DNA from: Streptomyces sp. V1I1
GTDB lineage: Bacteria > Actinomycetota > Actinomycetes > Streptomycetales > Streptomycetaceae
Reading direction: 5' to 3'
Length of the DNA: 64,000 bases
Assembly: GCF_030817355.1 (NCBI RefSeq)
Contig: NZ_JAUSZH010000001.1
Span: 744,001-808,000 of the forward strand
Within the stretch, counting starts at the first letter, position 1; each line of letters begins with the position of its first letter. Under the pieces are notes generated by a model. The model had not been told where the DNA came from. It made no database searches and saw only the letters and a program-made list of their open reading frames with translations. The translations under genes and the position numbers were made by a program. This document shows positions 1-64,000 of this stretch, piece by piece.

Positions 1-144
1 GCAGAGCAGCGCATCGGGGAAGTTGATGTTCGCGGCACGGACCCTCAGCAGCAACTGCCCCTCGCCCGGCGTGGGCCGCTCCACCTCTTCGAGCCGCATC
101 ACCTCGCTCGGCTCGCCGTTCCGGTGCACTCGCCATGCCTGCAT
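1..144 (-). CDS. NADPH:quinone oxidoreductase family protein, N-terminus only (runs off the left edge)
   Basis: The reverse strand reads from an ATG at 144 into the N-terminus of a medium-chain dehydrogenase/reductase: MQAWRVHRNGEPSEVMRL, then a region containing PGEGQLLLRVRAANINFPD. The pattern 'vRaa.iNf.D' is typical of the GroES-like N-terminal domain of zinc-free quinone oxidoreductases. A GGAGGG ribosome binding site lies about 9 nt upstream of the ATG. Only 48 residues are visible, so the cofactor domain cannot be inspected. The start lies 83 bp beyond the stop of the next gene, the Xre-cupin regulator, on the same strand. The family is clear; the substrate is unknown. Confidence 0.75.
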   Translation of the reverse strand, partial: MQAWRVHRNGEPSEVMRLEEVERPTPGEGQLLLRVRAANINFPDALLC

Positions 145-226
145 TTCGGGGCCCTCCACAAACCGTAGGCAGTACCACGCTCAGTCGCATACTAAGCGGT
201 CGCTTGCCTGCTCGGGAAGACCTCTC

Positions 227-811
227 TCAGCCACGTTTGGGCCTGGCCCGCACATGCATCCGTTCGCCCTGCGGGCCGAACAGGCTCAGAAACTCCACCG
301 GCCCCTCGTCCGTCGGGCCGAACCAGTGCGGCACACGGGTGTCGAACTCCGCCGCCTCGCCGGCGCCGAGCACCACATCGTGGTCGCCGAGCAGCAGCCG
401 CAGCCGGCCGGACAGGACGTACAGCCATTCGTACCCCTCGTGCGTGCGCGGCTCCGGCTCGCCACTGCCGGGTTGCTGCACCACCTTGTACGCCTGGAGG
501 CCGCCCGGCTGCCGGGTGAGCGGCAGCATCGTCCTGCCGTGCCGGACGATCGGCTTCGACCGCACCCGCGGATCACCGACCGGCGGCGCGCCGACCAGCT
601 CGTCGAGCGGCACCTGGTGAGCCCGGGCAATGGGCAGCAGCAGTTCCAGGCTCGGCTTGCGCCGCCCCGACTCCAGCCGGGACAGGGTGCTCACGGAGAT
701 CCCGGTCACCTCCGAGAGCGCACCGAGCGTGGCTCCGCGCTCCCTTCTGATTCTGCGGAGCCGCGGCCCCACCTCGTCCAGTACGGCGTCCAGCCGTGCG
801 TCGTCGTCCAT
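227..811 (-). CDS. Xre-family regulator with C-terminal cupin domain
   Basis: This 194-aa protein has an Xre helix-turn-helix at about residues 14-70 (core motif ALSEVTGISVSTLSRLESG) and a cupin_2 beta-barrel at about 110-180 (EGYEWLYVLSGRLRLLLGD, then a VPHWF segment). The fold is that of one-component regulators that sense a small ligand in the cupin pocket. It faces, across 80 bp, a decayed FAD/NAD(P) oxidoreductase at 892-1077. In many actinomycetes this regulator type sits next to a thioredoxin-reductase-like gene, so the original target may have been lost here. The ATG start is the only good one in frame before the promoter region. Confidence 0.88.
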   Translation of the reverse strand: MDDDARLDAVLDEVGPRLRRIRRERGATLGALSEVTGISVSTLSRLESGRRKPSLELLLPIARAHQVPLDELVGAPPVGDPRVRSKPIVRHGRTMLPLTRQPGGLQAYKVVQQPGSGEPEPRTHEGYEWLYVLSGRLRLLLGDHDVVLGAGEAAEFDTRVPHWFGPTDEGPVEFLSLFGPQGERMHVRARPKRG

Positions 812-891
812 GGATCTATTTGCCTAAACGGCAACGTGGTTTGTCAATCCCGCCGGCCCGGAGCGGCGGTCGGTGTCGGAGGTGGTCACAG

Positions 892-1077
892 ATGTACGAC
901 GTAGTGGTGATCGGCGGCTGAACCGCGGGCCTGAGCGCGGCACTGATTCCGGGGCGCTCGCGACGCCGCGTCCTGGTGGTGGACGCGGGCGAGCCCCGCA
1001 ACCCGCCGACCGCGCACACGCACGGCTATCTGTCGCGGGACGGGATTGGCCCGGCGGTGCGCGGCGCGGGGGCGTGA
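892..1077 (+). pseudogene. Remnant of an FAD/NAD(P)-dependent oxidoreductase (thioredoxin reductase-like)
   Basis: Reading from ATG 892 gives MYDVVVIGG, then a TGA stop, then in the same frame TAGLSAALIPGRSRRRVLVV and DAGEPRNPPTAHTHGYLSRDG before a final stop at 1075-1077. This is the N-terminal Rossmann FAD-binding motif (GGGPAGLSAA in intact relatives) with the third glycine codon turned into a stop. About 60 codons remain of a family normally about 300 residues long; nothing recognisable follows. The piece lies divergent from the Xre-cupin gene, as the intact pair does elsewhere. It is nonfunctional by sequence unless the base at the stop is a sequencing error, and the truncation argues against that. 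Confidence 0.75.
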
Positions 1078-1158
1078 GGGGTGTGCGGCGCGGGGCCGCC
1101 GGGCGCGGGCCGGTGCCGCGGGTGCGGGGCGTGCAGCGTCGCGCGGCCGACGGCCCGC

Positions 1159-2457
1159 TCAGGCGTCCCCGCGGGCGAGGGCGAGCAGCCGGTCCAGCAC
1201 GCGGGAACCGCTCGCCCGCACCCCGTCGTGCTCGTACTCGTCGGTGACCCAGGTGCGCAGTCCGCGGATGGTGCGGGCGGTGCGCAGCGAGTGCTCCGTG
1301 TCGACGTACATGTCGTCGTGGTAGACGGCCGCGGCGACCGGAACCTCGTTGGCGGCGAGCCTGGCGGGGTCGTACAGCGGGGTCCAGTCGGTGCGGGCGG
1401 CCAGCAGTTCAGCGATCTCGCGCAGCGGACGCAGCACGGGGTCCACCTCGAAGTGCCAGGGGTGGACGGTCTCCCCGGTGAACAGCAGCGGCCCGTCGCC
1501 AGCCAACGTCTTCGCCGCGTCGAACTGCGGGAATTCGGCGCGTACCCGCTCGGCGGCCCAGGCGGTCGGCTGTGCGCCCTGGGCGTAGATCGCCTCGTGC
1601 AGCACGGCGTACAGCGGGTGTGCCGCGTGCGAGAGGGTGGCGAGCATGCCCTGCTGGAAGGCGTCGGAGAGTTCGTGGCCCTGTCCCGTACGGACGAAGG
1701 CGTCTTCGAGCAGATAGTGCAGCTGGTGGCTGCCGTCGCCGCCGCCGAGCAGGATCCCGAGGGACTGGAAGGCCTCGGGCGTGAGGGTGTAGCCGCCGGG
1801 CAGCACGGGCCGGTACTCGGCGAGGTGCTCGGCGATGCGGCGGGCCCGTCGCACATCCTGCGGATAGCGGTCGTAGTGCGCCTCGACCTTGCGCTGAATG
1901 CGGGGGTACGCGGCCCGGTAGACGTCATCGGCGGGGGCGTCCAGGGCGGGCAGACCGCCGGTGACGATCACCGTGCGCAGTCCCTCGGGGGCGGTGGAGA
2001 GATAGTGCGTGGCGCAGAATCCGCCGAAGCTCTGGCCGAGGACGGTCCAGGGCGCGCCGCCGGTGACCTGCTGTCTGATGGTCTCGCAGTCGCGCACGAT
2101 GCTGTCGGCGCGGAAGTGGGCGAGGTGCTCGGCCTGGGCCTGTGGTCCGCCGCGCAGCGGCAGGGTCTGCCGGTTCTGGGGTGTGGAGCGGCCGGTGCCG
2201 CGCTGGTCGAGGAGCAGTACGCGGTACTCCTGCACCGCCCGCCCCAGCCATGCCTGCTTGCCGATGAAGCGGCGGGCGCCGAAGCCGGGGCCGCCCTCCA
2301 GATAGACCAGCCAGGGCAGATCCGCGCCCGCCCGCGCGCTGGAGACGACCTCGCGGCCGTAGATCTCCAGTTGCTCCCCTGTCGGGTCGGCGTGATCGAG
2401 CGGGACGGTGAAACGCCGGTCCTTGAGGACGACTCCCGGTTGGCGATAGCTGGTCAA
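1159..2457 (-). CDS. Alpha/beta hydrolase, proline iminopeptidase-like (S33)
   Basis: The alpha/beta hydrolase fold has the S33 hallmarks: oxyanion motif EGGPGFG near residue 54, DQRGTGRS near 84, nucleophile elbow GQSFGG (Ser143) and a C-terminal YHDDMYVD region carrying the expected acid/His. These enzymes release N-terminal proline or similar residues; no signal peptide is seen, so it is probably cytoplasmic. I place the start at TTG 2457 (432 aa) because AGGAG stands 5 nt upstream. The longer ATG at 2493 would lie inside the strong hairpin 2481-2514 that ends the upstream cellulase transcript. Monocistronic on the reverse strand. Confidence 0.87.
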   Translation of the reverse strand: MTSYRQPGVVLKDRRFTVPLDHADPTGEQLEIYGREVVSSARAGADLPWLVYLEGGPGFGARRFIGKQAWLGRAVQEYRVLLLDQRGTGRSTPQNRQTLPLRGGPQAQAEHLAHFRADSIVRDCETIRQQVTGGAPWTVLGQSFGGFCATHYLSTAPEGLRTVIVTGGLPALDAPADDVYRAAYPRIQRKVEAHYDRYPQDVRRARRIAEHLAEYRPVLPGGYTLTPEAFQSLGILLGGGDGSHQLHYLLEDAFVRTGQGHELSDAFQQGMLATLSHAAHPLYAVLHEAIYAQGAQPTAWAAERVRAEFPQFDAAKTLAGDGPLLFTGETVHPWHFEVDPVLRPLREIAELLAARTDWTPLYDPARLAANEVPVAAAVYHDDMYVDTEHSLRTARTIRGLRTWVTDEYEHDGVRASGSRVLDRLLALARGDA

Positions 2458-2480
2458 TGCTGCTCCTGTCTCCGTGCGCC

Positions 2481-2514
2481 CCCGCCCGCCCATGGGATCA
2501 CACGGGCGGGCGGG
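2481..2514 (-). terminator. GC-rich hairpin downstream of the cellulase gene
   Basis: CCCGCCCGCCC (2481-2491) and GGGCGGGCGGG (2504-2514) form a perfect 11-bp stem with a 12-nt loop, 18 bp past the stop codon of the leftward cellulase gene. There is no U-tract, as is common for actinomycete terminators. Confidence 0.6.
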
Positions 2515-2532
2515 AGACGTACGGAACCGGGT

Positions 2533-4017
2533 TCAGCTCGTCGGGAAGTCGTCCGGGGTCCTGGCGCGGTCACGGACCCAGACGCCGGCAGGCTTGAGCG
2601 GCCCGGTGCCGGTCCAGGGACCGTTGTTGTCGCAGGTGCCGCCCTTGAAGACGGCGCCGGAGCGGCTGTCGTCGGAGTAGTTCCAGTTGGACCAGCTGAT
2701 CTTCTTGCTCGCCATCAGATCGATGTACTGCTGGGCTCTGGTGAAGTTGTTGCCGCCGTCGCCGGATGCGGTCTGGGTGCCGAACTCGGTGACGAACATG
2801 GGGAGTTTGTCGGCGGCACGGGAGAGGGTGTTGAGGTATTCGGTGCCGTGCGATGCCGCGTAGAAGTGGAACGTGTACATGATGTTGGACGCGTTGACCG
2901 GGCTGTTCACGATCTCGGTCTCGTCCGAGTCCTCGGAGACGCCGAGGGAGGACCAGGCACGGGTGCCGACGAGGACGGGCGTGTCCGGGTCGTTCTGCCG
3001 GATGACCGGGATGAGCTGCTCGGCGTAGCTCTTGATCTTCGACCAGCTCACGCCGCTGGGCTCATTGGCGATCTCGTAGAGCAGGTTGTTCTTGTTGGCG
3101 TGACGCTGCGCGATTTCGGTGAAGAAGGTCTTGGCGCGGGAGAGGTTGTAGTTCGGGTCGCCGGGGCTGAGCATGTGCCAGTCGACGATCGCGTACATGC
3201 CGCGCGCGGTTGCCTGCTCGATGATCGAGTGGACCAGGTCGGTGAACTTGCGCGGGTTGGTCTCGTAGCCCCCCTCCTGGATGTACATGGAGATGCGCAG
3301 GACATCGGCGTTCCAGTCGGTGGCCAGGGCGTCGAGCGAGCCCGAGGTCACGCACTGGCTGTACCACTGAAGTCCGTGGGTGCTCATGCCGCGCAGCTGG
3401 ATGGGCTTGCCGTACTGGTTGCACAGCTTGGTACCGCACACCTTGAGCTGCCCGTTGATCTCGACGGGGGACTTGCCGCCGGGGGCGGGGCCGCCTGCGT
3501 CGATCGCGAGATGGTCCACGTTGGGGCCGCCATTGGCGGTGGTGGCGGTGGCCCGGACGGTGTTGGCGCCGGCCTTGAGATTCGCGGTGATGGTGGTCGT
3601 CGTCCAGGTGGTCCAGGCGCCGGTGCCGGGGAAGGCGCGGGATGTGGCCGCGGCGGCGCCGTTGACGGTGATGTCCATCGCACGGTTGGTGGTGGTGCCG
3701 TTGGCGTAGCGGATGGTGAGCGACGCGCTGCCCGCCTGGGCGGCGTTCACCGTCCACTGGACGTAACTGCCAGTGTTGTTGTTGTAGTTGACGAAGCCGG
3801 TGCCGGTGAAGCCGGTGTGGTTGGACTCCACGACTCCTTGCGAGATGACCGCGTTCTCGGCCTCGTGGGTGACGGCAGCGGCGGGGGCTGCCGCCGGGGC
3901 ATCGGACGCTGTGGGGGCGGCCGGGGCGGTGGGTGCCGCGGTGAGGCCGAGGAGCAGGGCGGCGCTGAGCGTGCCGACGCCGCCGAGCGAGCGTAACCAG
4001 AACCGTGCCGGTCTCAT
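2533..4017 (-). CDS. Secreted cellulase: CBM6/35-type module plus GH5
   Basis: Endo-beta-1,4-glucanase-type enzyme of 494 aa. Residues 1 to about 48 are a signal peptide plus Ala/Pro-rich leader (twin Arg absent, so probably Sec). Residues 50-175 form a CBM6/CBM35-like beta-sandwich (HEAENAVISQGVVESNHTGF; TGSYVQWTVN; NVDHLAID). A short linker leads to a GH5 domain (about 185-475) with RGMSTHGLQWY, the acid/base Glu319 in YEIANEPSG and the nucleophile Glu411 in FVTEFGTQ. All catalytic residues are present. The N-terminal position of the CBM and the GH5_2-like motifs suit cellulose or beta-mannan. It has its own promoter region with the palindrome at 4069-4081. Confidence 0.93.
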   Translation of the reverse strand: MRPARFWLRSLGGVGTLSAALLLGLTAAPTAPAAPTASDAPAAAPAAAVTHEAENAVISQGVVESNHTGFTGTGFVNYNNNTGSYVQWTVNAAQAGSASLTIRYANGTTTNRAMDITVNGAAAATSRAFPGTGAWTTWTTTTITANLKAGANTVRATATTANGGPNVDHLAIDAGGPAPGGKSPVEINGQLKVCGTKLCNQYGKPIQLRGMSTHGLQWYSQCVTSGSLDALATDWNADVLRISMYIQEGGYETNPRKFTDLVHSIIEQATARGMYAIVDWHMLSPGDPNYNLSRAKTFFTEIAQRHANKNNLLYEIANEPSGVSWSKIKSYAEQLIPVIRQNDPDTPVLVGTRAWSSLGVSEDSDETEIVNSPVNASNIMYTFHFYAASHGTEYLNTLSRAADKLPMFVTEFGTQTASGDGGNNFTRAQQYIDLMASKKISWSNWNYSDDSRSGAVFKGGTCDNNGPWTGTGPLKPAGVWVRDRARTPDDFPTS

Positions 4018-4068
4018 GGGGGTCTCCGTTGCCTGGGCTGGTGGTGCGGACTCACTTCAAGGACTGGA

Positions 4069-4081
4069 AGGAAACTTTCCT
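4069..4081. promoter_or_regulatory. Palindrome AGGAAACTTTCCT upstream of the cellulase
   Basis: The sequence is AGGAAA-C-TTTCCT, a perfect 6-bp inverted repeat around one base, 52 bp upstream of the cellulase ATG. Its position fits an operator near the promoter. I recall similar AGGAAAnTTTCCT boxes upstream of secreted carbohydrate-active enzymes in other streptomycetes, but could not check this. It differs from the CebR consensus TGGGAGCGCTCCCA. Confidence 0.5.
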
Positions 4082-4242
4082 AACCGGCTGGAATAGCAGC
4101 GTCGGCCCCGTCCCGCAAGGGGCATGACAAGAATGATCGGCGACGGCGGTGAGATCGGACGCGCCGTGCCGCCGTGGTGCTGAGGAGTGAACGCCCGCTC
4201 CGGGCAGGCGTGGCGAGGTGAGGACCACAACGTACGGAGCGC

Positions 4243-5526
4243 TTGCTGTCTGCGGCGTCGGCTACGGTGCTGGGTGTGGTGATCACCGGAGGGGACACAG
4301 CGGCGCCGGGGACCGCGCTGCTGATCGCGGCCGCGCCGGTCGGCAAGGGGCGTCTGATCGACGCGAGTTCCGTGCTGCCCGCGCTCGCGGCCGTCCCGCC
4401 CAGCGCGCTGACCGGCACCCCGGCCGCGACGGTGATCGAGCTCGCCGATCCGCTCGACCCGCAGACCGTCCTGACCCGGATCCGGGCGACGGCGGCCGCG
4501 GAGGGGCCGCTGTTCCTGTATATCGCCGGCCAGCTCCAACTCGACCGTAAGCAGCGGCTGCTGCATCTCGGGCTCGCCCGCACCACGCCGACGACCATGC
4601 GTTACACGGCGCTCCCCTGGCACTGGCTGATCGCCGAAACGGCGATCCGGCCCCCCGGCACCACGACCGTGGTAGTCGACCTGGTCGCCGACGCCGAGGC
4701 GTGGCAACAGGTCGCGTCGCAGGGCCTCGCCCTGGGGCGCGGCACCCGTCTGTACGGGCGCGTCGCCCCGGCACCGCAGCGGCGGGGCTCGGCGACGCCC
4801 GACTATCTGAAGGCGTGCGCCGCGATCTGGCGCAGTGGAGCACGGCCGGACCTGGCCGCGCTGCACGAACAGGCCGCGGCGCGGGCCGGCGGCGATGAGG
4901 CGCTGCTGCTGACGGCCGGCACGCCCGCGGCCGAACAGCAGGCGGCGGCCGCCTGGAGACCGGCTACGCAGGTCGCGGCCCCGCGGGTCGCACCCCCGCA
5001 GGCCGCGAACGCCCCGAGCCCGGTTACGCAGGTCGCGGTCACGCGGCAGGCCACGACCCCGCGGGTCGCGACCGCACAAGCCCTCCCCTCGCCCGACGAC
5101 CCGCATCCGGCGATCCTCGCTGCCGCGCAGGCCGGGCGGCACAGCGAGGCCGCCGCCGCTGCCGCCGCCTGGGAGCAGCAGGAGCTGCGGACCCACGGCC
5201 CCGGATCGGTGCAGGCGATCCACTGGCTGGAAGTACGCGCCGATCTCGCCCGGCTCGCCCGGGATCCGGGCCTCAGCTGCCAGCTGTGGATGGCCGCCGC
5301 CGAAGCGCGGCTGACGCGTCGGCAGGCCCCGGACGACCCGGACGTCGAAGGCGCGGTCGACCGCGCCCATCACCAGTGGGAGCAGATCCGGGACCTGCCG
5401 CGGGCGCGGGCGCTCGCGCCGAGTCTCGTCAGGCTGCGCCGCAGCGTTCCCGGCCGTCAGCGCGGGGCGCTGCAAGTGTTGCAACGGCGGCTGGAAAGCC
5501 TGCACTCGGGGGGCCGCCCGGCCTAG
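4243..5526 (+). CDS. Conserved Streptomyces protein with possible degenerate caspase-like domain and TPR-like C-terminus
   Basis: 427 aa at most; the start is uncertain (GTG codons at 4267 or 4276 also precede VVITGGDTAAPG). I recognise no named family. The N-terminal 200 residues alternate beta strands and helices. LFLYIAGQLQLDRKQRLL and TTTVVVDLVADAEAW occupy the places where caspase-like (peptidase C14) proteins carry the catalytic GHG and DxCxSG motifs, but neither His nor Cys is present. A Pro/Ala/Thr-rich linker with repeated 'TQVA.PR VA' units (about 245-285) follows, then an alanine-rich helical C-terminus resembling TPRs. The caspase reading is inference; an inactive scaffold or effector partner is possible. 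Confidence 0.6.
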   Translation: MLSAASATVLGVVITGGDTAAPGTALLIAAAPVGKGRLIDASSVLPALAAVPPSALTGTPAATVIELADPLDPQTVLTRIRATAAAEGPLFLYIAGQLQLDRKQRLLHLGLARTTPTTMRYTALPWHWLIAETAIRPPGTTTVVVDLVADAEAWQQVASQGLALGRGTRLYGRVAPAPQRRGSATPDYLKACAAIWRSGARPDLAALHEQAAARAGGDEALLLTAGTPAAEQQAAAAWRPATQVAAPRVAPPQAANAPSPVTQVAVTRQATTPRVATAQALPSPDDPHPAILAAAQAGRHSEAAAAAAAWEQQELRTHGPGSVQAIHWLEVRADLARLARDPGLSCQLWMAAAEARLTRRQAPDDPDVEGAVDRAHHQWEQIRDLPRARALAPSLVRLRRSVPGRQRGALQVLQRRLESLHSGGRPA

Positions 5527-5990
5527 CTACGCGCCTGTGGACCGAAGCCGAACGCCTCACTGGCGTCGCCCTGCCCGCAGCCGTTGTCTGAGGCGACCCC
5601 ACAGGTGCCAGTACGCAGGCGCTGCTCCAGCTCAGCGCCGCCACCCTCCCCGCGGCCTGGCCCGTGCCCCGTCTCGCCCCCTCCGCACAGGCAATGCTCC
5701 GACGAAAACTCTGCTCGATCGGGGGAGCCCGTACCCCGTTCGCACCATCAGTGGGCCGCAGCTTAAGCACTGGCCAAGGCTCGCGGTCATCGCGGCCCCA
5801 GAGCTGCTGCCCCCGGGCAGTACATGCTCGGCATCCCGGCGAATTGCCGGTCCGCACCTGCCCGCCCTACGAGTCGGCCGGGGCACGGCACGCTGCCCGG
5901 CTCGGCATGCGGCGTGCGGCCTGCCGGAGCACCCTGGTCCTGGAGCTGCCTGTCCCCCCGGCCGGCAGCCGGGCAGGAAAGGGTTGGCAG
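5527..5990. other. 464-bp stretch without a supported gene
   Basis: Several open frames cross this stretch on both strands, but they are Arg/Pro/Ser-rich, mutually overlapping, and lack ribosome binding sites or recognisable motifs. I see no repeat or strong hairpin. It separates the caspase-like gene from the small monooxygenase-like gene. Confidence 0.5.
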
Positions 5991-6290
5991 ATGTTCGCGA
6001 GGCTGAGCACCTATGAGGGGTCACCAGTTCCTGCGGAGGGAGACCTGACCGCGAACTGGGAGGCGATTCTCAATCAGATCCAGGAAGTTCCCGGCTTCCG
6101 TGGCGTGTTCTACCTCGTTGACCGAGCCTCCGGGAAGGCCAAGTCGCTGACCTTGTGGGATGACAAGCAGGCCATGCAGGCCAGCGAGGACCGGGGAACC
6201 CGGCTCCGCGAGGAAGTCGCACACCGGGAAGGCCAACAGGTTGTCTCGGTCGAACGCTTCGAGGTGGGATTCAGTCACGTGGAGCCGTAA
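5991..6290 (+). CDS. Small ABM-like (antibiotic biosynthesis monooxygenase fold) protein
   Basis: 99 aa from ATG 5991, preceded by AGGAAAGGG. The sequence MFARLSTYEGSP, the IQEVPGFRGVFYLVDRAS segment and the KSLTLWDDKQAMQASED segment match the dimeric alpha/beta-barrel (ABM/stress-responsive) fold: beta strand, helix with a conserved pattern 'PGFrG.fyl.D...gk..sltlWdd..al.as'. Members include cofactor-free monooxygenases and heme-degrading enzymes, but most short ones are uncharacterised. The longer open frame from 5664 is a shadow extension with non-coding composition. No operon partner is evident. Confidence 0.75.
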   Translation: MFARLSTYEGSPVPAEGDLTANWEAILNQIQEVPGFRGVFYLVDRASGKAKSLTLWDDKQAMQASEDRGTRLREEVAHREGQQVVSVERFEVGFSHVEP

Positions 6291-6600
6291 CAGAACGACA
6301 GCCGTTCAGCCCTCGGCCGACAGGTCAGACAGCCGCTGCACAGCAGGGTTCTCACCCCTCATCGCACTGCCGGCGGGAACCTACACAGCAAGGATCAGGA
6401 CGCAGCGGCGCGCCGGACCCTGGACGTCGTCGCACGTCATGGATGCTCGCTCATCGGGTATACGAGTGCCTGGATCCGTTTTCGATCGCGGCCGAGATGG
6501 GTTCCTCCGGCTTGCTGACGCACCCCGGGGAGCGGTGTTGAGCCATTCGTGTTGTGATCGATGGCGGAGGACACAACGCTGAAGAGGCCAGGAGGAAATC
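6291..6600. other. 310-bp intergenic region before the CBS gene
   Basis: No open frame with coding character. The last 20 bp contain an AGGAGG ribosome binding site for the CBS-domain gene. I see no clear operator palindrome. Confidence 0.45.
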
Positions 6601-7059
6601 ATGGCTGAGAAGCTGCGAGCCCGAGACATCATGTCCGGCAGCGTGCAGTGCGTCGGTGCGCACCAGTCGCTGTTCGAGGCGGCGAAGATGATGCGCGATC
6701 TGGACGTCGGTTGCCTGCCCATCTGCGGCGACAACAACAAGCTCACAGGCTTGATCACCGACCGTGACATTGTCGTCAAGTGCTGCGCCGAAGGCGTCGA
6801 CCCGGCGACCGTGCAGGCCGGCTCCCTCAATGCCAAGGTGCACTGGATCGATGCCGAAGCGGACGCCACCGAGGTCCTGACGACCATGGAGGAACACCAG
6901 ATCAAGCGGCTGCCGGTGATCGACGTCCAAGGTGGCCACCGTCTGGTCGGCATGATCACGGAGGCCAATCTCGCGAAGAACCTGAGCGACGAACAAATCG
7001 CGGAGTTTGCGAGCCGCGTGTACTCGACTGCTCGGATGTCTGGTCAGTCCGGAGGCTGA
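6601..7059 (+). CDS. CBS-pair domain protein
   Basis: 152 aa consisting of little more than two CBS motifs. CBS1 (about 8-65) has RARDIMSGSVQCVGAHQSL and GLITDRDIV; CBS2 (about 72-135) ends in IKRLPVIDVQG and LVGMITEANLAKNL. Such stand-alone pairs bind adenosine nucleotides or NAD(H) and often act as energy or redox sensors. ATG 6601 follows AGGAGGAAATC, an excellent ribosome binding site. The PxD/TDRDI pattern is intact, so ligand binding is plausible. No adjacent partner suggests its target. Confidence 0.92.
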   Translation: MAEKLRARDIMSGSVQCVGAHQSLFEAAKMMRDLDVGCLPICGDNNKLTGLITDRDIVVKCCAEGVDPATVQAGSLNAKVHWIDAEADATEVLTTMEEHQIKRLPVIDVQGGHRLVGMITEANLAKNLSDEQIAEFASRVYSTARMSGQSGG

Positions 7060-7285
7060 GGCGACTCTCCGACTGGCGTTCTGCTCGACGATCGCTGCCG
7101 ACGCGTCCACTCAGCAGCCTGCATCTCCCGCAGGCGTGAGTGGACCCCTGCCTGCTTGATTACGAGATCGCCATCCGTGATCCCGGGGGCGTGGCAATAG
7201 TGCAGCAACGGCCTGATGTGCCGGTGTCGTCCGCTCGGTGTTCCTACGCCGAGATCGGCGAGGCCTCTCGGGACCTCAGTGACGG

Positions 7286-7822
7286 CTACCAGTCCTTCTC
7301 GATGCCACCCATCTTGGCGCCGGCGAGGACGCTCACGCGGCCCGTGTCGTCGTACACGTCCTGACGCCACTTGGCGAACGCATCAGCCACCCGCTGCATG
7401 TCCTCAGACGTTCCGGAGCCCGCCTGCATCCTGATCTCCGCCTCATTGGTGTCCCCCACCTTGCGGATGATGACCTTGCCGGCCATCGGAGCCACTACGT
7501 CGTCGGTCCTGACGCTGTTCGAGGCGAGGTAGTCGCGGAAGTCGGCCTTCGCGTCGTACCAGCCCGCCATCTCCTCCTCGGATGTCAGAACCGGCTCGCC
7601 GTCGCCCTCGGTCGTCAGATCGGGCTGTTCCGCTCCGGACTCGTCGGTCGTCTCATCCGTGCTCCCCTCGGCCGCTCCCGACCGCCCCTGGACGCCACCG
7701 TCGTCGGCCACCACTGCACCCGGCTCCGGCCGCTCCTGTCCGCACGACACCAACAGCCCACAGCAGAGCAGGACCACCGCTGTCACGGCACCCGCGCGGC
7801 GCACACCTTGGCCCCTCGTCAT
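7286..7822 (-). CDS. Putative lipoprotein
   Basis: 178 aa from ATG 7822 (GGGGGAG about 8 nt upstream). Residues 1-30 form a lipoprotein signal: basic MTRGQGVRRAG, a hydrophobic run, and lipobox LLVSC. A low-complexity acidic Ser/Thr/Glu linker follows, then a compact domain of about 100 aa with LTSEEEMAGWYDAKADFRDY, DDVVAPMAGKVIIRKVGDT and DMQRVADAFAKWRQDVYDDT. I do not recognise the family. It is expected to be anchored to the outer face of the membrane. A longer in-frame start at 8005 is rejected because that extension has shadow composition. Confidence 0.75.
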   Translation of the reverse strand: MTRGQGVRRAGAVTAVVLLCCGLLVSCGQERPEPGAVVADDGGVQGRSGAAEGSTDETTDESGAEQPDLTTEGDGEPVLTSEEEMAGWYDAKADFRDYLASNSVRTDDVVAPMAGKVIIRKVGDTNEAEIRMQAGSGTSEDMQRVADAFAKWRQDVYDDTGRVSVLAGAKMGGIEKDW

Positions 7823-7919
7823 CAAGACTCTCCCCCATTCACTTACTGTTCCCCGCAGTCCAGATGCGTACAGCGCCGGTTCCGTTCCACGCGCGGGCCG
7901 AGGCCACTGATGAAGGCAC

Positions 7920-8261
7920 TCAGTGGACGACGGTGTAGCTGCGCCACGAGGGGGCGCGTGGCGCGATTCGGTCGGACGTCGTCGTCGCCAGATACGTCGT
8001 CTCATCCCCGGAACAGTCGCGGTTGGGATACAGGACGATGTCGACCAGCGTGTTGTTGGTGACCTCAGTCGCGCCGGTGGACCCGAGTCGGTGGCAGCCC
8101 TTGACCGAGGGGTTGGACACCATCACGTGGCGGTCCCCCTCGGTCTGGTAAGAGATGGTGCCCACCGCGTCGCGGCCGAGGCCGGAGCAGCCCGCAACGG
8201 CGATGGACAGGAGCGCTGCCCCGGCGACAACGCCGAGGCGCCGGTGATCGGTCACGGACAT
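7920..8261 (-). CDS. Small lipoprotein
   Basis: 113 aa from ATG 8261. MSVTDHRRLGVV, the hydrophobic AGAALLSIAVAGC lipobox and a mature part of about 90 residues with two further cysteines (KGCHRLGSTGATEVTNNT; YPNRDCSGDETTYL) that could form a disulfide. The C-terminus 'APRATSWRSYTV'-like pattern (APRAPSWRSYTVVH) resembles small Streptomyces secreted proteins with a beta-sandwich prediction. Function unknown. It lies 97 bp upstream of the other lipoprotein gene on the same strand and could share its transcript. Confidence 0.72.
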   Translation of the reverse strand: MSVTDHRRLGVVAGAALLSIAVAGCSGLGRDAVGTISYQTEGDRHVMVSNPSVKGCHRLGSTGATEVTNNTLVDIVLYPNRDCSGDETTYLATTTSDRIAPRAPSWRSYTVVH

Positions 8262-8389
8262 GGGCAGTCCCCGTCTGTGCGGAAAGTCCTGGTGGAGGCC
8301 ACCCTGCCGGGTTCCCGGCGGGGCGGCATCCGGTGAGCGGCCGGCCGGGCTACAGCGCCGTCGCGGCCGACTCACCTTCGGTGTGGTGC

Positions 8390-8974
8390 TCAGCGAGGGT
8401 CGCGCCCGATCAGACCGAGCAGCCGGTCCTGCAGCGGGGCGCCCTCGGGGACCGACACCTCCGGGCCGAAGACCTTCACGCCCGGACCGAACGCTTCCGG
8501 CGTGCGCAGCATCTCCAGCACTTCCTTCGGAAGCGCTGAGGTGGACGACCACATTCGCTCGACGTCTGCGGGGTCCATCGTGTCGTCCTGCCCGGTGGCT
8601 CGGGCGAGGTCCCACCCGTGAAGCACCATGTCGTCGCTGATGACCTGGTCGATCTGCTGCTCGACCGTCATACGGCCGTTGGGGGTGTCGCATTCCGTCC
8701 CGGCGCTCTCGGGGTCGTCGAGCACGGCTTGGATGTCGGCGCGGGCGGACTTGAAGGCTCCCAGCGGGTCGTCCTTCAGCAATGGTGCAGGGCTGAGAGA
8801 GCGGTCGAGGGGGCGCAGCATCACTGCGTGCATGTCGAGGATGTGGCCCACGACGTCCCGGGCCGTCCAGTCCTCACACGGTGACTGGTTGGACCACTGA
8901 TCGGGCCCCGCGGCGGCGACCTTGCGCTCGAAGGCATCGGCGTGTCGGCGGTAACGGTCGGCGATCGCGTTCAT
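8390..8974 (-). CDS. TIGR03086-type metal-binding protein (DinB/MDMPI fold)
   Basis: 194 aa from ATG 8974 (AAGGA 3-7 nt upstream; an upstream TTG at 8986 is less likely). The N-terminal region shows the mycothiol-dependent maleylpyruvate isomerase/DinB-like helical bundle: ADAFERKVAAAGPDQWSNQS, PCEDWTARDVVGHILDMHAV and VLHGWDLARATGQ, where the His of VGHI and the HGWD motif form the metal site. Members bind a divalent metal and may use mycothiol, the actinobacterial thiol. It stands alone, so the substrate is unknown. Confidence 0.87.
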   Translation of the reverse strand: MNAIADRYRRHADAFERKVAAAGPDQWSNQSPCEDWTARDVVGHILDMHAVMLRPLDRSLSPAPLLKDDPLGAFKSARADIQAVLDDPESAGTECDTPNGRMTVEQQIDQVISDDMVLHGWDLARATGQDDTMDPADVERMWSSTSALPKEVLEMLRTPEAFGPGVKVFGPEVSVPEGAPLQDRLLGLIGRDPR

Positions 8975-9245
8975 GTTCCTTCTCAATTCCTTCGGGCGGG
9001 CAGGGATTGGAACGGTATTGAGGGTGCAGCAGTTGGACTGAGGCCGTGGCCAAGACTCATCGGTCGAACGGCAGAACTTGTGAGTGCGACGGTCGCGGGG
9101 AAAGAGGACGCCGGGGCGCGGGATCCGGCCGCTGGTCGGTGGCGTGACGCGTGATAGTCCCCGGACCGAAGCTCAGGATTGCCCTCGTCCCGCCGACCGG
9201 CACCTGCACCCGTGACGTCGGAGCTCACCAGACGTTGACCAGGTC

Positions 9246-9428
9246 ATGAAGAAGCGAAGCATGGCCGCTGTTGCGTCTCTCGTCACCGGCGTCGTGGCAT
9301 CCCTCATCGCCCCCTCCCCCAGCGCGCACGCCGACACGCTCGACAACCCCTTGGGGCTGCCGCTCACCGTGCCGACCGTCATGGACGGATCCCTTGAAGA
9401 TGTCGAGGAAGTCCTCTCGGCCGAGTAA
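9246..9428 (+). CDS. Small secreted peptide
   Basis: 60 aa with a good Sec signal: MKKRSMAAVASLVTGVVASL followed by APSPSAHA and a signal peptidase I site after AHA, leaving a mature peptide of about 31 residues (DTLDNPLGLPLTVPTVMDG and an acidic tail). There are no cysteines, so it is neither a short chaplin nor a lantibiotic-like precursor. The ribosome binding site is weak (CCAGG before GTCATG). No family is recognised; expression is uncertain. Confidence 0.5.
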   Translation: MKKRSMAAVASLVTGVVASLIAPSPSAHADTLDNPLGLPLTVPTVMDGSLEDVEEVLSAE

Positions 9429-9808
9429 CCGAGCCACTGCGACCGCCAACGCCGACTCGAGGAACCGGTACGTCGGCTCGGGGCGACAATTGGGCGGTGG
9501 CGCAGCCCCGTCACCGTCGGGGGGACTCGTCCAGCGTCGTCGACCGGTATCGGCCGGTTTCCATCAGCCGATGATGGCCGCGGACCGGCGGCCGCTCTTC
9601 GCAACGTGGACCTCGCGCAGCAGTGCGGCCGCGGCCGCACTTGTCGGATTGCCCGTCACGGTGACGGTCTCCCACGCCGGTACGTCCCCTGCAAGCCCGA
9701 CAAAGTGCACTCGGGGGCGGCTTTCCCTCAGACGTCGTCCGACCGAACTGGCCGACACCGGGCAAGCCGCCCTGGCCCGGCACACCCGCACAGCACGGGC
9801 TGGTCTCC
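9429..9808. other. 380-bp region without a supported gene
   Basis: On the reverse strand, at about 9567-9700, one frame reads AGDVPAWETVTVTGNPTSAA followed by ALLREVHVAKSGRRSAAIIG. Its composition is more protein-like than the surroundings, yet it has no start or upstream continuation. It could be a gene remnant. I see nothing else. Confidence 0.35.
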
Positions 9809-10780
9809 TCACACCGTGATGACGACCTTGCCGCATGCGTGGCCGGCCCTCAGGTACTCAATGGCCTTGGGAACCTCACTCAGCGAGTACGTCCTGTCGA
9901 CGACCGGAGTCAGTTTGCCGGCCTCGATCAGTTTCCCCAGCAACTGGATGTCCTCCGCACGCTCCGTGGACACCAGCATCCGCAGATTCTGACTTACGAA
10001 CGGTGACAGCAGCGCCGCCCGGAGCGCGCGGTCGATGCCATGCACCCACCGTCCTCCCGCTTCGGATCCGACGATGACGAGAGTTCCCCGAGGGCTGAGA
10101 GCACGCCGTAGGTGGGACAGCGAACGACCACCCGCGGTGTCGAGGATCAGGTCGTACTGGCGCCGACTGTCCGCGAAGTCCTCGCGTGTGTAGTCGATGA
10201 CGTCGTCAGCACCGATCGAGCGGACCAGGTCCGTCTTCTTCGTGCTGCACACACCGGTGACATTCGCTCCGAACTCCTTGGCCAACTGCACCGCGAACGT
10301 CCCGACGCCTCCGCCCGCACCGATGACCAGCACCTTCTGTCCCGCCTGGATCTGTGCGCCGCCGCGAAGACCCTGGAGGGCGGCGAAAGCGGAGGTGGGG
10401 ACTGCCGCCGCCTGCTCGAAGGTGACGTTCGCCGGCTTGGGCGCGAACTTGTCCTGGTGCGCGCAGGCGTACTCGGCGTAGGAGCCCGCACAGGTGCCGA
10501 ACACCTCGTCGCCGGGCTGGAACCGGATCACGTTCCGGCCGACTGCCTCTACACGCCCTGCGACATCCAGACCGGGAACACGGGTTTTGGGTCTGCGCAG
10601 CCCGAATCCCACGATGCGAAGCAGGTACGGCAGGCCCGTGACGAGGTGCCAGACGCCCTGGTCGACGCCGGCGGCGTGAACGCGTACGAGCACGTCGTCA
10701 TCGCCGACAACCGGCTTGTCGATCTCCTTGAGTTCCAGGCCATCGGGTGACCGGTACTTCTCTTGGACTATTGCCTTCAT
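9809..10780 (-). CDS. NAD(P)-dependent alcohol dehydrogenase / quinone reductase-like MDR protein
   Basis: 323 aa from ATG 10780. GroES-like domain MKAIVQEKYRSPDGLELKEI, with RVEAVGRNVIRFQPGDEVFG; Rossmann domain with VIGAGGGVGTFAVQLAKEFG (AxxGxxG nucleotide motif) and GADDVIDYTREDF. The four-cysteine structural zinc lobe is missing, so it belongs to the zinc-independent quinone oxidoreductase-like branch, which reduces quinones or enones with NAD(P)H. The ATG overlaps the TGA of the upstream HTH gene (ATGA), and AAGGAAAG precedes it, so the two are translationally coupled. Last gene of a three-gene leftward operon. Confidence 0.9.
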   Translation of the reverse strand: MKAIVQEKYRSPDGLELKEIDKPVVGDDDVLVRVHAAGVDQGVWHLVTGLPYLLRIVGFGLRRPKTRVPGLDVAGRVEAVGRNVIRFQPGDEVFGTCAGSYAEYACAHQDKFAPKPANVTFEQAAAVPTSAFAALQGLRGGAQIQAGQKVLVIGAGGGVGTFAVQLAKEFGANVTGVCSTKKTDLVRSIGADDVIDYTREDFADSRRQYDLILDTAGGRSLSHLRRALSPRGTLVIVGSEAGGRWVHGIDRALRAALLSPFVSQNLRMLVSTERAEDIQLLGKLIEAGKLTPVVDRTYSLSEVPKAIEYLRAGHACGKVVITV

Positions 10781-11010
10781 GGTGTCTTTCCTTCGCTGTC
10801 CGGGTACTGGAACACAGTGTCGAGCGGAACGCTGAACACCCTGGCGATCTGAAATGCCAATTCGAGTGAAGGTGAATACCTGCCCTGTTCGATGGCAATG
10901 ACGGTCTGGCGTGACACACCGATGCGTTCGGCCAGATCCGCTTGAGTCATCTCTCCGTGCGTGAACCGGAGGGCTCGGATCGCGTTCGTGACCCTGGTGG
11001 GCTTCACCAT
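10777..11010 (-). CDS. Small Xre-family HTH regulator
   Basis: 77 aa, a single Xre/Cro helix-turn-helix: MVKPTRVTNAIRALRFTHGE, then MTQADLAERIGVSRQTVIAI and EQGRYSPSLELAFQIARVFS. This is the compact 'YgzD/SinR-like' type of about 70 residues that often partners with a membrane protein of unknown function, as here. Its start overlaps the upstream membrane-protein gene by 7 bp and its stop overlaps the dehydrogenase start (ATGA), so the three are one operon. It probably autoregulates the unit. Confidence 0.88.
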   Translation of the reverse strand: MVKPTRVTNAIRALRFTHGEMTQADLAERIGVSRQTVIAIEQGRYSPSLELAFQIARVFSVPLDTVFQYPDSEGKTP

Positions 11011-11459
11011 GACTGAAAACCTCGGCGATACGCGACGATCTTGGCCGTGGAACCGAGCATCGCCGACAGTACGAACGCCAGGTAGACGGCATTGGCGATC
11101 CAGAAGTGATCCAGCTCGGCCATCGACATGCCGAGCGCTGCCACTCCCCCGATGACGACGAATGACTGGCCGATGTGTTCGCCGAACCGATTGATTTCCC
11201 TGTCGCGCTGGTCCTTCTTGTAGGCGTCCTTCGACCAGAACATCCCGATGAGCATATGGAGCACGATCGACGCTGCGATCGAGACGCCCAAGGCCCACAG
11301 CAGCGCCGCCACGTACGGCACGTCCACGAGGGGGGTGTCCCCCGCTCGCCCAAGAATGACGACGAGGTAGCCCGTATACGTACCGACCGCGAGCACCCCC
11401 ATGACCCATGCGCTCTTCTCTTCGTATGGCATTCCATGAATGTAAAGCAACTCAGACAC
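11004..11459 (-). CDS. Four-helix membrane protein of unknown function
   Basis: At most 151 aa from GTG 11459; ATG 11432 (MPYEEKSAWVMG) is an alternative and no strong ribosome binding site decides between them. Four predicted membrane helices: about 18-36, 50-72, 97-115 and 118-140, with a cytoplasmic basic loop FWSKDAYKKDQRDREINRFG between helices 2 and 3. This layout matches small membrane proteins encoded next to YgzD-type HTH regulators in Gram-positive bacteria. The pairing suggests the regulator controls, or is tethered by, this protein; that is inference. Confidence 0.75.
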   Translation of the reverse strand: MSELLYIHGMPYEEKSAWVMGVLAVGTYTGYLVVILGRAGDTPLVDVPYVAALLWALGVSIAASIVLHMLIGMFWSKDAYKKDQRDREINRFGEHIGQSFVVIGGVAALGMSMAELDHFWIANAVYLAFVLSAMLGSTAKIVAYRRGFQSW

Positions 11460-11506
11460 CGTGTCAAAGATTCTTCACATCACGTGCACGGTGGGGCCAC
11501 CAAGGA

Positions 11507-11550
11507 GGCCGCCGCCTCCCGGACACCCGGGAGGCGGCGGCCCCTTTTCG
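11507..11550 (-). terminator. Strong hairpin downstream of the M64 peptidase gene
   Basis: GGCCGCCGCCTCCCGG and its complement CCGGGAGGCGGCGGCC flank a short loop, giving a stem of about 15 bp between the stop of the leftward M64 gene (11577) and the start of the next operon. Read on the forward strand it is followed by CCCCTTTTCG, so it may also end transcripts in that direction. Confidence 0.7.
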
Positions 11551-11576
11551 TTTGTGGCCCGCTCGGCCGGCCGGCG

Positions 11577-12929
11577 TCAGAGCCGGAGCTGCCAGCTGAC
11601 GGTGGACTTCAGCGTCGCGGCGATTCTCCGGTCTCGCACTGAGGGCGTACGGTCCTCGGCGGTGACCGACAAATTGTGCGTGCGCAGGTCGAGCAGCCAC
11701 AGGGCAACGTCCGACACACGCACCTGAGTACGGCCCGCGAAGGGCTTCAACTCCCTGCCGTCCAGATACCAGCGGATCCTCAGCTGGCGCCCGTCCGCGC
11801 CCGTCAGCCGGGGTACGGCGGCCTTCGCGGTCTCTCCCAGCCGGAGGGTTCGACCGGTGGGGGTGACCGCGGTGACGACCCTCGCATGCCGGTAGAAGCC
11901 GGCGATCACCGCCTCGACACCGGGCAGGTTGAAGGGCTTGCCGAGGACACGCATCAGGGAGTTGTCGGTGGGCCGGTACAGCCCCGTGACGTAGTAGCCC
12001 CCGCCCTCGTACGTGCCGACCGTGCCGCCGTCGGGCGACTCCTCGCCGAGCCAGCGGTGCCACTTGGCGCGCTGCTCGGACATGTCCTCGGCTGCCAGTG
12101 TGGAGACATTGGAATCGGCGGGCTCGGGGCCCGTGTACTTCTCGTAGTCCGGGTAGCCGGGGTAGTAATACTCGTCGGCGAGCTTGCCCAGCGAGTGACC
12201 GGTCTCGTGGATTGCGACCTGGCCGGACTTCTCGTTGCCCGCCGAGGCGGTCGAGATGCCCTCGTAGCCGAGGGTCGCGCTCGGTTCGTTGTAGCCCGCG
12301 CCGCCGTACTTGGCACTGTTGGCGAGGACGAGCACCAAGTCGGCCTCCGGCGCCTTCGCCACGTACCCGTCGACCTTGTCCTGGTCGATGCACAGCAGCC
12401 GCTCGATGTCGTCGCACCAGAAGTACGAACCCAGGGCGGTGTCCCGGACGATGGCCGGCCCGGGGTCGCCCGAGACGCCGGACTCGTTCGACACGGCGTC
12501 CACGGCCCAGACGTTGAAGAGGCTCTGGTACGTCGTGTACGGCTCGACGGCCGCCAACTCGGCCCATTTCTCCTTGGCGTCGGTGTGGAACTGCGCCAGC
12601 TCGGCGGCGGTATAGCCGTCCCCTACGACGACGATGTCCAGCCGGTCGGCGGTGGAGCCGTTGTCTATCAGCTTGGTGACCTCACCGTCGGCGGCCTCCT
12701 CGGCCGCCGAGAGCCGGGAGGACGGCTGGTCCCGGCCCTCCTGCGGTACGCGCGTGTGGCCGGATCCGGCGGCTGTGCCGTGTTCCGGGCCGGGTATCTC
12801 GACCTCGACCCCGGCCCTGCCGGGCGTCACCGGATCCGCGGCCGCGCCGCCGGGTGCGGCGGCCAGTACGGCCGCGAGGGCAGCGGCCACGCCGACCGCC
12901 GCCATAACTCTGCGCCGTGCTGAACGCAT
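11577..12929 (-). CDS. Secreted M64-family metallopeptidase
   Basis: 450 aa. Residues 1-31 are a signal peptide ending AAA-DP. The catalytic core (about 85-370) carries LDIVVVGDGYTAAELAQFHT, the zinc motif AIHETGHSLGKLADEY (His241, Glu242, His245, with Asp252 as likely third ligand) and YRPTDNSLMRVLGKPFNLPG, all characteristic of IgA-peptidase family M64. The C-terminal 80 residues form a beta domain. Streptomyces homologues are extracellular and of unknown physiological substrate. It is divergent from the Xre-TPR regulator gene with a 138-bp shared promoter region, an arrangement that suggests regulation by that protein. Confidence 0.93.
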   Translation of the reverse strand: MRSARRRVMAAVGVAAALAAVLAAAPGGAAADPVTPGRAGVEVEIPGPEHGTAAGSGHTRVPQEGRDQPSSRLSAAEEAADGEVTKLIDNGSTADRLDIVVVGDGYTAAELAQFHTDAKEKWAELAAVEPYTTYQSLFNVWAVDAVSNESGVSGDPGPAIVRDTALGSYFWCDDIERLLCIDQDKVDGYVAKAPEADLVLVLANSAKYGGAGYNEPSATLGYEGISTASAGNEKSGQVAIHETGHSLGKLADEYYYPGYPDYEKYTGPEPADSNVSTLAAEDMSEQRAKWHRWLGEESPDGGTVGTYEGGGYYVTGLYRPTDNSLMRVLGKPFNLPGVEAVIAGFYRHARVVTAVTPTGRTLRLGETAKAAVPRLTGADGRQLRIRWYLDGRELKPFAGRTQVRVSDVALWLLDLRTHNLSVTAEDRTPSVRDRRIAATLKSTVSWQLRL

Positions 12930-12953
12930 GAAGTCCTCCCCCTGATACGGAAG

Positions 12954-12991
12954 TTAAGTGACTGAGTAAACGCGATGAACGAGTTGCTTAA
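12954..12991. promoter_or_regulatory. Inverted repeat TTAAGTGACT...AGTTGCTTAA in the M64/regulator promoter
   Basis: TTAAGTGACT (12954-12963) and AGTTGCTTAA (12982-12991) are inverted copies with 8 of 10 matching bases and an 18-bp spacer, so the centres lie 28 bp apart. They sit in an unusually AT-rich patch between the two divergent genes. This fits a dimer-binding site for the adjacent Xre-TPR regulator, or two promoter boxes. Confidence 0.45.
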
Positions 12992-13067
12992 ACTAGGCGG
13001 AGGAACAGGACGTGCGCAATGCCTACTGCCCCTGAATACTGGGGAGTTCGAGAACCAGGGGGTTCCC

Positions 13068-14408
13068 ATGGACGAACCGGCCGAGATCGGCCGCCGGGTG
13101 CATCAACTGCGCAACCAACGCGGTCTGACACAACGGCAGTTGGCAGAACCCTCGTACACGCCCGCGTACGTCTCGACACTGGAGTCCGGCAAGGTCCGGC
13201 CTTCCGAGACCGCGCTTCGTTTCCTCGCGGAGCGGCTCGGCACCTCGTTCGAGGAACTGGCCACCGGACGCCCCGCGCATCTGGCCACCGAGCTGCGGCT
13301 CGCCCTCACCGATGCCCAGCAGCAGCTCGCCACCGGCGCCGCCGACGAGGCCGCCGTCCGCTACCGCCGGCTCCTCACCGACGCGGAACACCTCGACCTC
13401 GCTCCCGAGCAGGCCGAGGCGCTGCTCGGACTCGGTGAATGCGCACTGGAGACAGGTGAACTCGCCAACGCGGGACGGCACTTCGAGGCGGCGGAGCGGC
13501 TCCTGGCCGGTGAACCGCTGCCACGCCGTGCCCGCGCGATCCGGGGCCGCGCCATCGCGCACCTCCTCGCCGGGGAGCTGCGCTACGCCTGCTATCTCCT
13601 TGAGTCCACCATCGACGAGCTCGGCGCGAGCGGCCTGGCCGACCCCGAGGCGCTGGTCCTGCTGTACGCCGCCGTCATCGGCCCGTACATCGACATGGGC
13701 GCCCACGCCCGCGCCGCGCACGCCGCCGAGCTCGCCCTGGCCCTGGCGCCGCAGGTCAACGATCCGGTGCTGGTGGCGGGCATGCACCGGCAGGTGGCCC
13801 GTACGTTCCTCGCCGAAGGACGCACGGCCGACGCCGACGCCTCGCTCGCCAAGGCCCAGGCGATCTACCGGCAGCTGAGGCTACGTACCGATCTCGCGCA
13901 CTGCCACTGGATGCGCGGCTACGTCCAGGCACAGAACGGCGAACTCGCCCTCGCCGAACAGGAGTTGCGCACCGCCCGGGACATGCTGACCGCCAAGCGC
14001 GCCATTCTCTACACCGCCCAGGTGGAGGTGGAGCTGGCCGATGTACTGCGGCGGCTCGGGCGGCACGACGAGGCTGCCGGCCTGCTCTCGGCGCTACTGG
14101 AACTCGGCGACCGGCACGGCGCGGTGCACGCAGGCGGCGCGCACCGGCTGCTCGGGCTGATCGCCGAGGAGCGGGGCGAGGGCGAGGCCGCCGAGGAGCA
14201 CTACGTCTTGGCGCTGGCGCTGCTGGAGCGCAGCGGAGCCAGCGGCGACCTCGCCGACCTGTGCCGTCTGCTGGGCGACCTGCTGCGCCGCAGCGGCCGC
14301 ACCGAGGCCGCTCTGGACGCGTACCGCACGGGACTGGGCCACCGGGCAGCCCCGGGCACGACGACCCTGGGACCAGCCCCGGCGGCTCCGTCGTTCCCGC
14401 AGCGCTGA
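13068..14408 (+). CDS. Xre-family regulator with TPR sensor domain
   Basis: 446 aa from ATG 13068 (GGGGG 7 nt upstream; the in-frame extension from 12975 covers the promoter and is not used). The N-terminal HTH (about 6-62) reads IGRRVHQLRNQRGLTQRQLA, AYVSTLESGKVRPSETALRF. Residues about 80-440 are TPR-like helical hairpins rich in 'A..ry..ll..a' and 'GelalAEqelrtAr' patterns. This is the Rgg/SARP-like architecture in which TPRs bind a peptide or partner protein. The divergent M64 peptidase gene is the likely target. C-terminus is Pro-rich and disordered. Confidence 0.9.
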   Translation: MDEPAEIGRRVHQLRNQRGLTQRQLAEPSYTPAYVSTLESGKVRPSETALRFLAERLGTSFEELATGRPAHLATELRLALTDAQQQLATGAADEAAVRYRRLLTDAEHLDLAPEQAEALLGLGECALETGELANAGRHFEAAERLLAGEPLPRRARAIRGRAIAHLLAGELRYACYLLESTIDELGASGLADPEALVLLYAAVIGPYIDMGAHARAAHAAELALALAPQVNDPVLVAGMHRQVARTFLAEGRTADADASLAKAQAIYRQLRLRTDLAHCHWMRGYVQAQNGELALAEQELRTARDMLTAKRAILYTAQVEVELADVLRRLGRHDEAAGLLSALLELGDRHGAVHAGGAHRLLGLIAEERGEGEAAEEHYVLALALLERSGASGDLADLCRLLGDLLRRSGRTEAALDAYRTGLGHRAAPGTTTLGPAPAAPSFPQR

Positions 14409-14414
14409 GGCGGT

Positions 14415-14429
14415 CCGGCCAATGGCCGG
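14415..14429. terminator. Short hairpin between convergent genes
   Basis: CCGGCC-AAT-GGCCGG lies between the stop of the rightward Xre-TPR gene and the stop of the leftward PucR gene, 29 bp apart. The 6-bp stem is weak but well placed to end both transcripts. Confidence 0.4.
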
Positions 14430-14437
14430 TGGGAGCA

Positions 14438-15664
14438 CTACGGGACAGCCTCGGCGTCCCGAGCCGGCCCCGCATCGCGCAGGCGCCGGGCCCGTAACAC
14501 CAGTTCCAGCTTGAAGCGCCGGTCCGGATCGTCCACCTCGTCGCCCAGCAGTTCGCGGATCTGGCGTAATCGGTAGCGCACGGTCTGGGGATGGACGCCG
14601 AGTCGTGCCGCGACCTCGGGGGCGCCGCCACGGGTCTCCAGCCAGGCGAGCAGCGTCTCGACGAGTCGTCGGCTGTGCGCGGGGGTGCACTGGTCGAGCG
14701 GCGCCAGGCAGCGACGGGCGAGGTCCTCGATCAGCTCCTCGGGCGGCAGCAGGACCAGCGCCTCGGTGTGCTCCGTGCAGCGCAGGACCTGGCCGGCCGG
14801 GAGCAGCCCGCGCTCCATCAGGCGTACGGCGGCGAAGGCCCAGTGCAGCGACTTGGCGGCCTCGGCGAGCAAAACCGGGGGTCCCATCGCGCCGGACCAG
14901 CCCGTCATCGCACGCTCCAGGAGTTCCGGCCGGCCGGCCGCGTCCGGCTCGGGGACGACCATGCGCGGCTGCTCGTACTCCATGTCCAGCAGCACGTCCT
15001 GACCCACTGCCGGGGCGACGGACTCCGGGGCCGGTCGCATCAGTACTCCGACGGCGACCTGTTCGGGCAGCGGCCAGCCGATACGCTCGGCATGCTCGGC
15101 AAGGGCATCGGTGGGATCCGTGCGGTGCTCGCTGAGCATCAGGCTGATCAACCGCCGCTGCAGTCGCAGCCGTTCGCCGGCCTGGCGGGCGGCGGCTTCG
15201 GCGTAGCCGCGTACGGACTGTGCGACGAGCCCTTCGAGATACTCGAAGCCCGACTCCACCAGCTCGTACATGGCCGGCGGCGGGATCTCGACCTGCTGCC
15301 CGATCTCGGAGAAGCGACGCCACGCGAGCCGAACGCCGAGCCGGTAGATGGCCTGGAGCGAGTCCAGGCTGCGGCCCTGCAGCACTTCGCCGCGGCCGAA
15401 CTCCTGGAAGACCTCCAGCTGACGCCCGTGCGGCCGGTTCTCCTCCACCACGAGGTGGCCCACGAAGTCCTCCAGCGCCCCGCGGATGCCGATCAGGGCC
15501 ATGGGCTCGCCCGAGTCGTCGACGGCGAGCGGCAGGCCGGGGTACTCCCTGCGGATCTCCTCCAGGATGGCCTGGGCGAGTGCGGGCACCTCGGCCATGG
15601 CCAGGGATGCGAACTTGCGTGCCCGCGGGCGGGGTACGTCCCGCCAGGCCGTGCGCACGGCCAT
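14438..15664 (-). CDS. PucR-family helix-turn-helix regulator
   Basis: 408 aa. The central GGDEF-like/CdaR region (about 150-300) includes LQRRLISLMLSEHRTDPTDA and VAVGVLMRPAPESVAP. The C-terminal PucR helix-turn-helix (about 335-395) reads LLAWLETRGGAPEVAARLGV and HPQTVRYRLRQIRELLGDEV, the family's signature. PucR-type proteins are one-component regulators of purine, amino acid or polyketide genes, but the neighbourhood gives no target. The stop of a 54-aa membrane peptide on the same strand lies 23 bp upstream, so the two could be cotranscribed. Confidence 0.92.
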   Translation of the reverse strand: MAVRTAWRDVPRPRARKFASLAMAEVPALAQAILEEIRREYPGLPLAVDDSGEPMALIGIRGALEDFVGHLVVEENRPHGRQLEVFQEFGRGEVLQGRSLDSLQAIYRLGVRLAWRRFSEIGQQVEIPPPAMYELVESGFEYLEGLVAQSVRGYAEAAARQAGERLRLQRRLISLMLSEHRTDPTDALAEHAERIGWPLPEQVAVGVLMRPAPESVAPAVGQDVLLDMEYEQPRMVVPEPDAAGRPELLERAMTGWSGAMGPPVLLAEAAKSLHWAFAAVRLMERGLLPAGQVLRCTEHTEALVLLPPEELIEDLARRCLAPLDQCTPAHSRRLVETLLAWLETRGGAPEVAARLGVHPQTVRYRLRQIRELLGDEVDDPDRRFKLELVLRARRLRDAGPARDAEAVP

Positions 15665-15687
15665 GGGTTCCTCCCTCGCTGGTCAGG

Positions 15688-15852
15688 CTACGGCTGCGGG
15701 GACGCCGTCGGCCCGCCCGTCTCGAAGGAGACGAGAGGCACATTGGGCTGCTCGGGTGTGGCGTTCAGTGCGGCGACGATGCCGAAAGCGACCCCCACGG
15801 CGAGGGCGGCAGCGGCCATGGTGGTCAGCACGGCGGCGGTCAGTCTGTGCAT
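15688..15852 (-). CDS. 54-aa membrane peptide (DUF2613-like)
   Basis: ATG 15852 opens 54 codons: MHRLTAAVLTTMAAAALAVG, then VAFGIVAALNATPEQPNVPL and a polar tail ending SPQP. One N-terminal membrane helix (about 5-28) precedes a short extracytoplasmic tail. Size and the 'VGvAfGIvAal' helix recall the DUF2613 family, which in Corynebacteriales lies near arabinan-assembly genes; here it sits next to a DUF3068 gene in an AftD-like cluster. The family match is from memory and unverified. It is divergent from the cluster and just upstream of the PucR gene. Confidence 0.6.
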   Translation of the reverse strand: MHRLTAAVLTTMAAAALAVGVAFGIVAALNATPEQPNVPLVSFETGGPTASPQP

Positions 15853-15930
15853 GGTTCAGCGAGCCTCTCGGTCGGAAGGCACCCCGCCCCCACGGCACCG
15901 GCTCGGCGATTGCCCAGTCTGTGAGGGGCA

Positions 15931-15960
15931 TTGACACTTCGTCAAGAGGGCGCCTACGGT
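15931..15960 (+). promoter_or_regulatory. Likely housekeeping promoter of the DUF3068 gene
   Basis: TTGACA (15931-15936), an 18-bp spacer and TACGGT (15955-15960) match a HrdB-type promoter, placing transcription start about 50 bp before the ATG at 16019. The -35 overlaps the inverted repeat TTGAC-ACTTC-GTCAA (15931-15945), which could let a repressor block it. Confidence 0.5.
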
Positions 15961-16018
15961 CCCGGCCCGTACAGACGCGCACCATCCTGAATCCACCCTC
16001 TGTCCGGGAGTGCCCCCC

Positions 16019-16966
16019 ATGCGTCGTACCGCTTCGCCATTGTCGCTGGTCCTGTTGGGTATCGGCGTCTTTCTGCTCGTACTGGCTCCGATGCTCGCCT
16101 GGTACGTCGAGCCACGCGCCAAACGCACCCCGACCGATGTCGATGTCACCACGGTCTTCACCGGCACCGGCGAATACTTCGACACCAAGAGCCTCAGACC
16201 CGTCCAGGAGAAACCAATCACCATCACCCGACGAGTGCTGGGCGATGTCGCCGCGAGCGAGCGCAGCGGGCGGGCGGTGTGGGACGTGTCCACGGCCATC
16301 GACACCCCCGACACGCTGGCCTTCCGCGACCCGCGCAGGTCCTACCAGTGGACGCTGGAGCGCTGGGTGACCGACCGCCGGACCAACGCTCCGGTGCACT
16401 GCTGCGGAGAGACGCCGGAGTACCAGGGCGAGGCCTACCTCAAGTTCCCCTTCGACGTGCAGAAACGGGGTTACGCCTGGTGGGACAGCACGCTGGGAGC
16501 CACCGTCCGGTTGGAGTTCAAGGGCACCAAGAAGGTCGCGGGCTACGAGGGTTACCGGTTCACCGGATCCGTGAAGGACACCCGGACGGGCACCCGGCAG
16601 GTACCGGGGCGGCTGGTCGGCGTGCCGAAGCAGAGCCAGGTGCATGCCGAGGAGTGGTACGCCAACGACGGCATCGAGCTCGTCGTCGACCGGCGGACCG
16701 GCCGCGTCATGAACGCGAGTATCGCTCCCCGCAAGACGCTGCGCGCGCCCGGTTCCGATGAGGCGAAGGTGGTCCTGCTGGACAGCGCGGGGCTGGAGTT
16801 CACCCCGGAGACCCAGCGCGAGCAGGTGGCTCTGGCGAAGGCGGACAGCGGCAGACTGCGGGCGCTGGGTGACACCGCGCCGATCGGCGCGGGAGCGGCC
16901 GGGCTCGTGCTGGCGGCTGCGGGTGTCGTACTCGTCGTGCGCGGAAGGGAACGCCCGAATCCCTAG
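16019..16966 (+). CDS. DUF3068 (PorA-like) membrane protein
   Basis: 315 aa from ATG 16019 (GGGAG 8 nt upstream; GTG 16010 is possible). One helix near the N-terminus (about 8-27, LSLVLLGIGVFLLVLAPMLA), a long extracytoplasmic domain and one C-terminal helix (about 283-305) give a hairpin topology. Motifs such as WYVEPRAKRTPTDVD, DTLAFRDPRRSYQWTLERWV and VHCCGETPEYQGEAYLKFPF fit DUF3068. In Corynebacteriales members of this family sit with arabinan and mycolate envelope genes. Function is unknown; the domain may handle lipid-linked saccharides. First gene of the envelope cluster, 170 bp before the glycosyltransferase. Confidence 0.87.
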   Translation: MRRTASPLSLVLLGIGVFLLVLAPMLAWYVEPRAKRTPTDVDVTTVFTGTGEYFDTKSLRPVQEKPITITRRVLGDVAASERSGRAVWDVSTAIDTPDTLAFRDPRRSYQWTLERWVTDRRTNAPVHCCGETPEYQGEAYLKFPFDVQKRGYAWWDSTLGATVRLEFKGTKKVAGYEGYRFTGSVKDTRTGTRQVPGRLVGVPKQSQVHAEEWYANDGIELVVDRRTGRVMNASIAPRKTLRAPGSDEAKVVLLDSAGLEFTPETQREQVALAKADSGRLRALGDTAPIGAGAAGLVLAAAGVVLVVRGRERPNP

Positions 16967-17136
16967 AAATGCGCACAATGTGATGGAGCGTCAGCTCCAG
17001 GACAGGCCAAATTTGTCACCGCCGTGAGTAGCGGCGTCGAACAGCCGGGCGGACACTACCAACCCCACCCCGCCGTCAACCGCTCGCGCCACCAACATCC
17101 CCCACCGTCCCGCACCCGAGGCGAGTTGGAGCTCGA

Positions 17137-18294
17137 ATGCCCCAGCACGTACCCCCCATGTTGCGCGCGCCAGTCCCCCACCATCCGCCGAAGTCCCCGC
17201 AGCACGGCCCTCCGTCCGGCCCTCCTCCGCATCCCCGCCGGATCGTCTTCCTCGCCCGCCGCGACCTCGGCAACCCGGCCGCCGGCGGCTCCGAACTGCT
17301 CATCGACCGTATCGCCGACGGGCTCACCGCTCACGGACACCAGGTCACGCTCCTGTGCGGCGGTCCCGCTGCCTTCCGCGACTACCGTGTGGTCTCGGCC
17401 GGCTCGGACGCCGGACACTTCCTGCGCGCCCGCCGCGCCTTCGAACGGCAGGTCGGTGACTGCGACCTGTTCGTCGAGGTGTGCAACGGCATGCCGTACC
17501 TCGCCCCGCTGTGGCACCGTGGACCGACGCTCTGCCTGGTCAACCATGTGCACACCGACATCTGGGGCGAGCGTTTCCCCGGCCCCGCCGCCAGGCTCGG
17601 CAAAAGGCTCGAGCGCTGGGCACTGACCCGCGCCCACAGCGGCAACCTGCTGGTCGCCGTCTCCCCTTCGACGGCGGACGCGCTCCACGGCCTCGGTGTC
17701 CCGCGCGAGCGGATCCGGCTCGTCCACAACGGTGTCGAGGAGCCGGGCCCGCTCGCCCCCACATCGGCAGAGCCGCTGTTTCTCGCCGTGGGACGCCTCG
17801 TCGAATACAAGCGGATAGAGCTGCTGCTGCGTCTGTGGGAGAGGGTCAGACCGGTCACCGGAGGCCGGCTGGTCATCGTGGGTGACGGGCCGGAACGGGC
17901 CAGGCTGGAAGCCCTCGCCGGGCCCGGCGTGACCTTCACCGGCCGGGTCTCGGAGGCCGAGAAGCACCGGCTGCTGTGCGCGGCCTGGGTGTTGCTGCAC
18001 CCCTCGCTCGTCGAGGGCTGGGGGCTGGTGGTGACCGAGGCGGCGGCCCGGTCCACGCCTGCCATCGGCTTCGACGTGCCCGGACTCAGAGACTCGATCG
18101 AGGACGGCGTCACCGGCCTCCTCGCCCGCGGCGAGAGCTCGTTCGCTGCGGCCTGGTGCACGCTGGCGCTCAGCCCCGAGCGGCGTGAGGCGCTCGGCCG
18201 GGCGGCCGGGCAGCGGGCCGCGGACTTCCACTGGGGCGCCACGGTCCGGCAGTTCCGGGCGGCGGCCGCGGAGGCCGCCATGCAGCGGAGGTGA
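17137..18294 (+). CDS. GT4-family glycosyltransferase
   Basis: 385 aa, GT-B fold. The N-terminal acceptor domain begins after a 35-residue Pro-rich leader with IVFLARRDLGNPAAGGSELL (glycine-rich nucleotide-sugar loop). The C-terminal domain shows LFLAVGRLVEYKRIELLLRL, LVIVGDGPERARLEAL and the EX7E retaining-transferase motif in EGWGLVVTE. No membrane helix is present, so it acts at the inner membrane face, adding a sugar to a lipid-linked or protein acceptor. GGAG precedes the ATG by 6 nt. The methyltransferase start follows 7 bp after its stop, so they are co-transcribed. Confidence 0.92.
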   Translation: MPQHVPPMLRAPVPHHPPKSPQHGPPSGPPPHPRRIVFLARRDLGNPAAGGSELLIDRIADGLTAHGHQVTLLCGGPAAFRDYRVVSAGSDAGHFLRARRAFERQVGDCDLFVEVCNGMPYLAPLWHRGPTLCLVNHVHTDIWGERFPGPAARLGKRLERWALTRAHSGNLLVAVSPSTADALHGLGVPRERIRLVHNGVEEPGPLAPTSAEPLFLAVGRLVEYKRIELLLRLWERVRPVTGGRLVIVGDGPERARLEALAGPGVTFTGRVSEAEKHRLLCAAWVLLHPSLVEGWGLVVTEAAARSTPAIGFDVPGLRDSIEDGVTGLLARGESSFAAAWCTLALSPERREALGRAAGQRAADFHWGATVRQFRAAAAEAAMQRR

Positions 18295-18301
18295 TGCGGC
18301 G

Positions 18302-19072
18302 GTGAAGGATCCCTCCATACGCAGGTCCATCACGCTCTTCCGGGCGTTCATGGGCGAGCAGACCGACCCGGACCGGTGCTACAGCCTGCTCGCCCAGGAT
18401 GCGGCCGACCAGCTGGAGCGGCAGACGCCCCTGCACGACCGGCTGGTGGTGGATGTGGGCGGCGGACGCGGCCACTTCACCGAGGAGTTCCGGCGGCGCG
18501 GTGCGCAGAGCTATCTCTTCGAGCCCGATCTGCGGGAACTGGGCGCGCGGGGCACCGTCCCCGCGGGCTCGGTGGTCGCCGACGGCTATCTGCTGCCCCT
18601 GGCCGACGGCGTCGCAGACGTCTGCTTCTCCTCCAACGTGCTGGAGCACGTCGCCGATCCGCAGACATTCCTCAGCGAGCTGATCCGCGTCACCCGCCCG
18701 GGCGGGCTGATCTACGTCTCGTTCACCAACTGGCTCTCCCCCTGGGGCGGTCACGAGTGGGCGCCCTGGCACTACCTGGGTGCCGACCGTGCCCGCGCCC
18801 GGTACCTGAGACGGACCGGACGCCCCGCCAAGCACGCACTCGGCGAGAACCTCTTCGCGATCCACATCGGCCCGACCCTGCGTCAGGTGCGCGCCCGCGA
18901 CGACGTGTCCCTCGTAACGGCCCGCTCGCGGTACTGGCCGTTCCTCGCACAGGCCGTCACCCGCGTTCCGGGCCTGCGCGAGATCGCCACCTGGAACCTC
19001 CTCCTCATCCTCCGGCGCCGAACAGAAACGGCAGCAGCGATGAACAGTCAACTGCGAGCCACCCGTGGCTGA
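18302..19072 (+). CDS. Class I SAM-dependent methyltransferase (UbiE/Methyltransf_11 type)
   Basis: 256 aa from GTG 18302; GGAGGTGAT, which includes the previous gene's stop, is the ribosome binding site. The SAM motif I is LVVDVGGGRGHFTEEF, followed by FEPD (acidic residue that binds ribose) and DVCFSSNVLEHVADP (motif II/III), then RVTRPGGLIYVSF. The C-terminal part (TNWLSPWGGHEWAPWHYLG) is typical of enzymes that modify sugars or lipid-linked glycans. Placement between a GT4 enzyme and an arabinofuranosyltransferase-like protein suggests O-methylation of the same glycan. It overlaps the next gene by 8 bp. Confidence 0.88.
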   Translation: MKDPSIRRSITLFRAFMGEQTDPDRCYSLLAQDAADQLERQTPLHDRLVVDVGGGRGHFTEEFRRRGAQSYLFEPDLRELGARGTVPAGSVVADGYLLPLADGVADVCFSSNVLEHVADPQTFLSELIRVTRPGGLIYVSFTNWLSPWGGHEWAPWHYLGADRARARYLRRTGRPAKHALGENLFAIHIGPTLRQVRARDDVSLVTARSRYWPFLAQAVTRVPGLREIATWNLLLILRRRTETAAAMNSQLRATRG

Positions 19073-22000
19073 GACGACGTTGACCCTCCCCCCGAGCCGG
19101 CCCGGACGGCCCCGGCCCACCGCACCGCCGCCCCAGCCGGCCGGCCGGCCGCGCCGCAGATCGTGGCTGCTGGCCTTCTGGGCGGCGGTCTTCGTCGCGT
19201 TCCTCTCCGTCTCACCGGGCAGGATGACCTTCGAGACCAAGCTCGGAGTGGTCGCCGACCCATGGAAGTTCATCGGCGACCTCGGGGAGCTGTGGCAGAG
19301 CCGCGCCGGTTTCGGCGGACTCTCCAACCAGTACGCCGGATACGCCTTCCCGACCCTCCCGTACTACGCACTCACCGACCTCGCGCACATCCCGGTGTGG
19401 CTTGCCGAGCGGCTGTGGCTCTCGCTAATCGTGGCCACCGCGTTCTGGGGCGCCCTGCGGCTCGCCGAGCGCATGGACATCGGCAGCGCACGGACCCGGC
19501 TGCTCGGCGCCGTCGGCTACGCGCTGTGGCCCACCTTCACCATCGTCGTCGGCTCCACCTCGGCGGCCGCGCTCCCCGGCTCGATGCTTCCGTGGGTGCT
19601 GCTGCCGCTCACCGGCACCCGCACCAGCCCACGGGTGGCCGCGGCCACGTCGGCTCTGCTGATCCCCTTCATGGGCGGGGTCAACGCGGCATCGACGCTC
19701 GCCTCCCTGCTGCCAGTAGGGCTCTATCTGCTCAGCCGCCCGGCAGGTCCCCGCAAGCGCGCCCTGATCGCCTGGTGGGTTCCCGGTGTCGTGCTCGCCA
19801 CCGCCTGGTGGGTGATCCCCTTGCTGCTGCTCGGCGTCTACGGCGAGGACTTCATGCCGTACGTCGAACAGGCCGACACCACGACCGGCACGATGTCGGC
19901 GACCGAACTGCTGCGCGGCGCCGGCAACTGGGTCGCCTACCTCCACTTCGGCGAAGCCTGGCTGCCCGCCGGCTGGACCGTGGCGACGGCGACGGTCACC
20001 ATTCTCGGCTCGGCGTTCGCCGCCGCGTTGGGGCTCGGAGGCCTGGCCCGGCGCGATCTGCCCGAGCGCCGCTGGCTGCTGCTCACCGTGCTGGTCGTCG
20101 TCCTGATCGCCCTGGCCGGATACGCCGGTTCCTTCGGCGCGCCCTTCCACGACGGGGTCCGGGACTGGCTGAACGGGTCGCTGCGGCCCTTCAGGAGCAT
20201 CTACAAGTTCCAGCCCGGGCTCGCACTCGCGCTCGCTTTCGGGCTGATGCACCTGGTGGCGGCGGCGAGCGAGAGCCGCGGCGCCCGGCCGTTCCCCGCG
20301 CGGCGTTACGCCCCCGTGATCGCCACGCTGCTGGTACTGCCCGGTCTGGCCTGGCCGTACGTGAACGGGACGATCCTGCAGCCCGGCGCCTTCAAGAAGC
20401 TGCCGGGCCAGTGGACGCAGGCCGCCGACTGGCTGGAGAAGAACTCGCCCGACAGCCGTGCCCTCGTCGTCCCCGCCACCTCCCACGGCCTCTACACCTG
20501 GGGCTCTCCCATCGACCAGCCCTTCGACGTGCTCGCCGACTCCCCTTGGGCACAGCGGGACTTCGTGCCCTTCGGGACGCCCGGCTCGCGACGAGCGATG
20601 GACGCGGTGGAGCAGGCGCTCATGAGTGGCAGCGAAGTTCCGGGCCTGCGCGACTACTTGTCGCGCGCCGGCCTCTACTTCGTCGTCGTACGCAACGACC
20701 TCGACCCGGACCAGATCGGATACGTCCCGCCGATCACCGTGAAGCGCACCCTGGAGGCCTCCGGCTACCGGAGAGTCGCCGGATTCGACCCGGTACTCAC
20801 CGGCGGCCGGATCCCCAGCGGCACACCGTTGCAGGTCCAGGGCATCTTCCCGCGGATGCAGGCCGTCGAGATCTACGAACCGGCCGGCAACGCCCGGCGG
20901 CCCGGCCAGGCCGGCCTTCAGGCAGTCGCAGACACCGCCGTGGTCAGCGGCGGCCCCGAAGCGCTGCTGCAACTGTCCGCCGATCCGCGACTGCGGAACC
21001 GCCCCACCGTGCTCACCGGGGACAACCACCCGGGGCTCGGCACACCTGCCGCGCAGTACGTCGCGGACGGGCTGCGCCGCGCCGACACCCGCTTCGGGCT
21101 GGTCAACAGCAACACCTCGTACACCTACACCGCGGATGAACGGAACCCCACCGGGAGCCTGCAGGACCCGGGCGAGCAACCGCGGCAGATCCTGCCGATG
21201 AAGGGCACCGGGCACCAGACGACGGCCGTCCTGCGGGGCGCCGCCTCGGTGACCGCATCCAGCAGTGGCAACTGGCTGTTCCACCTGCCGCAGTACGACC
21301 CGGTGAACGCCTTCGACGGCAACCCGGGGACCGCGTGGGCCGAGGGCAGTGCCAAAAACGCCGCGGGCCAGTGGCTCCGTATCGGCTTCTCCTCGCCCAC
21401 CGACATCCCCGCCTCGCTTCAGCTCACTCCGCTGCCCGGCGACGGAATGCGGGCCGCCCCCACATTCGTACGGGTCGAGACCGACCACGGCTTCGAGGAC
21501 AGCCCGCTGGCACCGAACGGAAACCCGCAGCCGGTCAAGGCACCCGCAGGGCAGGCCAAGTGGCTGAAGATCACCGTCCTGGCGGCCCAGTCCCCGAAGG
21601 CCGGACTGGGTGGCGCGGGCTTCAGCGAGGTCTCCGTCCCCGGCGTCCAGGTGACCCGGCTGCTCCGGCTTCCCACCGACGCGCGCGACACCGAGGCCCG
21701 GGCGGAGGTGTTCTCGCTCCACCGCGGCAGCGACCCGGGCGGTCTCTCGCCTGCCTCGGCAGAGGAGGGCCTGCACCGTCGGCTCAGCGTCGGCCGGGGC
21801 GGAGACTTCGCCGTCACCGCTCAGGCGCTGCCGGTGCCGGGCGAGGCGCTCGACCGGCTCGTCACGGGCGCCGATCCGCGGCAGGGGCGGCGGATCACGG
21901 CGACCGCCGACTCGACCAGCCGACTCGGGAACGGCCTCAGTCCCCGCAATCTCGTCGATGAGGACCTGACCACCGCGTGGATCGCCGGCGACCGGCCGGT

Positions 22001-23342
22001 CATCCATCTGCGCTGGCCCGGCCGGAAGACCATCGACGAGATCGTCCTCGCGGCCGCGGGCGGACTCTCCACCCGGCCCGAGCAGATACTGATCAGCACC
22101 CCGAACGGCGCCGTGACGGCCGGCGTCGACGAGAACGGCCTGGCCCGCTTCGAGCCGATCACCACGGACCGGCTCGACATCACCATCAGCCGGGCCGCGC
22201 CGATGACCGTCCACAACCCCGTTGCCGACAACCGGATGCAGTTGCCGGTCGGCCTCAGCGAGGTCTACGTTCCGGCGCTCGCCGACCTTCGCACACCGCC
22301 CCCGGCCTCGCACTTGAGGTTCTCCGTGCCGTGCGGCGAAGGCCCTCCCGTCGCCGTCGACGGCACGCTGCACGCCACGAGCGCGTCGGGAACGGTGCGC
22401 GACCTGACGGAGCGCCGGCCGGTCGAGGTCAAGCTCTGCCGGACACCGGACGGCACTCTTGCGCTGGGCCGAGGGCTGCACCAGGTGGAGGCGGGCGACG
22501 AAGGTCCCCTCGCCCTCACCGACATCACGCTGACCCGCGGCGAGGTCCGGCCGACCGCCGTGAGCGAACAGCGGGCGGTAACCACAACCGACTGGCGCGG
22601 CGACCGGCGGTCCGTCACCGTCGGCGCGGGCGAGGCCGGCTACCTCCAGATGTACGAGAACGTAAACGACGGCTGGAAGGCCACCCTGAACGGCAAGAAG
22701 CTGATCCCGTTGCGGATCGACGGCTGGCAGCAGGCCTGGCTGATCCCCGCAGGCGCGGGCGGCACGGTCGAGCTCGAGTACGAGCCCGTGCTGATCTACG
22801 ACATCGGGCTGATCGGCGGCGCGGTGGCGGTGGCCCTGCTCGCGGGTCTCGCGCTCGTACGCCGCCGGGGCTCCACCCCGGCCGCCGCGGAAATGGCCCC
22901 GCCGGCGCCCGGATGGGTTCTGGGCTGCGTCGCGCTGACCCTCGTGGTCGCGGTCGTGGCGGGTCCCTTCGCACTGATCGTCCCCGCGCTGGCGGTAGTT
23001 GCCCGCCTGCGGCACTCCCTGCTGGTGCCGATCGCAGCGGTGGCGATGGCCGGCGCCGGGATCGCGGCCGCGACGGGGGCGGGCGATCCGGTGTCCGCCG
23101 GCCAGGGTGCGTTCGGCCCGCCGGCCCAACTGCTGGCGCTCATCGCGCTGTGCGCCGCCGTGGTCACCGTGGACCGGCGGGTGCGGGGCACACCTGCGTC
23201 GGCGGCTCCTGATCCGCAGACCCTGCCCCAGCGGGTGCCGTCGGGAAACGGCCTTGCCGAGCGCCCCGGGCCGGGCCCGGGGCCCGACCCTGATCCGCCC
23301 GGCATCGGACCGTTCAACACAAGGGAGGCCCCGCCGAGATGA
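19065..23342 (+). CDS. AftD-like alpha-(1->3)-arabinofuranosyltransferase family protein (GT-C)
   Basis: 1425 aa from GTG 19065, translationally coupled to the methyltransferase. The N-terminal 450 residues contain about 10-11 membrane helices. The first periplasmic loop carries TKLGVVADPWKFIGDLGELW, the conserved Asp region of mycobacterial AftD, and SNQYAGYAFPTLPYYAL. Residues about 450-1230 are extracytoplasmic, with two discoidin/CBM-like modules (AFDGNPGTAWAEGSAKNAAG; LVDEDLTTAWIAGDRPVIHL). C-terminal helices follow at about 1245-1265 and 1290-1380. In mycobacteria AftD branches arabinan using decaprenyl-phospho-arabinose. Streptomyces has no arabinogalactan, so donor and acceptor here are unknown. 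Confidence 0.9.
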   Translation: MAETTLTLPPSRPGRPRPTAPPPQPAGRPRRRSWLLAFWAAVFVAFLSVSPGRMTFETKLGVVADPWKFIGDLGELWQSRAGFGGLSNQYAGYAFPTLPYYALTDLAHIPVWLAERLWLSLIVATAFWGALRLAERMDIGSARTRLLGAVGYALWPTFTIVVGSTSAAALPGSMLPWVLLPLTGTRTSPRVAAATSALLIPFMGGVNAASTLASLLPVGLYLLSRPAGPRKRALIAWWVPGVVLATAWWVIPLLLLGVYGEDFMPYVEQADTTTGTMSATELLRGAGNWVAYLHFGEAWLPAGWTVATATVTILGSAFAAALGLGGLARRDLPERRWLLLTVLVVVLIALAGYAGSFGAPFHDGVRDWLNGSLRPFRSIYKFQPGLALALAFGLMHLVAAASESRGARPFPARRYAPVIATLLVLPGLAWPYVNGTILQPGAFKKLPGQWTQAADWLEKNSPDSRALVVPATSHGLYTWGSPIDQPFDVLADSPWAQRDFVPFGTPGSRRAMDAVEQALMSGSEVPGLRDYLSRAGLYFVVVRNDLDPDQIGYVPPITVKRTLEASGYRRVAGFDPVLTGGRIPSGTPLQVQGIFPRMQAVEIYEPAGNARRPGQAGLQAVADTAVVSGGPEALLQLSADPRLRNRPTVLTGDNHPGLGTPAAQYVADGLRRADTRFGLVNSNTSYTYTADERNPTGSLQDPGEQPRQILPMKGTGHQTTAVLRGAASVTASSSGNWLFHLPQYDPVNAFDGNPGTAWAEGSAKNAAGQWLRIGFSSPTDIPASLQLTPLPGDGMRAAPTFVRVETDHGFEDSPLAPNGNPQPVKAPAGQAKWLKITVLAAQSPKAGLGGAGFSEVSVPGVQVTRLLRLPTDARDTEARAEVFSLHRGSDPGGLSPASAEEGLHRRLSVGRGGDFAVTAQALPVPGEALDRLVTGADPRQGRRITATADSTSRLGNGLSPRNLVDEDLTTAWIAGDRPVIHLRWPGRKTIDEIVLAAAGGLSTRPEQILISTPNGAVTAGVDENGLARFEPITTDRLDITISRAAPMTVHNPVADNRMQLPVGLSEVYVPALADLRTPPPASHLRFSVPCGEGPPVAVDGTLHATSASGTVRDLTERRPVEVKLCRTPDGTLALGRGLHQVEAGDEGPLALTDITLTRGEVRPTAVSEQRAVTTTDWRGDRRSVTVGAGEAGYLQMYENVNDGWKATLNGKKLIPLRIDGWQQAWLIPAGAGGTVELEYEPVLIYDIGLIGGAVAVALLAGLALVRRRGSTPAAAEMAPPAPGWVLGCVALTLVVAVVAGPFALIVPALAVVARLRHSLLVPIAAVAMAGAGIAAATGAGDPVSAGQGAFGPPAQLLALIALCAAVVTVDRRVRGTPASAAPDPQTLPQRVPSGNGLAERPGPGPGPDPDPPGIGPFNTREAPPR

Positions 23343-24694
23343 CCGCCCTGCAACCCGCCCGGCCCGGGCCCCCGGCCGACCCCGCTCCGGGCCGGATTCC
23401 GTTTCCGGTTGTCGATGAGATCTCCCGGCACTGCCTCCGTGAGGAGGAGCCCGAGACCGTACACATAGAGGTGCGCCTGCCCCGGCAGCCGGATCCGGAA
23501 CGGCTTCGGGCCGCGTTCGGCGAGGCCTTGCGCCGGCACCCGCGGATTCTGGTGCGCGAGGCACCCGGCCCCTGGTACCGGCGGCGCTACGAGTGGGAGT
23601 TGACCGGCATCCCGGACGTGGATCCGGTGAGCTTCCCGGAGCCGGGGCCCGGTGCGCTGGAGCGTGCCAGGGTCAAAGCGCTGTCCGAAGCTCCGCCGCT
23701 GTCCGTTTCCCCGCCCGTCCGGCTGGACGTGGTGAGGCCGTCCTCGACGGGCAGCTCGTGTGTGCTGCTGTTGACGCTCAACCACACCGCCCTGGACGGG
23801 CCCGCCTGTCTGCGCGTGCTGGCCACGGCCGCCGAGCTGTACGGCGGCGCCGCCGTCTCCCCCACGTCACCGGTACGCAATCCGGTCGGCGCGGCGGGGC
23901 GGCCGGTTCCACAACCGCCCGCCCGCATGGTCGGCCCGGCCCGGCCCGCTCGTGTGGCACCCGCGACCGGCGTCCGGGGTACCGGCGGAAACGGCCTGCT
24001 GCTGGCCGATCTGCCGGTGCCGCGCCGGCCGGCCGGGGCCGGCTACACCGTCAACGACCAACTCCTCGTCGCCACCTGCCTGATGATCGCCCGCTGGAAC
24101 CGGCTGCACGATGCCCCTCCCCGCCCGATGCGCATCACCATGCCCGTCGACGACCGGCCCCGCGGCGCCGAGATGCCCATCGGAAACGGCACCCGTCTCG
24201 TCGAGGTCGGATTCGGGGCGCAGGAGTACGCGCGGGAGCCAGGCCCCGAGGCTGTCGCCGCCATGCTTCACCGCACCGCGGAGAGCACCCGCGCCCTGAA
24301 GTCGGCACCCCGCCCTCAACTCGGCCACGCCGCCGCCCTCCTGACCGCACCCGCCCTGCCCGTCGGGATGCGGGCCGCCCTGACCCGTGGCATTCGGTGG
24401 GCTGCCGCTCCCTGGACCTCGACGACGCTGCTCAGCAACATCGGGCGCATTCCGTACCCGCTGGACTTCGCGGAGGCCGGCCGGGCGGAGGCCGTCTGGT
24501 TCTCGGCTCCCGCCGCGATGCCGCGCGGGCTGACCGTGACCACCGCCAGCACGGGGGGACGACTGCATCTGGCGCTGCGCTGGTCGCGCGCGCTCCTCGA
24601 CGACGCGGCGGGGCAGCGGCTGTGCGACTTCTTCACGGAGTATCTGGCGGCCATGGCGGCCCTGCCGGCCACGTCAGGAGGTGACGGGCCATGA
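23339..24694 (+). CDS. Condensation/PapA-type acyltransferase
   Basis: 451 aa starting inside the stop of the AftD-like gene (ATGA). The chloramphenicol-acetyltransferase/condensation fold is shown by the active-site motif LNHTALDGPA (HxxxDG; His149, Asp153, Gly154), an N-terminal EISRHCLREEEPETVHIEVR segment and the late MPVDDRPRGAEMPIGNGTRL and TLLSNIGRIPYPL motifs, the latter like the 'DFGWG'-region of PapA enzymes. These acyltransferases esterify hydroxyls of sugars or lipids with acyl-CoA or carrier-bound acyl groups. No carrier protein is nearby, so an acyl-CoA donor is likelier. It would acylate the cluster's glycan. Confidence 0.82.
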   Translation: MTALQPARPGPPADPAPGRIPFPVVDEISRHCLREEEPETVHIEVRLPRQPDPERLRAAFGEALRRHPRILVREAPGPWYRRRYEWELTGIPDVDPVSFPEPGPGALERARVKALSEAPPLSVSPPVRLDVVRPSSTGSSCVLLLTLNHTALDGPACLRVLATAAELYGGAAVSPTSPVRNPVGAAGRPVPQPPARMVGPARPARVAPATGVRGTGGNGLLLADLPVPRRPAGAGYTVNDQLLVATCLMIARWNRLHDAPPRPMRITMPVDDRPRGAEMPIGNGTRLVEVGFGAQEYAREPGPEAVAAMLHRTAESTRALKSAPRPQLGHAAALLTAPALPVGMRAALTRGIRWAAAPWTSTTLLSNIGRIPYPLDFAEAGRAEAVWFSAPAAMPRGLTVTTASTGGRLHLALRWSRALLDDAAGQRLCDFFTEYLAAMAALPATSGGDGP

Positions 24695-25410
24695 CGGGAA
24701 CTCTCCCCGCGGGGCTGCGCGAGTTCTACGAGAACCCGGCCGTCCCCGTCGCCTCCGGAGACGAGCGCAGCCGCCGCCAGGCACTGATGCTGGCCCGAGT
24801 TCTGCCCCCTGAGCCCTCCCTCGTCGTCGACGTCGGCTGCGGCGACGGCTCCGCGGCGGCCACCGCGGGTCCACTCCTCCCCCATCACCGGATCGTCGGT
24901 GTCGACTGGTCCCAGGACGCGCTGCGCCGGGCCGCCACCCGGATGAACCATGTAGTGCGGGGTGAACTGACCTCGGGCGGCCTGCCGTTGGCCGACGCGA
25001 CCGCCGACGCCGTGCTCTTCAGCGAGGTGATCGAGCATCTGGTGGATCCCGACAGTGCGATGGACGAGCTTCGCCGCATCCTCAAACCGGGCGGCCATCT
25101 GATGCTCTCCACCCCGAACCTGGCCGCCTGGTACAACCGGTTGCTGCTGGCCGCGGGAGTGCAGCCCGTCTTCTCGGAGGTCAGCCTGCGTGCCATTCAC
25201 GGCCGGCCGGGATCCCAAGTGGTCGGCCATCTGCGCCTGTTCACCGCCCGTGCCCTGCGGGGATTCCTCACCGCCGCGGGCTTCGAGGTGGTCGCCCTGG
25301 CCGGCGCGCCCTTCCACGGTGTCCCGCGCCCACTGCGCCTTGTGGACCGGGCCGCCTGTGCCGCGCCATCCATGGCCTCCATCCTCCTGGTGCACGCCAG
25401 GCGGGTGTAG
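24691..25410 (+). CDS. Class I SAM-dependent methyltransferase
   Basis: 239 aa, ATGA-coupled to the acyltransferase. Motif I VVDVGCGDGSAAATAG, motif II VGVDWSQDALRRA, motif III ADAVLFSEVIEHLVDPDSAM and LKPGGHLMLSTPNLAAWYNR are all intact; the last is characteristic of Methyltransf_11/23 enzymes acting on polyketide, sugar or lipid substrates. The gene product lacks membrane helices. As the second of three methyltransferases in the cluster it presumably modifies a different position. Confidence 0.9.
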   Translation: MTGTLPAGLREFYENPAVPVASGDERSRRQALMLARVLPPEPSLVVDVGCGDGSAAATAGPLLPHHRIVGVDWSQDALRRAATRMNHVVRGELTSGGLPLADATADAVLFSEVIEHLVDPDSAMDELRRILKPGGHLMLSTPNLAAWYNRLLLAAGVQPVFSEVSLRAIHGRPGSQVVGHLRLFTARALRGFLTAAGFEVVALAGAPFHGVPRPLRLVDRAACAAPSMASILLVHARRV

Positions 25411-25414
25411 CGCC

Positions 25415-26323
25415 GTGTGGTGGGGGGTGGCCTCAGCCCTGCTGGCCAACGTCTTCTACAGCACCGGCTTCGTACTCGAGAAGCGGGCACTGTCCGGTCT
25501 GCCGCCACTGAGCTCGGGACAACCGGCCCGAGTCGTACGGCTGCTCATCGGCAGCCCGTTGTGGCTCGGCGGTTCGCTCGCGCTCGCCGCCGGCTTCGCG
25601 GCACAGCTCGCCGTCTACCGAACCCTTCCCATCGCAGCCGCGCAGGGCATCTTCGTCTCCGGTCTCGTGCTGCTCCTGCTGCTCTCCGCGGCCGTGCTCG
25701 GCGAGCGCCCCAGCGGCCGCGAGCGACGCGGCGTGGTCATGATCACCCTCGCCCTGCTGATGGTCGTGGCCTCCCTCCAGGACTCCGACGCCGTGGGCGC
25801 GCATGCCTCGGCCGGCCGTGTCCTGCTGATCTGCCTACCCGCGCTCGCAGCGGGGCTGTGGCTGTACTGGGCCGTGGAACGCCGGAGCCGCCGCCGTCAC
25901 CGGCTGCCGACCGCGGGCGTCGAATACGGCGTCGCCGTCGGGCTGTTGTACGGCGTCAGCTCGCTCGCCATCAAGGGCGTCTCCAGCTATCTGACGACCC
26001 GCGGTATCGGGGACGCGGTCTTCGCCCTGCTGGGGTCCCCCTATCCGTACATCCTGCTGTTCACCGCAGTCACCGGCCTGATCCTGTCCCAGACCGCGCT
26101 GCAGCGCTGCCGGGCATCTCTGATCGTGCCCGTGTGCACGACCGTCACCTGTCTGTTCACGGCGGCGCTCGGCACTTTCGTCTTCGGCGAGTCGCTGCCG
26201 GAAGACCCGCTGCGGCTCGCGCTGCGGCTCGGCGGCACCGCACTCGCCGTCTCCGTCCTGCTGATGCTTCCGCGGCATGACGAACCCCCCACCCCGGCAA
26301 AGGAATTGGCCCATGAAGCATGA
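25415..26323 (+). CDS. DMT/EamA-type membrane transporter
   Basis: 302 aa from GTG 25415, 4 bp after the methyltransferase stop. Nine or ten hydrophobic helices with the drug/metabolite-transporter pattern: WWGVASALLANVFYSTGFVL at the N-terminus, AAQGIFVSGLVLLLLLSAAV plus LGERPSGRERRGVVMITLAL (repeat-end signature), and FGESLPEDPLRLALRLGG near the end. Relatives include transporters of metabolites and flippase-like proteins for lipid-linked sugars. Its place in the cluster suggests it moves a lipid-linked donor or intermediate across the membrane; that is inference. Confidence 0.85.
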   Translation: MWWGVASALLANVFYSTGFVLEKRALSGLPPLSSGQPARVVRLLIGSPLWLGGSLALAAGFAAQLAVYRTLPIAAAQGIFVSGLVLLLLLSAAVLGERPSGRERRGVVMITLALLMVVASLQDSDAVGAHASAGRVLLICLPALAAGLWLYWAVERRSRRRHRLPTAGVEYGVAVGLLYGVSSLAIKGVSSYLTTRGIGDAVFALLGSPYPYILLFTAVTGLILSQTALQRCRASLIVPVCTTVTCLFTAALGTFVFGESLPEDPLRLALRLGGTALAVSVLLMLPRHDEPPTPAKELAHEA

Positions 26324-26522
26324 CGACCCCCTGCTCCGGATCATCGCCTGCCCGATCGACAAGGGGCAGCTCACGCTGCTCCTGCCCGAGCAGTTCCTCT
26401 ACAACCCGCGGCTGCGCCGCCGCTATCCGATCATCGACGGGATCCCCCAACTGCTTCCCTCCTCGGGTGCACGGGTACCCGACGATGAGCACGAGCGGAT
26501 CCTCAGGCGGATCGGCCCGTGA
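26313..26522 (+). CDS. Trm112-like small protein
   Basis: 69 aa from ATG 26313, overlapping the transporter gene by 11 bp. DDPLLRIIACPIDKGQLTLL and LRRRYPIIDGIPQLLPS match the Trm112/YcaR fold ('aCP.ckg.L' and 'YPI.dGIP.LL'). Of the usual four zinc cysteines only one remains, as in many bacterial members, so zinc binding is unlikely. Trm112 proteins stabilise and activate methyltransferases. Here the gene lies directly before an FkbM methyltransferase whose GTG overlaps its stop. Confidence 0.85.
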   Translation: MKHDDPLLRIIACPIDKGQLTLLLPEQFLYNPRLRRRYPIIDGIPQLLPSSGARVPDDEHERILRRIGP

Positions 26523-27361
26523 CACTCGCCGCCCGGATCGCCCCTCATCTGCCGCCCCCACTGGTCGCCACGGGCGTCGGTCTGCTGTATCCGCGGTATG
26601 AGCCGGAGCTGCGCCGACTGGCCGACTTCTGCCCGCCCGGCGGCTCGGCGGTGGATGTCGGCGGCTGGTACGGCCCGTGGTCTCGGCGGCTGGCGCGGCG
26701 GGCGGGCCGGGTGGTGGCAGTCGAGCCGGTCCCCCACCTCGCCCGCCTGCTGGCCGCCACCACTCCCGCCAACGTCGACGTGGTGAACGCGGCTGCCACG
26801 GACCGCGACGGCGGCACGGCGCAGCTGTGGCTGCCGTCGGACGACCGCGGCAACCGTGGTGTCTCGTCGCTCGTCCGCAGGGACTTGCACACCAGATCGA
26901 TACCGGTGCCCTGCGTCCGGATCGACAGCCTCGGTCTGCACGACATCACCCTGATCAAGATCGATGTGGACGGAAGCGAGCTGAACGTGCTGCGCGGCGC
27001 CGAGGAGACGCTGGTCTGTGACCGACCTGCGCTCTTCATCGAGCTGGAGGCCCGGATCGGGCCACTGGAACCGGTGCTGAACCTGCTCGCCCACCATGGC
27101 TACCGGGGCTGGGTGCTGCCGGGCCGCGACTGGCTACCGCTGTCCGATTTCGATCTGTCAGGCCACCAGTCCCTGACGGCACACGTCGCCGAGCACGGAC
27201 TCCTGCGCCGCAGCCTCACCCCGTTCCGGCGGCGGTACGTCAATTCGGTGCTCTTCCTCCACGGCTCCCGGCAGCCCGGCCGCGCGGCGGCAGCGGCTCC
27301 CGTACGCGGCCTTCGCACGGCACCAACCGTCCGTCACCGTGGTCGCCACGATCACCTTTGA
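26519..27361 (+). CDS. FkbM-family methyltransferase (C-terminal tail reads into a relic)
   Basis: At most 280 aa from GTG 26519 (GTGA overlap). The FkbM fold is shown by SAVDVGGWYGPWSRRLARRA (SAM motif I), VVAVEPVPHLARLLAATTPA and the family's diagnostic ITLIKIDVDGSELNVLRGAE plus CDRPALFIELEAR. FkbM enzymes O-methylate sugars or lipid-linked saccharides. The last 25-30 residues (after NSVLFLHGSRQPG) look like non-native sequence, because another frame of the same bases continues into NTPase-like debris at 27300-27690. The native stop was probably lost in a junction; the catalytic domain is complete. Confidence 0.85.
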   Translation: MTLAARIAPHLPPPLVATGVGLLYPRYEPELRRLADFCPPGGSAVDVGGWYGPWSRRLARRAGRVVAVEPVPHLARLLAATTPANVDVVNAAATDRDGGTAQLWLPSDDRGNRGVSSLVRRDLHTRSIPVPCVRIDSLGLHDITLIKIDVDGSELNVLRGAEETLVCDRPALFIELEARIGPLEPVLNLLAHHGYRGWVLPGRDWLPLSDFDLSGHQSLTAHVAEHGLLRRSLTPFRRRYVNSVLFLHGSRQPGRAAAAAPVRGLRTAPTVRHRGRHDHL

Positions 27362-27690
27362 GGCGTACAGCCGGCTCAAGGCCCCCAAGGGGGAGGTGAA
27401 TCGCGCGGCGCGCCAGGTGCTCGGCAGGGTGAAGCCGATCATTCTGCCCCGTCTGCTGCGCGACGAGGACCGAGCCGAGGCACAACGCCTCTATGAGCAC
27501 GAGGACTTCACCGACCGTGGCATCGGCGAACAGATGATTGCCGCGCCCTCCTCGAGGATCGGCTCAACGCCCCGAAGGCTGGGCCGTGGTGCGGGCCGCC
27601 GTCGACTGGCAGCGGATGGGGTGCGAGGAGTCACTCACCAAAACCGCCCTGCGGCAACTCTTCGTCCACTATCTGGCGGCGGGACGCCCA
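27305..27690 (+). pseudogene. Debris of a large STAND/NTPase-like gene
   Basis: One frame reads VTVVATITFEAYSRLKAPKG, VKPIILPRLLRDEDRAEAQR and EDFTDRGIGEQMIA; after a frameshift near 27550 it continues RLNAPEGWAVVRAAVDWQRM then EESLTKTALRQLFVHYLAAG. The order and style ('vlaTlw...', 'LleA..D..R.g', 'lr...P.YL') recall the C-terminal part of the NTPase domain of large actinomycete STAND proteins. No start and no intact domain survive. The family assignment is inference. Confidence 0.45.
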
Positions 27691-27729
27691 CCGCAGCCAC
27701 CGCGGTCCTTCACCAGCGTCTGCGGCCCT

Positions 27730-28036
27730 GGCCGCTCAGAGCCGGCAGCTGATCTCCATGCCGTCCTCGACGGGGAAGGTCACGCTCTGGCAGCCGTTCG
27801 CCGGGGCGCGTAGGCCGGACCGATAGGAGGCCCGTCGAGGACCCAGACCGACGGCAGTCGGCAAGCCCGCTGTTGGGGGTGATGCCGAAACCGACGACGA
27901 CCGCGTCGGCGTCGAGCTGAGCCGAAGTGGGGCCAGCCGCGGCGCGGACGACGGCATGCGGCAGGATGGGCGATCGCGTCGGACCGGTCCGCATGTCTCG
28001 ACGTGACCGCACACCCGAGAATCGAGCAGACAACAA
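27730..28036 (-). pseudogene. Debris of an FAD-dependent (ferredoxin-type) reductase
   Basis: The reverse strand contains SAQLDADAVVVGFGITPNSG LADCR split over the frame at about 27860-27925. This is the conserved 'dadvVvvGiG.tPnt.la' segment of rhodocoxin/ferredoxin reductases. Flanking parts are frameshifted and no FAD motif survives. A different reverse frame ends in VTFPVEDGMEISCRL, which may be a second fragment. Confidence 0.5.
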
Positions 28037-28114
28037 GGTGACGAAACATCACATCCCGTGCTCTGCGGCGAATGCCACCGTCAGCCCTCTCCCCCGTACG
28101 ACGGGAGCAGGCCG

Positions 28115-29194
28115 ATGAATCGGGCGCTCACGCTGCACGACCTGATCGTCGCCGGGATCGCGCTGGCCGCCGGCATCGCGGCAGGACTGCTGCTGCGCGC
28201 GACCCTGCGATGGCTGGGAGAACGGGCGCGCAGAACGCGATGGAGTGGAGACGACTTCGTCGTCGACGCCTTGCGGACCCTGGTCCCCTGGGCGGCGATA
28301 GCTGGGGGCGCGGCGGTGGCGGCCACGGCGCTTCCGCTGACCGCCAGAGTCGGACACAACGTCAATATGACGCTGACGGCGCTGCTCATCCTGGCCGCAA
28401 CTCTCACGGCGGCCCGGGTGATCACCGGTCTGGTGCGGTCCCTGGCACAGTCCAGGTCGGGGGTGGCCGGATCGGCCACCATATTCGTCAACATCACACG
28501 CGTCGTGATTCTGGCGATGGGCTGCCTTGTCGTTCTTCAGACCCTGGGCATCTCCATCGCGCCGCTGCTCACCGCGTTGGGAGTGGGCGGTCTGGCGGTC
28601 GCTCTGGCATTGCAGGACACTCTTGCCAATCTGTTCGCAGGCGTGCACATCCTCGCCTCGAAGACGGTGCAGCCCGGCGACTACATCCGGCTCAGCAGCG
28701 GCGAGGAGGGCTATGTCGTCGACATCAACTGGCGTAACACCGTGGTGCGTCAGCTGTCGAACAACCTGGTGATCATCCCCAACGCCCAGCTCGCCGGCAC
28801 CAACATGACCAACTTCAACAGGCCGGAGCAGCAGCTGTCGATCATGGTCCAGGTGGGAGTCGGCTACGACAGCGACCTCGAGCACGTCGAGCGGGTGACG
28901 ACCGAAGTCGTCGAGAAGGTGATGACCGATATCACCGGTGCCGTTCCTGACCATGAACCGGCTGTCCGTTTCCACACGTTCGGGGATTCCAGGATCAACT
29001 TCACGGTAATCCTGGGGGTCGGCGAGTTCAGCGACCAGTACCGGATCAAGCACGAGTTCATCAAGCAGTTGCATCAGCGATATCGGGAGGAGGGCATCAC
29101 GATTCCCGCTCCGACGCGAACCGTGACAGTGCAGCAGAGGGATGCGCCTGTAGTGTTCCCGCACCAACGCGAGGCGACGGAGTCCGTGCCGTAG
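28115..29194 (+). CDS. MscS-family mechanosensitive ion channel
   Basis: 359 aa from ATG 28115 (GGGAGCAGG upstream). Three to four helices: about 10-28, 58-78, 95-113 and the pore helix at about 145-175 (LLTALGVGGLAVALALQDTL, ANLFAGVHI), whose Gly/Ala packing is diagnostic of MscS TM3. The beta domain follows with VQPGDYIRLSSGEEGYVVDI, NWRNTVVRQLSNNLVIIPNA and NFNRPEQQLSIMVQVGVGYD. The C-terminal alpha/beta domain is complete. Such channels release solutes on hypo-osmotic shock. The gene stands alone, convergent with the hydrogenase operon. Confidence 0.93.
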   Translation: MNRALTLHDLIVAGIALAAGIAAGLLLRATLRWLGERARRTRWSGDDFVVDALRTLVPWAAIAGGAAVAATALPLTARVGHNVNMTLTALLILAATLTAARVITGLVRSLAQSRSGVAGSATIFVNITRVVILAMGCLVVLQTLGISIAPLLTALGVGGLAVALALQDTLANLFAGVHILASKTVQPGDYIRLSSGEEGYVVDINWRNTVVRQLSNNLVIIPNAQLAGTNMTNFNRPEQQLSIMVQVGVGYDSDLEHVERVTTEVVEKVMTDITGAVPDHEPAVRFHTFGDSRINFTVILGVGEFSDQYRIKHEFIKQLHQRYREEGITIPAPTRTVTVQQRDAPVVFPHQREATESVP

Positions 29195-29207
29195 CGGGGC
29201 AGGGCGG

Positions 29208-29249
29208 GCCGGGCGTACGCCGCCCATTCTCTGTACGCCCCCGCCCGGC
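29208..29249. terminator. Bidirectional hairpin between the channel and hydrogenase operons
   Basis: GGGCGTAC (29211-29218) pairs perfectly with GTACGCCC (29233-29240); outer GCC (29208-29210) and GGC (29247-29249) can extend the stem. It lies between convergent stops at 29194 and 29266. Confidence 0.5.
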
Positions 29250-29265
29250 AGCGCACTTCATCGGC

Positions 29266-29397
29266 TCACATGGTCTCCATCTTGTAGTAGCGCCATGCCT
29301 CGGGTAGTTCCGAAAGGACGATCGCGGTCACCGCGACGGCCAGAGCGCCCACAGCGACGCGAACCACGCCGGCCGGAATGAAAATACCGTTCTTCAC
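29266..29397 (-). CDS. 43-aa membrane peptide (DUF6893-like) at the end of the hydrogenase operon
   Basis: GTG 29397 opens 43 codons: VKNGIFIPAGVVRVAVGALA, VAVTAIVLSELPEAWRYYKM, ETM. One membrane helix (about 8-30) ends in the conserved-looking 'ELPEAWRYYKME' cytoplasmic or juxtamembrane tail that I associate with the DUF6893 small-protein family (from memory, unverified). Its GTG overlaps the TGA of the hydrogenase maturation protease gene (GTGA), and AAAGGTGAG provides a ribosome binding site, so it is translationally coupled and belongs to the hydrogenase operon. It could anchor the otherwise soluble enzyme to the membrane; this is inference. Confidence 0.75.
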   Translation of the reverse strand: MKNGIFIPAGVVRVAVGALAVAVTAIVLSELPEAWRYYKMETM

Positions 29398-30278
29398 AGA
29401 GACTCACCTTTTCTCGACTCGTTCTTCGTTCGGACCGCCGCTCTTTCAGGAGGCGGGTCGCCGAACCCTCGGAGGGGCTCTTTCTGCAGGGCGTCGACGA
29501 CGGATGCGAGGAGCGGCACAGCACGCGTGACGGCGTCCCGCACCGGCTCGCTGAGTCCCACCACGACATCCGGTTCTTCGCCGGTCATGCGTACCTGTGG
29601 CTCGCAGCCCAGGACGAGTACCCGCGGGAGGCGTCCGTCGCCCAGCCGCCGAGCCAGAGCGAGCACCTTTACGGGATCCATGGCGTGTGCCTCGGGCAGA
29701 CCCGCCTCCGGGGGGAGGTCCGGCTCGATGACGGTGAGGGTGCCGGGTGCTTCTCCCCGGGGCGCCGCGTCGACCAGCAAGGCGGCGTCGAAGCCGTCAA
29801 GCAGCCGATAGGCCAGGTCCATGCCCCGGATGCCGAAATCCACGACGTGCACGCCCGCCGGAACCGGCCACTCCCTCAGGGCGGCAATCACCTCGGGTCC
29901 GAACCCGTCGTCGGCGAGGAAGATGTTGCCGATGCCGGCGACCAGCACTCGGGAACGATGCGACGCGCTCTCGTGGTCGGGACTCAGAGGTTCCACCTCC
30001 TCGGGAGTGAAGAAGAAGCGATGTCCGATCTTCCCGCTCGCTCCCAGATCCCGCCCGGGGTCGTCCTGCACCAGCACGGCGAGGTGGAGCATGCCTTCGA
30101 AGTCCTCCTCGACGGCGTCGACTTCGGCCTCACGGCCGACGAGCGCCAGGTCGAAGATGTCGGCTCTGCGCGAGGGCTTGAGTCGCACCCGGGAACCGCG
30201 CCCCACCGTCACACCGTCCACCACCACGGTCGTCGGCACGGCCTCATCAGCCGCGACCGGTTGTAGCCGTTGGTTCAT
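29394..30278 (-). CDS. Hydrogenase maturation protease with N-terminal extension
   Basis: 294 aa from ATG 30278, overlapping the upstream gene (ATGA). The protease domain (about 110-260) begins RVLVAGIGNIFLADDGFGPE, contains the nickel-sensing Glu of that segment, VHVVDFGIRGMDLAYRLLDG with a second metal-ligand Asp, and DAALLVDAAPRGEAPGTL. This is the HyaD/HycI family, which clips the C-terminal tail of the large subunit once nickel is in. Before it come about 100 residues (VVVDGVTVGRGSRVRLKPSR, DIFDLALVGREAEVDAVEED, FFFTPEEVEPL) not usual in HyaD; they resemble a small beta-barrel domain and may recruit the substrate. About 30 Pro/Glu-rich residues follow. Confidence 0.9.
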   Translation of the reverse strand: MNQRLQPVAADEAVPTTVVVDGVTVGRGSRVRLKPSRRADIFDLALVGREAEVDAVEEDFEGMLHLAVLVQDDPGRDLGASGKIGHRFFFTPEEVEPLSPDHESASHRSRVLVAGIGNIFLADDGFGPEVIAALREWPVPAGVHVVDFGIRGMDLAYRLLDGFDAALLVDAAPRGEAPGTLTVIEPDLPPEAGLPEAHAMDPVKVLALARRLGDGRLPRVLVLGCEPQVRMTGEEPDVVVGLSEPVRDAVTRAVPLLASVVDALQKEPLRGFGDPPPERAAVRTKNESRKGESL

Positions 30279-31360
30279 GCGTCCTCCAGCAAGGGAAAGG
30301 CCGACGGTGCGGCTGAAGGGCGGAATTCGCGAATCGCGCCGTGCAGCGCCGCCATCACGTCGGGGTCGAGCCCGGCGCACCGGTCCAGAATCTCCCGCGC
30401 CCGGGGGTCGCAGGCTCTGGCCTCGGCCTGCTCCTCCTCCGTCATGCTGAGCACGCTGAGCACGAGGAGCTGGTCGATCTCCGTACCGTCGAAGAGATCG
30501 CCGGGGCTTTCCGGGGCCACCGTGGGGAAGTCGTACAGGGTGATGGGGGAAGCCAGCACGGTGTGCGAGCTGTGCCCGCTGCCCTCCCCGGCAAGGACTG
30601 GCCACACGCCCCGGTTGGCGCAGCTCGCGGCGGCCCCGCGCAGCCGCTCCGGCGGGTCCAGGAGCGAGACGAACCGGCCTTCGTCGCTGTGAAGGATCAC
30701 ATGGGTGGACGCGAAGGCGTATGAGGCGGCCCGCTCGCGGGCGTGCCGGTCGGCGGGCTCGGGCGCCGGGCAGGCGGTGGTGTTCTCCACCCGCACGGTG
30801 AGCCTGTCCACGCCGTGCACTGCCGGCTGCGACTCAAAGGCCAGGATCCCGGTCAGCCGCCGCCAGCTCCGGATGACGCTGCCGACGGGGCGCCCTGAGG
30901 AGTCGGTCAAGTGCTCGGTCTGCGAGCCCTCGGGGATGTCGACGGCGGTGTGCCGGGGCCCGCCGGGAACGGTGACCGTGATCAGGACTTCCCGTTCGGT
31001 GGCCTCCTGCCAGGCGAGATGCCGTTCACCGTCAACGGTGAGTTCGTCCACGGGCTCCGGCCCGTGCGGGCCTTCGCGCACCACCTGCCGGTCCACGACC
31101 TGGAGGAACCGCAGTCGTACGGCCACCTCTCGCGGCGCGCCGCCGTGCTCCAGCAGCACCTGGGTCGTGATGGACGCGGGCTCACCGAGTACCTCGGCGC
31201 ACTCGCCCCCGGGAAAGACTCCGCCGAAGGTCCAGCGTTTGGTGTTCTTGAGCGCGGATCTGCGATATGGCCACAGCAGATAGCCCTCGTACAGGCAGGT
31301 GCGGGCGATCGTGTCGACGGCTGTCGTCGCAGAAGTGGCAGAAGTGGCAGCGGTGTTCAT
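30275..31360 (-). CDS. Conserved hydrogenase-operon protein, 361 aa, unknown function
   Basis: Starts at ATG 31360, coupled by ATGA to the genes on both sides. I recognise no catalytic motif. A short Ala/Thr leader precedes DTIARTCLYEGYLLWPYRRS ALKN, then a mostly beta-strand protein (VRLRFLQVVDRQVV; LITVTVPGGPRHTAVDIPEG; LTVRVENTTA) and a C-terminal segment with TVLASPITLYDFPTVAPESP, FDGTEIDQLLVLSVLSMTEE and ILDRCAGLDPDVMAALHGAI. No signal peptide or membrane helix, so it should act in the cytoplasm. The same gene is part of actinobacterial group 1h hydrogenase loci as I remember them, which argues for a role in assembly or as an extra subunit. Confidence 0.8.
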   Translation of the reverse strand: MNTAATSATSATTAVDTIARTCLYEGYLLWPYRRSALKNTKRWTFGGVFPGGECAEVLGEPASITTQVLLEHGGAPREVAVRLRFLQVVDRQVVREGPHGPEPVDELTVDGERHLAWQEATEREVLITVTVPGGPRHTAVDIPEGSQTEHLTDSSGRPVGSVIRSWRRLTGILAFESQPAVHGVDRLTVRVENTTACPAPEPADRHARERAASYAFASTHVILHSDEGRFVSLLDPPERLRGAAASCANRGVWPVLAGEGSGHSSHTVLASPITLYDFPTVAPESPGDLFDGTEIDQLLVLSVLSMTEEEQAEARACDPRAREILDRCAGLDPDVMAALHGAIREFRPSAAPSAFPLLEDA

Positions 31361-32046
31361 GGTGCTCCTGAGCGGTCGAGCAGAGCGCGTACGGCGTCGC
31401 CGACGCTGCCCAGTGTGTGCCGTGCCCGGTAGTCGTCGAGCCGGTCGTGGATCTCCCGGGGCAGCCGTAGCCATGGGGTGGTGCCGTGGTAGCGCTCGAT
31501 GAGCTCGTGCCAGAGCGCGGCGGGCATCCGGCAGAAGGTCTCCGCGGACGAGGGAACGGGGGCGGTCCGCAACACGCCACCCGGCGGCGGACCGGAAGCC
31601 TGGTAGAAGACCATGCCGTTGAAGAGGAACCCGAGAGGCACCTCACCGTCCTTGACCGCGCGCAGATACTTCGTCACGGCCAGCTCGGTCTCTGTACCGC
31701 ACGGCACAAGCAGCGGCACGGACGTGCGGTCGTCGAATGACGGCACCTGCACGGTGGTTCGGATCCACTGAAGTGGCCTCATGGTGCGGCTCCACTCCTC
31801 GGGAAGTCCGAAGAGCTCGGTCAGCGCCCGGTGCGCGTCCGGCGCGTACGCCCGCCGGGTCACGTCGATCCGGACCGTGGTCGTGAGAGCCATGCCCCGG
31901 ACCGGTCCGCCACCCTCGCGGACGACCTCCAGCGTGAACCGGAGGGTCGGTACCGCCGCGAAGGGTTCCGCCTGCACGGCGGTGACCGCGAACGTCAGAT
32001 CGGGACAGGCCCGGGTGACCACGGCATCCTGCTGCGCTGCGGTCAT
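31357..32046 (-). CDS. DUF6084-like hydrogenase-operon protein
   Basis: 229 aa. The start at ATG 32046 is fixed by its ATGA overlap with the upstream 68-aa gene; there is no Shine-Dalgarno, so translation depends on coupling. Sequence: LTFAVTAVQAEPFAAVPTLR FTLEV, MALTTTVRIDVTRRAYAPDA, LQWIRTTVQVPSFDDRTSVP and PLGFLFNGMVFYQASGPPPG. Strand-rich, no cysteine cluster, no signal peptide. I believe it matches the family NCBI calls DUF6084 (not verified). Function unknown. Sitting between the structural genes and the maturation protease it probably helps in maturation or forms part of the complex. Confidence 0.8.
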   Translation of the reverse strand: MTAAQQDAVVTRACPDLTFAVTAVQAEPFAAVPTLRFTLEVVREGGGPVRGMALTTTVRIDVTRRAYAPDAHRALTELFGLPEEWSRTMRPLQWIRTTVQVPSFDDRTSVPLLVPCGTETELAVTKYLRAVKDGEVPLGFLFNGMVFYQASGPPPGGVLRTAPVPSSAETFCRMPAALWHELIERYHGTTPWLRLPREIHDRLDDYRARHTLGSVGDAVRALLDRSGAP

Positions 32047-32249
32047 GCCGGGGAGAGATTCGGCATATCGGGCATGATCGGGTCGCGGTGCCTGGCGTTG
32101 ATGCCCGTGGAGCGCCGCGCGGTCGATGTGTCGTCGGGCCGGTGGCCCGGCTGGCGCTTGATGAGGCCGCGGTGATTGCCCCGGCGCACCCCCGGGACGT
32201 GCGCGGTCCTGTCGGTCCGTACATCCGGCTTGCCTACGGTGATGCCCAT
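32043..32249 (-). CDS. 68-aa conserved basic protein of the hydrogenase operon
   Basis: ATG 32249 begins MGITVGKPDVRTDRTAHVPG, followed by VRRGNHRGLIKRQPGHRPDD, TSTARRSTGINARHRDPIMP and DMPNLSPA. It is basic and Pro/Gly/Arg/His-rich, with no predicted fold, so probably disordered until bound. The motif 'RRSTGIN...PI.P.MPNLSPA' looks conserved in homologous loci from memory. It overlaps the DUF5947-like gene by 16 bp and the DUF6084-like gene by ATGA. Such a short, motif-bearing protein suggests a chaperone peptide or linker subunit; the role is unknown. Confidence 0.75.
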   Translation of the reverse strand: MGITVGKPDVRTDRTAHVPGVRRGNHRGLIKRQPGHRPDDTSTARRSTGINARHRDPIMPDMPNLSPA

Positions 32250-32926
32250 GACGCCTCCTGGGTGTCGGGGGAAGGGCGGGTGGAAAATGCCCGGAAGAAG
32301 CCGTCGACCTGCTGCCACACTTCGGGTCCCCCACCCAGCCCCTTCCAGTGTGCGCGCACCAGGGCGGCGAGGCGGTAGCAGTCGTCGAGCGGCACCAGCC
32401 AGTACTGCGGTTCATGGGAGCCGCCGCCGTGGGCGCGGTGAACCAGCAGCGCCTCGACCTCGGGAGCCATGGCGGACAGGGCGGGATGGGCGGCCTCCAC
32501 CCGGGACCAGTCGGCAAGGCCGACGACGGACCGCATCAGCCCCAGAGGGCTGGGGTAGGCGGCGTTCACCTGCCCAGACGTCGCGGACCGGGTGAAGAAC
32601 GCGAGGTCGACGGGAACGCCGAGCCCCGCCCACACCATGTCGTCGATGCCGCAGCCCTCCAGCCGTCGCCGGGCGGTCGGCAGCAGCAGATACCGTGCGC
32701 TCCCTGCTTGCCCGCGGTCGAAGAGCAGCGAACAGGCAGGGCATGCGCAGGAGACCGTGCCCGCGCCCGGGTCGAGCAGATGCCGGTGGTCCGGCGGGAT
32801 CGGTTCGGCGCACAGGTCGCACCGCTCGTCCTCGGCGCCCTCCGACGCGGTGCGCCGGGCTCGGGACGGCGTGCCTCCCTGAGCCAGTCGGCGCAGTCGG
32901 CGGGCGGCGAACGTCGGTGTCGTCAT
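32234..32926 (-). CDS. DUF5947-like zinc-ribbon protein of the hydrogenase operon
   Basis: 230 aa from ATG 32926 (ATGA overlap with the NifU-like gene). Four cysteines form a zinc-ribbon or rubredoxin-like site: CDLC (Cys36, Cys39) and CPAC (Cys62, Cys65), with EPIPPDHRHLLDPGAG between. The C-terminal 150 residues (MVWAGLGVPVDLAFFTRSAT; VNAAYPSPLGLMRSVVGLAD; HEPQYWLVPLDDCYRLAALV) form a conserved domain of unknown function that I recall as DUF5947. A metal or redox role beside the NifU-like protein is plausible: rubredoxin-like proteins protect nascent hydrogenase from O2 in other systems (HoxR, HupI). That parallel is inference. Confidence 0.8.
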   Translation of the reverse strand: MTTPTFAARRLRRLAQGGTPSRARRTASEGAEDERCDLCAEPIPPDHRHLLDPGAGTVSCACPACSLLFDRGQAGSARYLLLPTARRRLEGCGIDDMVWAGLGVPVDLAFFTRSATSGQVNAAYPSPLGLMRSVVGLADWSRVEAAHPALSAMAPEVEALLVHRAHGGGSHEPQYWLVPLDDCYRLAALVRAHWKGLGGGPEVWQQVDGFFRAFSTRPSPDTQEASWASP

Positions 32927-33483
32927 CCCGTCGCCCGGCCGGCCGTGACGGGGCTCCGGAAGAGCGAGTCCACCGGGATCAGCGCCTGGGGTTTGGAGGC
33001 CCGCACGGTCTCGATCTCGACCTGCTCGATCTCGGGAGCGCGCCCCATGACCGCGTCCCGCACGGCGGCGTCCGGCGGCTCGGCCGAACAGCCGCAGCCA
33101 CCGCCGCTGCCTTCCGTCAGCCGTACGCGCGCGACGGCCCCGTCCAGGCCCAGTAGCTCGATGTCACCGTCCTTGCGCCGCAGAACGGACCGCAGCTCGG
33201 CGATGGCCGCCTCGACACGGGCTGCCACCGGGTCCGGGTGGAGATCGTGTACGAGGAGCAGATGGCCGACCAGTTCGTCGGCGGCGAGCCGTCGCTCGGC
33301 CTCGGCCCCGTCCGCGAGTTGGCCCATGATCCGCCGGAGGCACTCCCCGTACAGATCCACGAGCGCTTGAACGGCGTCGTTCGCGCGGGCCGCCGCCGCG
33401 TGGTCCGGCAGGCCGTCCAGCGCGGCGAGCAGTTCGTCGAGCCTCAGCACGTGGCGGCGGGCTTCTTCGTCGTCCCAGGGCAT
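32923..33483 (-). CDS. NifU C-terminal domain-like protein with CxC motif
   Basis: 186 aa. Residues 1-80 are helical (DEEARRHVLRLDELLAALDG, YGECLRRIMGQLADGAEAER). Residues 85-160 match the NifU C-terminal fold: VAARVEAAIAELRSVLRRKD, GDIELLGLDGAVARVRLTEG and PEIEQVEIET. The cluster-binding loop reads GSGGGCGCSAEPPDAAV, giving Cys130-Gly-Cys132 in place of the canonical CxxC. It would supply or hold a 4Fe-4S cluster for the small subunit, which needs three. The stop of the large-subunit gene lies 10 bp upstream. Confidence 0.85.
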   Translation of the reverse strand: MPWDDEEARRHVLRLDELLAALDGLPDHAAAARANDAVQALVDLYGECLRRIMGQLADGAEAERRLAADELVGHLLLVHDLHPDPVAARVEAAIAELRSVLRRKDGDIELLGLDGAVARVRLTEGSGGGCGCSAEPPDAAVRDAVMGRAPEIEQVEIETVRASKPQALIPVDSLFRSPVTAGRATG

Positions 33484-33493
33484 ACCCCGCCTC

Positions 33494-35278
33494 CTAGGAG
33501 AGTGCGCCGAAGGTCGGCGAGTGGGACTGCTTCAGGGTCCGTCCGCCGCCCAGGTACATGTGCACGCCGCACGGCAGACATGGGTCGAAGCTGCGAACGG
33601 TGCGCATGATGTCGATGCCCTTGAAGTCCTCGGGGCCGTTCTCCTCGAAGATCGGGCAGCCCTGCACGGCATCCTCGTACGGCCCGGGTGTGCCGTACAT
33701 GTCCCGCGGGCTGGCGTTCCAGGGGGTGGGCGGGTACGGGTGATAGTTGGCGATCTTCTTGTCGCGGATCACCAGATGGTGGGAGAGGACACCGCGCACG
33801 GCCTCGTGGAAGCCGACGCCGATCGCCTCGTCGGGGACCGTGAAGTCCTGGAAGACCTTCGTGCGCCCGGCCCGTACCTCCGCGAGGGCCTTGTCCACGA
33901 AGTGCAGCGCCATCCCGGCGGCGTAGGCGACGAAGTACATACGGGCGCGGTTGCGCTCGATGGTGTTGGGGAATGGGGGCGGCTTCCACTCCAGCCGCAC
34001 CTCGGGACTGCTGGGCGTCTTCGGCAGGTCGATCTCGACGCTGTGCCCGGTGGAGCGGACGTAGGGGGTGTGGACCTTGTTGGCGAGGGCGGTCGCCCAC
34101 AGCCGGGCGATGGGGCCGCCGCCGGTGTCGAGGGCCAGATGGTCGCCGGTGCGCTTGTCGTACCAGCGGGGGCTCATGACCCAGCTGTAGTTGCCGCCGT
34201 CGAGGTCCCGCTTCTGCGGTGCCGGAAGCGTGGTCTGGTTCCATGGATGGCGCTTGTCAACGGGGTTGCCCAGCGGGTCCTTGTCGACGAAGGTCTCCTC
34301 GGCCGTCCAGTCCTCGTAGTAGGAGCTGCCGAGCAGGATGCGCATCCCGAGGTTGATGTCGACCAGGTCGGTGGTGACCAGCTGGTTGTCGACGATGATG
34401 CCGGGGGTGACGAACATGGAGTTGCCCCAGGTGTTCATCGTCCGGTAGTCGTAGTCGACGATCTCGGGGTCCTGGAATGCGCCCCAGCATCCGAGCAGTG
34501 TCCGTCGGCGCCCGACCTCCTCATAGCCGGGCAGGGCCTCGTAGAAGAAGTCGAACACGTCGTCGTTCATGGCGACGGCCCGCTTGACGAAGTCGAGACA
34601 GCGGGTGAGCCGCACCAGGTAGTCGGTGAAGAGTTGCGGCGTGGCGACGGTACCGACCCCGCCCGGGTAGAGCGTGGAGGGGTGGACGTGCCGGCCCTCC
34701 ATCAGGCAGATCATCTCCCTGGTGAGGCGGCTCATCACGAGCGCTTCCTTGTACGTCGCCCCCTCGAAGGGGTTGTACGAGCGCATGATGTCGCCGATGG
34801 TGCGATTGCCGTGCAGTTCGGCGTGCGGGGCCGGAGTGCGCTCGGCGCGTTCCCACACTCCGGGGTTGGTCTCCTTGACCATGCGTTCGCAGTAGTCGAC
34901 GAAGACCATGTTGTCCTGGAAGATCGTGTGGTCGAACATGTACTCGGCGGCCTCGCCGAGGTTGATGATCCAGTCAGCGAGCGGCGGCGGCTTCACCCCG
35001 TACGCCATGTTCTGCGCGTACACCGAGCACACCGCGTGGTTGTCACCGCAGATGCCGCAGATCCGGCTGGTGATGAAGTGCGCGTCCCTCGGGTCCTTGC
35101 CCTTCATGAAGACGCTGTAGCCGCGGAAGATCGACGAGGTGCTGCGGCACTCGACCACCTCACGGCGAGGAAAGTCGATCTTTGTATAGATGCCGAGGTT
35201 GCCAACGATCCGGGTGATGGGGTCGAAGGCGACATCGGTGAGGTCGCGTTGCTCGGGCGGAACGGTCTCGCTCGACAA
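33494..35278 (-). CDS. hhyL: [NiFe]-hydrogenase large subunit, group 1h/5 (HhyL)
   Basis: 594 aa from TTG 35278, chosen because AAAGGA lies 7 nt upstream; the open frame further upstream runs into the small-subunit gene. It holds the NiFe(CN)2CO site: L1 motif RICGICGDNH (Cys74, Cys77) and L2 motif DPCLPCGVH (Cys567, Cys570). All four cysteines are present. Twenty-one residues follow His573 and are the expected tail removed by the maturation protease. Motifs such as FDPITRIVGNLGIYTKIDFP and VTPGIIVDNQLVTTDLVDIN resemble actinobacterial high-affinity enzymes that oxidise H2 at atmospheric level. No Tat signal, so it faces the cytoplasm. 29 bp after the small-subunit stop. Confidence 0.94.
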   Translation of the reverse strand: MSSETVPPEQRDLTDVAFDPITRIVGNLGIYTKIDFPRREVVECRSTSSIFRGYSVFMKGKDPRDAHFITSRICGICGDNHAVCSVYAQNMAYGVKPPPLADWIINLGEAAEYMFDHTIFQDNMVFVDYCERMVKETNPGVWERAERTPAPHAELHGNRTIGDIMRSYNPFEGATYKEALVMSRLTREMICLMEGRHVHPSTLYPGGVGTVATPQLFTDYLVRLTRCLDFVKRAVAMNDDVFDFFYEALPGYEEVGRRRTLLGCWGAFQDPEIVDYDYRTMNTWGNSMFVTPGIIVDNQLVTTDLVDINLGMRILLGSSYYEDWTAEETFVDKDPLGNPVDKRHPWNQTTLPAPQKRDLDGGNYSWVMSPRWYDKRTGDHLALDTGGGPIARLWATALANKVHTPYVRSTGHSVEIDLPKTPSSPEVRLEWKPPPFPNTIERNRARMYFVAYAAGMALHFVDKALAEVRAGRTKVFQDFTVPDEAIGVGFHEAVRGVLSHHLVIRDKKIANYHPYPPTPWNASPRDMYGTPGPYEDAVQGCPIFEENGPEDFKGIDIMRTVRSFDPCLPCGVHMYLGGGRTLKQSHSPTFGALS

Positions 35279-35307
35279 GGCACAGTCCTTTCGGGGCGTC
35301 GGCGGGG

Positions 35308-36363
35308 TCAGCGGCGGGGCCAGCGCGGGGCGTAGCCAGAGGTCAGTTCCGCGCGGCGGTGGCGCCACTTGGGTTCACGGTTCGCCGCCCTGTTGGTGAT
35401 CGCGCGCAGGGATCGGATGAGCGGGCCGTAGGAGGAGCTGAGGATCGCGGAGGAAACACTGCCACCAGGGGGCTCGTCCATGAACGGCATGAACTTGTCG
35501 GGGAAGCCCGGCATGGTGCAGCCGATGCAGATGCCACCGACATTGGGGCAGCCGCCGACGCCGTCCATCCAGCCGCGCTTGGTGACATTGCAGTTGACGA
35601 CGGGCCCCCAGCAGCCGATCTTCACCTGGCACTTGGGAGAGTTGTAGTCCTTGGCGAAGTCGCCCTGTTCGTAGTACGCCGCCCGGTCGCAGCCCTCGTG
35701 CACCGTCTTGCCGAACAGCCAGGTCGGGCGCAGCTGCTCGTCGAGCGGGATGGGCGGGGCGACCCCGGCCGCCTGGTACAGCAGCCAGGTCACGGTCTCC
35801 ATGAAGTTGTCCGGCTGGACGGGGCAGCCGGGCACATTGACGATCGGCATACCGCCGGCCGAGCGGAAGTCCCAGCCGAGGTAGTCGGCGAGGCCCATGG
35901 CGCCGGTGGGGTTGCCGGCCATGGCATGGATACCGCCGTAGGTAGCACATGTTCCGATCGCGACGACGGCGAACGCCTTGGGGGCGAGCCGGTCGATCCA
36001 CTCGTTGAAGGTGATGGGCTCGCCGGTCTGCGGATCGTTGCCCATCGAGGTCCAGTACCCGTCCCCGTTGATGCGCTCGTTGGGAACGGACCCTTCCACG
36101 ACGAGGACGAACGTTCCCAGTTCGTCCCGGGCGGCCTGGTGGAAGGCCCGCATGAAGTCGTCGCCGGACTCGTAGGACAGCACCTTGTTGTGCAGGACGA
36201 CCTTGGGGAGGCCGGGAATGGCGCCCAGGACGACGTCCTCCAGGCTGGGCAGCGAGGCAGCCGTGACCGACACCGAGTCCCCGTCGCAGCTCATCCCTTC
36301 CGAGGTCCAGAGGATGTGGACCTCGTCGACGGCGCTCGGAGGAGCCTCGGTTTCGGTACTCAT
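35308..36363 (-). CDS. hhyS: [NiFe]-hydrogenase small subunit, group 1h/5 (HhyS)
   Basis: 351 aa from ATG 36363 (AAAGGAA 7 nt upstream). It carries the electron-relay Fe-S clusters. HILWTSEGMSCDGDSVSVTA has Cys26-Asp-Gly-Asp29, with Asp where most hydrogenases have the second Cys of the proximal CxxC. Later ligands are in AIGTCATYGGIHAM, VNVPGCPVQPDNFMETV, VHEGCDRAAYYEQGDF, CQVKIGCWGPVVNCNVTKRG and GGICIGCTMPGFPDKFMPF. The Asp-ligated proximal cluster is known from O2-insensitive group 1h/5 enzymes. No Tat leader is present, unlike membrane-bound uptake hydrogenases. 37 bp downstream of hypX. Confidence 0.94.
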   Translation of the reverse strand: MSTETEAPPSAVDEVHILWTSEGMSCDGDSVSVTAASLPSLEDVVLGAIPGLPKVVLHNKVLSYESGDDFMRAFHQAARDELGTFVLVVEGSVPNERINGDGYWTSMGNDPQTGEPITFNEWIDRLAPKAFAVVAIGTCATYGGIHAMAGNPTGAMGLADYLGWDFRSAGGMPIVNVPGCPVQPDNFMETVTWLLYQAAGVAPPIPLDEQLRPTWLFGKTVHEGCDRAAYYEQGDFAKDYNSPKCQVKIGCWGPVVNCNVTKRGWMDGVGGCPNVGGICIGCTMPGFPDKFMPFMDEPPGGSVSSAILSSSYGPLIRSLRAITNRAANREPKWRHRRAELTSGYAPRWPRR

Positions 36364-36400
36364 GGCGCATTCCTTTCTGCCGAAGGCTTCCGCAGCAGGC

Positions 36401-38104
36401 TCACACGGGCTGATATTGCTCACAATTCGGACGCACCCATGAGGGGGCGGAGCAGGGCGTGGCCGTTTTGCGCACGAACGCCGACCTGAGGGCGTGGTAC
36501 GGCGAGCCCGGCTCGAAGAAGATCTCCCGCATTCGCGCCAGCTCCGCGGCCCGGTAGCCGCTCAGCGGCCTGACGGCCTCGTCACGCTCCCGCTCCGCCT
36601 TCTTCCGGCCGACCAGTGCGCGGAGCCGGGCGGAAGCAGCGAGGCGCTGAGCCGAACGGGCAATTTCCCCGGCGAACTCCTCAGGCGCGCAGTCCAGCAC
36701 CCGGTCCGCCAGCCCCAGACGCAGCGCGGTCGCGGCGCTCACCGGCGCCGCCTGAGACATCAGCCGCTCCGCCTCCTCGGCGCCGGCCCGGCGCGGCAGG
36801 GTATACGTCCAGTACTCCGACCCGTAGAGCCCCATCAGCCGGTAGTGGGGGTTGAGCACGGTCCCGGACCTGCACCACACCTCGTCCGCCGCCAGGGCCA
36901 GCATCGCTCCGCCCGCCGCCGCGTTGCCTGCGAGCGCCGCCACGACCAGCCGGTCCGTGGTCGTCAGCACCGCCTCCACCAGGTCGTCCATCGCCTGGAT
37001 GCACGCCCAGGACTCGGCGGCGGGATCGTCGGCGGCCTCGATGACGCCGAGGTGGATGCCGTTCGAGAAGAAGTCCCTGGCCCCGCCGAGCACCAGCACG
37101 TCGACCGGCCGGGAGACGGCGAAGCGGTACGCATCGAGCAGCCGACGGCACTGATCGGTGCTCATCGCACCTCCGGGGAACGAGAAGCGCAGGAAGCCAA
37201 CGGTCCCCGCCTCCTCGTACCGGATGTCCGTCCAGGTTCGCCGCCCGGCCGCCGGCCGGAGCGGAGCGGGCAGCTTCGGCACCTCGGGCAGCCGGTCACC
37301 GAGCGCCAGGACCGCCGGGAGCTTGTACGTCCGGGGGCCGCCCGCCCGTCGGCGCGAGCGCAGCTGGGGGATCCACACGGCTCCGTCGACGGTGGCCCGG
37401 CACACGGCGCCGTGCCGGGTGGCCAGGACTTCGCCCGGTGCGCCCGTCAGCGCGTCCTCCTCGTGCCCGCCGCACAGGTACCACTCCCCTCCCAGGAAGG
37501 TGTCCAGCACGCCCGGATGGGAGTCGGCGGCACGCAGCTTCCGCAGCACCGCGGCGGTCGGCTCCGAGCACCAGTCGATCCGGCGCTCCTCCTGGCGCAG
37601 ATACGGGCGGAACGAGCCCTCCGTGCCCTGCGGCCGTGGTTCGAACGTGCCCGAGGCGAAGCGTTCGACCGCCCGCAGAACGGCTTTCACGGCGGCATCG
37701 GTCACCTCGCCCCGGTACAGATCGCTCTTGCCGACGGCCGGAACGTCGAAGGCCTCTGACGCCCAGACGGGACCGGCGTCCATCTCCTCGACAGCCTGAA
37801 GTACCGTCACCCCCCAGCGCCCGGCGCCCTTTTGCACGGCCCGGTCGAGCGAGGACGGCCCCCGGTCTCCCGGCGGCCCCGGATGCACGATCAGACAGGT
37901 GCGGGCCGACCACACCTCCTTGGGGATCGCGGTGGTGAGCATCGGCGCGATGACGAGATCCGGCGCGTGACGGGTGATCGTCTCCGGGCTCGGCGCGTCA
38001 CGGGCGGCCAGTTCGACCGCGACCGTATGCCCCCGGTCCCGCAGCTCGCACATGACCCGCTGCGACAGGCTGTTGAACGCGCTCGCGACCAGCAGCACGC
38101 GCAT
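36401..38104 (-). CDS. hypX: HypX, CO-generating hydrogenase maturation factor
   Basis: 567 aa from ATG 38104 (GGAGGAGG upstream). N-terminal half: formyl-THF hydrolase/transferase-like domain, MRVLLVASAFNSLSQRVMCE, DLVIAPMLTTAIPKEVW and CLIVHPGPPGDRGPSSLDRA, the HypX signature. C-terminal half (about 275-540): enoyl-CoA hydratase/crotonase fold with ARDFFSNGIHLGVIEAADDP, AGNAAAGGAMLALAADEVWC and NPHYRLMGLYGSEYWTYTLP. Studies of HypX show that it converts N10-formyl-THF through formyl-CoA to CO, the active-site ligand, which lets hydrogenase mature in air. First gene of the leftward operon, divergent from hypA. Confidence 0.94.
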   Translation of the reverse strand: MRVLLVASAFNSLSQRVMCELRDRGHTVAVELAARDAPSPETITRHAPDLVIAPMLTTAIPKEVWSARTCLIVHPGPPGDRGPSSLDRAVQKGAGRWGVTVLQAVEEMDAGPVWASEAFDVPAVGKSDLYRGEVTDAAVKAVLRAVERFASGTFEPRPQGTEGSFRPYLRQEERRIDWCSEPTAAVLRKLRAADSHPGVLDTFLGGEWYLCGGHEEDALTGAPGEVLATRHGAVCRATVDGAVWIPQLRSRRRAGGPRTYKLPAVLALGDRLPEVPKLPAPLRPAAGRRTWTDIRYEEAGTVGFLRFSFPGGAMSTDQCRRLLDAYRFAVSRPVDVLVLGGARDFFSNGIHLGVIEAADDPAAESWACIQAMDDLVEAVLTTTDRLVVAALAGNAAAGGAMLALAADEVWCRSGTVLNPHYRLMGLYGSEYWTYTLPRRAGAEEAERLMSQAAPVSAATALRLGLADRVLDCAPEEFAGEIARSAQRLAASARLRALVGRKKAERERDEAVRPLSGYRAAELARMREIFFEPGSPYHALRSAFVRKTATPCSAPSWVRPNCEQYQPV

Positions 38105-38315
38105 GACGTCGCCTCCTCCGAGCCAGTGAGTGTAGGAGCGCGTGCGCCGGGGTCCGGAGCAGTGGTCCCGGTGGGCACGCGCCACCCTGATGTTCGCTCC
38201 CGCGCCGCCGCGGGCCCGCCGGACGCGCCGTGCTTGGGCCACCGGGGGGAATCGGGGACCGCCCCGCCTCTGTCATCCGGGAGCCGCCCGCCGCGGCTGC
38301 CTAGCGTGGTGCCCC
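38105..38315. promoter_or_regulatory. Divergent promoter region of the two hydrogenase operons
   Basis: These 211 bp separate hypX (leftward) and hypA (rightward), so both operons must start here. On the reverse strand TACACT lies about 28-33 bp before the hypX ATG as a possible -10; TAGCGT lies about 14 bp before the hypA ATG. I see no convincing -35 or operator palindrome. Confidence 0.5.
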
Positions 38316-38729
38316 ATGCACGAACTGTCGATCGCGGCGGCCGTCGTCGAGAAGGCCGGGCACACCGCCCGCGCACATGGAGCGACTTCGGTGGAGGCGG
38401 TGCGGCTGCGCGTCGGTGAGCTGGCGGGCGTGGTCGGCGACGCCCTGCGGTTCTCGTTCGAGCTCGTCGCCGAGGGCACCGTGGTCGCCGGCGCCGAGCT
38501 GATCGTCGAAGACGTGGCCGCCAGGGCCCGTTGCGGCGGCTGCGGCAAGGAGTTCGCCGTCGGGTCGCCGCCCCACCTGTGGTGCCCGGGATGCGACCGC
38601 CCCGCCGCGCAGTTGCTCACCGGACGCGAGCTGGAACTGGCCGAAGTGCGGCTGCCGGACACGGAGCCCTGCCGGGCCGCCGCCCCACGCCGAGCAGGGC
38701 TCGGACAGGGCCCAGGAGAGGACATCTGA
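38316..38729 (+). CDS. hypA: HypA, hydrogenase nickel-insertion zinc protein
   Basis: 137 aa from ATG 38316. Begins MHELSIAAAVVEKAGHTARA; His2-Glu3 form the nickel site of all HypA proteins. VEAVRLRVGELAGVVGDALR FSFE follows. The zinc finger has CGGCGKEF and CPGCDR (two CxxC pairs). The C-terminus is about 20 residues longer than typical HypA. It partners with HypB to deliver Ni to the large subunit. Its TGA overlaps the hypB ATG (TGATG). Confidence 0.94.
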   Translation: MHELSIAAAVVEKAGHTARAHGATSVEAVRLRVGELAGVVGDALRFSFELVAEGTVVAGAELIVEDVAARARCGGCGKEFAVGSPPHLWCPGCDRPAAQLLTGRELELAEVRLPDTEPCRAAAPRRAGLGQGPGEDI

Positions 38730-39523
38730 TGTGCCGGAGCGTCACTGTGCGCCAGGCGGTACTGGCCAAGAACGACAGCCTGGCGGCCTCCTTGCGGGCC
38801 GAACTCACGACCAGAGGCGTGACCGTCGTCAACATGCTGTCCAGCCCCGGCAGCGGAAAGACCGCCCTGCTGGAACTCGTGCTGCGCCGTGCCACCGAAC
38901 GCGGAGTGCGGGTGGCCGCGCTCACCGCCGACCTCGCGACCGAGAACGACGCCCGCAGGCTCGCCAGATCGGGAGCGCCGGTGAAGCAGGTGCTCACCGG
39001 CGGCCTGTGCCACCTGGAAGCCGCCCAGCTGCGCGCCCATCTCGAAGGGTGGCTGCCGGACGGCGCCCGGGCGCTCTTCGTCGAGAATGTGGGCAACCTG
39101 GTCTGCCCCGCCTCTTACGACCTCGGGGAGACGCTCCGGGTGGCGCTGATGTCAGTGACCGAGGGCGAGGACAAGCCGGTCAAGTACCCCACCGCGTTCG
39201 GGTCGGCGCAGCTGGTGGTGCTCACCAAGACCGACCTCGCGGACGCCGCCGGGTTCGCCGAGACGGAGTTCACGGCGAACGTCGAACGGATCAACCCCGG
39301 AGTGGAGGTACTGCGCACCAGCGCCCGCCGTGCGCGGGGCGTCGACGATCTGCTGGACCGGGTGCTTGCCGTGTGCGACGGCGCCGTACCACACAGCCCG
39401 CTGCTCGCCGCGGAACACGTCCGCGCCCACGGTCACACCCATGGCGAGGAGCCGCACGAGCACAGCGGCCAGGAGAGTCACGCTCACGACCACGGGGCCG
39501 TCGGCACCCGCTCCACCGTATGA
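38729..39523 (+). CDS. hypB: HypB, hydrogenase nickel-insertion GTPase, with C-terminal His-rich tail
   Basis: 264 aa from ATG 38729. G-domain: MLSSPGSGKTALLELVLRRA (P-loop 39-45), ALTADLATENDARRLARSGA, LFVENVGNLVCPASYDLGET (metal and switch region) and VVLTKTDLADAAGF (NKxD equivalent). It uses GTP hydrolysis to hand nickel from HypA to the large subunit. The His-rich nickel store, usually N-terminal in HypB, is here at the C-terminus, about 231-257, with nine histidines (motifs AHGHTHGEEPHEH and SHAHDHG). The N-terminal CxxCGC high-affinity nickel motif is absent; only MCRS remains. Coupled to hypA and hypF. Confidence 0.93.
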   Translation: MCRSVTVRQAVLAKNDSLAASLRAELTTRGVTVVNMLSSPGSGKTALLELVLRRATERGVRVAALTADLATENDARRLARSGAPVKQVLTGGLCHLEAAQLRAHLEGWLPDGARALFVENVGNLVCPASYDLGETLRVALMSVTEGEDKPVKYPTAFGSAQLVVLTKTDLADAAGFAETEFTANVERINPGVEVLRTSARRARGVDDLLDRVLAVCDGAVPHSPLLAAEHVRAHGHTHGEEPHEHSGQESHAHDHGAVGTRSTV

Positions 39524-41889
39524 CGAGCACGCTCCCAGGCAGTCCGGAACAGGGCGCCCTGCGCCGCAAGGTCACCGTGCGCGGAACCGTGCAGGGCGTG
39601 GGATTCCGCCCCTTCGTCCACCGGCTGGCGTCCGAACTGGACCTGTCCGGCTTCGTACTCAACGGCACGGACGGAGTCTTCACGGAGGTTGAGGGCACGC
39701 CGGCGGCGGTCGAGGAGTTCTGCCGCCGGCTGCGGGAACAGCCGCCTCCGCTGGCCGACGTACGCGACATCGGCTACGAGACCGTGACGCCACTGGGCGG
39801 AGGCGGTTTCACCATCCGGCGCTCGCGTACCGAGGGCAACGGCGCGGCGGCGATCCCGCCCGACACCGCGACCTGCGCGGACTGCCTGCGCGAGCTCGCC
39901 GACCCCCGTGACCGCCGCTACCGCCACCCTTTCATCGCCTGCACCCACTGCGGGCCTCGCCTCACCATCGCGGCCGGTCTCCCCTACGACCGGTCCACCA
40001 CCACCATGGGGGTGTTCCCCCTGTGCCCCCTTTGTGCGAGGGAGTACGACGATCCGGCGGACCGGCGTTTCCACGCCCAGCCGGTCGCCTGCCCGTCCTG
40101 CGGGCCCCGGCTCCGCCTCACCCCCGCAACCGGCACGGAGCCGGGCCCGGCAGACGGTGCGGATGCCCTCGTCCGCGCCCGTGAGCTGCTCGCGCGGGGA
40201 GCGGTCCTGGCGGTCAAGGGCCTCGGCGGGTACCACCTCGCCTGCGCCGCCGACGACCCCGGCGCCGTGGCCACGCTGCGCGCCCGCAAGGAACGCGGCG
40301 GCAAACCGTTCGCGGTGATGTGCGCGGATCTCGCCGCCGCCGAGCGGATCGCCCGCGTCGGTCCCGCGGAGAAGACGGTGCTGACCGGACACCGGCGTCC
40401 CATCGTGCTGCTGCAACGACGCGCCGACGACGAAGCGGGCGGACTCGCCGACGCCGTGTGCCCTGGCAGTCCGCAGGTGGGCGTGATGCTGCCCTACTCC
40501 CCGCTGCATCAGCTCCTGTTCGGTCTGCGCGGCGATCCGCCGGGCCCCCGCGTCCTCGTCATGACCAGCGGCAACCGCTCCGGTGAGCCGATCGTCACCG
40601 ACGACGCCGAAGCGCTCTCCCGGCTCGCCGGGATCGCCGATGCTTGGCTGTGGCACGACCGGGCCATCGCCGCGTCCTGCGACGACTCCGTGGTCCGGCT
40701 GCGCCCCGACGGCTCCGAACTGCTGCTGCGCCGCTCCCGCGGGTACGCCCCCGCGCCCCTGCCCCTGCCGGTCCGGGTGCCGCCGACGCTGGCCGTCGGC
40801 GGAGACCTGAAGAACACGCTGTGCCTGGGAGCCGGCCGTGACGCCTGGTTCTCCCCGCACATCGGCGACATGGGTGACCTCGCCACCGTGACGGCGTCCG
40901 GACAAGCGGCACAGCGGCTGACAGCACTGACCGGAATCACGCCCCGGCTGCTCGCAGCCGACCGTCACCCGGGCTACCACTCCTCCCGCCGGGCCGCGCG
41001 CCGCGCGGCTGAAACGGACACCACCCTGCGGCTGGTCCAGCATCACCACGCCCATATCGCCTCCCTCATGGCGGAACACGGACTCGACGGCAGGACTCCC
41101 GTCATCGGTGTCGCCTTCGACGGCACCGGCTTCGGCGACGACGGAGCGGTCTGGGGCGGCGAGGTGCTCCTCGCCGACTACCGCGGATACCGGCGGCTCG
41201 CGCATCTCATGTACGCCCCGCTGCCCGGCGGCGACGCGGGTGTCGGCAACCCCTGCCGGACGGCACTGGCCCGGCTGCGCACCGCGGGCCTGCCGTGGAC
41301 GGCGGACCTACCGTGCGTGGCCGCCTGCCCGCCCGAGGAACTCCGTCTTCTCGCCCGGCAGTTGGAACGGAACATCGCCTGCGTGCCCACCTCCAGCATG
41401 GGACGGCTGTTCGACGCGGTCTCCTCTCTGCTGGGCATCTGCCACCGAGCGGGGTACGAGGCCCAGGCCGCCGTCGAACTCGAGGCCGCCGCCGCACTTG
41501 CCTGGGACCGGGACGACAGCGTCACTTACCGCTTCGGGCTGCGGAGCACATACGGCGACGGGACCACCAGGATCGATCCGGCACCCGTCCTGCGAGCGGT
41601 CGTCGGTGACCGGCGCGCCGGTGTCCCGGTTCCGGTCGTCGCCGCCCGGTTCCACCGGGCGGTCGCGGCAGCGGTCACGGACGCCTGCCTGATCGCGCGC
41701 CGTGGGACCGGAATCGGCACGGTCGGCCTGACCGGAGGCGTATTCGCCAACGCGCTCCTCGACGAGGCGTGCACCGAGCGCCTGACAGCCGCCGGCCTCA
41801 CGGTGCTTCGCCACCGGCACGTGCCCCCGGGAGACGGCGGACTCGCCCTCGGCCAGCTCCTCGTGGCCGCTCAGAAACACGAACGGTAG
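39520..41889 (+). CDS. hypF: HypF, carbamoyltransferase for hydrogenase cyanide ligands
   Basis: 789 aa from ATG 39520 (ATGA with hypB). Domain order: acylphosphatase (about 15-100; VRGTVQGVGFRPFVHRLA), zinc fingers (about 115-190; CADCLRELADPRDRRYRHPF, CTHCG, CPLC, CPSCG), YrdC-like domain (about 215-390; LAVKGLGGYHLACAADDPGA) and Kae1-like domain (about 430-780; QHHHAHIASLMAEHGLDGRT and VIGVAFDGTGFGDDGAVWGG). It makes carbamoyl-adenylate from carbamoyl phosphate and ATP and transfers the carbamoyl group to the C-terminal Cys of HypE. The open frame upstream of 39520 is a shadow of hypB. Confidence 0.95.
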   Translation: MTSTLPGSPEQGALRRKVTVRGTVQGVGFRPFVHRLASELDLSGFVLNGTDGVFTEVEGTPAAVEEFCRRLREQPPPLADVRDIGYETVTPLGGGGFTIRRSRTEGNGAAAIPPDTATCADCLRELADPRDRRYRHPFIACTHCGPRLTIAAGLPYDRSTTTMGVFPLCPLCAREYDDPADRRFHAQPVACPSCGPRLRLTPATGTEPGPADGADALVRARELLARGAVLAVKGLGGYHLACAADDPGAVATLRARKERGGKPFAVMCADLAAAERIARVGPAEKTVLTGHRRPIVLLQRRADDEAGGLADAVCPGSPQVGVMLPYSPLHQLLFGLRGDPPGPRVLVMTSGNRSGEPIVTDDAEALSRLAGIADAWLWHDRAIAASCDDSVVRLRPDGSELLLRRSRGYAPAPLPLPVRVPPTLAVGGDLKNTLCLGAGRDAWFSPHIGDMGDLATVTASGQAAQRLTALTGITPRLLAADRHPGYHSSRRAARRAAETDTTLRLVQHHHAHIASLMAEHGLDGRTPVIGVAFDGTGFGDDGAVWGGEVLLADYRGYRRLAHLMYAPLPGGDAGVGNPCRTALARLRTAGLPWTADLPCVAACPPEELRLLARQLERNIACVPTSSMGRLFDAVSSLLGICHRAGYEAQAAVELEAAAALAWDRDDSVTYRFGLRSTYGDGTTRIDPAPVLRAVVGDRRAGVPVPVVAARFHRAVAAAVTDACLIARRGTGIGTVGLTGGVFANALLDEACTERLTAAGLTVLRHRHVPPGDGGLALGQLLVAAQKHER

Positions 41890-41937
41890 TCAGCGACCGG
41901 TAGTCAGCCAACGAACCAGCGACGAACGGAGAACACC

Positions 41938-42279
41938 ATGTGCCTGGCAGTGCCCGGCAAGGTGGTCGGGATCGGGAAACGGGACAGCACGCCTATGGCG
42001 AGCGTCGACTTCGGCGGCGTGGTCAAGGAAGTCTGCATCGCCTATGTACCGGAGGCAGAGGTCGGCGAGTACGTGATCGTCCATGTGGGCTTCGCCCTCC
42101 AGCGCCTGGACGAGGAGTCGGCCCTGGCCTCACTGCGTCTCTTCGAGGAACTGGGGCTGTTGGAGGAGGAGTTCGGCGACCCCTGGGGCCGAGCGGCAGC
42201 CGAGGCGGGCCTGACCGAGGCCGCCCTGACCAACGCCGACATCCCCGAGGTGACAGAGGCGCAGAAGGAGCCACGATGA
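41938..42279 (+). CDS. hypC: HypC, hydrogenase assembly chaperone
   Basis: 113 aa. [16 protein letters not shown] carries the essential Cys2 that binds iron and the large subunit; [37 protein letters not shown] completes the OB-fold. About 30 extra acidic residues follow at the C-terminus ([20 protein letters not shown]), longer than the usual 75-90 aa. It forms the HypCD complex on which Fe(CN)2CO is built. GGAG precedes the ATG, and the stop overlaps the hypD ATG. Confidence 0.95.
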
Positions 42280-43412
42280 AGTACATCGACGAGTTCAACA
42301 ACCCGGATCTCGCCCGGAGGCTGCTCGACGACATCCACGCCACAGCCACCGGCGGGCCGTGGGCGATGATGGAGGTCTGCGGCGGCCAGACCCACTCGAT
42401 CATCCGGCACGGCATCGACCAACTCCTGCCCGACTCGGTCGAGTTGATCCACGGCCCCGGATGCCCCGTGTGCGTAACACCTCTGGAGATGATCGACAAG
42501 GCTCTGGAGATCGCCTCCCGCCCCGACGTGATCTTCTGTTCGTTCGGTGACATGCTGCGCGTGCCGGGCACCGGCCGCGATCTGTTCCGCGTACGCAGCG
42601 CGGGCGGCGACGTCCGCGTCGTGTACTCCCCGATGGACGCCCTCGGCATCGCGCGCCGTCACCCGGACCGCCAGGTGGTGTTCTTCGGCATCGGCTTCGA
42701 GACCACCGCACCCGCCAACGCCATGACCGTCCACGAGGCGCGCCGCCTCGGCATCCGCAACTTCAGTCTGCTCGTCTCACATGTACGCGTCCCCCCGGCC
42801 GTCGAGGCCATCATGAGCGCCCCGGACTGCCGGGTGCAGGCGTTCCTGGCGGCGGGACATGTGTGCAGTGTGATGGGCACCGGTGAATATCCGCAGCTCG
42901 CGGAACGGTTCGAGGTCCCGATCGTGGTGACGGGTTTTGAACCGCTGGACATCCTCGAAGGCATCCGCCGTACTGTGCACCAGCTCGAACGCGGCGAGCA
43001 CCGGGTCGAGAACGCCTACGAGCGGGCGGTCCGCGCGGACGGGAACCCGGCGGCTCTGCGCATGATCGAAGAGGTCTTCGAGGTGACCGACCGCGCGTGG
43101 CGCGGCATCGGAGTCATCCCCCGCAGCGGCTGGCGGCTGACCGACGCGTTCAGGGACTTCGACGCGGAGCGGCGCTTCGACGTGGGCGGCCTGCGCGCTG
43201 ATGAGCCAAGGGACTGCCGCAGCGGCGAGGTGCTCCAGGGACTGATCAAGCCCCACCAGTGCGAGGCCTTCGGGACCACCTGCACACCCCGTACCCCGCT
43301 CGGCGCCACGATGGTCTCCAGCGAGGGCGCGTGCGCCGCGTACTACCTCTACCGCCGCCTGGAAGTCCCGGCGCGACCCGTGCAAGTCCAGGAGGCGACG
43401 ACCGTTGGCTGA
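42276..43412 (+). CDS. hypD: HypD, Fe-S scaffold for the Fe(CN)2CO unit
   Basis: 378 aa from ATG 42276 (ATGA with hypC). Signature motifs are intact: [91 protein letters not shown] and, near the end, [21 protein letters not shown], which holds 4Fe-4S ligands. HypD receives cyanide from HypE and reduces intermediates through its cluster. It overlaps hypE by 8 bp. Confidence 0.95.
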
Positions 43413-44484
43413 AACCATGACAGAGACGAAGGCTCCGGTCGACCCGGCCACCTGGTCCTGCCCCGCCCCGCTGCGCGACCACCCGGTGATCGTTATGGGA
43501 CACGGCGGCGGCGGAGCCCTGTCCGCCGAACTCACCCGTCATCTCTTCACTCCGGCGTACGGCAACGAGACACTGGCCGGCCTGGGCGATTCCGCCGTGC
43601 TGCCCGTGGACGGATCCCGGCTGGCGTTCTCCACCGACTCGTACGTCGTGCGGCCGCTGTTCTTCCCCGGCGGCAGCATCGGCGACCTGGCCGTCAACGG
43701 AACGGTCAACGACCTGGCGATGAGCGGCGCCCGCGCCACGTTCCTCTCCTGCGCCTTCATCCTGGAGGAAGGTGTCGGCCTCCCCGTCGTGGGACGGGTC
43801 GCCGACGCGATCGGGGCGGCCGCCGTGGCGGCGGGCGTCACTGTCGTCACGGGCGACACCAAGGTGGTCGAAGCAGGGCACGGCGACGGGGTCTACCTCA
43901 ACACCTCGGGGATCGGCTTCGTCCCGGACGGCGTGGACATCCGCCCCCAGCGGGCCGCTCCTGGGGACGTCGTCATCGTCAGCGGCCCCATCGGCATGCA
44001 CGGCATCGCCATCATGAGCGTGCGTGAGGGCCTGGAGTTCGGGGTGGAGGTGGTGAGCGACACCGCGCCGCTGGGCGGCCTGGTCGAGGCGATGCTGGCC
44101 GTCACGCATGAACTGCACGTCCTGCGCGACCCCACCCGCGGCGGTCTCGGCACGGCGCTCAACGAAATCGCCGCCGCCTCGGGTACCGGCGTCGTCCTCA
44201 CCGAGCGGGACATCCCGGTACCGGATGCCGTGGCCAACGCCTGTGGGTTCCTGGGGCTGGATCCTCTGTACGTCGCCAACGAGGGCCGTCTGGTGGCCTT
44301 CGTGCCGCGCAGGGACGCGGACGCCGTCCTTGCCGCCATGCGCGCGCACCCCCGGGGAGCGGGCGCCGCCGTGATCGGCGAGTGCGTGGCCGAGCATCCG
44401 GGCATGGTGGTGGCCCGCACCGGGCTGGGCGGTAGACGCGTCGTCGACCTGCCCCTCGGGGAACAGCTGCCGAGGATCTGCTGA
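43405..44484 (+). CDS. hypE: HypE, thiocarbamate dehydratase
   Basis: 359 aa from TTG 43405, which has GGAGG 9 nt upstream; ATG 43417 is an alternative. PurM/ThiL-like fold: [60 protein letters not shown] and [20 protein letters not shown]. It ends in the invariant PRIC, whose terminal Cys is carbamoylated by HypF and dehydrated with ATP to a thiocyanate that becomes the CN ligand. Last gene of the rightward operon. Confidence 0.95.
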
Positions 44485-44803
44485 CCTCATCGTCCGACGC
44501 CAACCGAAGCAAGCGATCGTTTCCCGGTAGACCCGGAAGACCGGGTACACCCGGAACCTTGGCGGCCCGGCCGCCGGACGCCGGCACAGCGGTCACCGTG
44601 ACCGGCGAGCAGTGCTCTGCACACCGGCGGTCCAGGCAGCCCGACTGCCCGATGTCCCGGCCACCGGCCGGAGAGTCTCCCCTCGGCCCGTCCGGCCGAG
44701 AGGGGAAGGGAGAGGCCTGTCCCGCGCACGGCACGCGCGAGTGCCTGCGCCGTCACGTCCAGGCCTTCCGCGTGCAGCAGCCGGCGGTGGTCGGACGACA
44801 CTT
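44485..44803. other. 319-bp region between convergent operons
   Basis: No supported gene. It contains ACCCGG-AAGA-CCGGGT (44532-44547) and the stronger hairpin listed at 44677-44705. Composition is C/G-rich with short CCGG repeats. Confidence 0.5.
44677..44705. terminator. Hairpin between hypE and the AcoR-like gene
   Basis: CCCCTCGGCC (44679-44688) pairs with GGCCGAG-A-GGGG (44694-44705) through about 11 base pairs and one bulged A, with a 5-nt loop. Placed between convergent genes, it could end both transcripts. Confidence 0.5.
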
Positions 44804-46588
44804 CTAGGTGAGGCTCGATGGGACGATCCCGTAACGGCGCATCTTGCGGTACATGGTGGCGCGGGAGATGCCGAGATCCTGTGCGGTGCGCTGGACGTTG
44901 GAGCTGCGGTCCATGAGCCCACGCAGAATGGCATCCCGTTCCAGCGCTTCGATGGTGGTCAGAACCTTGTGCGACGATACCCGGCATTCCGGCGGGAGAT
45001 CCTCTACTCGGATGATCCGGCCAGAAGGTCGCCGCGCGAGGCCACGGATCACCGACTCGAGCTGCCGGACATTCTCCGGCCAGGGGCAGCGCCGCAGCAT
45101 CTCAAGCGCATCCGGGGAGCAGCCGCTCTCTCCGCTCGGCCGGTATTTGAGCAGGAAGAACCGGACCAGGTGCTCGATGTCTCCATAGCGATGACGGAGG
45201 GGCGGCACCTCCACGGAGGCGTCGCACAGACGGTCGAGCTCGTCGTCCGTCGTGACCATGGACGGTTGGCTGGTCATGACCAGTTCCCCGGTGGCGGTCC
45301 CGTCGACGTGCGCCAGGAGGCTTCTCAGCTGCCGGCGCAGGTGGTCGCCCAGCAGGTGGACATCGCGCAGGACGACCACGATCGACGGTTGGGCCAGCAG
45401 CTCGCGGACGTTGCGCAGCCAGGGCTCCGTGGCGTGCGGTGATTCCGACAGCGGCGCTTCCACCATCTCGAGCCGGCGCCCGGCACCGTGGGCTCGGTGG
45501 ATGGCTTCGACCAGCGTCCTCTTTCCGACACCGGCTTCGCCCACGAGATGAAGCGACGACCCGGCGACGAACGCTGCTTCGGTTTCGGCGACCGCGCGCA
45601 CCCATTGTGGGGAGGAGCCCACCAGCCCCAGGCTCGATCGTGCGGGTCCATCGGAGATGACCGGTCCGGGCTGGGGACGTCCGATGACCCGGACTCGGAA
45701 GATGGCGCCCGCGTCGCTGTCCTCGCGCCGGCTACGGCTGACCCGGAGTTCGGCGACTCGTCCGGAGGGGAGGGCGATACTCCGCGTCCCTTCGAACCGG
45801 GAATCGTCGGCGACCTCACGCGCGTGGTCGAGCAGAGCGTACTGATCCGGCCCTGTCACGGCCGATCTCAGCTGCTCGTTCATCATGACGACATCACGAC
45901 TGAGGGCCAGAACAGGTCCCGGGCGCACCGAGGAGCACGCGTCCAAGTAGTCCTGGAACAGGGCCCGCTCCCGTCGCGAGCTGATCGCGGCAATCTCACT
46001 TTCGATCTGGCCGGCGACAGAGCGGGCCAAGGCCATGAGCATGCCGGCAGAACCCTGACGGACCGTGGTCAGGTTGAACGCTCCCAGCAGCGCGCGCCGG
46101 GTGGGATGCAGGATCGGCACGGCCGCGCAGTGGAAGTCCCGCAGTGCCTCGACGTAGTGCTCGCTGCCGGCGATCATGACCGGGCGGCCGCTGGCCAACG
46201 CGGTCCCGATGCCGTTGGTGCCCACATAGCGCTCGGCGAACACGTGGCCCGGGGCCAGTTGCACTCGGTTCAGCCGTGTCGTCAGGGCCTCGTGGGAGAC
46301 CTTGCGGGACAGCACCACGCCGTTCCGGTCTGTGACCATCGTGGACACCGGGTCGTCGGCAAGCTGCTCGTGCAGCCTGTTCAGGATCGGTAGCGCCGCT
46401 CTGGCGAGCGGGCTGTCCAGATTGGGGTTCTCGAAGTAGGGAGCGTCGATACAGCCCGACTTCACTTCGTACTCCATCGAGCGTTGCCACGAGGCGACCA
46501 CGAGCGGGCGGGCGCTCGGATCGTTGGTGGCTTCCTGGTAAAGCTCTCTGGCTGCTGTCAGCGAGCTGCCAGGTTGACGTCGGGGCAT
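44804..46588 (-). CDS. AcoR-like activator: GAF - AAA+ - Fis HTH, lacking GAFTGA
   Basis: 594 aa. GAF-type sensor (about 80-200): DPVSTMVTDRNGVVLSRKVS, FAERYVGTNGIGTALASGRP, HCAAVPILHPTRRALLGAFN, as in acetoin and alcohol-responsive activators. AAA+ domain (about 320-545): Walker A VGEAGVGKRTLVEAIHRAHG (350-357), weakened Walker B VVVLRDVHLL, and CPWPENVRQLESVIRGLARR. Fis helix-turn-helix at 550-590 (TAQDLGISRATMYRKMRRYG). The GAFTGA loop that contacts sigma-54 is missing, fitting an actinomycete without sigma-54. It probably activates the divergent dehydrogenase-transporter operon with HrdB-type polymerase, sensing its substrate through the GAF domain. Confidence 0.9.
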   Translation of the reverse strand: MPRRQPGSSLTAARELYQEATNDPSARPLVVASWQRSMEYEVKSGCIDAPYFENPNLDSPLARAALPILNRLHEQLADDPVSTMVTDRNGVVLSRKVSHEALTTRLNRVQLAPGHVFAERYVGTNGIGTALASGRPVMIAGSEHYVEALRDFHCAAVPILHPTRRALLGAFNLTTVRQGSAGMLMALARSVAGQIESEIAAISSRRERALFQDYLDACSSVRPGPVLALSRDVVMMNEQLRSAVTGPDQYALLDHAREVADDSRFEGTRSIALPSGRVAELRVSRSRREDSDAGAIFRVRVIGRPQPGPVISDGPARSSLGLVGSSPQWVRAVAETEAAFVAGSSLHLVGEAGVGKRTLVEAIHRAHGAGRRLEMVEAPLSESPHATEPWLRNVRELLAQPSIVVVLRDVHLLGDHLRRQLRSLLAHVDGTATGELVMTSQPSMVTTDDELDRLCDASVEVPPLRHRYGDIEHLVRFFLLKYRPSGESGCSPDALEMLRRCPWPENVRQLESVIRGLARRPSGRIIRVEDLPPECRVSSHKVLTTIEALERDAILRGLMDRSSNVQRTAQDLGISRATMYRKMRRYGIVPSSLT

Positions 46589-46663
46589 TTAACACTCCCG
46601 TATCGCACGCGTCATCCATCGGTGGAGTGATTGGAGCAGCTCGATGACGCCGCGCCTATGGCC

Positions 46664-46680
46664 TGTATCACATTGATACA
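46664..46680. promoter_or_regulatory. Perfect palindrome TGTATCACATTGATACA, likely operator of the AcoR-like activator
   Basis: Seven-base arms TGTATCA/TGATACA flank CAT. The site lies 75 bp from the activator ATG and 87 bp from the dehydrogenase ATG, in the middle of the divergent promoter. TGT-N11-ACA with a symmetric core suits a Fis-type HTH dimer, and the AT-rich palindrome stands out from the GC-rich background. Confidence 0.7.
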
Positions 46681-46767
46681 TCCGCGGACCGCTTGTGAGA
46701 CATCGGCCTGCGCGCGGCGGGCTGTGTAATCGGCGCACCATCCACCCGCCGATTCGCAGGGAGCGCC

Positions 46768-47793
46768 ATGAAAGCCGTGCAGGTCATCGAGTACGACGAG
46801 CCGCCAGTGCTCGTGGATGTGCCGGACCCGCAGATCACCGGTCCGCTGGATGTGATCGTGAAGGTCGGAGGCGCAGGGGTCTGCCGCACCGATCTGCACA
46901 TTCTCGAAGGACAGTGGAGCGACAAGAGCGGGGTTGTCCTCCCCTACACCATCGGTCATGAGAACGCCGGCTGGGTAGCGGAGGTGGGGCAGGCCGTCAC
47001 ACACGTCAAGGTCGGCGACCCGGTCATCCTGCACCCGCTCATGACCTGCGGTTTTTGCCGTGCCTGCAGGGCCGGCGACGACGTGCACTGTATGAACTCG
47101 GCCTTCCCGGGGATCGACACCGACGGGGGCTACGCCGAGTACCTGAAGACCACCGCCCGCTCGGTCGTGGCACTCGACCCGTCCCTTGAGCCGGCCTCGG
47201 TTGCGGCCCTGGCTGACGCCGGGCTCACGGCGTACCACGCCGTCGCCAAGGCGGCCCGGGTCCTGCGCCCCGGTGACAAGGCCGTGGTCATCGGCGCCGG
47301 TGGACTCGGGCACATCGGGATCCAGGTGCTCCGGGCCCTGTCGCCGGTCGAGATGATCGTCATCGACCGTAGCCCGGAGGCCCTCGCCCTGGCCAAGGAA
47401 CTGGGTGCCGAACACACGCTTCTCGCGGACGGGAGCGAGGCCGAACGCGTACGGGAACTGACCGGGGGCCACGGGGCGGAAGCGGTCCTGGACTTCGTCG
47501 GCGAGGGGGGTGCCGTCGAGACGGGCGTCGCCTGCCTGCGCCGTAACGGCAACTACTACGTCATCGGCTACGGCGGCCACCTCGACGTTCCGACGATCGA
47601 CGTCATCTCCACCGAGATCAACTTCATAGGCAATCTCGTCGGGTCCTACAACGACCTGTCCGAGCTGATGGTCCTGGCAGCCCAGGGCAAGGTCAGCCTG
47701 CACACCCAGCGGTACCCTCTCGCGTCCTTCCGGGACGCCCTCGACGACTTGTTCACCGGTGCCGTACGCGGCCGAGCGATCTTGATCCCGTGA
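46768..47793 (+). CDS. Zinc-dependent alcohol dehydrogenase
   Basis: 341 aa medium-chain dehydrogenase. Catalytic zinc: GVCRTDLHI (Cys39) and GHENAG (His64, Glu65). Structural zinc: CGFCRACRAGDDVHC, all four cysteines. NAD site: VIGAGGLGHIGIQVLRALSP, then VIVIDRS-like acidic residue (MIVIDRSPEALALAKE), favouring NAD over NADP. It oxidises a primary or secondary alcohol or polyol. As first gene of the operon with a GlpSTPQV-like importer under an AcoR-type activator, it most likely starts catabolism of the imported compound. Stop is 17 bp from the next ATG. Confidence 0.92.
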   Translation: MKAVQVIEYDEPPVLVDVPDPQITGPLDVIVKVGGAGVCRTDLHILEGQWSDKSGVVLPYTIGHENAGWVAEVGQAVTHVKVGDPVILHPLMTCGFCRACRAGDDVHCMNSAFPGIDTDGGYAEYLKTTARSVVALDPSLEPASVAALADAGLTAYHAVAKAARVLRPGDKAVVIGAGGLGHIGIQVLRALSPVEMIVIDRSPEALALAKELGAEHTLLADGSEAERVRELTGGHGAEAVLDFVGEGGAVETGVACLRRNGNYYVIGYGGHLDVPTIDVISTEINFIGNLVGSYNDLSELMVLAAQGKVSLHTQRYPLASFRDALDDLFTGAVRGRAILIP

Positions 47794-47810
47794 GTCGAAG
47801 GAGCAGTCCC

Positions 47811-49409
47811 ATGCGCAACCGTTCATACAAGGTCGTGGTCGCCGCCGCTGCCCTCGTGGCCCTCACCGCCACGGGATGTACCGCTCAGGGTCCGGTGAAG
47901 AACAAGGCCGACAGGCCGGCCCTGTTCAAGCCGGGTGAGGAGATCAGCTACAAAAAGTACGGCAAGGACTACCCGGCCACGAAGGTCAAGGACGTCCCGG
48001 GACCCTGCAGCTACGAGTCGATCAGCCGTAGGGACTACTCCGGACAGACGCTGAAGATCATCAGCCATGCCGTCCCCGTCATCGGCGAGCCGACCCGGCT
48101 GCACGCCAGGCAGTTCGAGGAGATCACCGGGGCGAATGTGGAGGTGATCAACGTCCCGTTCGGGGAACTGCACCAGAAGATCCTCACGCCCCTGCAAGCG
48201 GGCCAGCAGGCGTACGACGTCATGTTCTACCCCTCCTTGTGGATCGGCGACATGGCCCCTCATCTGGCCCCGGTGCCGAAGGAGTATCTGGACACTCCCG
48301 GCATGAAGGACGTCACGAAGGCCTACATGGACGTGGCGACCTGGAACGGGAAGGTCGTGCAGTACCCCGTCGACGGCGACCGGCATTACCTCAAGGTCCG
48401 GACGGATGTCCTTGAGGATCCGAAGAGGCAGGCGTCGTACAAGGCGGCCACGGGCAAGGAACTCCGAACACCCAAGACGTGGGCCGAATACCAGGAGATC
48501 GCCGCGTTCTTCGGCGGCAAGGACGTCGACGGTGACGGCAAGGCCAACTTCGGCAGCGCCGAGGTGACAAAGCGTGACGACCTGACCTTCTCCGCGTTCA
48601 TCAGTCGTGCGGCGCCGTATGTGAAGCACCCCGACGTCAAGGGTGGCATCTTCTTCGACCTGGAGACCATGAAGCCGCTGATCAACACGCCCGGCTTCGT
48701 ACGAGCCCTCGACGACATGGTCAAGGCCAAGTCGACCTGGGCACCCGGTGGCGCCAACTTCGGTCTGGGTGACGAGATCTTCTCCTTCGGAGGCGGCCAG
48801 ACGCTGATGTCCTATTCGTGGGACGACGCCTTCATCCAGGCCCAGTCGCCGGACAGCAGGATCCGTAACAAGGTCAAGGCAGCGGAGTTGCCGGGATCCG
48901 ATGAGGTCTACAACCTCACCAAGAAGGCGTGGGACAAGAAGCCGAACCAGGCCCCCTACTTCACCTGGGGATGGACCTCGGCGGTGGCCAAGGCGGCGCG
49001 CAACCAAAAGATGGCCTTCGACTATCTGTGCTTCTTCAGCAACGAGGCCAACACCGCTCTCGACCTGACCATCGGCCGCTTCGGTGTCAACCCCTACCGC
49101 AACGCCCACTTCGACGCGACGTTCTGGGAGAAGCAGGGGTGGGACAAGGACGTAGCGGAGTCGTACGTCAAGACACTCTCCGGCATGGAGAAGAGCACCA
49201 ACCGCGTCTTCGACCTGCGCGTACCGGGCGTCAACGGATACATGTCCGCGCTGGCCAACGGCGTGGCCGCGGCGCTGGCGGGACAGAAGGATCCGCAGCG
49301 GGCGCTGGACGAGGTGGCCAAGGAATGGGCCAAGATCACCGACCAGATCGGTAAGGACAAGGTCCAGAGCGCCTATCGAAACGTGGTCGCGCTCGAGGAC
49401 AACTCCTGA
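47811..49409 (+). CDS. ABC-importer substrate-binding lipoprotein (GlpV-like)
   Basis: 532 aa from ATG 47811 (GAAGGAG upstream). Lipoprotein signal with lipobox LTATGC at about Cys24. The large two-lobed binding protein (family 1 solute-binding type) shows QTLKIISHAVPVIGEPTRLH, DVMFYPSLWIGDMAPHLAPV, GKVVQYPVDGDRHYLKVRTD, ELRTPKTWAEYQEIAAFFGG and KAARNQKMAFDYLCFFSNEA. Its length, greater than the usual 400-450, matches the glycerol-binding GlpV type. With the two ATPases downstream this argues for a glycerol or related polyol. It is tethered to the outer face of the membrane. Confidence 0.87.
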   Translation: MRNRSYKVVVAAAALVALTATGCTAQGPVKNKADRPALFKPGEEISYKKYGKDYPATKVKDVPGPCSYESISRRDYSGQTLKIISHAVPVIGEPTRLHARQFEEITGANVEVINVPFGELHQKILTPLQAGQQAYDVMFYPSLWIGDMAPHLAPVPKEYLDTPGMKDVTKAYMDVATWNGKVVQYPVDGDRHYLKVRTDVLEDPKRQASYKAATGKELRTPKTWAEYQEIAAFFGGKDVDGDGKANFGSAEVTKRDDLTFSAFISRAAPYVKHPDVKGGIFFDLETMKPLINTPGFVRALDDMVKAKSTWAPGGANFGLGDEIFSFGGGQTLMSYSWDDAFIQAQSPDSRIRNKVKAAELPGSDEVYNLTKKAWDKKPNQAPYFTWGWTSAVAKAARNQKMAFDYLCFFSNEANTALDLTIGRFGVNPYRNAHFDATFWEKQGWDKDVAESYVKTLSGMEKSTNRVFDLRVPGVNGYMSALANGVAAALAGQKDPQRALDEVAKEWAKITDQIGKDKVQSAYRNVVALEDNS

Positions 49410-49489
49410 CCCGATCGCAGGACGCCCCGGGTGGCCGCCCAAGCCGGCCGGCCAACCGGGGGCGCCCGCCCACTTCCGCAAGGAGCACC

Positions 49490-50368
49490 ATGGACGGCCT
49501 GCGCCGGCACAAGAGCATGTTCCTCCTCCCAGGGCTGCTCACGCTCGCACTCATCATCATCTTTCCGCTTCTGTTCACCATTCGTGTCAGCTTCTCCGGC
49601 TGGAACGTAAGCAACCCTCAGATGGACTTCATCGGTGGGGCCAACTACGCCACGATGCTGCACGACAGTCGTTTCTGGGCCTCGATCATGCGCCTGATAC
49701 TGCTGGCGGGCGGCACCGTCCTGCTCCAGTACGTCATCGGATTCGGGATGGCCCTGCTCGTCTGGCGTGAGGTACGCGGCCGTCGTTTCTGGCGGGTGCT
49801 GTTCCTCGTCCCCATGATGACCACTCCCGTAGTGATGGCCGCCATCTGGCAGATGATCTTCCACGAGTCCCTGGGCCCGGTCAACGATCTCCTCAGGATG
49901 CTGGGCCTGACCGAGGTTCCCTGGCTCACCGAGTCCGGGCCGGCGCTGGTCGCGCTGATGACCGTCGAGGTCTGGCAGTGGACCCCGTTCATGTTCCTGC
50001 TGCTGCTGGCCGGCCTCTTGAGCCTTCCCAAGGAACCGTTCATGGCCGCCGCGATCGACGGCGCCGACGTTTGGCGCACCTTCCGGAAGGTGACCTTCCC
50101 GCTCATGGCGCCGGTGTCGGTCGCTGCGGTCATCATCCGGCTGATCGAGGCGTCCAAGCTCTCCGACAGCGTCTACGTGCTGACCTCCGGGGGACCGGGC
50201 TCCTCCACGGAGACTCCCGGCTACTACCTCTACATCCAGGGGCTCCGGGATCAGCAGACCGGGTACAGCGGGGCGATGTCCCTGACCTATCTGGTCCTGA
50301 TGATCGTCACGCTCACGGTTGTCGCCGCCTTGCTCACCAGGGCCTTCAAGCTGAAGGGGGACTCATGA
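49490..50368 (+). CDS. ABC-importer permease (GlpP-like)
   Basis: 292 aa, MalF-type permease with six helices (about 10-30, 70-92, 105-125, 155-178, 205-225, 262-285). The EAA loop that docks the ATPase reads EPFMAAAIDGADVWRTFRKV TFPLM. Motifs FPLLFTIRVSFSGWNV and FLVPMMTTPVVMAAIWQMIF are typical of carbohydrate and polyol permeases. Ribosome binding site AAGGAGC. It pairs with the next permease; stop and start overlap (ATGA). Confidence 0.92.
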   Translation: MDGLRRHKSMFLLPGLLTLALIIIFPLLFTIRVSFSGWNVSNPQMDFIGGANYATMLHDSRFWASIMRLILLAGGTVLLQYVIGFGMALLVWREVRGRRFWRVLFLVPMMTTPVVMAAIWQMIFHESLGPVNDLLRMLGLTEVPWLTESGPALVALMTVEVWQWTPFMFLLLLAGLLSLPKEPFMAAAIDGADVWRTFRKVTFPLMAPVSVAAVIIRLIEASKLSDSVYVLTSGGPGSSTETPGYYLYIQGLRDQQTGYSGAMSLTYLVLMIVTLTVVAALLTRAFKLKGDS

Positions 50369-51210
50369 GGTCACGCCTTTATCCCGTATTCAAGTACACC
50401 GTGATCGCACTCTGGGCCTGCTTCGTCGCGGGACCGTTCTTCTGGGCCATGACGACCAGTTTCAAGGACGCCAACGCGGTCCAAGGTGGCGCCACCTACC
50501 TTCCATGGGTCCAGTACGAACCCACCGCCGCCGGGTGGCGCAACATCTTCGGTGGAGCCGGTGGTGTCGATGTGATGCAGCCTTTCCTCAACAGCGCCAT
50601 CGTCACCGTCGCCGCCTCGGCCATCAGCCTCGTCCTCGGGTCCCTGGCCGCCTACGCGTTGTCCCGCTACCGGTTCAAGCTCGGCTTCATCAAGAACAGC
50701 GACATCGTCTTCTTCTTCGTGTCACAACGAATCATGCCGCCTGTCGTCCTGGTGATCCCCTTCTTCTACCTTCTGCAGTGGGTCAACCTCCTGGACACCA
50801 TCGCGGGCCTGGTCATCGTGACGGTTGCCCTGCTGCTGCCTATCGCGGTGTGGGTGATGGTGGACTTCTTCAACGGCATCCCGCGTGAGATCGACGAGAT
50901 GGCCATGCTCGACGGATGCGGCCCGTTCCAGACCTTCGTGCGTGCGATCCTGCCGAACTCCCTGCCCGGGCTGACCGTGGCTGCGATGTTCTGTGCGGTG
51001 TTCGGCTGGAACGACTTCTTCTTCGCCTTCAGGCTTACATTCACCGAGGTGCAGACCCTGCCCCAGGCGGTCGTCGCCCTCAACTCGTCGATCCCGCCGT
51101 GGTGGACCCTGTCCGCCGCCGCCCTCTTCGGCGTAGCGCCGTTGATCCTGCTCGCGCTCTGGGTCGAGCGCTATCTGTCAAAAGGCAACCTGTCGGGAGC
51201 GGTCCGATGA
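50365..51210 (+). CDS. ABC-importer permease (GlpQ-like)
   Basis: 281 aa from ATG 50365. MalG-type permease with six helices; FVAGPFFWAMTTSFKDANAV is the usual N-terminal motif and the EAA loop is REIDEMAMLDGCGPFQTFVR AILPNSLPG. Its C-terminal region FGWNDFFFAFRLTFTEVQTL matches the family. Together with the preceding permease it forms the membrane channel. ATGA overlaps with both neighbours. Confidence 0.92.
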   Translation: MRSRLYPVFKYTVIALWACFVAGPFFWAMTTSFKDANAVQGGATYLPWVQYEPTAAGWRNIFGGAGGVDVMQPFLNSAIVTVAASAISLVLGSLAAYALSRYRFKLGFIKNSDIVFFFVSQRIMPPVVLVIPFFYLLQWVNLLDTIAGLVIVTVALLLPIAVWVMVDFFNGIPREIDEMAMLDGCGPFQTFVRAILPNSLPGLTVAAMFCAVFGWNDFFFAFRLTFTEVQTLPQAVVALNSSIPPWWTLSAAALFGVAPLILLALWVERYLSKGNLSGAVR

Positions 51211-52295
51211 ACATGAGTACCACTGATCTATGCCTGACCGTCGATGGCGTGAACCATCTCAAGGATGTGACCGCGACCTTTGTGCCGGGACGGCTCCACA
51301 CCGTCATCGGCCGGACGATGGCGGGAAAGACGACGCTGCTGCGGGTGCTGGCCGGTCTGCAGGGGGTCGACTCCGGCTCCCTGACCAGGGATGGAGCCGA
51401 CTTCCTCAAGACGCCGGTCTGGCGGCGCGACACTGCCATGGTCTACCAGCAGTTCATCAACTACCCGCATCTCAACGTGTTCGACAACGTGGCCTTTCCG
51501 CTCAGGCGGGCGGGACTGTCACGAGCCGAGATTCGACTACGTGTCAGGAAGAGCCTGGCGAGCGTCGGCCTGGCCGACCTGGAGCGGCGCAAACCATCTC
51601 AGCTCTCCGGCGGACAGCAGCAGCGAGTCGCGGTGGCTCGCGCCCTTGCACGCGGCACGGGCATTCTCCTGCTCGACGAGCCGCTGGCGAACCTGGACTA
51701 CAAGTTGCGTGAGCAGTTGCGCGACGAGTTCAAGACCCTCTTCTCGGACCAAGGCGACACGATAGTGGTCTACACGACCACCGAACCCGCCGAGGCGATG
51801 ATGCTGGGTGACGTGGTGCTGGTCATGCATGAGGGCCAGATCCTCCAGATCGGCCCTCCGCAGGAGGTCTTCGAGCGCCCGGCGACGACCACGGTGGCGT
51901 CCATCATCAACGACCCTCCCATGAACATCTTCACGGGCCGGATCGAGGGCGGTCAGGTCACCGTGGCCGGCTTCCAGGCCACGCACGTATCCCCGCATCT
52001 CGCCGACCTGCCCGACGGCGCCTACCAGTTCGGCCTGCGGGCAACGGACGTCGGTCTGGCCTCCGCCGGTGTCGAGGGCGAGGTCACCTTCGTCGAGATC
52101 TCCGGGTCCGAGACCTTCGTTCACGCGGCCGTCGGCGAGACTCCGTTCGTCGTGCAGATCGAGGGCATCCATGACGTCGCTCTTGGCGATCTGGTGAAAC
52201 TGCGGCTACGTCCGGAGCGGCTGTTCGCCTTCGACGAGAAGGGCACGCTCGTGCAGACACCTTCATACGATCTTGCTTCACTGGAAGGACGTTGA
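51207..52295 (+). CDS. ABC-importer ATPase 1 (GlpS-like)
   Basis: 362 aa from ATG 51207. Walker A VIGRTMAGKTTLLRVLAGLQ (non-standard R-T-M-A between the glycines), Q-loop AMVYQQFINYPHLNVFDNVA, signature QLSGGQQQRVAVARAL, Walker B ILLLDEPLANLDYKLREQLR and switch VVYTTTEPAEAMMLGD in which Thr replaces the usual switch His. 'YQQFINYP' and the TTEP switch are features I recall from rhizobial GlpS. A TOBE-like domain follows (about 250-350). The altered Walker A and switch suggest asymmetric work with ATPase 2. Confidence 0.9.
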   Translation: MNMSTTDLCLTVDGVNHLKDVTATFVPGRLHTVIGRTMAGKTTLLRVLAGLQGVDSGSLTRDGADFLKTPVWRRDTAMVYQQFINYPHLNVFDNVAFPLRRAGLSRAEIRLRVRKSLASVGLADLERRKPSQLSGGQQQRVAVARALARGTGILLLDEPLANLDYKLREQLRDEFKTLFSDQGDTIVVYTTTEPAEAMMLGDVVLVMHEGQILQIGPPQEVFERPATTTVASIINDPPMNIFTGRIEGGQVTVAGFQATHVSPHLADLPDGAYQFGLRATDVGLASAGVEGEVTFVEISGSETFVHAAVGETPFVVQIEGIHDVALGDLVKLRLRPERLFAFDEKGTLVQTPSYDLASLEGR

Positions 52296-52296
52296 T

Positions 52297-53376
52297 ATGG
52301 CGCAGTTGGACATTGTCGACGTCGGGCACAGCTACGCGCCGGGTGTCGAAGAGGAGCAGTGGGCTCTCAAGCCACTGCAGCTGACATTCGAAGCCGGCAG
52401 GACCTACGCGTTGGTCGGACCGTCGGGTTGCGGCAAGACCACGCTGCTGAACATCCTGTCCGGACTGGTCAGACCGTCACAGGGCCAGATCCTGTTCGAC
52501 GGCGTGGACGTCACGGCTCTGCCCACGAAGGCGCGCAACATAGCCCAGGTGTTCCAGTTTCCCGTCATCTACCAGTCCATGACGGTGTACGAGAACCTCG
52601 CCTTCCCTCTGCAGTGCCGGCACTGGGACAAGGCGAGGATCGACGCCAAGGTCCACCAGGTCGCCGAGGCGCTGGACCTGGATGATCGGCTCAAGCAGCC
52701 CGCCCGGCGGCTCACCGCCGACGACAAGCAGCTGATCTCGCTCGGCCGTGGTCTTGTCCGCGACGACGTGGCGGCCGTGCTGATGGACGAGCCGCTGACC
52801 GTCATCGATCCGCAGCTGAAGCACTCGCTGCGGCGCAAAATCCGTGAAATCACCGAGCACTTCCAGCCCACAGTGATCTACGTTACCCACGACCAGTACG
52901 AAGCAATGAGCATTGCGCAGGAAGTACTGGTCATGAAGGACGGCCGAGCCATGCAGCAGGGCACCCCGGAGCAGCTTTTCGAGGCACCCTCGTCAGCGTA
53001 CGTCGGCTACTTCATCGGCTCCCCGGCGATGAACTTCGTGACGGTGGACGGGCCACGCGGGAACTTCACCCTTGGCGGCCGGGCCCTGGCCGTGGCGTGG
53101 GACATCCCGGACGGAACCACCGACGTCCAGGTGGGAATCCGTCCCGAGTACGTCAGAATCGTCACGGAACCCGGGCCCAATACGTTTCCCGCCAGGCTTC
53201 GGGGCGTCCGGGACCACGGGCCGCAGCGCGTGCTCGAGATCGAGGTGGCCGGCCGGCTCATCAAGGCGAAGGTGCCGCGGGAGGACGGAGTTCCGGCGAA
53301 GGAGGCATTCCTGGTGCATCTGCCGCGCGCCAAGGCGCTCCCCTATGCGGACGGTCGCCTGGTACTCCAGTCGTAG
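52297..53376 (+). CDS. ABC-importer ATPase 2 (GlpT-like)
   Basis: 359 aa from ATG 52297 (GGAAGGAC upstream; 1 bp after the previous stop). Walker A GPSGCGKTTLLNILSGLV is normal; Q-loop NIAQVFQFPVIYQSMTVYEN; the signature is degenerate, LTADDKQLISLGRGLVRDDV, instead of LSGGQ; Walker B VLMDEPLTVIDPQLK; switch YVTHDQYEAMSIAQ has the catalytic His. The degenerate 'LTADxKQ' signature is the mark of GlpT in glycerol ABC importers. The two ATPases are thus complementary: one keeps LSGGQ, the other the switch His. C-terminal TOBE-like domain at about 255-355. Confidence 0.9.
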   Translation: MAQLDIVDVGHSYAPGVEEEQWALKPLQLTFEAGRTYALVGPSGCGKTTLLNILSGLVRPSQGQILFDGVDVTALPTKARNIAQVFQFPVIYQSMTVYENLAFPLQCRHWDKARIDAKVHQVAEALDLDDRLKQPARRLTADDKQLISLGRGLVRDDVAAVLMDEPLTVIDPQLKHSLRRKIREITEHFQPTVIYVTHDQYEAMSIAQEVLVMKDGRAMQQGTPEQLFEAPSSAYVGYFIGSPAMNFVTVDGPRGNFTLGGRALAVAWDIPDGTTDVQVGIRPEYVRIVTEPGPNTFPARLRGVRDHGPQRVLEIEVAGRLIKAKVPREDGVPAKEAFLVHLPRAKALPYADGRLVLQS

Positions 53377-53386
53377 ATTGTGGTGT

Positions 53387-53415
53387 TGCCGACGGCAGGT
53401 CAGTTGCCGTCGGGC
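53387..53415 (+). terminator. Hairpin after the importer operon
   Basis: GACGGCA (53391-53397) and TGCCGTC (53405-53411) form a 7-bp stem with a 7-nt loop; outer GCC and GGGC can add pairs through a bulge. It starts 11 bp after the ATPase stop. Confidence 0.5.
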
Positions 53416-53667
53416 AGGAGAGGCGCCCGGCCCTCGACGGCTCTGACGTCGGCGTGCACGCCGTTCACCGCAGCGGACAGCCGAAGCCGATCTCCGCTTC
53501 GATGCCTTGCTGGTGCGTCATCTGCCGATCGATGGGAGGGCGCTTCCCACACCGCCTGGCCAAGCAGCCGATCGGCCAGGTCGTTCTGGAGGTTGCGCGA
53601 CGCTGCCACCGGGCGGACACCCGGGGGGTGCCTGTCGCGGCGGCAGCGAAGGAGCGGGGAGAGAGGA

Positions 53668-55083
53668 TCAGGGAGCGGTCGCGTTGGCGGCCTGGGCGGC
53701 GGCAAGGACATGGTCGCGGGAGGCCGTGACTTCGGCGCGCAGCGCGGGAAGGTCGACGTCGAGTACATGGCCGTTGAACTTGCGGATCTGGCCGGCGATC
53801 AGGACGGTGTCGATGTTGCGGGCATCGGAGCCCAGGACGACGGTGCCGATCGGGTCGTTGAGCGGCATGTTGTTGATCTCCTCAGCGTTGATCACCAACA
53901 GGTCGGCCTGCTTGCCCGGTGTCAGTGAACCGACCACGTCGGCCAGGCCGTTGGTCCGGGCGCCCTGCAGGGTGGCGAAGTCCAGCACATCGGTGGTGCT
54001 GATGCGGACCGGCTCACGCTCGGTGCCGTAGACGCCGTTGACCGCGCGCATCCGCTGGATGGCGTGCAGGGCCCGCATCTGCGTGAACATGTCGCTGGCC
54101 AGCGCGACTTCGACATCGATGCTGAGGCCGGGGCGGACGCCGACGGACAGGGCCTCGTCCACGGCGGGGATCGCGCTCTCCAGGCCGATCTGGGCGTCGG
54201 AGGTGGGGGCCAGCGCGATGGTGGTACCGCTGGCGCCGATGGCGCGCCAGGCCTCGGCGGTCAGGCCCGTGGAGTGGATCAGGGTGAGGTCCGGGCCCAG
54301 CAGGCCCTGCCGCTCCCAGGCCAGGATGGCCTGCGAGGACGAGGTGCCGAAGACCGCGTCGACGCTGACGCCGATACCCAGCTCCTTGGCGAACCGGGCG
54401 AGTTCGGGGCCGTACGCGATCTCGGGTCCGGCGATCTCATCGGTGGCCAGGGTGGCCAGGCGGAAGGTCAGCAGCTCGCTGCCGTACTCCTTCTGCAACC
54501 GGGCGACATCGGCCGGCCACTGGTGGTCCCACGCGCCGAAGTGCGGGCTCATGGCGGCGTGGACGCCGCGGATGCCGGTGTCCAGCAGGGCGCGGACCGC
54601 AGCGTCGGAGTGGGCGGCGGTACGGGAGTTGTGGGAGAAGTCCAGCATCGTGGTGATGCCGGAGTCGATGGCGGTGAGCGCCGCCAGCTTCGTCCCGGTG
54701 TACATGTCCTGAGGCCGGTAGACCGGGGCGTAGCCGAGGAGAGTGGTCGTGACGTAGGCGCCGAGGTCGTCGACGTCCGGCATGATCCGGCGCAGTTGGG
54801 CCTCCCACGCGTGGCGGTGGGTGTCCACGAATCCGGGGGTGACGACGGTGCCTGCGGCATCGACAACCACGGCGCCCTCGGCGGCCCCCTGGGCGCGCAG
54901 GTCGCCGCCGACGGCGGCGATGGTGGTGCCCTGGACGAGCACGTCGCCGACCGGGAGGGTGCCGAGTGCGGGGTCCATGGTGACCACCGTGGCGCCGGTG
55001 AACAGGATGCGGCGGTCGGGGTCGGTTGCGGTGCTGCGCAACTGGTCGAGGACGGTCTGACGCGGGGTGTGGTCGAGGTTCAT
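53668..55083 (-). CDS. Amidohydrolase (TrzN/ATZ-like, cytosine-deaminase family)
   Basis: 471 aa. Metal-dependent hydrolase fold: N-terminal beta domain RILFTGATVVTMDPALGTLP, metal motif TPGFVDTHRHAWEAQLRRIM (HxH; His at about 90 and 92), LTLIHSTGLTAEAWRAI (strand-5/6 His), TIALAPTSDAQIGLESAIP, and the closing LTPGKQADLLVINAEEINNM. Members hydrolyse amino, halogen or amide groups of N-heterocycles and related compounds. ALAPTSDAQ shows Thr-Ser-Asp in place of the more usual 'SPtSN', near the metal-site Asp. Stands alone; part of it recurs as debris at 56535-56585. Confidence 0.9.
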   Translation of the reverse strand: MNLDHTPRQTVLDQLRSTATDPDRRILFTGATVVTMDPALGTLPVGDVLVQGTTIAAVGGDLRAQGAAEGAVVVDAAGTVVTPGFVDTHRHAWEAQLRRIMPDVDDLGAYVTTTLLGYAPVYRPQDMYTGTKLAALTAIDSGITTMLDFSHNSRTAAHSDAAVRALLDTGIRGVHAAMSPHFGAWDHQWPADVARLQKEYGSELLTFRLATLATDEIAGPEIAYGPELARFAKELGIGVSVDAVFGTSSSQAILAWERQGLLGPDLTLIHSTGLTAEAWRAIGASGTTIALAPTSDAQIGLESAIPAVDEALSVGVRPGLSIDVEVALASDMFTQMRALHAIQRMRAVNGVYGTEREPVRISTTDVLDFATLQGARTNGLADVVGSLTPGKQADLLVINAEEINNMPLNDPIGTVVLGSDARNIDTVLIAGQIRKFNGHVLDVDLPALRAEVTASRDHVLAAAQAANATAP

Positions 55084-55318
55084 GGTCGAGTCCGTTCACA
55101 TGTCGGGGGCGGGGCGCCTCCGATGGGCGTCCGGTATGAGCAGCCTCCGACGGCGCGGGGGCGAGAGCCAGGCCGCCGTTCACCTGGGTGCGCGACACCC
55201 CCCTGTCGGGCCGAGGACGGCACCGTGACGGTGACTGCGCACGACGACGGCGGCCGCCACCGGCCGATCGTGCGCGCAACCGAGGCGAGTTGTCAGACCG
55301 CCGCGCTACGTTGCCACC

Positions 55319-56021
55319 ATGGCGAAATTCGTACTGATGGCGGGCGCGTGGCTTGGATCGTGGGCGTGGGACGAGGTGGTGCCGGAGTTGCGTGCGGCCG
55401 GGCACGGCACCCACCCTTTGACGCTGTCCGGCCTCGCCGACAAGCAGGGCGTGCCGGCAGGGGCAGCAGACCCATGTACAGGACATCGTCGACGAGGTCG
55501 AACGCCACGATCTCCGCGACGTCGTCCTGGTCGGGCACAGCTACTCGGGCATCCCGGTCGGTCAGGCCGCCGAGCGGATCGGCGACCGGCTGACCCGCGT
55601 GGTCTTCGTCGACTCCAACGTTCCGGCCGACGGCGGGTCGTTCGTCTCCGGCTGGTGGGAGGGCCCTGCGAAGTTGGAGGCCTCGATCGCCGGGAACGGC
55701 GGATTCTGGGCACCGCTGACCACGGCCGACTGCGACGGCCAGGGCCTCACCGATGAGCAGATCGCACGGCTCGTGGGCGGCTCGACGCCGCACCCGGGTG
55801 CCTCTCTGGCCGAGCCGGCCGTGCTGGCACTGCCACTCGGCGAGCTTCCGGCGACGTACATCAAGTGCCTGCTCGACGGCGCCGAGCCGAGCGACGACGT
55901 GGCCGAGCTGCTGACCAGCGAGCACTGGCGGCTGGTCGAGATGGACACCGGCCACTGGCCGATGTTCTCCCAGCCACGCGAGCTGGCACGGATCCTGCAC
56001 CAGTCAGCCGTGGAATCCTGA
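55319..56021 (+). pseudogene. Alpha/beta hydrolase interrupted by a +1 frameshift
   Basis: The first frame gives MAKFVLMAGAWLGSWAWDEV and VPELRAAGHGTHPLTLSGLA; the second continues QQTHVQDIVDEVERHDLRDV, VLVGHSYSGIPVGQAAERIG and VFVDSNVPADGGSFVSGWWE to the C-terminal WRLVEMDTGHWPMFSQPREL. The switch falls in GCAGGGGCAGCAG (G-run 55460-55463). Removing one G restores an uninterrupted hydrolase of about 233 aa with Ser nucleophile in GHSYSG and catalytic His in TGHWP. It is either a recent frameshift or a base-call error. Confidence 0.85.
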
Positions 56022-56149
56022 GCTTCGGCCAGCACGTGGCGCCAGTTCAATGGCCTGCGCTCCAGGCAGAGGCTCCTGACGGAGTCCACGCTGATCCCAG
56101 GTGATCGGACACTTCGCGTCGGCTCCGCTCTGGAGCTGGGTCAGGATGA

Positions 56150-56600
56150 GTGGGGATTGCGGGGTGGTTCGGAGGGCTGGTTGCGCAGGCCGGAAGGGCC
56201 GGGTCGATGCCCAGGACGAGCGCCACGGCCACGATGCGGAGGATGCCGCCGAAGCCTTGCCCGGCGAGGGCGCCGGTCAGCTGCGGGCCCAGGCTGACGC
56301 CGATGAACATGCTGCATGCGTAGAGGGCGACGGCCGCGCCCCGTGCGTGCGGTGCGATCGTGTTGACGGTCTCGACCACGGCGGGTGCTGGTACGGCTAC
56401 GGCGGCCACGAACAGCAGCAGGGCCACAGCAGCAGCATCGTGTGGCCGCCGAGCAGCGAGCCGGCCGCGACAGTGACGGCGGCCAGGGCCAGGGCGAGCA
56501 CCACCCGCGGCGGTGCGGCGAGGCGTTGGAGGACGGCCCGCATCTGCGTGAACATGTCGCCGACCAGGGCGACTTCGACAGGAGGCCCGCCCATGTGAGG
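56150..56600 (-). pseudogene. Mosaic debris: amidohydrolase piece joined to MFS transporter C-terminus
   Basis: The reverse strand at 56535-56585 encodes PVEVALVGDMFTQMRAVLQ, nearly the same as amidohydrolase residues in the gene at 53668-55083; 26 bp are identical (56535-56560 versus 54070-54095). Directly after it comes PRVVLALALAAVTVAAGSLL, and in a shifted frame VAAVAVPAPAVVETVNTIAP, GAAVALYACSMFIGVSLGPQ and LTGALAGQGFGGILRIVAVA, the last helices of an MFS transporter. Frames are broken and both genes are incomplete. Confidence 0.65.
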
Positions 56601-56727
56601 CCGGGCGAGCAGAATCGCAGCGCGGAGCGGAGGCCGGCCACAACACTGGGTGCGCGGCACCCGGGAAGCCCTCACCTGGGGAGACGGCGGCCTGGTTGCT
56701 CCGCGCCGCAGGGCCGACTGTAGAGCC

Positions 56728-57012
56728 ATGACCAGCAACGAAATGCCCCGCGATCCGCATCCGTACGTCGGGATGTGGGTGACCGCGGACGGGTTCATCC
56801 GCCAGGAACTGCTGCCGAACGGCCGCTACGACGAGGCCCGCGGCAACCGCCGGAGCGCCTACACCGGCGGCTATACCGTCACCGGCAGCCACATCGACTA
56901 CGTCGACGACACCGGCTTCACCGCCACTGGTGACGTCCGCGACGGGATTCTCTTCCACGAGCACCTGGTGCTCTACCGCGAAGGTGACCAGCGCGCCCGC
57001 GATGGAGCCTGA
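56728..57012 (+). CDS. Atu4866-like small protein
   Basis: 94 aa from ATG 56728. MTSNEMPRDPHPYVGMWVTA then DGFIRQELLPNGRYDEARGN, RRSAYTGGYTVTGSHIDYVD and DTGFTATGDVRDGILFHEHL form a compact beta-sheet protein that matches the Atu4866-type domain ('yvGmWvt.dg.ir.eLlpnGRYdEarG'). Function is unknown; homologues often lie next to regulators or short-chain dehydrogenases. Cofactor or catalytic residues are not evident. Ribosome binding site weak (TAGAG). Confidence 0.8.
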   Translation: MTSNEMPRDPHPYVGMWVTADGFIRQELLPNGRYDEARGNRRSAYTGGYTVTGSHIDYVDDTGFTATGDVRDGILFHEHLVLYREGDQRARDGA

Positions 57013-57215
57013 CCATGACCGGGCTGGGCGACGGCGGCACGGCAGTCGAGCTGCGAGCCGGACGGTGCAAGCAGTAATCGGCTGCGGCCTTACCCCGTGA
57101 TCAGCAGCCGACGCGGTGGACGCACCGACTCGCCGCGTCGGCTACACGCCGCTCAACTGCCGCCGCACGCAGCAGACTTCCTCAGAATACGTGTCTGGCC
57201 ACACGGGCAACGGAA

Positions 57216-58088
57216 CTACGTGTCGCTGGAGACCCGGTCGGTTTCGGCCTGCTGCTGCGCGGGTTCGCGGTGGTCGGCCCGGGAGCGGAGCTCGACGAAG
57301 GCGGCGGCGGTGGTGCTGGCGGGTTCGGCCTGGTAGACGACCAGCTGCTGGTGCGGGGCTTCGTTGACGGTGAAGGCGGAGAACTGGATTTCCAGGTCGC
57401 CGACCTGGGGGTGCTTGAGGTTCTTCGCCTGCCGGGTCTTGCCCTTCACATCGTGCCGCGCCCACAACTCGGTGAATTCCGGGCTCTTCGCGCAAAGGAT
57501 CTCGACGACTTCGGTGATACGCGGGGAGTCCGGGTCATGTCCGTAGGCCGCGCGGATTTCGGCGACGCACGCGTGCGCCGCCTTCTCCCAGTCCTGGTAG
57601 AAGTCACGTCCCGCCGGGTCCAGGAACACCATGCGGGCCAGGTTGTCGAACCGCTCGAATCCGCTGTGCAGAGCCGTGGCGAGGACGTTCTGCGCCAGCA
57701 CGTCCAGGGCCGGGCCCAGGACGAACGCGGGGGTGTCGGGCCAGCTGTCGAGCAACTGGAGCAGCTGGGGGCTGATCCGGTCGTGGCCGGCGGGAATGCT
57801 GCGGCGTTCCTGGGGTGCCCGGGTAAGTCTGCGCAGGTGGTCGGTGGCCTCCTCATCGAGGTGGAGGGCGGCGGCGACGGCGTCGATGACCTGGGGCGAG
57901 GGGCTGGTCTCCCGGCCCTGTTCCAGGCGCATGTAGTAGTCGGAGCTCACACCGGCCAGCATGGCGACTTCCTCGCGTCGCAGCCCGGGCACCCGCCTGC
58001 GACCATGCTCGGGCAGGCCCACATCCTGTGGCTTGAGGCCTTCGCGCCGTGCTCTGAGGAACTCTCCCAGAGGAGTGCCGTCGCTCAT
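57216..58088 (-). CDS. Xre/MmyB-like regulator (paralogue 1)
   Basis: 290 aa. N-terminal HTH (about 5-75): GEFLRARREGLKPQDVGLPE, RRVPGLRREEVAMLAGVSSD and YYMRLEQGRETSPSPQVIDA. C-terminal MmyB-like PAS-type ligand domain (about 105-275): WPDTPAFVLGPALDVLAQNV, LARMVFLDPAGRDFYQDWEK and VGDLEIQFSAFTVNEAPHQQ. In Streptomyces such regulators usually control a divergent short-chain dehydrogenase or reductase; none lies nearby here. It shares domain layout and many motifs with the genes at 59564-60401 and 60513-61388. Confidence 0.92.
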   Translation of the reverse strand: MSDGTPLGEFLRARREGLKPQDVGLPEHGRRRVPGLRREEVAMLAGVSSDYYMRLEQGRETSPSPQVIDAVAAALHLDEEATDHLRRLTRAPQERRSIPAGHDRISPQLLQLLDSWPDTPAFVLGPALDVLAQNVLATALHSGFERFDNLARMVFLDPAGRDFYQDWEKAAHACVAEIRAAYGHDPDSPRITEVVEILCAKSPEFTELWARHDVKGKTRQAKNLKHPQVGDLEIQFSAFTVNEAPHQQLVVYQAEPASTTAAAFVELRSRADHREPAQQQAETDRVSSDT

Positions 58089-58265
58089 GGTCCCAGGCTA
58101 GTCGAGGAAGGAGTGCCGGGCTCAGGCGGTCCTACGTTGTTTGTGGGTTGGACGGGCCGTCGTAAGGTCCAGAGGCCCAGAGACACCGGGTATGGCTTTC
58201 AGGCGGTTGCACTCGATGGTTTGCCTCACCTGGCCGCCCGGTGTCTCACGACGACTCGGCCGCTG

Positions 58266-59570
58266 ATTAGGAGCCGCGAGCACCTGCGGGTGTATCGCTG
58301 AGTAGGACCACGCTGGCGAGGTCGTTCGGGAGAACAGCTCATACCGACGAACCGGAGGAACCCGTGCCCCAGATCTGGGCGGGCGTGGACATCGGCAAGA
58401 CCCATCACCACTGCGTGGTCCTGGACGCCGAAGGCAAGCGGCTGCTGTCGCGGCGGGTGCTGAACGACGAGCCGGAGCTGCTGGCCCTGCTCGCCGACGT
58501 GCTGGCCCTCGACGAGGACGCCGTATGGGCGGTCGACGTCGCCGACGGCATGGCCACCTTGCTGATCAGCGTGCTGCTCAACCACGGGCAGCGGTTGCTC
58601 TACATCCCCGGTCTCGCGGTGAACCGGGCCTCGGCCGGCTACCGGGGCACCGGCAAGACCGACGCCAAGGACGCCACCGTCATCGCCGACCAGGCCCGGA
58701 TGCGCCGGGACCTGACTGTGCTGCGGCCGGACGACGAGGGTGCCATCGAGCTGCGGGTCCTCACCAACCGGCGAGCCGACCTGAACGCCGACCGCACCCG
58801 CCGGATCAACCGCCTGCGCGGCCAACTCACCAGCATCTTCCCTGCGTTGGAGCGGTGTCTGGACCTGGGTAACGTCGGCCCGTTGATCCTGCTGACCGGC
58901 TACCAGACCCCGGCCGCCCTGCGCCGCACCGGCCGCAAGCGTCTGGAGACCTGGCTGCGCAACCGCCACGTCCGCAGCCCCGAGGCCCTCACCACGGTCG
59001 CCTTGGAAGCAGCCGAGCGTCAGCACACCGCCGTTCCCGGGGAGAAGATCACCGCGCAGGTGATCCACACCCTGGCGAAGGAGGTGATGGGCCTCAACGA
59101 GCAGATCACCGAGATCGACAAGCTCATTGCGGCCCGGTTTCGCGAGCACGAACTCGCCGAAGTGATCTCCAGCATGCCCGGCATCGGCCCGCTGCTGGGG
59201 CGCCGAATTCCTCGCCGCCACCGCTGGCGACATGAGCCGCTACGGCACCGCCGACCGCCTGGCCAGCCTCGCCGGAGTAGCCCCCGCGCCCCGGGACTCC
59301 GGCAACGTCAGCGGCAACCTCCACCGCCCCCGGCGCTACCACCGCGGCCTGCAACGGGTCTTCTACACCTCCGCGTTGATCAGCATCCGCAACTGCGACG
59401 CATCGCGGCGCTTCTACGAACGCAAGCGCGCTGAAGGCAAACGGCACACCCAGGCCGTGCTCGCGCTGGCCCGGCGACGGGTCAACGTTCTGTGGGCCCT
59501 GATACGTGACGGACGGTGCTACCAACGCGAACTCCCGGTCACAGCAGCAGCTTGACAACATCATTAGGAG
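58266..59570 (+). mobile_element. IS110-family insertion element
   Basis: An IS110 transposase frame fills 58364-59555. The octamer ATTAGGAG occurs on both sides (58266-58273 and 59563-59570), giving an element of about 1.3 kb, normal for IS110. The left noncoding end is about 90 bp and the right end about 8 bp. Terminal inverted repeats are not evident, as expected for this group. Exact ends are inferred. Confidence 0.55.
58364..59555 (+). pseudogene. IS110-family transposase, frameshifted
   Basis: From GTG 58364 (GGAGG upstream) the DEDD domain reads WAGVDIGKTHHHCVVLDAEG and YRGTGKTDAKDATVIADQAR with the catalytic acidic residues. A coiled linker leads to the transposase_20 domain VISSMPGIGPLLG; there the frame breaks in GGGG (59197-59200) and continues one frame over as AEFLAATAGDMSRYGTADRL, ASLAGVAPAPRDSGNVSGNL and HRPRRYHRGLQRVFYTSALI to the stop at 59555. 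Deleting one G restores a transposase of about 396 aa. As given it is inactive unless the shift is programmed or an error. Confidence 0.88.
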
Positions 59571-60401
59571 GTGGGGCCCGGTTCGCTGTGCACGGTGGTG
59601 CGGGCGTCGTCGGCGAGGGGCTCGATCGCCCAGGTCGCCAGGAGCCGCAGGGCGGTTTCGGAGGGAGAGCCCGGCTCGGTGGTGCAGATGAACAAGATCT
59701 GGTCGGTGTCGCCGGGCAGGGCGAGGGCCTGGTACGTGACGGTGAGGTCGCCGACGACCGGGTGGTGGTAGCCCTTGGTCCCCTCGGTGCGCTCGTGCAC
59801 TCGGCGCTCGGCGCTCGGCGCTCGGCCCAGCACTCCCGGAAGTACTCACTACATACGGCGAGTTCGCCGACCAGCTCGCCCAGCTGCAGGTCCTCGGGAT
59901 GGCGCCCGGCGTCCATCCGCAGCATCGCCGCGGTGTCCGCGGCGGCGGTCTCCCAGTCCGCGTACAGCTCGAGTGCGGCGGGATCGAGGAAGACGAACCG
60001 GGCCTGATTGCGCTCCCGGGTCGGCATCGCCTCGAAGTCGGCGATCAGTGCACGCGAGAGCGGGTTGGCGGCAACCACATCGGTACGGCGCCCCAGCACG
60101 AAGGCGAGGCAATAGGCCGCATCCAGCGTGGCCAGCAGTTGGTGGGCCGCCGGGCCGACCCGCTCGCGCGGGGCGGGCCGGGTCTTTCGGTGCTGGATGG
60201 GGCGCCGGTTCGCTAAACCGAACAGATGTACGCATTCGGTGTCGTCCAGTCGTCGACGCTGAGGGCCGCCAGCTGGGCGAGCTCCTCCCGGCGCAGGCCC
60301 GGTACGCGCCGCCGGGAGGTCCTCGGCATTCCCGCCTCGGCGGGGGTGAGCCGGCCGCGGCACGAGCGGAGAAACTCTCCCAGCTCCACGATGTGGTTCA
60401 T
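59564..60401 (-). pseudogene. Xre/MmyB-like regulator (paralogue 2), broken
   Basis: Starts as MNHIVELGEFLRSCRGRLTP, then RRVPGLRREELAQLAALSVDD; about 20 residues that should complete the HTH are missing near 60235, and the text resumes in another frame at HLFGLANRRPIQ, then LDAAYCLAFVLGRRTDVVAA and ARFVFLDPAALELYADWETA. A second break lies at the tandem GGCGCTC repeats (59803-59823), after which HPVVGDLTVTYQALALPGDT and EPGPTS run to a TAA at 59564. At least two lesions make it nonfunctional. The IS110 element abuts its stop codon. Confidence 0.85.
59803..59823. repeat. Three tandem copies of GGCGCTC
   Basis: GGCGCTC occurs three times without spacing inside the broken Xre/MmyB gene. The extra copies add bases not divisible by three and coincide with the second frame change in that gene. 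Confidence 0.8.
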
Positions 60402-60512
60402 GGCGTCATTCTCCTTCGCGTCCACCCTGATGGGGAGCCGTGAGGGTAGCCCTGGCGCGCACCCAGGAAACGCAGGGCAGGGCTCTGTCCTCGTGGAGCC
60501 GCGAGCGCGCAC

Positions 60513-61388
60513 TCAGTCGGTGCCCATCGCGGTGTCCTGCGCGGGAACGGGGATGGCGCTCAGCGAACCGAGCAGGGCAAGGGCGTCGGCGGAAGGGCTG
60601 CCCGCTTCGGCCTGGTAGACGATGAGTTGCTGACCGGGAGCGCTGTTCACGGTGAAGGCCTCGTAATGCAGCTCCAGGTCGCCGACCTCGGCGTGATGGA
60701 AGAGCTTGGCCTCGCGAGTCTTGCCCCGCACGTCCTGGCGAGCCCACAGGGAGCGGAAGTCGGCACTCTTCATGGACAGTTCGCCGACGAGTTCGATCAG
60801 TAGCGGGTCCTCGGGGTCGATACCGGCCGCCCGCCGCAGTGTGGCCACGCATGATTCGGCGGCACGGTCCCACTCGCGGTAGAAGTCGTGCGCGGCCAGG
60901 TCCAGGAACGTCATGCGCAGCAGGTTGTCGGAGTGGGTGAAGCCGGCGTACAGGGCGCCCGCGAGCTGGTTGCGCGCCAGGATGTCCAGGGCGTGGCCAA
61001 GGACGAAGGCGGGCGTGTCGCCCCAGGTGTCGACGAGCCGCCGCAAGTGCGGGGCGACGCGTTCGACGCGGGGCGCGCGGCGCGTACGGCGCGTGGTCGG
61101 GGTAGCCACACGGTACAGGTGAGCCACCGCTTCGTCGTCCAGCCGCAGAGCTCGCGCGACGGCTTCGAGTACCTGCTGGAACGGGTGACGTTCACGGCCC
61201 TGTTCCAGACGCATGTAGTAGTCGGCGCTCACCCCGGCGAGCGTGGCGACCTCTTCTCGGCGCAGACCGGGCACCCTGCGGCGGCCGGAGGTGGGAAGCC
61301 CCGTGTCTTCGGGGTGCAGTTGGGCACGCCGTGCGCGGAGGAAACCTCCCAGCGCGTTCTCGGCGGCGGGGCGCTTGTCTGTGTCCAT
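60513..61388 (-). CDS. Xre/MmyB-like regulator (paralogue 3)
   Basis: 291 aa, intact. HTH (about 12-80): GGFLRARRAQLHPEDTGLPT, RRVPGLRREEVATLAGVSAD, YYMRLEQGRERHPFQQVLEA. Ligand domain (about 110-280): WGDTPAFVLGHALDILARNQ, LLRMTFLDLAAHDFYREWDR and GDLELHYEAFTVNSAPGQQL, closely similar to paralogue 1. No target gene is adjacent; the nearest divergent gene is the conserved hypothetical at 61721. The two intact paralogues and one dead copy within 4.2 kb suggest local duplication or repeated insertion. Confidence 0.92.
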   Translation of the reverse strand: MDTDKRPAAENALGGFLRARRAQLHPEDTGLPTSGRRRVPGLRREEVATLAGVSADYYMRLEQGRERHPFQQVLEAVARALRLDDEAVAHLYRVATPTTRRTRRAPRVERVAPHLRRLVDTWGDTPAFVLGHALDILARNQLAGALYAGFTHSDNLLRMTFLDLAAHDFYREWDRAAESCVATLRRAAGIDPEDPLLIELVGELSMKSADFRSLWARQDVRGKTREAKLFHHAEVGDLELHYEAFTVNSAPGQQLIVYQAEAGSPSADALALLGSLSAIPVPAQDTAMGTD

Positions 61389-61720
61389 GGTGTCGAGGCT
61401 AGGGCGGCCCGACGCCGTGTGGTGGGGGGTGAAGGGGGGCGCGCTTCACCTAGGAGACTCACCCCCCGGATATCTACGGGGCGGTCGCCTGCCGGTGGTG
61501 GCACGAGGCTTCGTCCCTCATCCCACGTGAGCCGTACGGGCGGTGGCGGGCAGGTTCGGTTACTCGACGCCACCGGGGACGACGTGCGGCTTCACCACGC
61601 GTGTGATGCGCTTGATGGAGTGGACGACCCGCGGTACTACCCGGGCCCGACCCATGGCGGGCCTTTCCCCACAGGCGGTCTCCGCGCAGGAGCGGAGACG
61701 GGCGGTGACCAGGAGGAGCC
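61389..61720. other. 332-bp divergent intergenic region
   Basis: Separates the Xre/MmyB gene and the 217-aa gene, so it should hold both promoters. No frame has coding character and I see no clear palindrome. AGGAGG lies directly before the rightward ATG. Confidence 0.45.
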
Positions 61721-62374
61721 ATGTCCGACACGACGAAAGCGGCCCGGCACCTGAGCGGCCTGCGGAACGCTCGCTACGGCGAGATCCTTCTCATCTCGCC
61801 GGGCGAGGACGGTCGTCTCAAGGCAGCCGTCTATAATACCTTCGGTCTCAACGACTGTCCGCCGGAGCGGTGGGACGCGCTCGACCCCGGTGCGCTGGCG
61901 GAGCAGTTCAAGGTGCCGATGGTGTTCCTGAACGGACCCCGCTTCTGGACGATCGACGAGGTCACGGCGTTCGAGTGGGGGGACACCGCGATGTTCGACG
62001 GCCTGGAGGCCCGCTGCGTGGCCGAACTCCGCATCCCCGCCGAGATCGACCTCACCGGGGCGACGGCCAAGAAGTTCTACGTCGATTCAACCGTGAAACG
62101 GGACACCGAGTACGTCCTGTCCAGCGGCAAACCGGTGCACGCGCTGCTCGCCCCGGGCGACCGCACATACGTCCTGCAGGCGTACTCCCACACCGTGGAC
62201 GACAGCCAGACGATGGACTCCCTGGCCACGCTCGGCCACCGGCTGCGGCTCCCGCAAGGCTGGCAGTATCGGGTCCATGCCCCGGAAGACGACCTTGTCG
62301 TGCGGACGGTCGCGGGAGATGCCCACGTCGTGCAGGACGAGCTGGAGAACACCTACATGCTCCTCGCCCACTGA
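61721..62374 (+). CDS. Conserved hypothetical protein, 217 aa
   Basis: ATG 61721 with CAGGAGGAGCC upstream. Soluble, mixed alpha/beta: LRNARYGEILLISPGEDGRL, AAVYNTFGLNDCPPERWDAL, VPMVFLNGPRFWTIDEVTAF, ATAKKFYVDSTVKRDTEYVL, TYVLQAYSHTVDDSQTMDSL and RLRLPQGWQYRVHAPEDDLV. Strong motif-like segments show it is a real gene with relatives, but I do not recognise a named family or catalytic site. It has no signal peptide. It stands alone. Confidence 0.78.
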   Translation: MSDTTKAARHLSGLRNARYGEILLISPGEDGRLKAAVYNTFGLNDCPPERWDALDPGALAEQFKVPMVFLNGPRFWTIDEVTAFEWGDTAMFDGLEARCVAELRIPAEIDLTGATAKKFYVDSTVKRDTEYVLSSGKPVHALLAPGDRTYVLQAYSHTVDDSQTMDSLATLGHRLRLPQGWQYRVHAPEDDLVVRTVAGDAHVVQDELENTYMLLAH

Positions 62375-62795
62375 GCCGTGGCCCGGCAGCGGGCGCCGCA
62401 ATCCTTGAGGTCCGGCGCCTGGACGGGCAGTTGGTGCCGCAGGTCAGGCCACCCGTCACCGTGGCTTGAGAGGCACCGGCGGCAGTTCGGGAGCGAGCGG
62501 TTCGGCCGCCGTCCTAGCCCTTTGCGTCACCGAAGCGGGACCCTTCCATCCAGTCCCGCAGTCCGTCCAGAACCACCCAACTCCACGTACCCCGCCCCAT
62601 GAACAGCCATCGAACGATCACCACATCGGACACAGCTTTATGACGCCGTTTCCGATGGCGGGTCGCATCCGTGGGGCTCCGATGCGCGAAATCGATCTGG
62701 TTCCGCCGAGTCGGGGCCCAGTCGCGTCAGATGGCTGAAGCCGGTGGGCAGTTCGAGGGTCTGGTCAGTACGGTCACCGGGTGTGCCTCTACGCC
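62375..62795. other. 421-bp region without a supported gene
   Basis: Open frames here are short, Pro/Ser/Arg-rich and lack ribosome binding sites. I see no repeat. The last 20 bp lead into the zinc-ribbon gene. Confidence 0.45.
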
Positions 62796-63152
62796 ATGAC
62801 CTACTACAAGCTGCACTACGCATGCGTGACGTGCCGTGTCAGCTTCAAGCAGCATGCGGATCCGGAGCGGGAGCGTCCGTGCCCGAACTGCGCCCGGCCC
62901 CTTGTTTGCGCTGGTCACGACTTTGCTCCACCACCAAGGCGTAATGTCCGCGGGTGGTCCGTAGTGGCTGCGGTGCTGGGCGAAGGACTGCGCTACGAGG
63001 GGCGACTGGTTTGTGGCTGTGGCAAGGAGCCGAAGTTCCGTCCGCGTACGCGCTGCGAACTGCGAACGCGTCAGATCGCGGCTTCAAGGGCCGGGCTGCC
63101 GCTCTCCGAGACGTTGTCTCGCGTTGACCCTCTGACGCCGACGGCGGACTGA
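62796..63152 (+). CDS. Zinc-ribbon protein of unknown function
   Basis: 118 aa from ATG 62796 (GTG 62781 is possible; neither has a strong ribosome binding site). Two CxxC pairs close together, CVTC and CPNC (YACVTCRVSFKQHADPERER; PCPNCARPLVCAGHDFAPPP), form a zinc ribbon. WSVVAAVLGEGLRYEGRLV leads to a CGCG motif and a basic C-terminal part (RTRCELRTRQIAASRAGLPL). The layout suggests a nucleic-acid or protein-binding adaptor. Real by composition and motif density; function unknown. Confidence 0.7.
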   Translation: MTYYKLHYACVTCRVSFKQHADPERERPCPNCARPLVCAGHDFAPPPRRNVRGWSVVAAVLGEGLRYEGRLVCGCGKEPKFRPRTRCELRTRQIAASRAGLPLSETLSRVDPLTPTAD

Positions 63153-63461
63153 GGCAGCGCCTCATGGGGCGAAGTTCGCGTACGAACCGCGTCAAAGCGA
63201 TGTCCGAGGCTGTCCCGCACCGGTCCGTCCCTGTGAGCACCGGCTACGAGGGCGACGCAGACGTTGACTCCTGGGCGACACCCGCTGCGTACGCCATCGA
63301 AGCTGCAGCCAGCAGTAGCCTCACAGTCGATGGGACTCGAAGCATCTCGCGCGTGCCAATGAGTACTTCAACCGCCTCGTCGAGTCGCTTAACCAGGAAC
63401 ATCGGTGGATGTCGTGCGCCGACCCGCACGCAGGACGATGCCGGCATCGAAGGAGGTAGCA
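63153..63461. other. 309-bp region with a possible small remnant
   Basis: One forward frame at about 63325-63455 reads WDSKHLARANEYFNRLVESL then NQEHRWMSCADPHAGR before a stop in AGGAGGTAG. It has protein-like composition but no start, so it may be the end of a lost gene. AGGAGG serves the next gene. Confidence 0.35.
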
Positions 63462-64000
63462 ATGGCAACTGTATTGATGCCCATTCCCGCGCAGGACTTC
63501 GACCCCAGCGAGGTGGCGGTGGGGTGGCAGGTCCTTACCCGGGCCGGACACAGTGTTGTGTTTGCGACGCCCGACGGCAGGACCGCAATGGGGGACGAGG
63601 TCATGCTGACGGGGCAGGGGCTCGATCCGTGGGGACGTGTTCCGGGACTGAAGCGATTCCTCGGCATCGGGCGGGCCCTGCGTGCCAACGCCGATGCCCG
63701 GTCCGCCTACACAAAGATGGTCCAGTCCGAGGAGTTCCGCGTCCCGCAGTCGTGGGATGCGTTGACTGCCGATGGCGCGGACGGCCTGTATCTGGCGGGC
63801 GGCCACCGCGCACGGGGCATGCGCCCGTATCTGGAGAGCAAGACTCTTCAGTCCCTGGTCGTGGATGCATTCCGCCGCGACCTGCCGGTTGCGGCGATCT
63901 GCCACGGCGTTCTGCTCGCCGCGCGGAGCACTGACCCCGACAGCGGTCGCTCGGTTCTGTACGGCCGCCGTACCACGGCGCTGACATGGCGCCTTGAGAG
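63462..64000 (+). CDS. DJ-1/PfpI-type protein (cut by the right edge)
   Basis: ATG 63462 with AAGGAGG 7 nt upstream; 179 codons are visible. MATVLMPIPAQDFDPSEVAV, WQVLTRAGHSVVFATPDGRT, DGADGLYLAGGHRARGMRPY (oxyanion/Glu region) and LPVAAICHGVLLAARSTDPD with the nucleophile Cys in AICHG show the class I glutamine-amidotransferase-like DJ-1/PfpI fold. It resembles plain ThiJ/PfpI-type proteins of about 230-250 aa, so roughly 60 residues are missing. Possible roles include glyoxalase or chaperone activity; the sequence does not decide. Confidence 0.85.
   Translation, partial: MATVLMPIPAQDFDPSEVAVGWQVLTRAGHSVVFATPDGRTAMGDEVMLTGQGLDPWGRVPGLKRFLGIGRALRANADARSAYTKMVQSEEFRVPQSWDALTADGADGLYLAGGHRARGMRPYLESKTLQSLVVDAFRRDLPVAAICHGVLLAARSTDPDSGRSVLYGRRTTALTWRLE

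Follow-up and report, generated by a model that had tools for sequence, protein, structure and literature searches.

The closest known relatives of the genes considered here belong to the tmaT-lmcA(pgfA)-mmpA-mtrP locus with aftD (NCgl2759-2765; PMC8698533), whose core has already been published for Corynebacterineae (PMC8698533, PMC8972800 and PMC9678360; here and below we draw on excerpts of the papers cited). According to these excerpts, deletion of LmcA in Corynebacterium glutamicum affected LM/LAM, while deletion of MtrP, MmpA or TmaT affected acetylated trehalose mycolate (PMC8698533), and since the core deletions split into two phenotypes, a single shared product is not established. In mycobacteria, Rv0226c (PMC8698533), pgfA (PMC9678360) and aftD (PMC6034362) are reported as essential, and the roles of PgfA, MtrP and MmpA have been put down to transport of trehalose mycolate or to the making of lipoglycans (PMC8698533, PMC9678360). 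Three-component pentofuranose systems (PMC11127046, in excerpt) share with the locus below a general logic, namely a lipid-phosphate sugar donor and a GT-C enzyme with a carbohydrate-binding module, but the operon itself contains no polyprenyl-phosphate ribosyltransferase.

We analysed a stretch of 64,000 nucleotides from Streptomyces sp. V1I1 (the window), in which a first-pass annotation had proposed an AftD-like, arabinan-type glycan cluster beginning at 15931. The cluster is real and its named parts were found in the window, although the first gene begins near 16010 instead. Nine genes on the + strand form an operon (16010-27361) in which most neighbours overlap at their ends; by their coordinates, five of the six junctions from MtrP onward overlap by 4 or 8 bases. 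All nine frames are open and codon-biased. The features, including a divergent upstream gene, are as follows.

14438-15664, - strand: PucR/CdaR-type regulator (HTH_30), divergent; PF13556 74 bits, supported by GC3
16010-16966, + strand: PgfA/LmcA homologue (DUF3068/PorA), predicted to be a membrane-anchored, lipid-binding-type beta barrel, from a curated model and predicted fold
17137-18294, + strand: GT4 glycosyltransferase (PF00534/PF13692), relative of the GT4 in the mycobacterial locus
about 18302-19072, + strand: MtrP-type methyltransferase (Methyltransf_11); start picked by eye
19065-23342, + strand: AftD-family GT-C glycosyltransferase, 1425 aa, with C-terminal carbohydrate-binding region; PF11847 717 bits against a curated cut-off of 26, plus F5/8C
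23339-24694, + strand: condensation-fold acyltransferase (AcT) with an NHTALDG motif, weakly WS/DGAT-like (TIGR02946 32.8 bits, far below cut-off)
24691-25410, + strand: SAM methyltransferase MT2 (Methyltransf_23); PF13489 79.8 bits
25415-26323, + strand: DMT-like membrane protein, candidate flippase, with borderline family scores; start picked by eye
26316-26522, + strand: Trm112-like small protein, 68 aa; PF03966 37.7 bits against a cut-off of 22
26519-27361, + strand: FkbM-family methyltransferase; PF05050 60.6 bits, TIGR01444 77.9 bits

Three + strand frames were rejected as genes: 14591-15934, which has no family match and where GC3 favours the regulator on the minus strand, and 18376-19083 and 26320-26601, which have no Pfam match and give way to MtrP and Trm112, respectively. 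The divergent PucR-type protein probably controls the operon. As the first-pass annotation had claimed, a Trm112-like protein is present, as are three methyltransferases (MtrP, MT2 and FkbM), each with its own family match.

The homology of the large GT-C protein to AftD is firm. Its residues 32-1365 align with 40-1411 of the mycobacterial AftD structure 6wbx (E 1.1e-132), and the alignment to the mycobacterial cryo-EM structures (PDB 6wbx and 6w98) runs nearly end to end, carbohydrate-binding half included; identity to a mycobacterial-type AftD is 32% over 1324 columns. Two carbohydrate-binding-like modules had been proposed, of which Pfam scores one, of F5/8 type, at residues 729-807; the larger part of the C-terminal half can be aligned with AftD of mycobacteria. 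The AftD first-loop motif was also correctly recognized: by eye, 57 aligned AftD rows read [DE]T[KR] there, and the window protein reads ETK. In such GT-C enzymes juxtamembrane helix 1 has a catalytic Asp at its tip (PMC12041299, in excerpt), and the acidic residue of the first loop is probably its counterpart. Twelve columns conserved outside Streptomyces are altered within the genus, including D61 of DTKLD in the first loop, which is G in all 11 Streptomyces rows and kept in 43 of 46 sequences outside the genus. D61 is not universal, however, and most of the AftD starts printed from other classes read Y or another residue at that position by eye; we therefore treat the change of D61 to G with caution as a hint of a different sugar.

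The DUF3068 protein scores 306.6 with the curated PgfA equivalog model (cut-off 160) and its predicted fold is that of LmcA, with 19% identity to LmcA/PgfA (PDB 7n3v, 7shw) in structural alignment. If the host lacks mycolates, as would be expected of a Streptomyces, the substrate of PgfA here cannot be trehalose monomycolate. The GT4 of the mycobacterial locus is Rv0225. The window GT4 shares 33% identity with its counterpart in a mycobacterial-type locus, and the window MtrP shares 44% (252 aligned columns) with its methyltransferase counterpart there. When Streptomyces sequences are kept out of the models, these two window proteins score 302 and 315 bits, respectively. GT4, MtrP, AftD and PgfA thus appear, by sequence comparison, to be the core of the tmaT-mmpA-lmcA-mtrP/aftD locus of Corynebacterineae, lying together in one neighbourhood as they do there.

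In AcT, H149 and D153 of the HxxxDG motif are invariant in 22 sequences, and Foldseek returned condensation/acyltransferase folds for a predicted model with a pLDDT of only 62.6. No sequence match was found among solved structures, and among the best 50 of 249 good fold matches condensation-type domains ranked best and no PapA appeared. The proposed PapA-type acyltransferase is thus upheld as to condensation fold and motif, given a low-confidence model, PapA itself being one candidate relative. The proposed DMT transporter is a borderline match, at or below family cut-offs: PF05653 26.2 (cut-off 26.2) and PF00892 26.7 (28.2), both scored on 25412-26323, and NF038012 31.4 (50).

The same grouping recurs in the genus. 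In 27 Streptomyces loci chosen as AftD loci, two of them (L110 and L119) incomplete, AftD is accompanied by PgfA, GT4 and MtrP (26 each), AcT, Trm112 and the PucR-type regulator (25 each), MT2 (24, excluding one cross-match to MtrP in L119), DMT (24) and FkbM (19). Five genes farther out occur in only 0-2 of the 27, which argues that the grouping is not chance and bears out the tight linkage of AftD to the DUF3068 gene and the conserved neighbourhood that had been proposed. Eight of the nine operon genes show 57-96% identity in 24-26 of these loci, and 83 of 103 family-conserved AftD columns are retained. Such conservation, together with nine open, codon-biased frames, makes a relic or a partly inactive copy, its function having passed to other genes and a second PgfA, very improbable, even though a second PgfA (291.8 bits) does lie between polA and rpsA in the two Streptomyces examined (this genome and one other) and Streptomyces AftD forms the longest inner branch of the AftD tree (0.96; both of our trees were built by a quick method and carry a single support value). 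The system is dispensable in the genus, since only 59 of 150 Streptomyces genomes carry AftD. MmpA and TmaT/AT3 were found neither in the window between 9000 and 34000, using models built without Streptomyces, nor in 11 Streptomyces loci. Therein lies the difference from the Corynebacterineae locus: in Streptomyces loci, AcT, two further methyltransferases (MT2 and FkbM), Trm112 and the DMT-like protein replace the integral-membrane, TmaT-type acyltransferase and the MmpA-like GT-C protein.

Beyond the genus, 150 of the 296 genomes sampled from the class Actinomycetes carry AftD, as against 27 with Emb, all of one family, and AftD matches were also obtained in 15 genomes of other classes (14 above cut-off) among 197 drawn from the phylum. 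AftD and DUF3068 had been taken as markers of arabinogalactan, and for AftD we reject that use on these counts. AftD and PgfA lie at most 20 kb apart in 99 of the 106 genomes for which positions of the two were listed; such position counts use the stronger matches only, and nine PgfA rows from Streptomyces without AftD were omitted from the position list, leaving the both-gene count unaffected. In a distant sample of AftD loci from 40 genomes and 12 families, excluding Streptomyces and a family (f4) that we call Mycobacteriaceae-like from its Emb, DprE1 and locus content, matches above 150 bits were found to GT4 (38), MtrP (30), PgfA (31), an MmpA-like protein (32) and an AT3 acyltransferase (29). 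The complete quartet of GT4, MtrP, AftD and PgfA is present in 24 of the 40, from nine families (25 at 40 bits), and usually has an MmpA-like gene beside it; at least one quartet gene was not found in the fetched stretch in the other 16, some of these stretches ending at contig ends. In nine control stretches no GT4, AftD or MmpA match was found, and PgfA was found in three control stretches picked for holding it (L164, L096 and L085). Although the locus models were built from the same loci that they counted, a leave-out test of six models avoids this circle: with the Mycobacteriaceae-like family left out of model building, that family's MmpA is still recognized in four loci at 400-430 bits (and at 99 in one cut copy), its GT4 at 473 and 500 (112 in a cut copy), its MtrP at 325 and 348, and its AT3 at 315-357. 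Relatives of the locus are present in many of the sampled actinobacterial families, and its basic role probably predates the mycobacterial cell wall and reaches beyond it.

The MmpA-like family itself matches AftD at 99.0% (E 4.5e-18, 461 columns); two other membrane families do no better than E 0.049, and just four sequences went into one of the two. A partial similarity of MmpA to the N-terminal part of AftD has already been noted (PMC8698533, in excerpt), and what is new is therefore its spread. Among other locus components, C8 is weakly GT-C-like (87%, E 3.6e-6), and C6 resembles MOP flippases by eye, one member having no Pfam match. Because C6 mixes likely genes with antisense frames, we do not use its counts.

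This distribution bears on whether the operon is instead a specialised-metabolite or glycolipid pathway that recruited a GT-C protein and PgfA. Its patchy presence in the genus would suit such a pathway, as would the adjoining PucR-type regulator and a position about 0.76 Mb from the contig end, and metabolite clusters often contain condensation-fold acyltransferases and FkbM methyltransferases. We nevertheless consider it improbable, given that the core genes stay together across families, 18 of the 40 distant genomes having polA or rpsA on that stretch too, that mycobacterial relatives of PgfA and AftD are envelope proteins, and that family profile searches identified none of the operon genes as a polyketide or peptide synthase.

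A true D-arabinofuranosyltransferase making an arabinan-decorated glycan from DPA is a stronger contender, yet still unlikely. The V1I1 genome does carry, adjacent to one another at 3.18 Mb on contig C1, PAP2, DPPRS (412.9 bits, cut-off 207) and DprE1 (693.2, cut-off 500), with a short-chain dehydrogenase at the place expected for DprE2; this group lies 2.4 Mb from the operon. Searches of this genome for Emb, AftA and AftB came back empty, the lack of Emb again differing from the Corynebacterineae setting, so that AftD is the sole one found of the four arabinosyltransferase families tested. Outside the Mycobacteriaceae-like family, 18 genomes have AftD and DPPRS no more than 20 kb apart. A claim of no AftD-DPA coupling in Streptomyces had to be tempered, for the class draw gave 6/13 against 8/18 and the larger draw gave DPPRS in 32 of 59 Streptomyces with AftD against 24 of 91 without it (Fisher p 9e-4, uncorrected for kinship). 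Conversely, those 24 carry DPPRS with no AftD, 27 of the 59 AftD-bearing genomes have no DPPRS above cut-off, and none of the six class-draw Streptomyces with both genes has them within 20 kb. Class-wide, 77 of 149 AftD genomes (all but G368, whose AftD falls below cut-off) lack DPPRS and DprE1 above cut-offs, including 14/14 in family f17 and 27/28 in f16, and the 12 altered AftD columns, D61 among them, also weigh against a shared sugar. D-arabinofuranose is thus a possible donor sugar in V1I1, where DPA genes are present, but is unlikely to be the general one in the family.

The best reading of the sequence data is that the locus makes a modified envelope glycan or glycolipid, which remains the likeliest function, as first proposed. 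The annotated picture of an arabinan oddity of Streptomyces changes into one of an old actinobacterial locus remodelled, and we consider it probable that Streptomyces has in this operon its own form of an ancient envelope-glycan locus of actinobacteria, working broadly as follows. GT4 would extend a membrane lipid with a short saccharide, presumably on the cytoplasmic side; MtrP, MT2 and FkbM would methylate it, perhaps with Trm112 as activator, and AcT would acylate it. The DMT-like protein, if a transporter, could flip the lipid-linked saccharide, after which AftD, tethered to the glycan through its binding region, would add sugar from a polyprenyl-phosphate donor, presumably outside, and PgfA would bind or ferry the lipid-linked product. 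More tentatively, and with the balance somewhat against it, the essential mycobacterial genes at the pgfA, mmpA, mtrP and aftD locus might be the remains of a class-wide system, shared by many actinobacteria beyond the mycolate group, that makes and delivers one as yet undescribed lipid-linked envelope glycan and whose original purpose was neither mycolates nor arabinan, with MmpA one of its GT-C glycosyltransferases and the Streptomyces version rebuilt around a sugar other than arabinose.

The first-pass annotation had called the cluster undescribed, which holds for the Streptomyces version among the open-access literature matches listed, where we found no description, but not for the core, already published in Corynebacterineae. 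With the same gene set present in organisms lacking Emb and, to our knowledge, mycolates, the mycolate and lipoglycan explanations may describe a later use. The label of arabinofuranosyltransferase on PF11847 proteins is unproven in about half of the genomes that carry them. In Streptomyces the operon occurs naturally and is absent from most sampled species, making this genus a harmless place to learn what the core does.

The gene cluster that the first-pass annotation had noted around an AftD-like GT-C protein is real, with corrections. It comprises nine genes within the window, which spans C1:744001-808000 of the 8.30 Mb genome:

14438-15664, divergent from the operon: PucR-type regulator
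16010 (start), +, gene 1 of 9: PgfA/LmcA-like DUF3068 protein
+, gene 2 of 9: GT4
+, gene 3 of 9: MtrP-type methyltransferase
+, gene 4 of 9: AftD-like GT-C
+, gene 5 of 9: acyltransferase (AcT)
+, gene 6 of 9: methyltransferase (MT2)
+, gene 7 of 9: DMT-like protein
+, gene 8 of 9: Trm112-like protein
27361 (end), +, gene 9 of 9: FkbM methyltransferase

From MtrP onward the arrangement is operon-like: judged by coordinates, neighbouring genes overlap at five of six junctions, each time by 4 or 8 bases. A survey of the neighbourhood in Streptomyces, which that annotation had proposed, covered 27 loci (26 named Streptomyces AftD loci and one more; two incomplete) and found the partners kept beside AftD in 19 to 26 loci per gene: PgfA, GT4 and MtrP in 26 each, AcT, Trm112 and the PucR-type regulator in 25 each, MT2 and DMT in 24 each (one MT2 cross-match deducted), and FkbM in 19. 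Five genes farther from the operon were kept in 0 to 2. All 26 named bearers of the window-type AftD are Streptomyces, as are the named relatives of the window PgfA among 120 matches listed, except three Embleya.

To the right, at 29394-38242, lie genes for hydrogenase large and small subunits, a HycI-type protease, DUF5947 and a formyltransferase/enoyl-CoA hydratase fusion, presumably HypX-like; we take the group to be a [NiFe] hydrogenase cluster. Beyond it are an AIR-synthase-like gene (43405-44484) and a putative IS110-type transposase identified by eye (58364-59434), between two similar-looking regulator genes (57216-61388).

The operon is a remodelled form of a known envelope locus that is spread more widely than the consulted literature says. 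According to that literature, the locus is a conserved feature of Corynebacterineae in which acetylated trehalose mycolate depends on TmaT, MtrP and MmpA, and LM/LAM on LmcA (PMC8698533, PMC8972800); PgfA is linked to polar growth and to trehalose monomycolate (PMC9678360). C. glutamicum AftD is reported to be an alpha-1,5 arabinofuranosyltransferase (PMC6034362). PMC6194230, whose text does not mention AftD, places arabinogalactan genes after a node excluding most actinobacteria. A single draw from the class covered 296 genomes: 150 have AftD and 146 have PgfA, the two lying at most 20 kb apart in 99 of the 106 genomes with listed places for both, and Emb occurs in 27, all from one family. 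AftD loci from 55 of these genomes were searched with family models. Among 40 distant genomes from 12 families, neither Streptomyces nor Mycobacteriaceae-like, matches above 150 bits were counted for GT4 (38), MtrP (30), PgfA (31), an MmpA-like gene (32) and a TmaT-type acyltransferase, AT3 (29). Nine families contributed the 24 genomes in which the quartet of GT4, MtrP, AftD and PgfA was complete; an MmpA-like gene accompanied it in 22 of these. In 18 of the 40, the stretch also contained polA or rpsA.

Because the family models contained members of the loci in which they were counted, six were rebuilt without whole families. Models lacking the Mycobacteriaceae-like family recovered its GT4, MtrP, PgfA, AT3 and AftD, and its MmpA at 400-430 bits in four loci and 99 in one cut copy. 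Within the window, models lacking Streptomyces matched AftD at 1162 bits, MtrP at 315, GT4 at 302 and PgfA at 246; they gave no match there for MmpA or AT3. Five of nine control stretches had no match to the family models; those in the other four were the Streptomyces second PgfA locus (two, also with weak MtrP matches of 47-48 bits), part of a split locus of family f15, or an rpsA-type flank. Among 197 genomes drawn from the phylum, 15 belonging to other classes had an AftD match (14 above cut-off), and GT4 lay nearby in 7 of the 11 loci fetched from them. The envelope locus is thus old.

MmpA is described in PMC8698533 as without homology to proteins beyond corynebacteria and mycobacteria, but the MmpA-like genes in many other families speak against this. 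These proteins (for example at 4296-6080 of fetched stretch L161) show remote homology to the GT-C domain of AftD (99.0%, E 4.5e-18), a kinship suggesting that MmpA may work as a glycosyltransferase and not as a membrane anchor.

In Streptomyces the set has changed. MmpA and AT3 were not found in any of the 11 loci searched with family models, and among the 40 distant genomes AcT was seen in only three and FkbM in one, all of family f16. In a quick tree Streptomyces AftD forms a single clade on the longest inner branch (0.96), with f16 and f15 as neighbours; of 103 columns shared by at least 85% of 46 non-Streptomyces sequences, the 11 Streptomyces sequences retain 83 and replace 12. In other families the glycan locus as a whole resides in the polA-rpsA neighbourhood. 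In this genome that site carries a second PgfA on its own (L164:8077-9066, C1 about 6.36 Mb, 291.8 bits, adjoining a transglycosylase-like gene), as it does in one other Streptomyces. In a quick PgfA tree this second copy joins f15 (support 98), and the operon copy sits apart on a long branch of its own. The Streptomyces operon is therefore a rebuilt gene set at a different site, not the old locus in situ. Among the matches listed in searches of a mostly open-access literature library, for some searches a small share of all matches, none described this locus in Streptomyces.

The earlier interpretation held in part: a cell-envelope glycan or glycolipid is the best-supported product. Gene identities and linkage are established by the data; in the pathway proposed from them, GT4 would start a glycan on a lipid, which would be methylated and acylated in the cytoplasm and then flipped across the membrane by a presumed flippase; AftD would extend it outside, using a polyprenyl-phosphate sugar, and PgfA would handle the product. 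That this product is an arabinan in this strain is unlikely, though well short of negligible. In its favour, PAP2, DPPRS, DprE1 and a short-chain dehydrogenase are adjacent at 3.18 Mb in this genome, where searches for Emb, AftA and AftB gave no match. AftD also lies within 20 kb of DPPRS in 18 genomes outside the Mycobacteriaceae-like family, and among 150 Streptomyces both occur in 32, AftD alone in 27, DPPRS alone in 24 and neither in 67 (Fisher p 9e-4, kinship uncorrected). However, of 149 AftD genomes in the class, 77 show no DPPRS and no DprE1 above cut-off.

The arabinose-donor (DPA) set of this genome looks complete (L163:8519-12395, C1 about 3.18 Mb), and a Pfam scan of seven L163 frames showed no glycosyltransferase among them. 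Another Streptomyces, G387, carries two AftB-like stretches (C1:1867766-1872691) that score 307 and 189 bits against a cut-off of 1050. In family f15, AftD and DPPRS are no more than 20 kb apart in 12 genomes, and five loci (L124, L125, L126, L127 and L128) hold AftD, two PgfA copies, DPPRS and DprE1 on one stretch. This family is a good place to seek arabinan outside Corynebacteriales.
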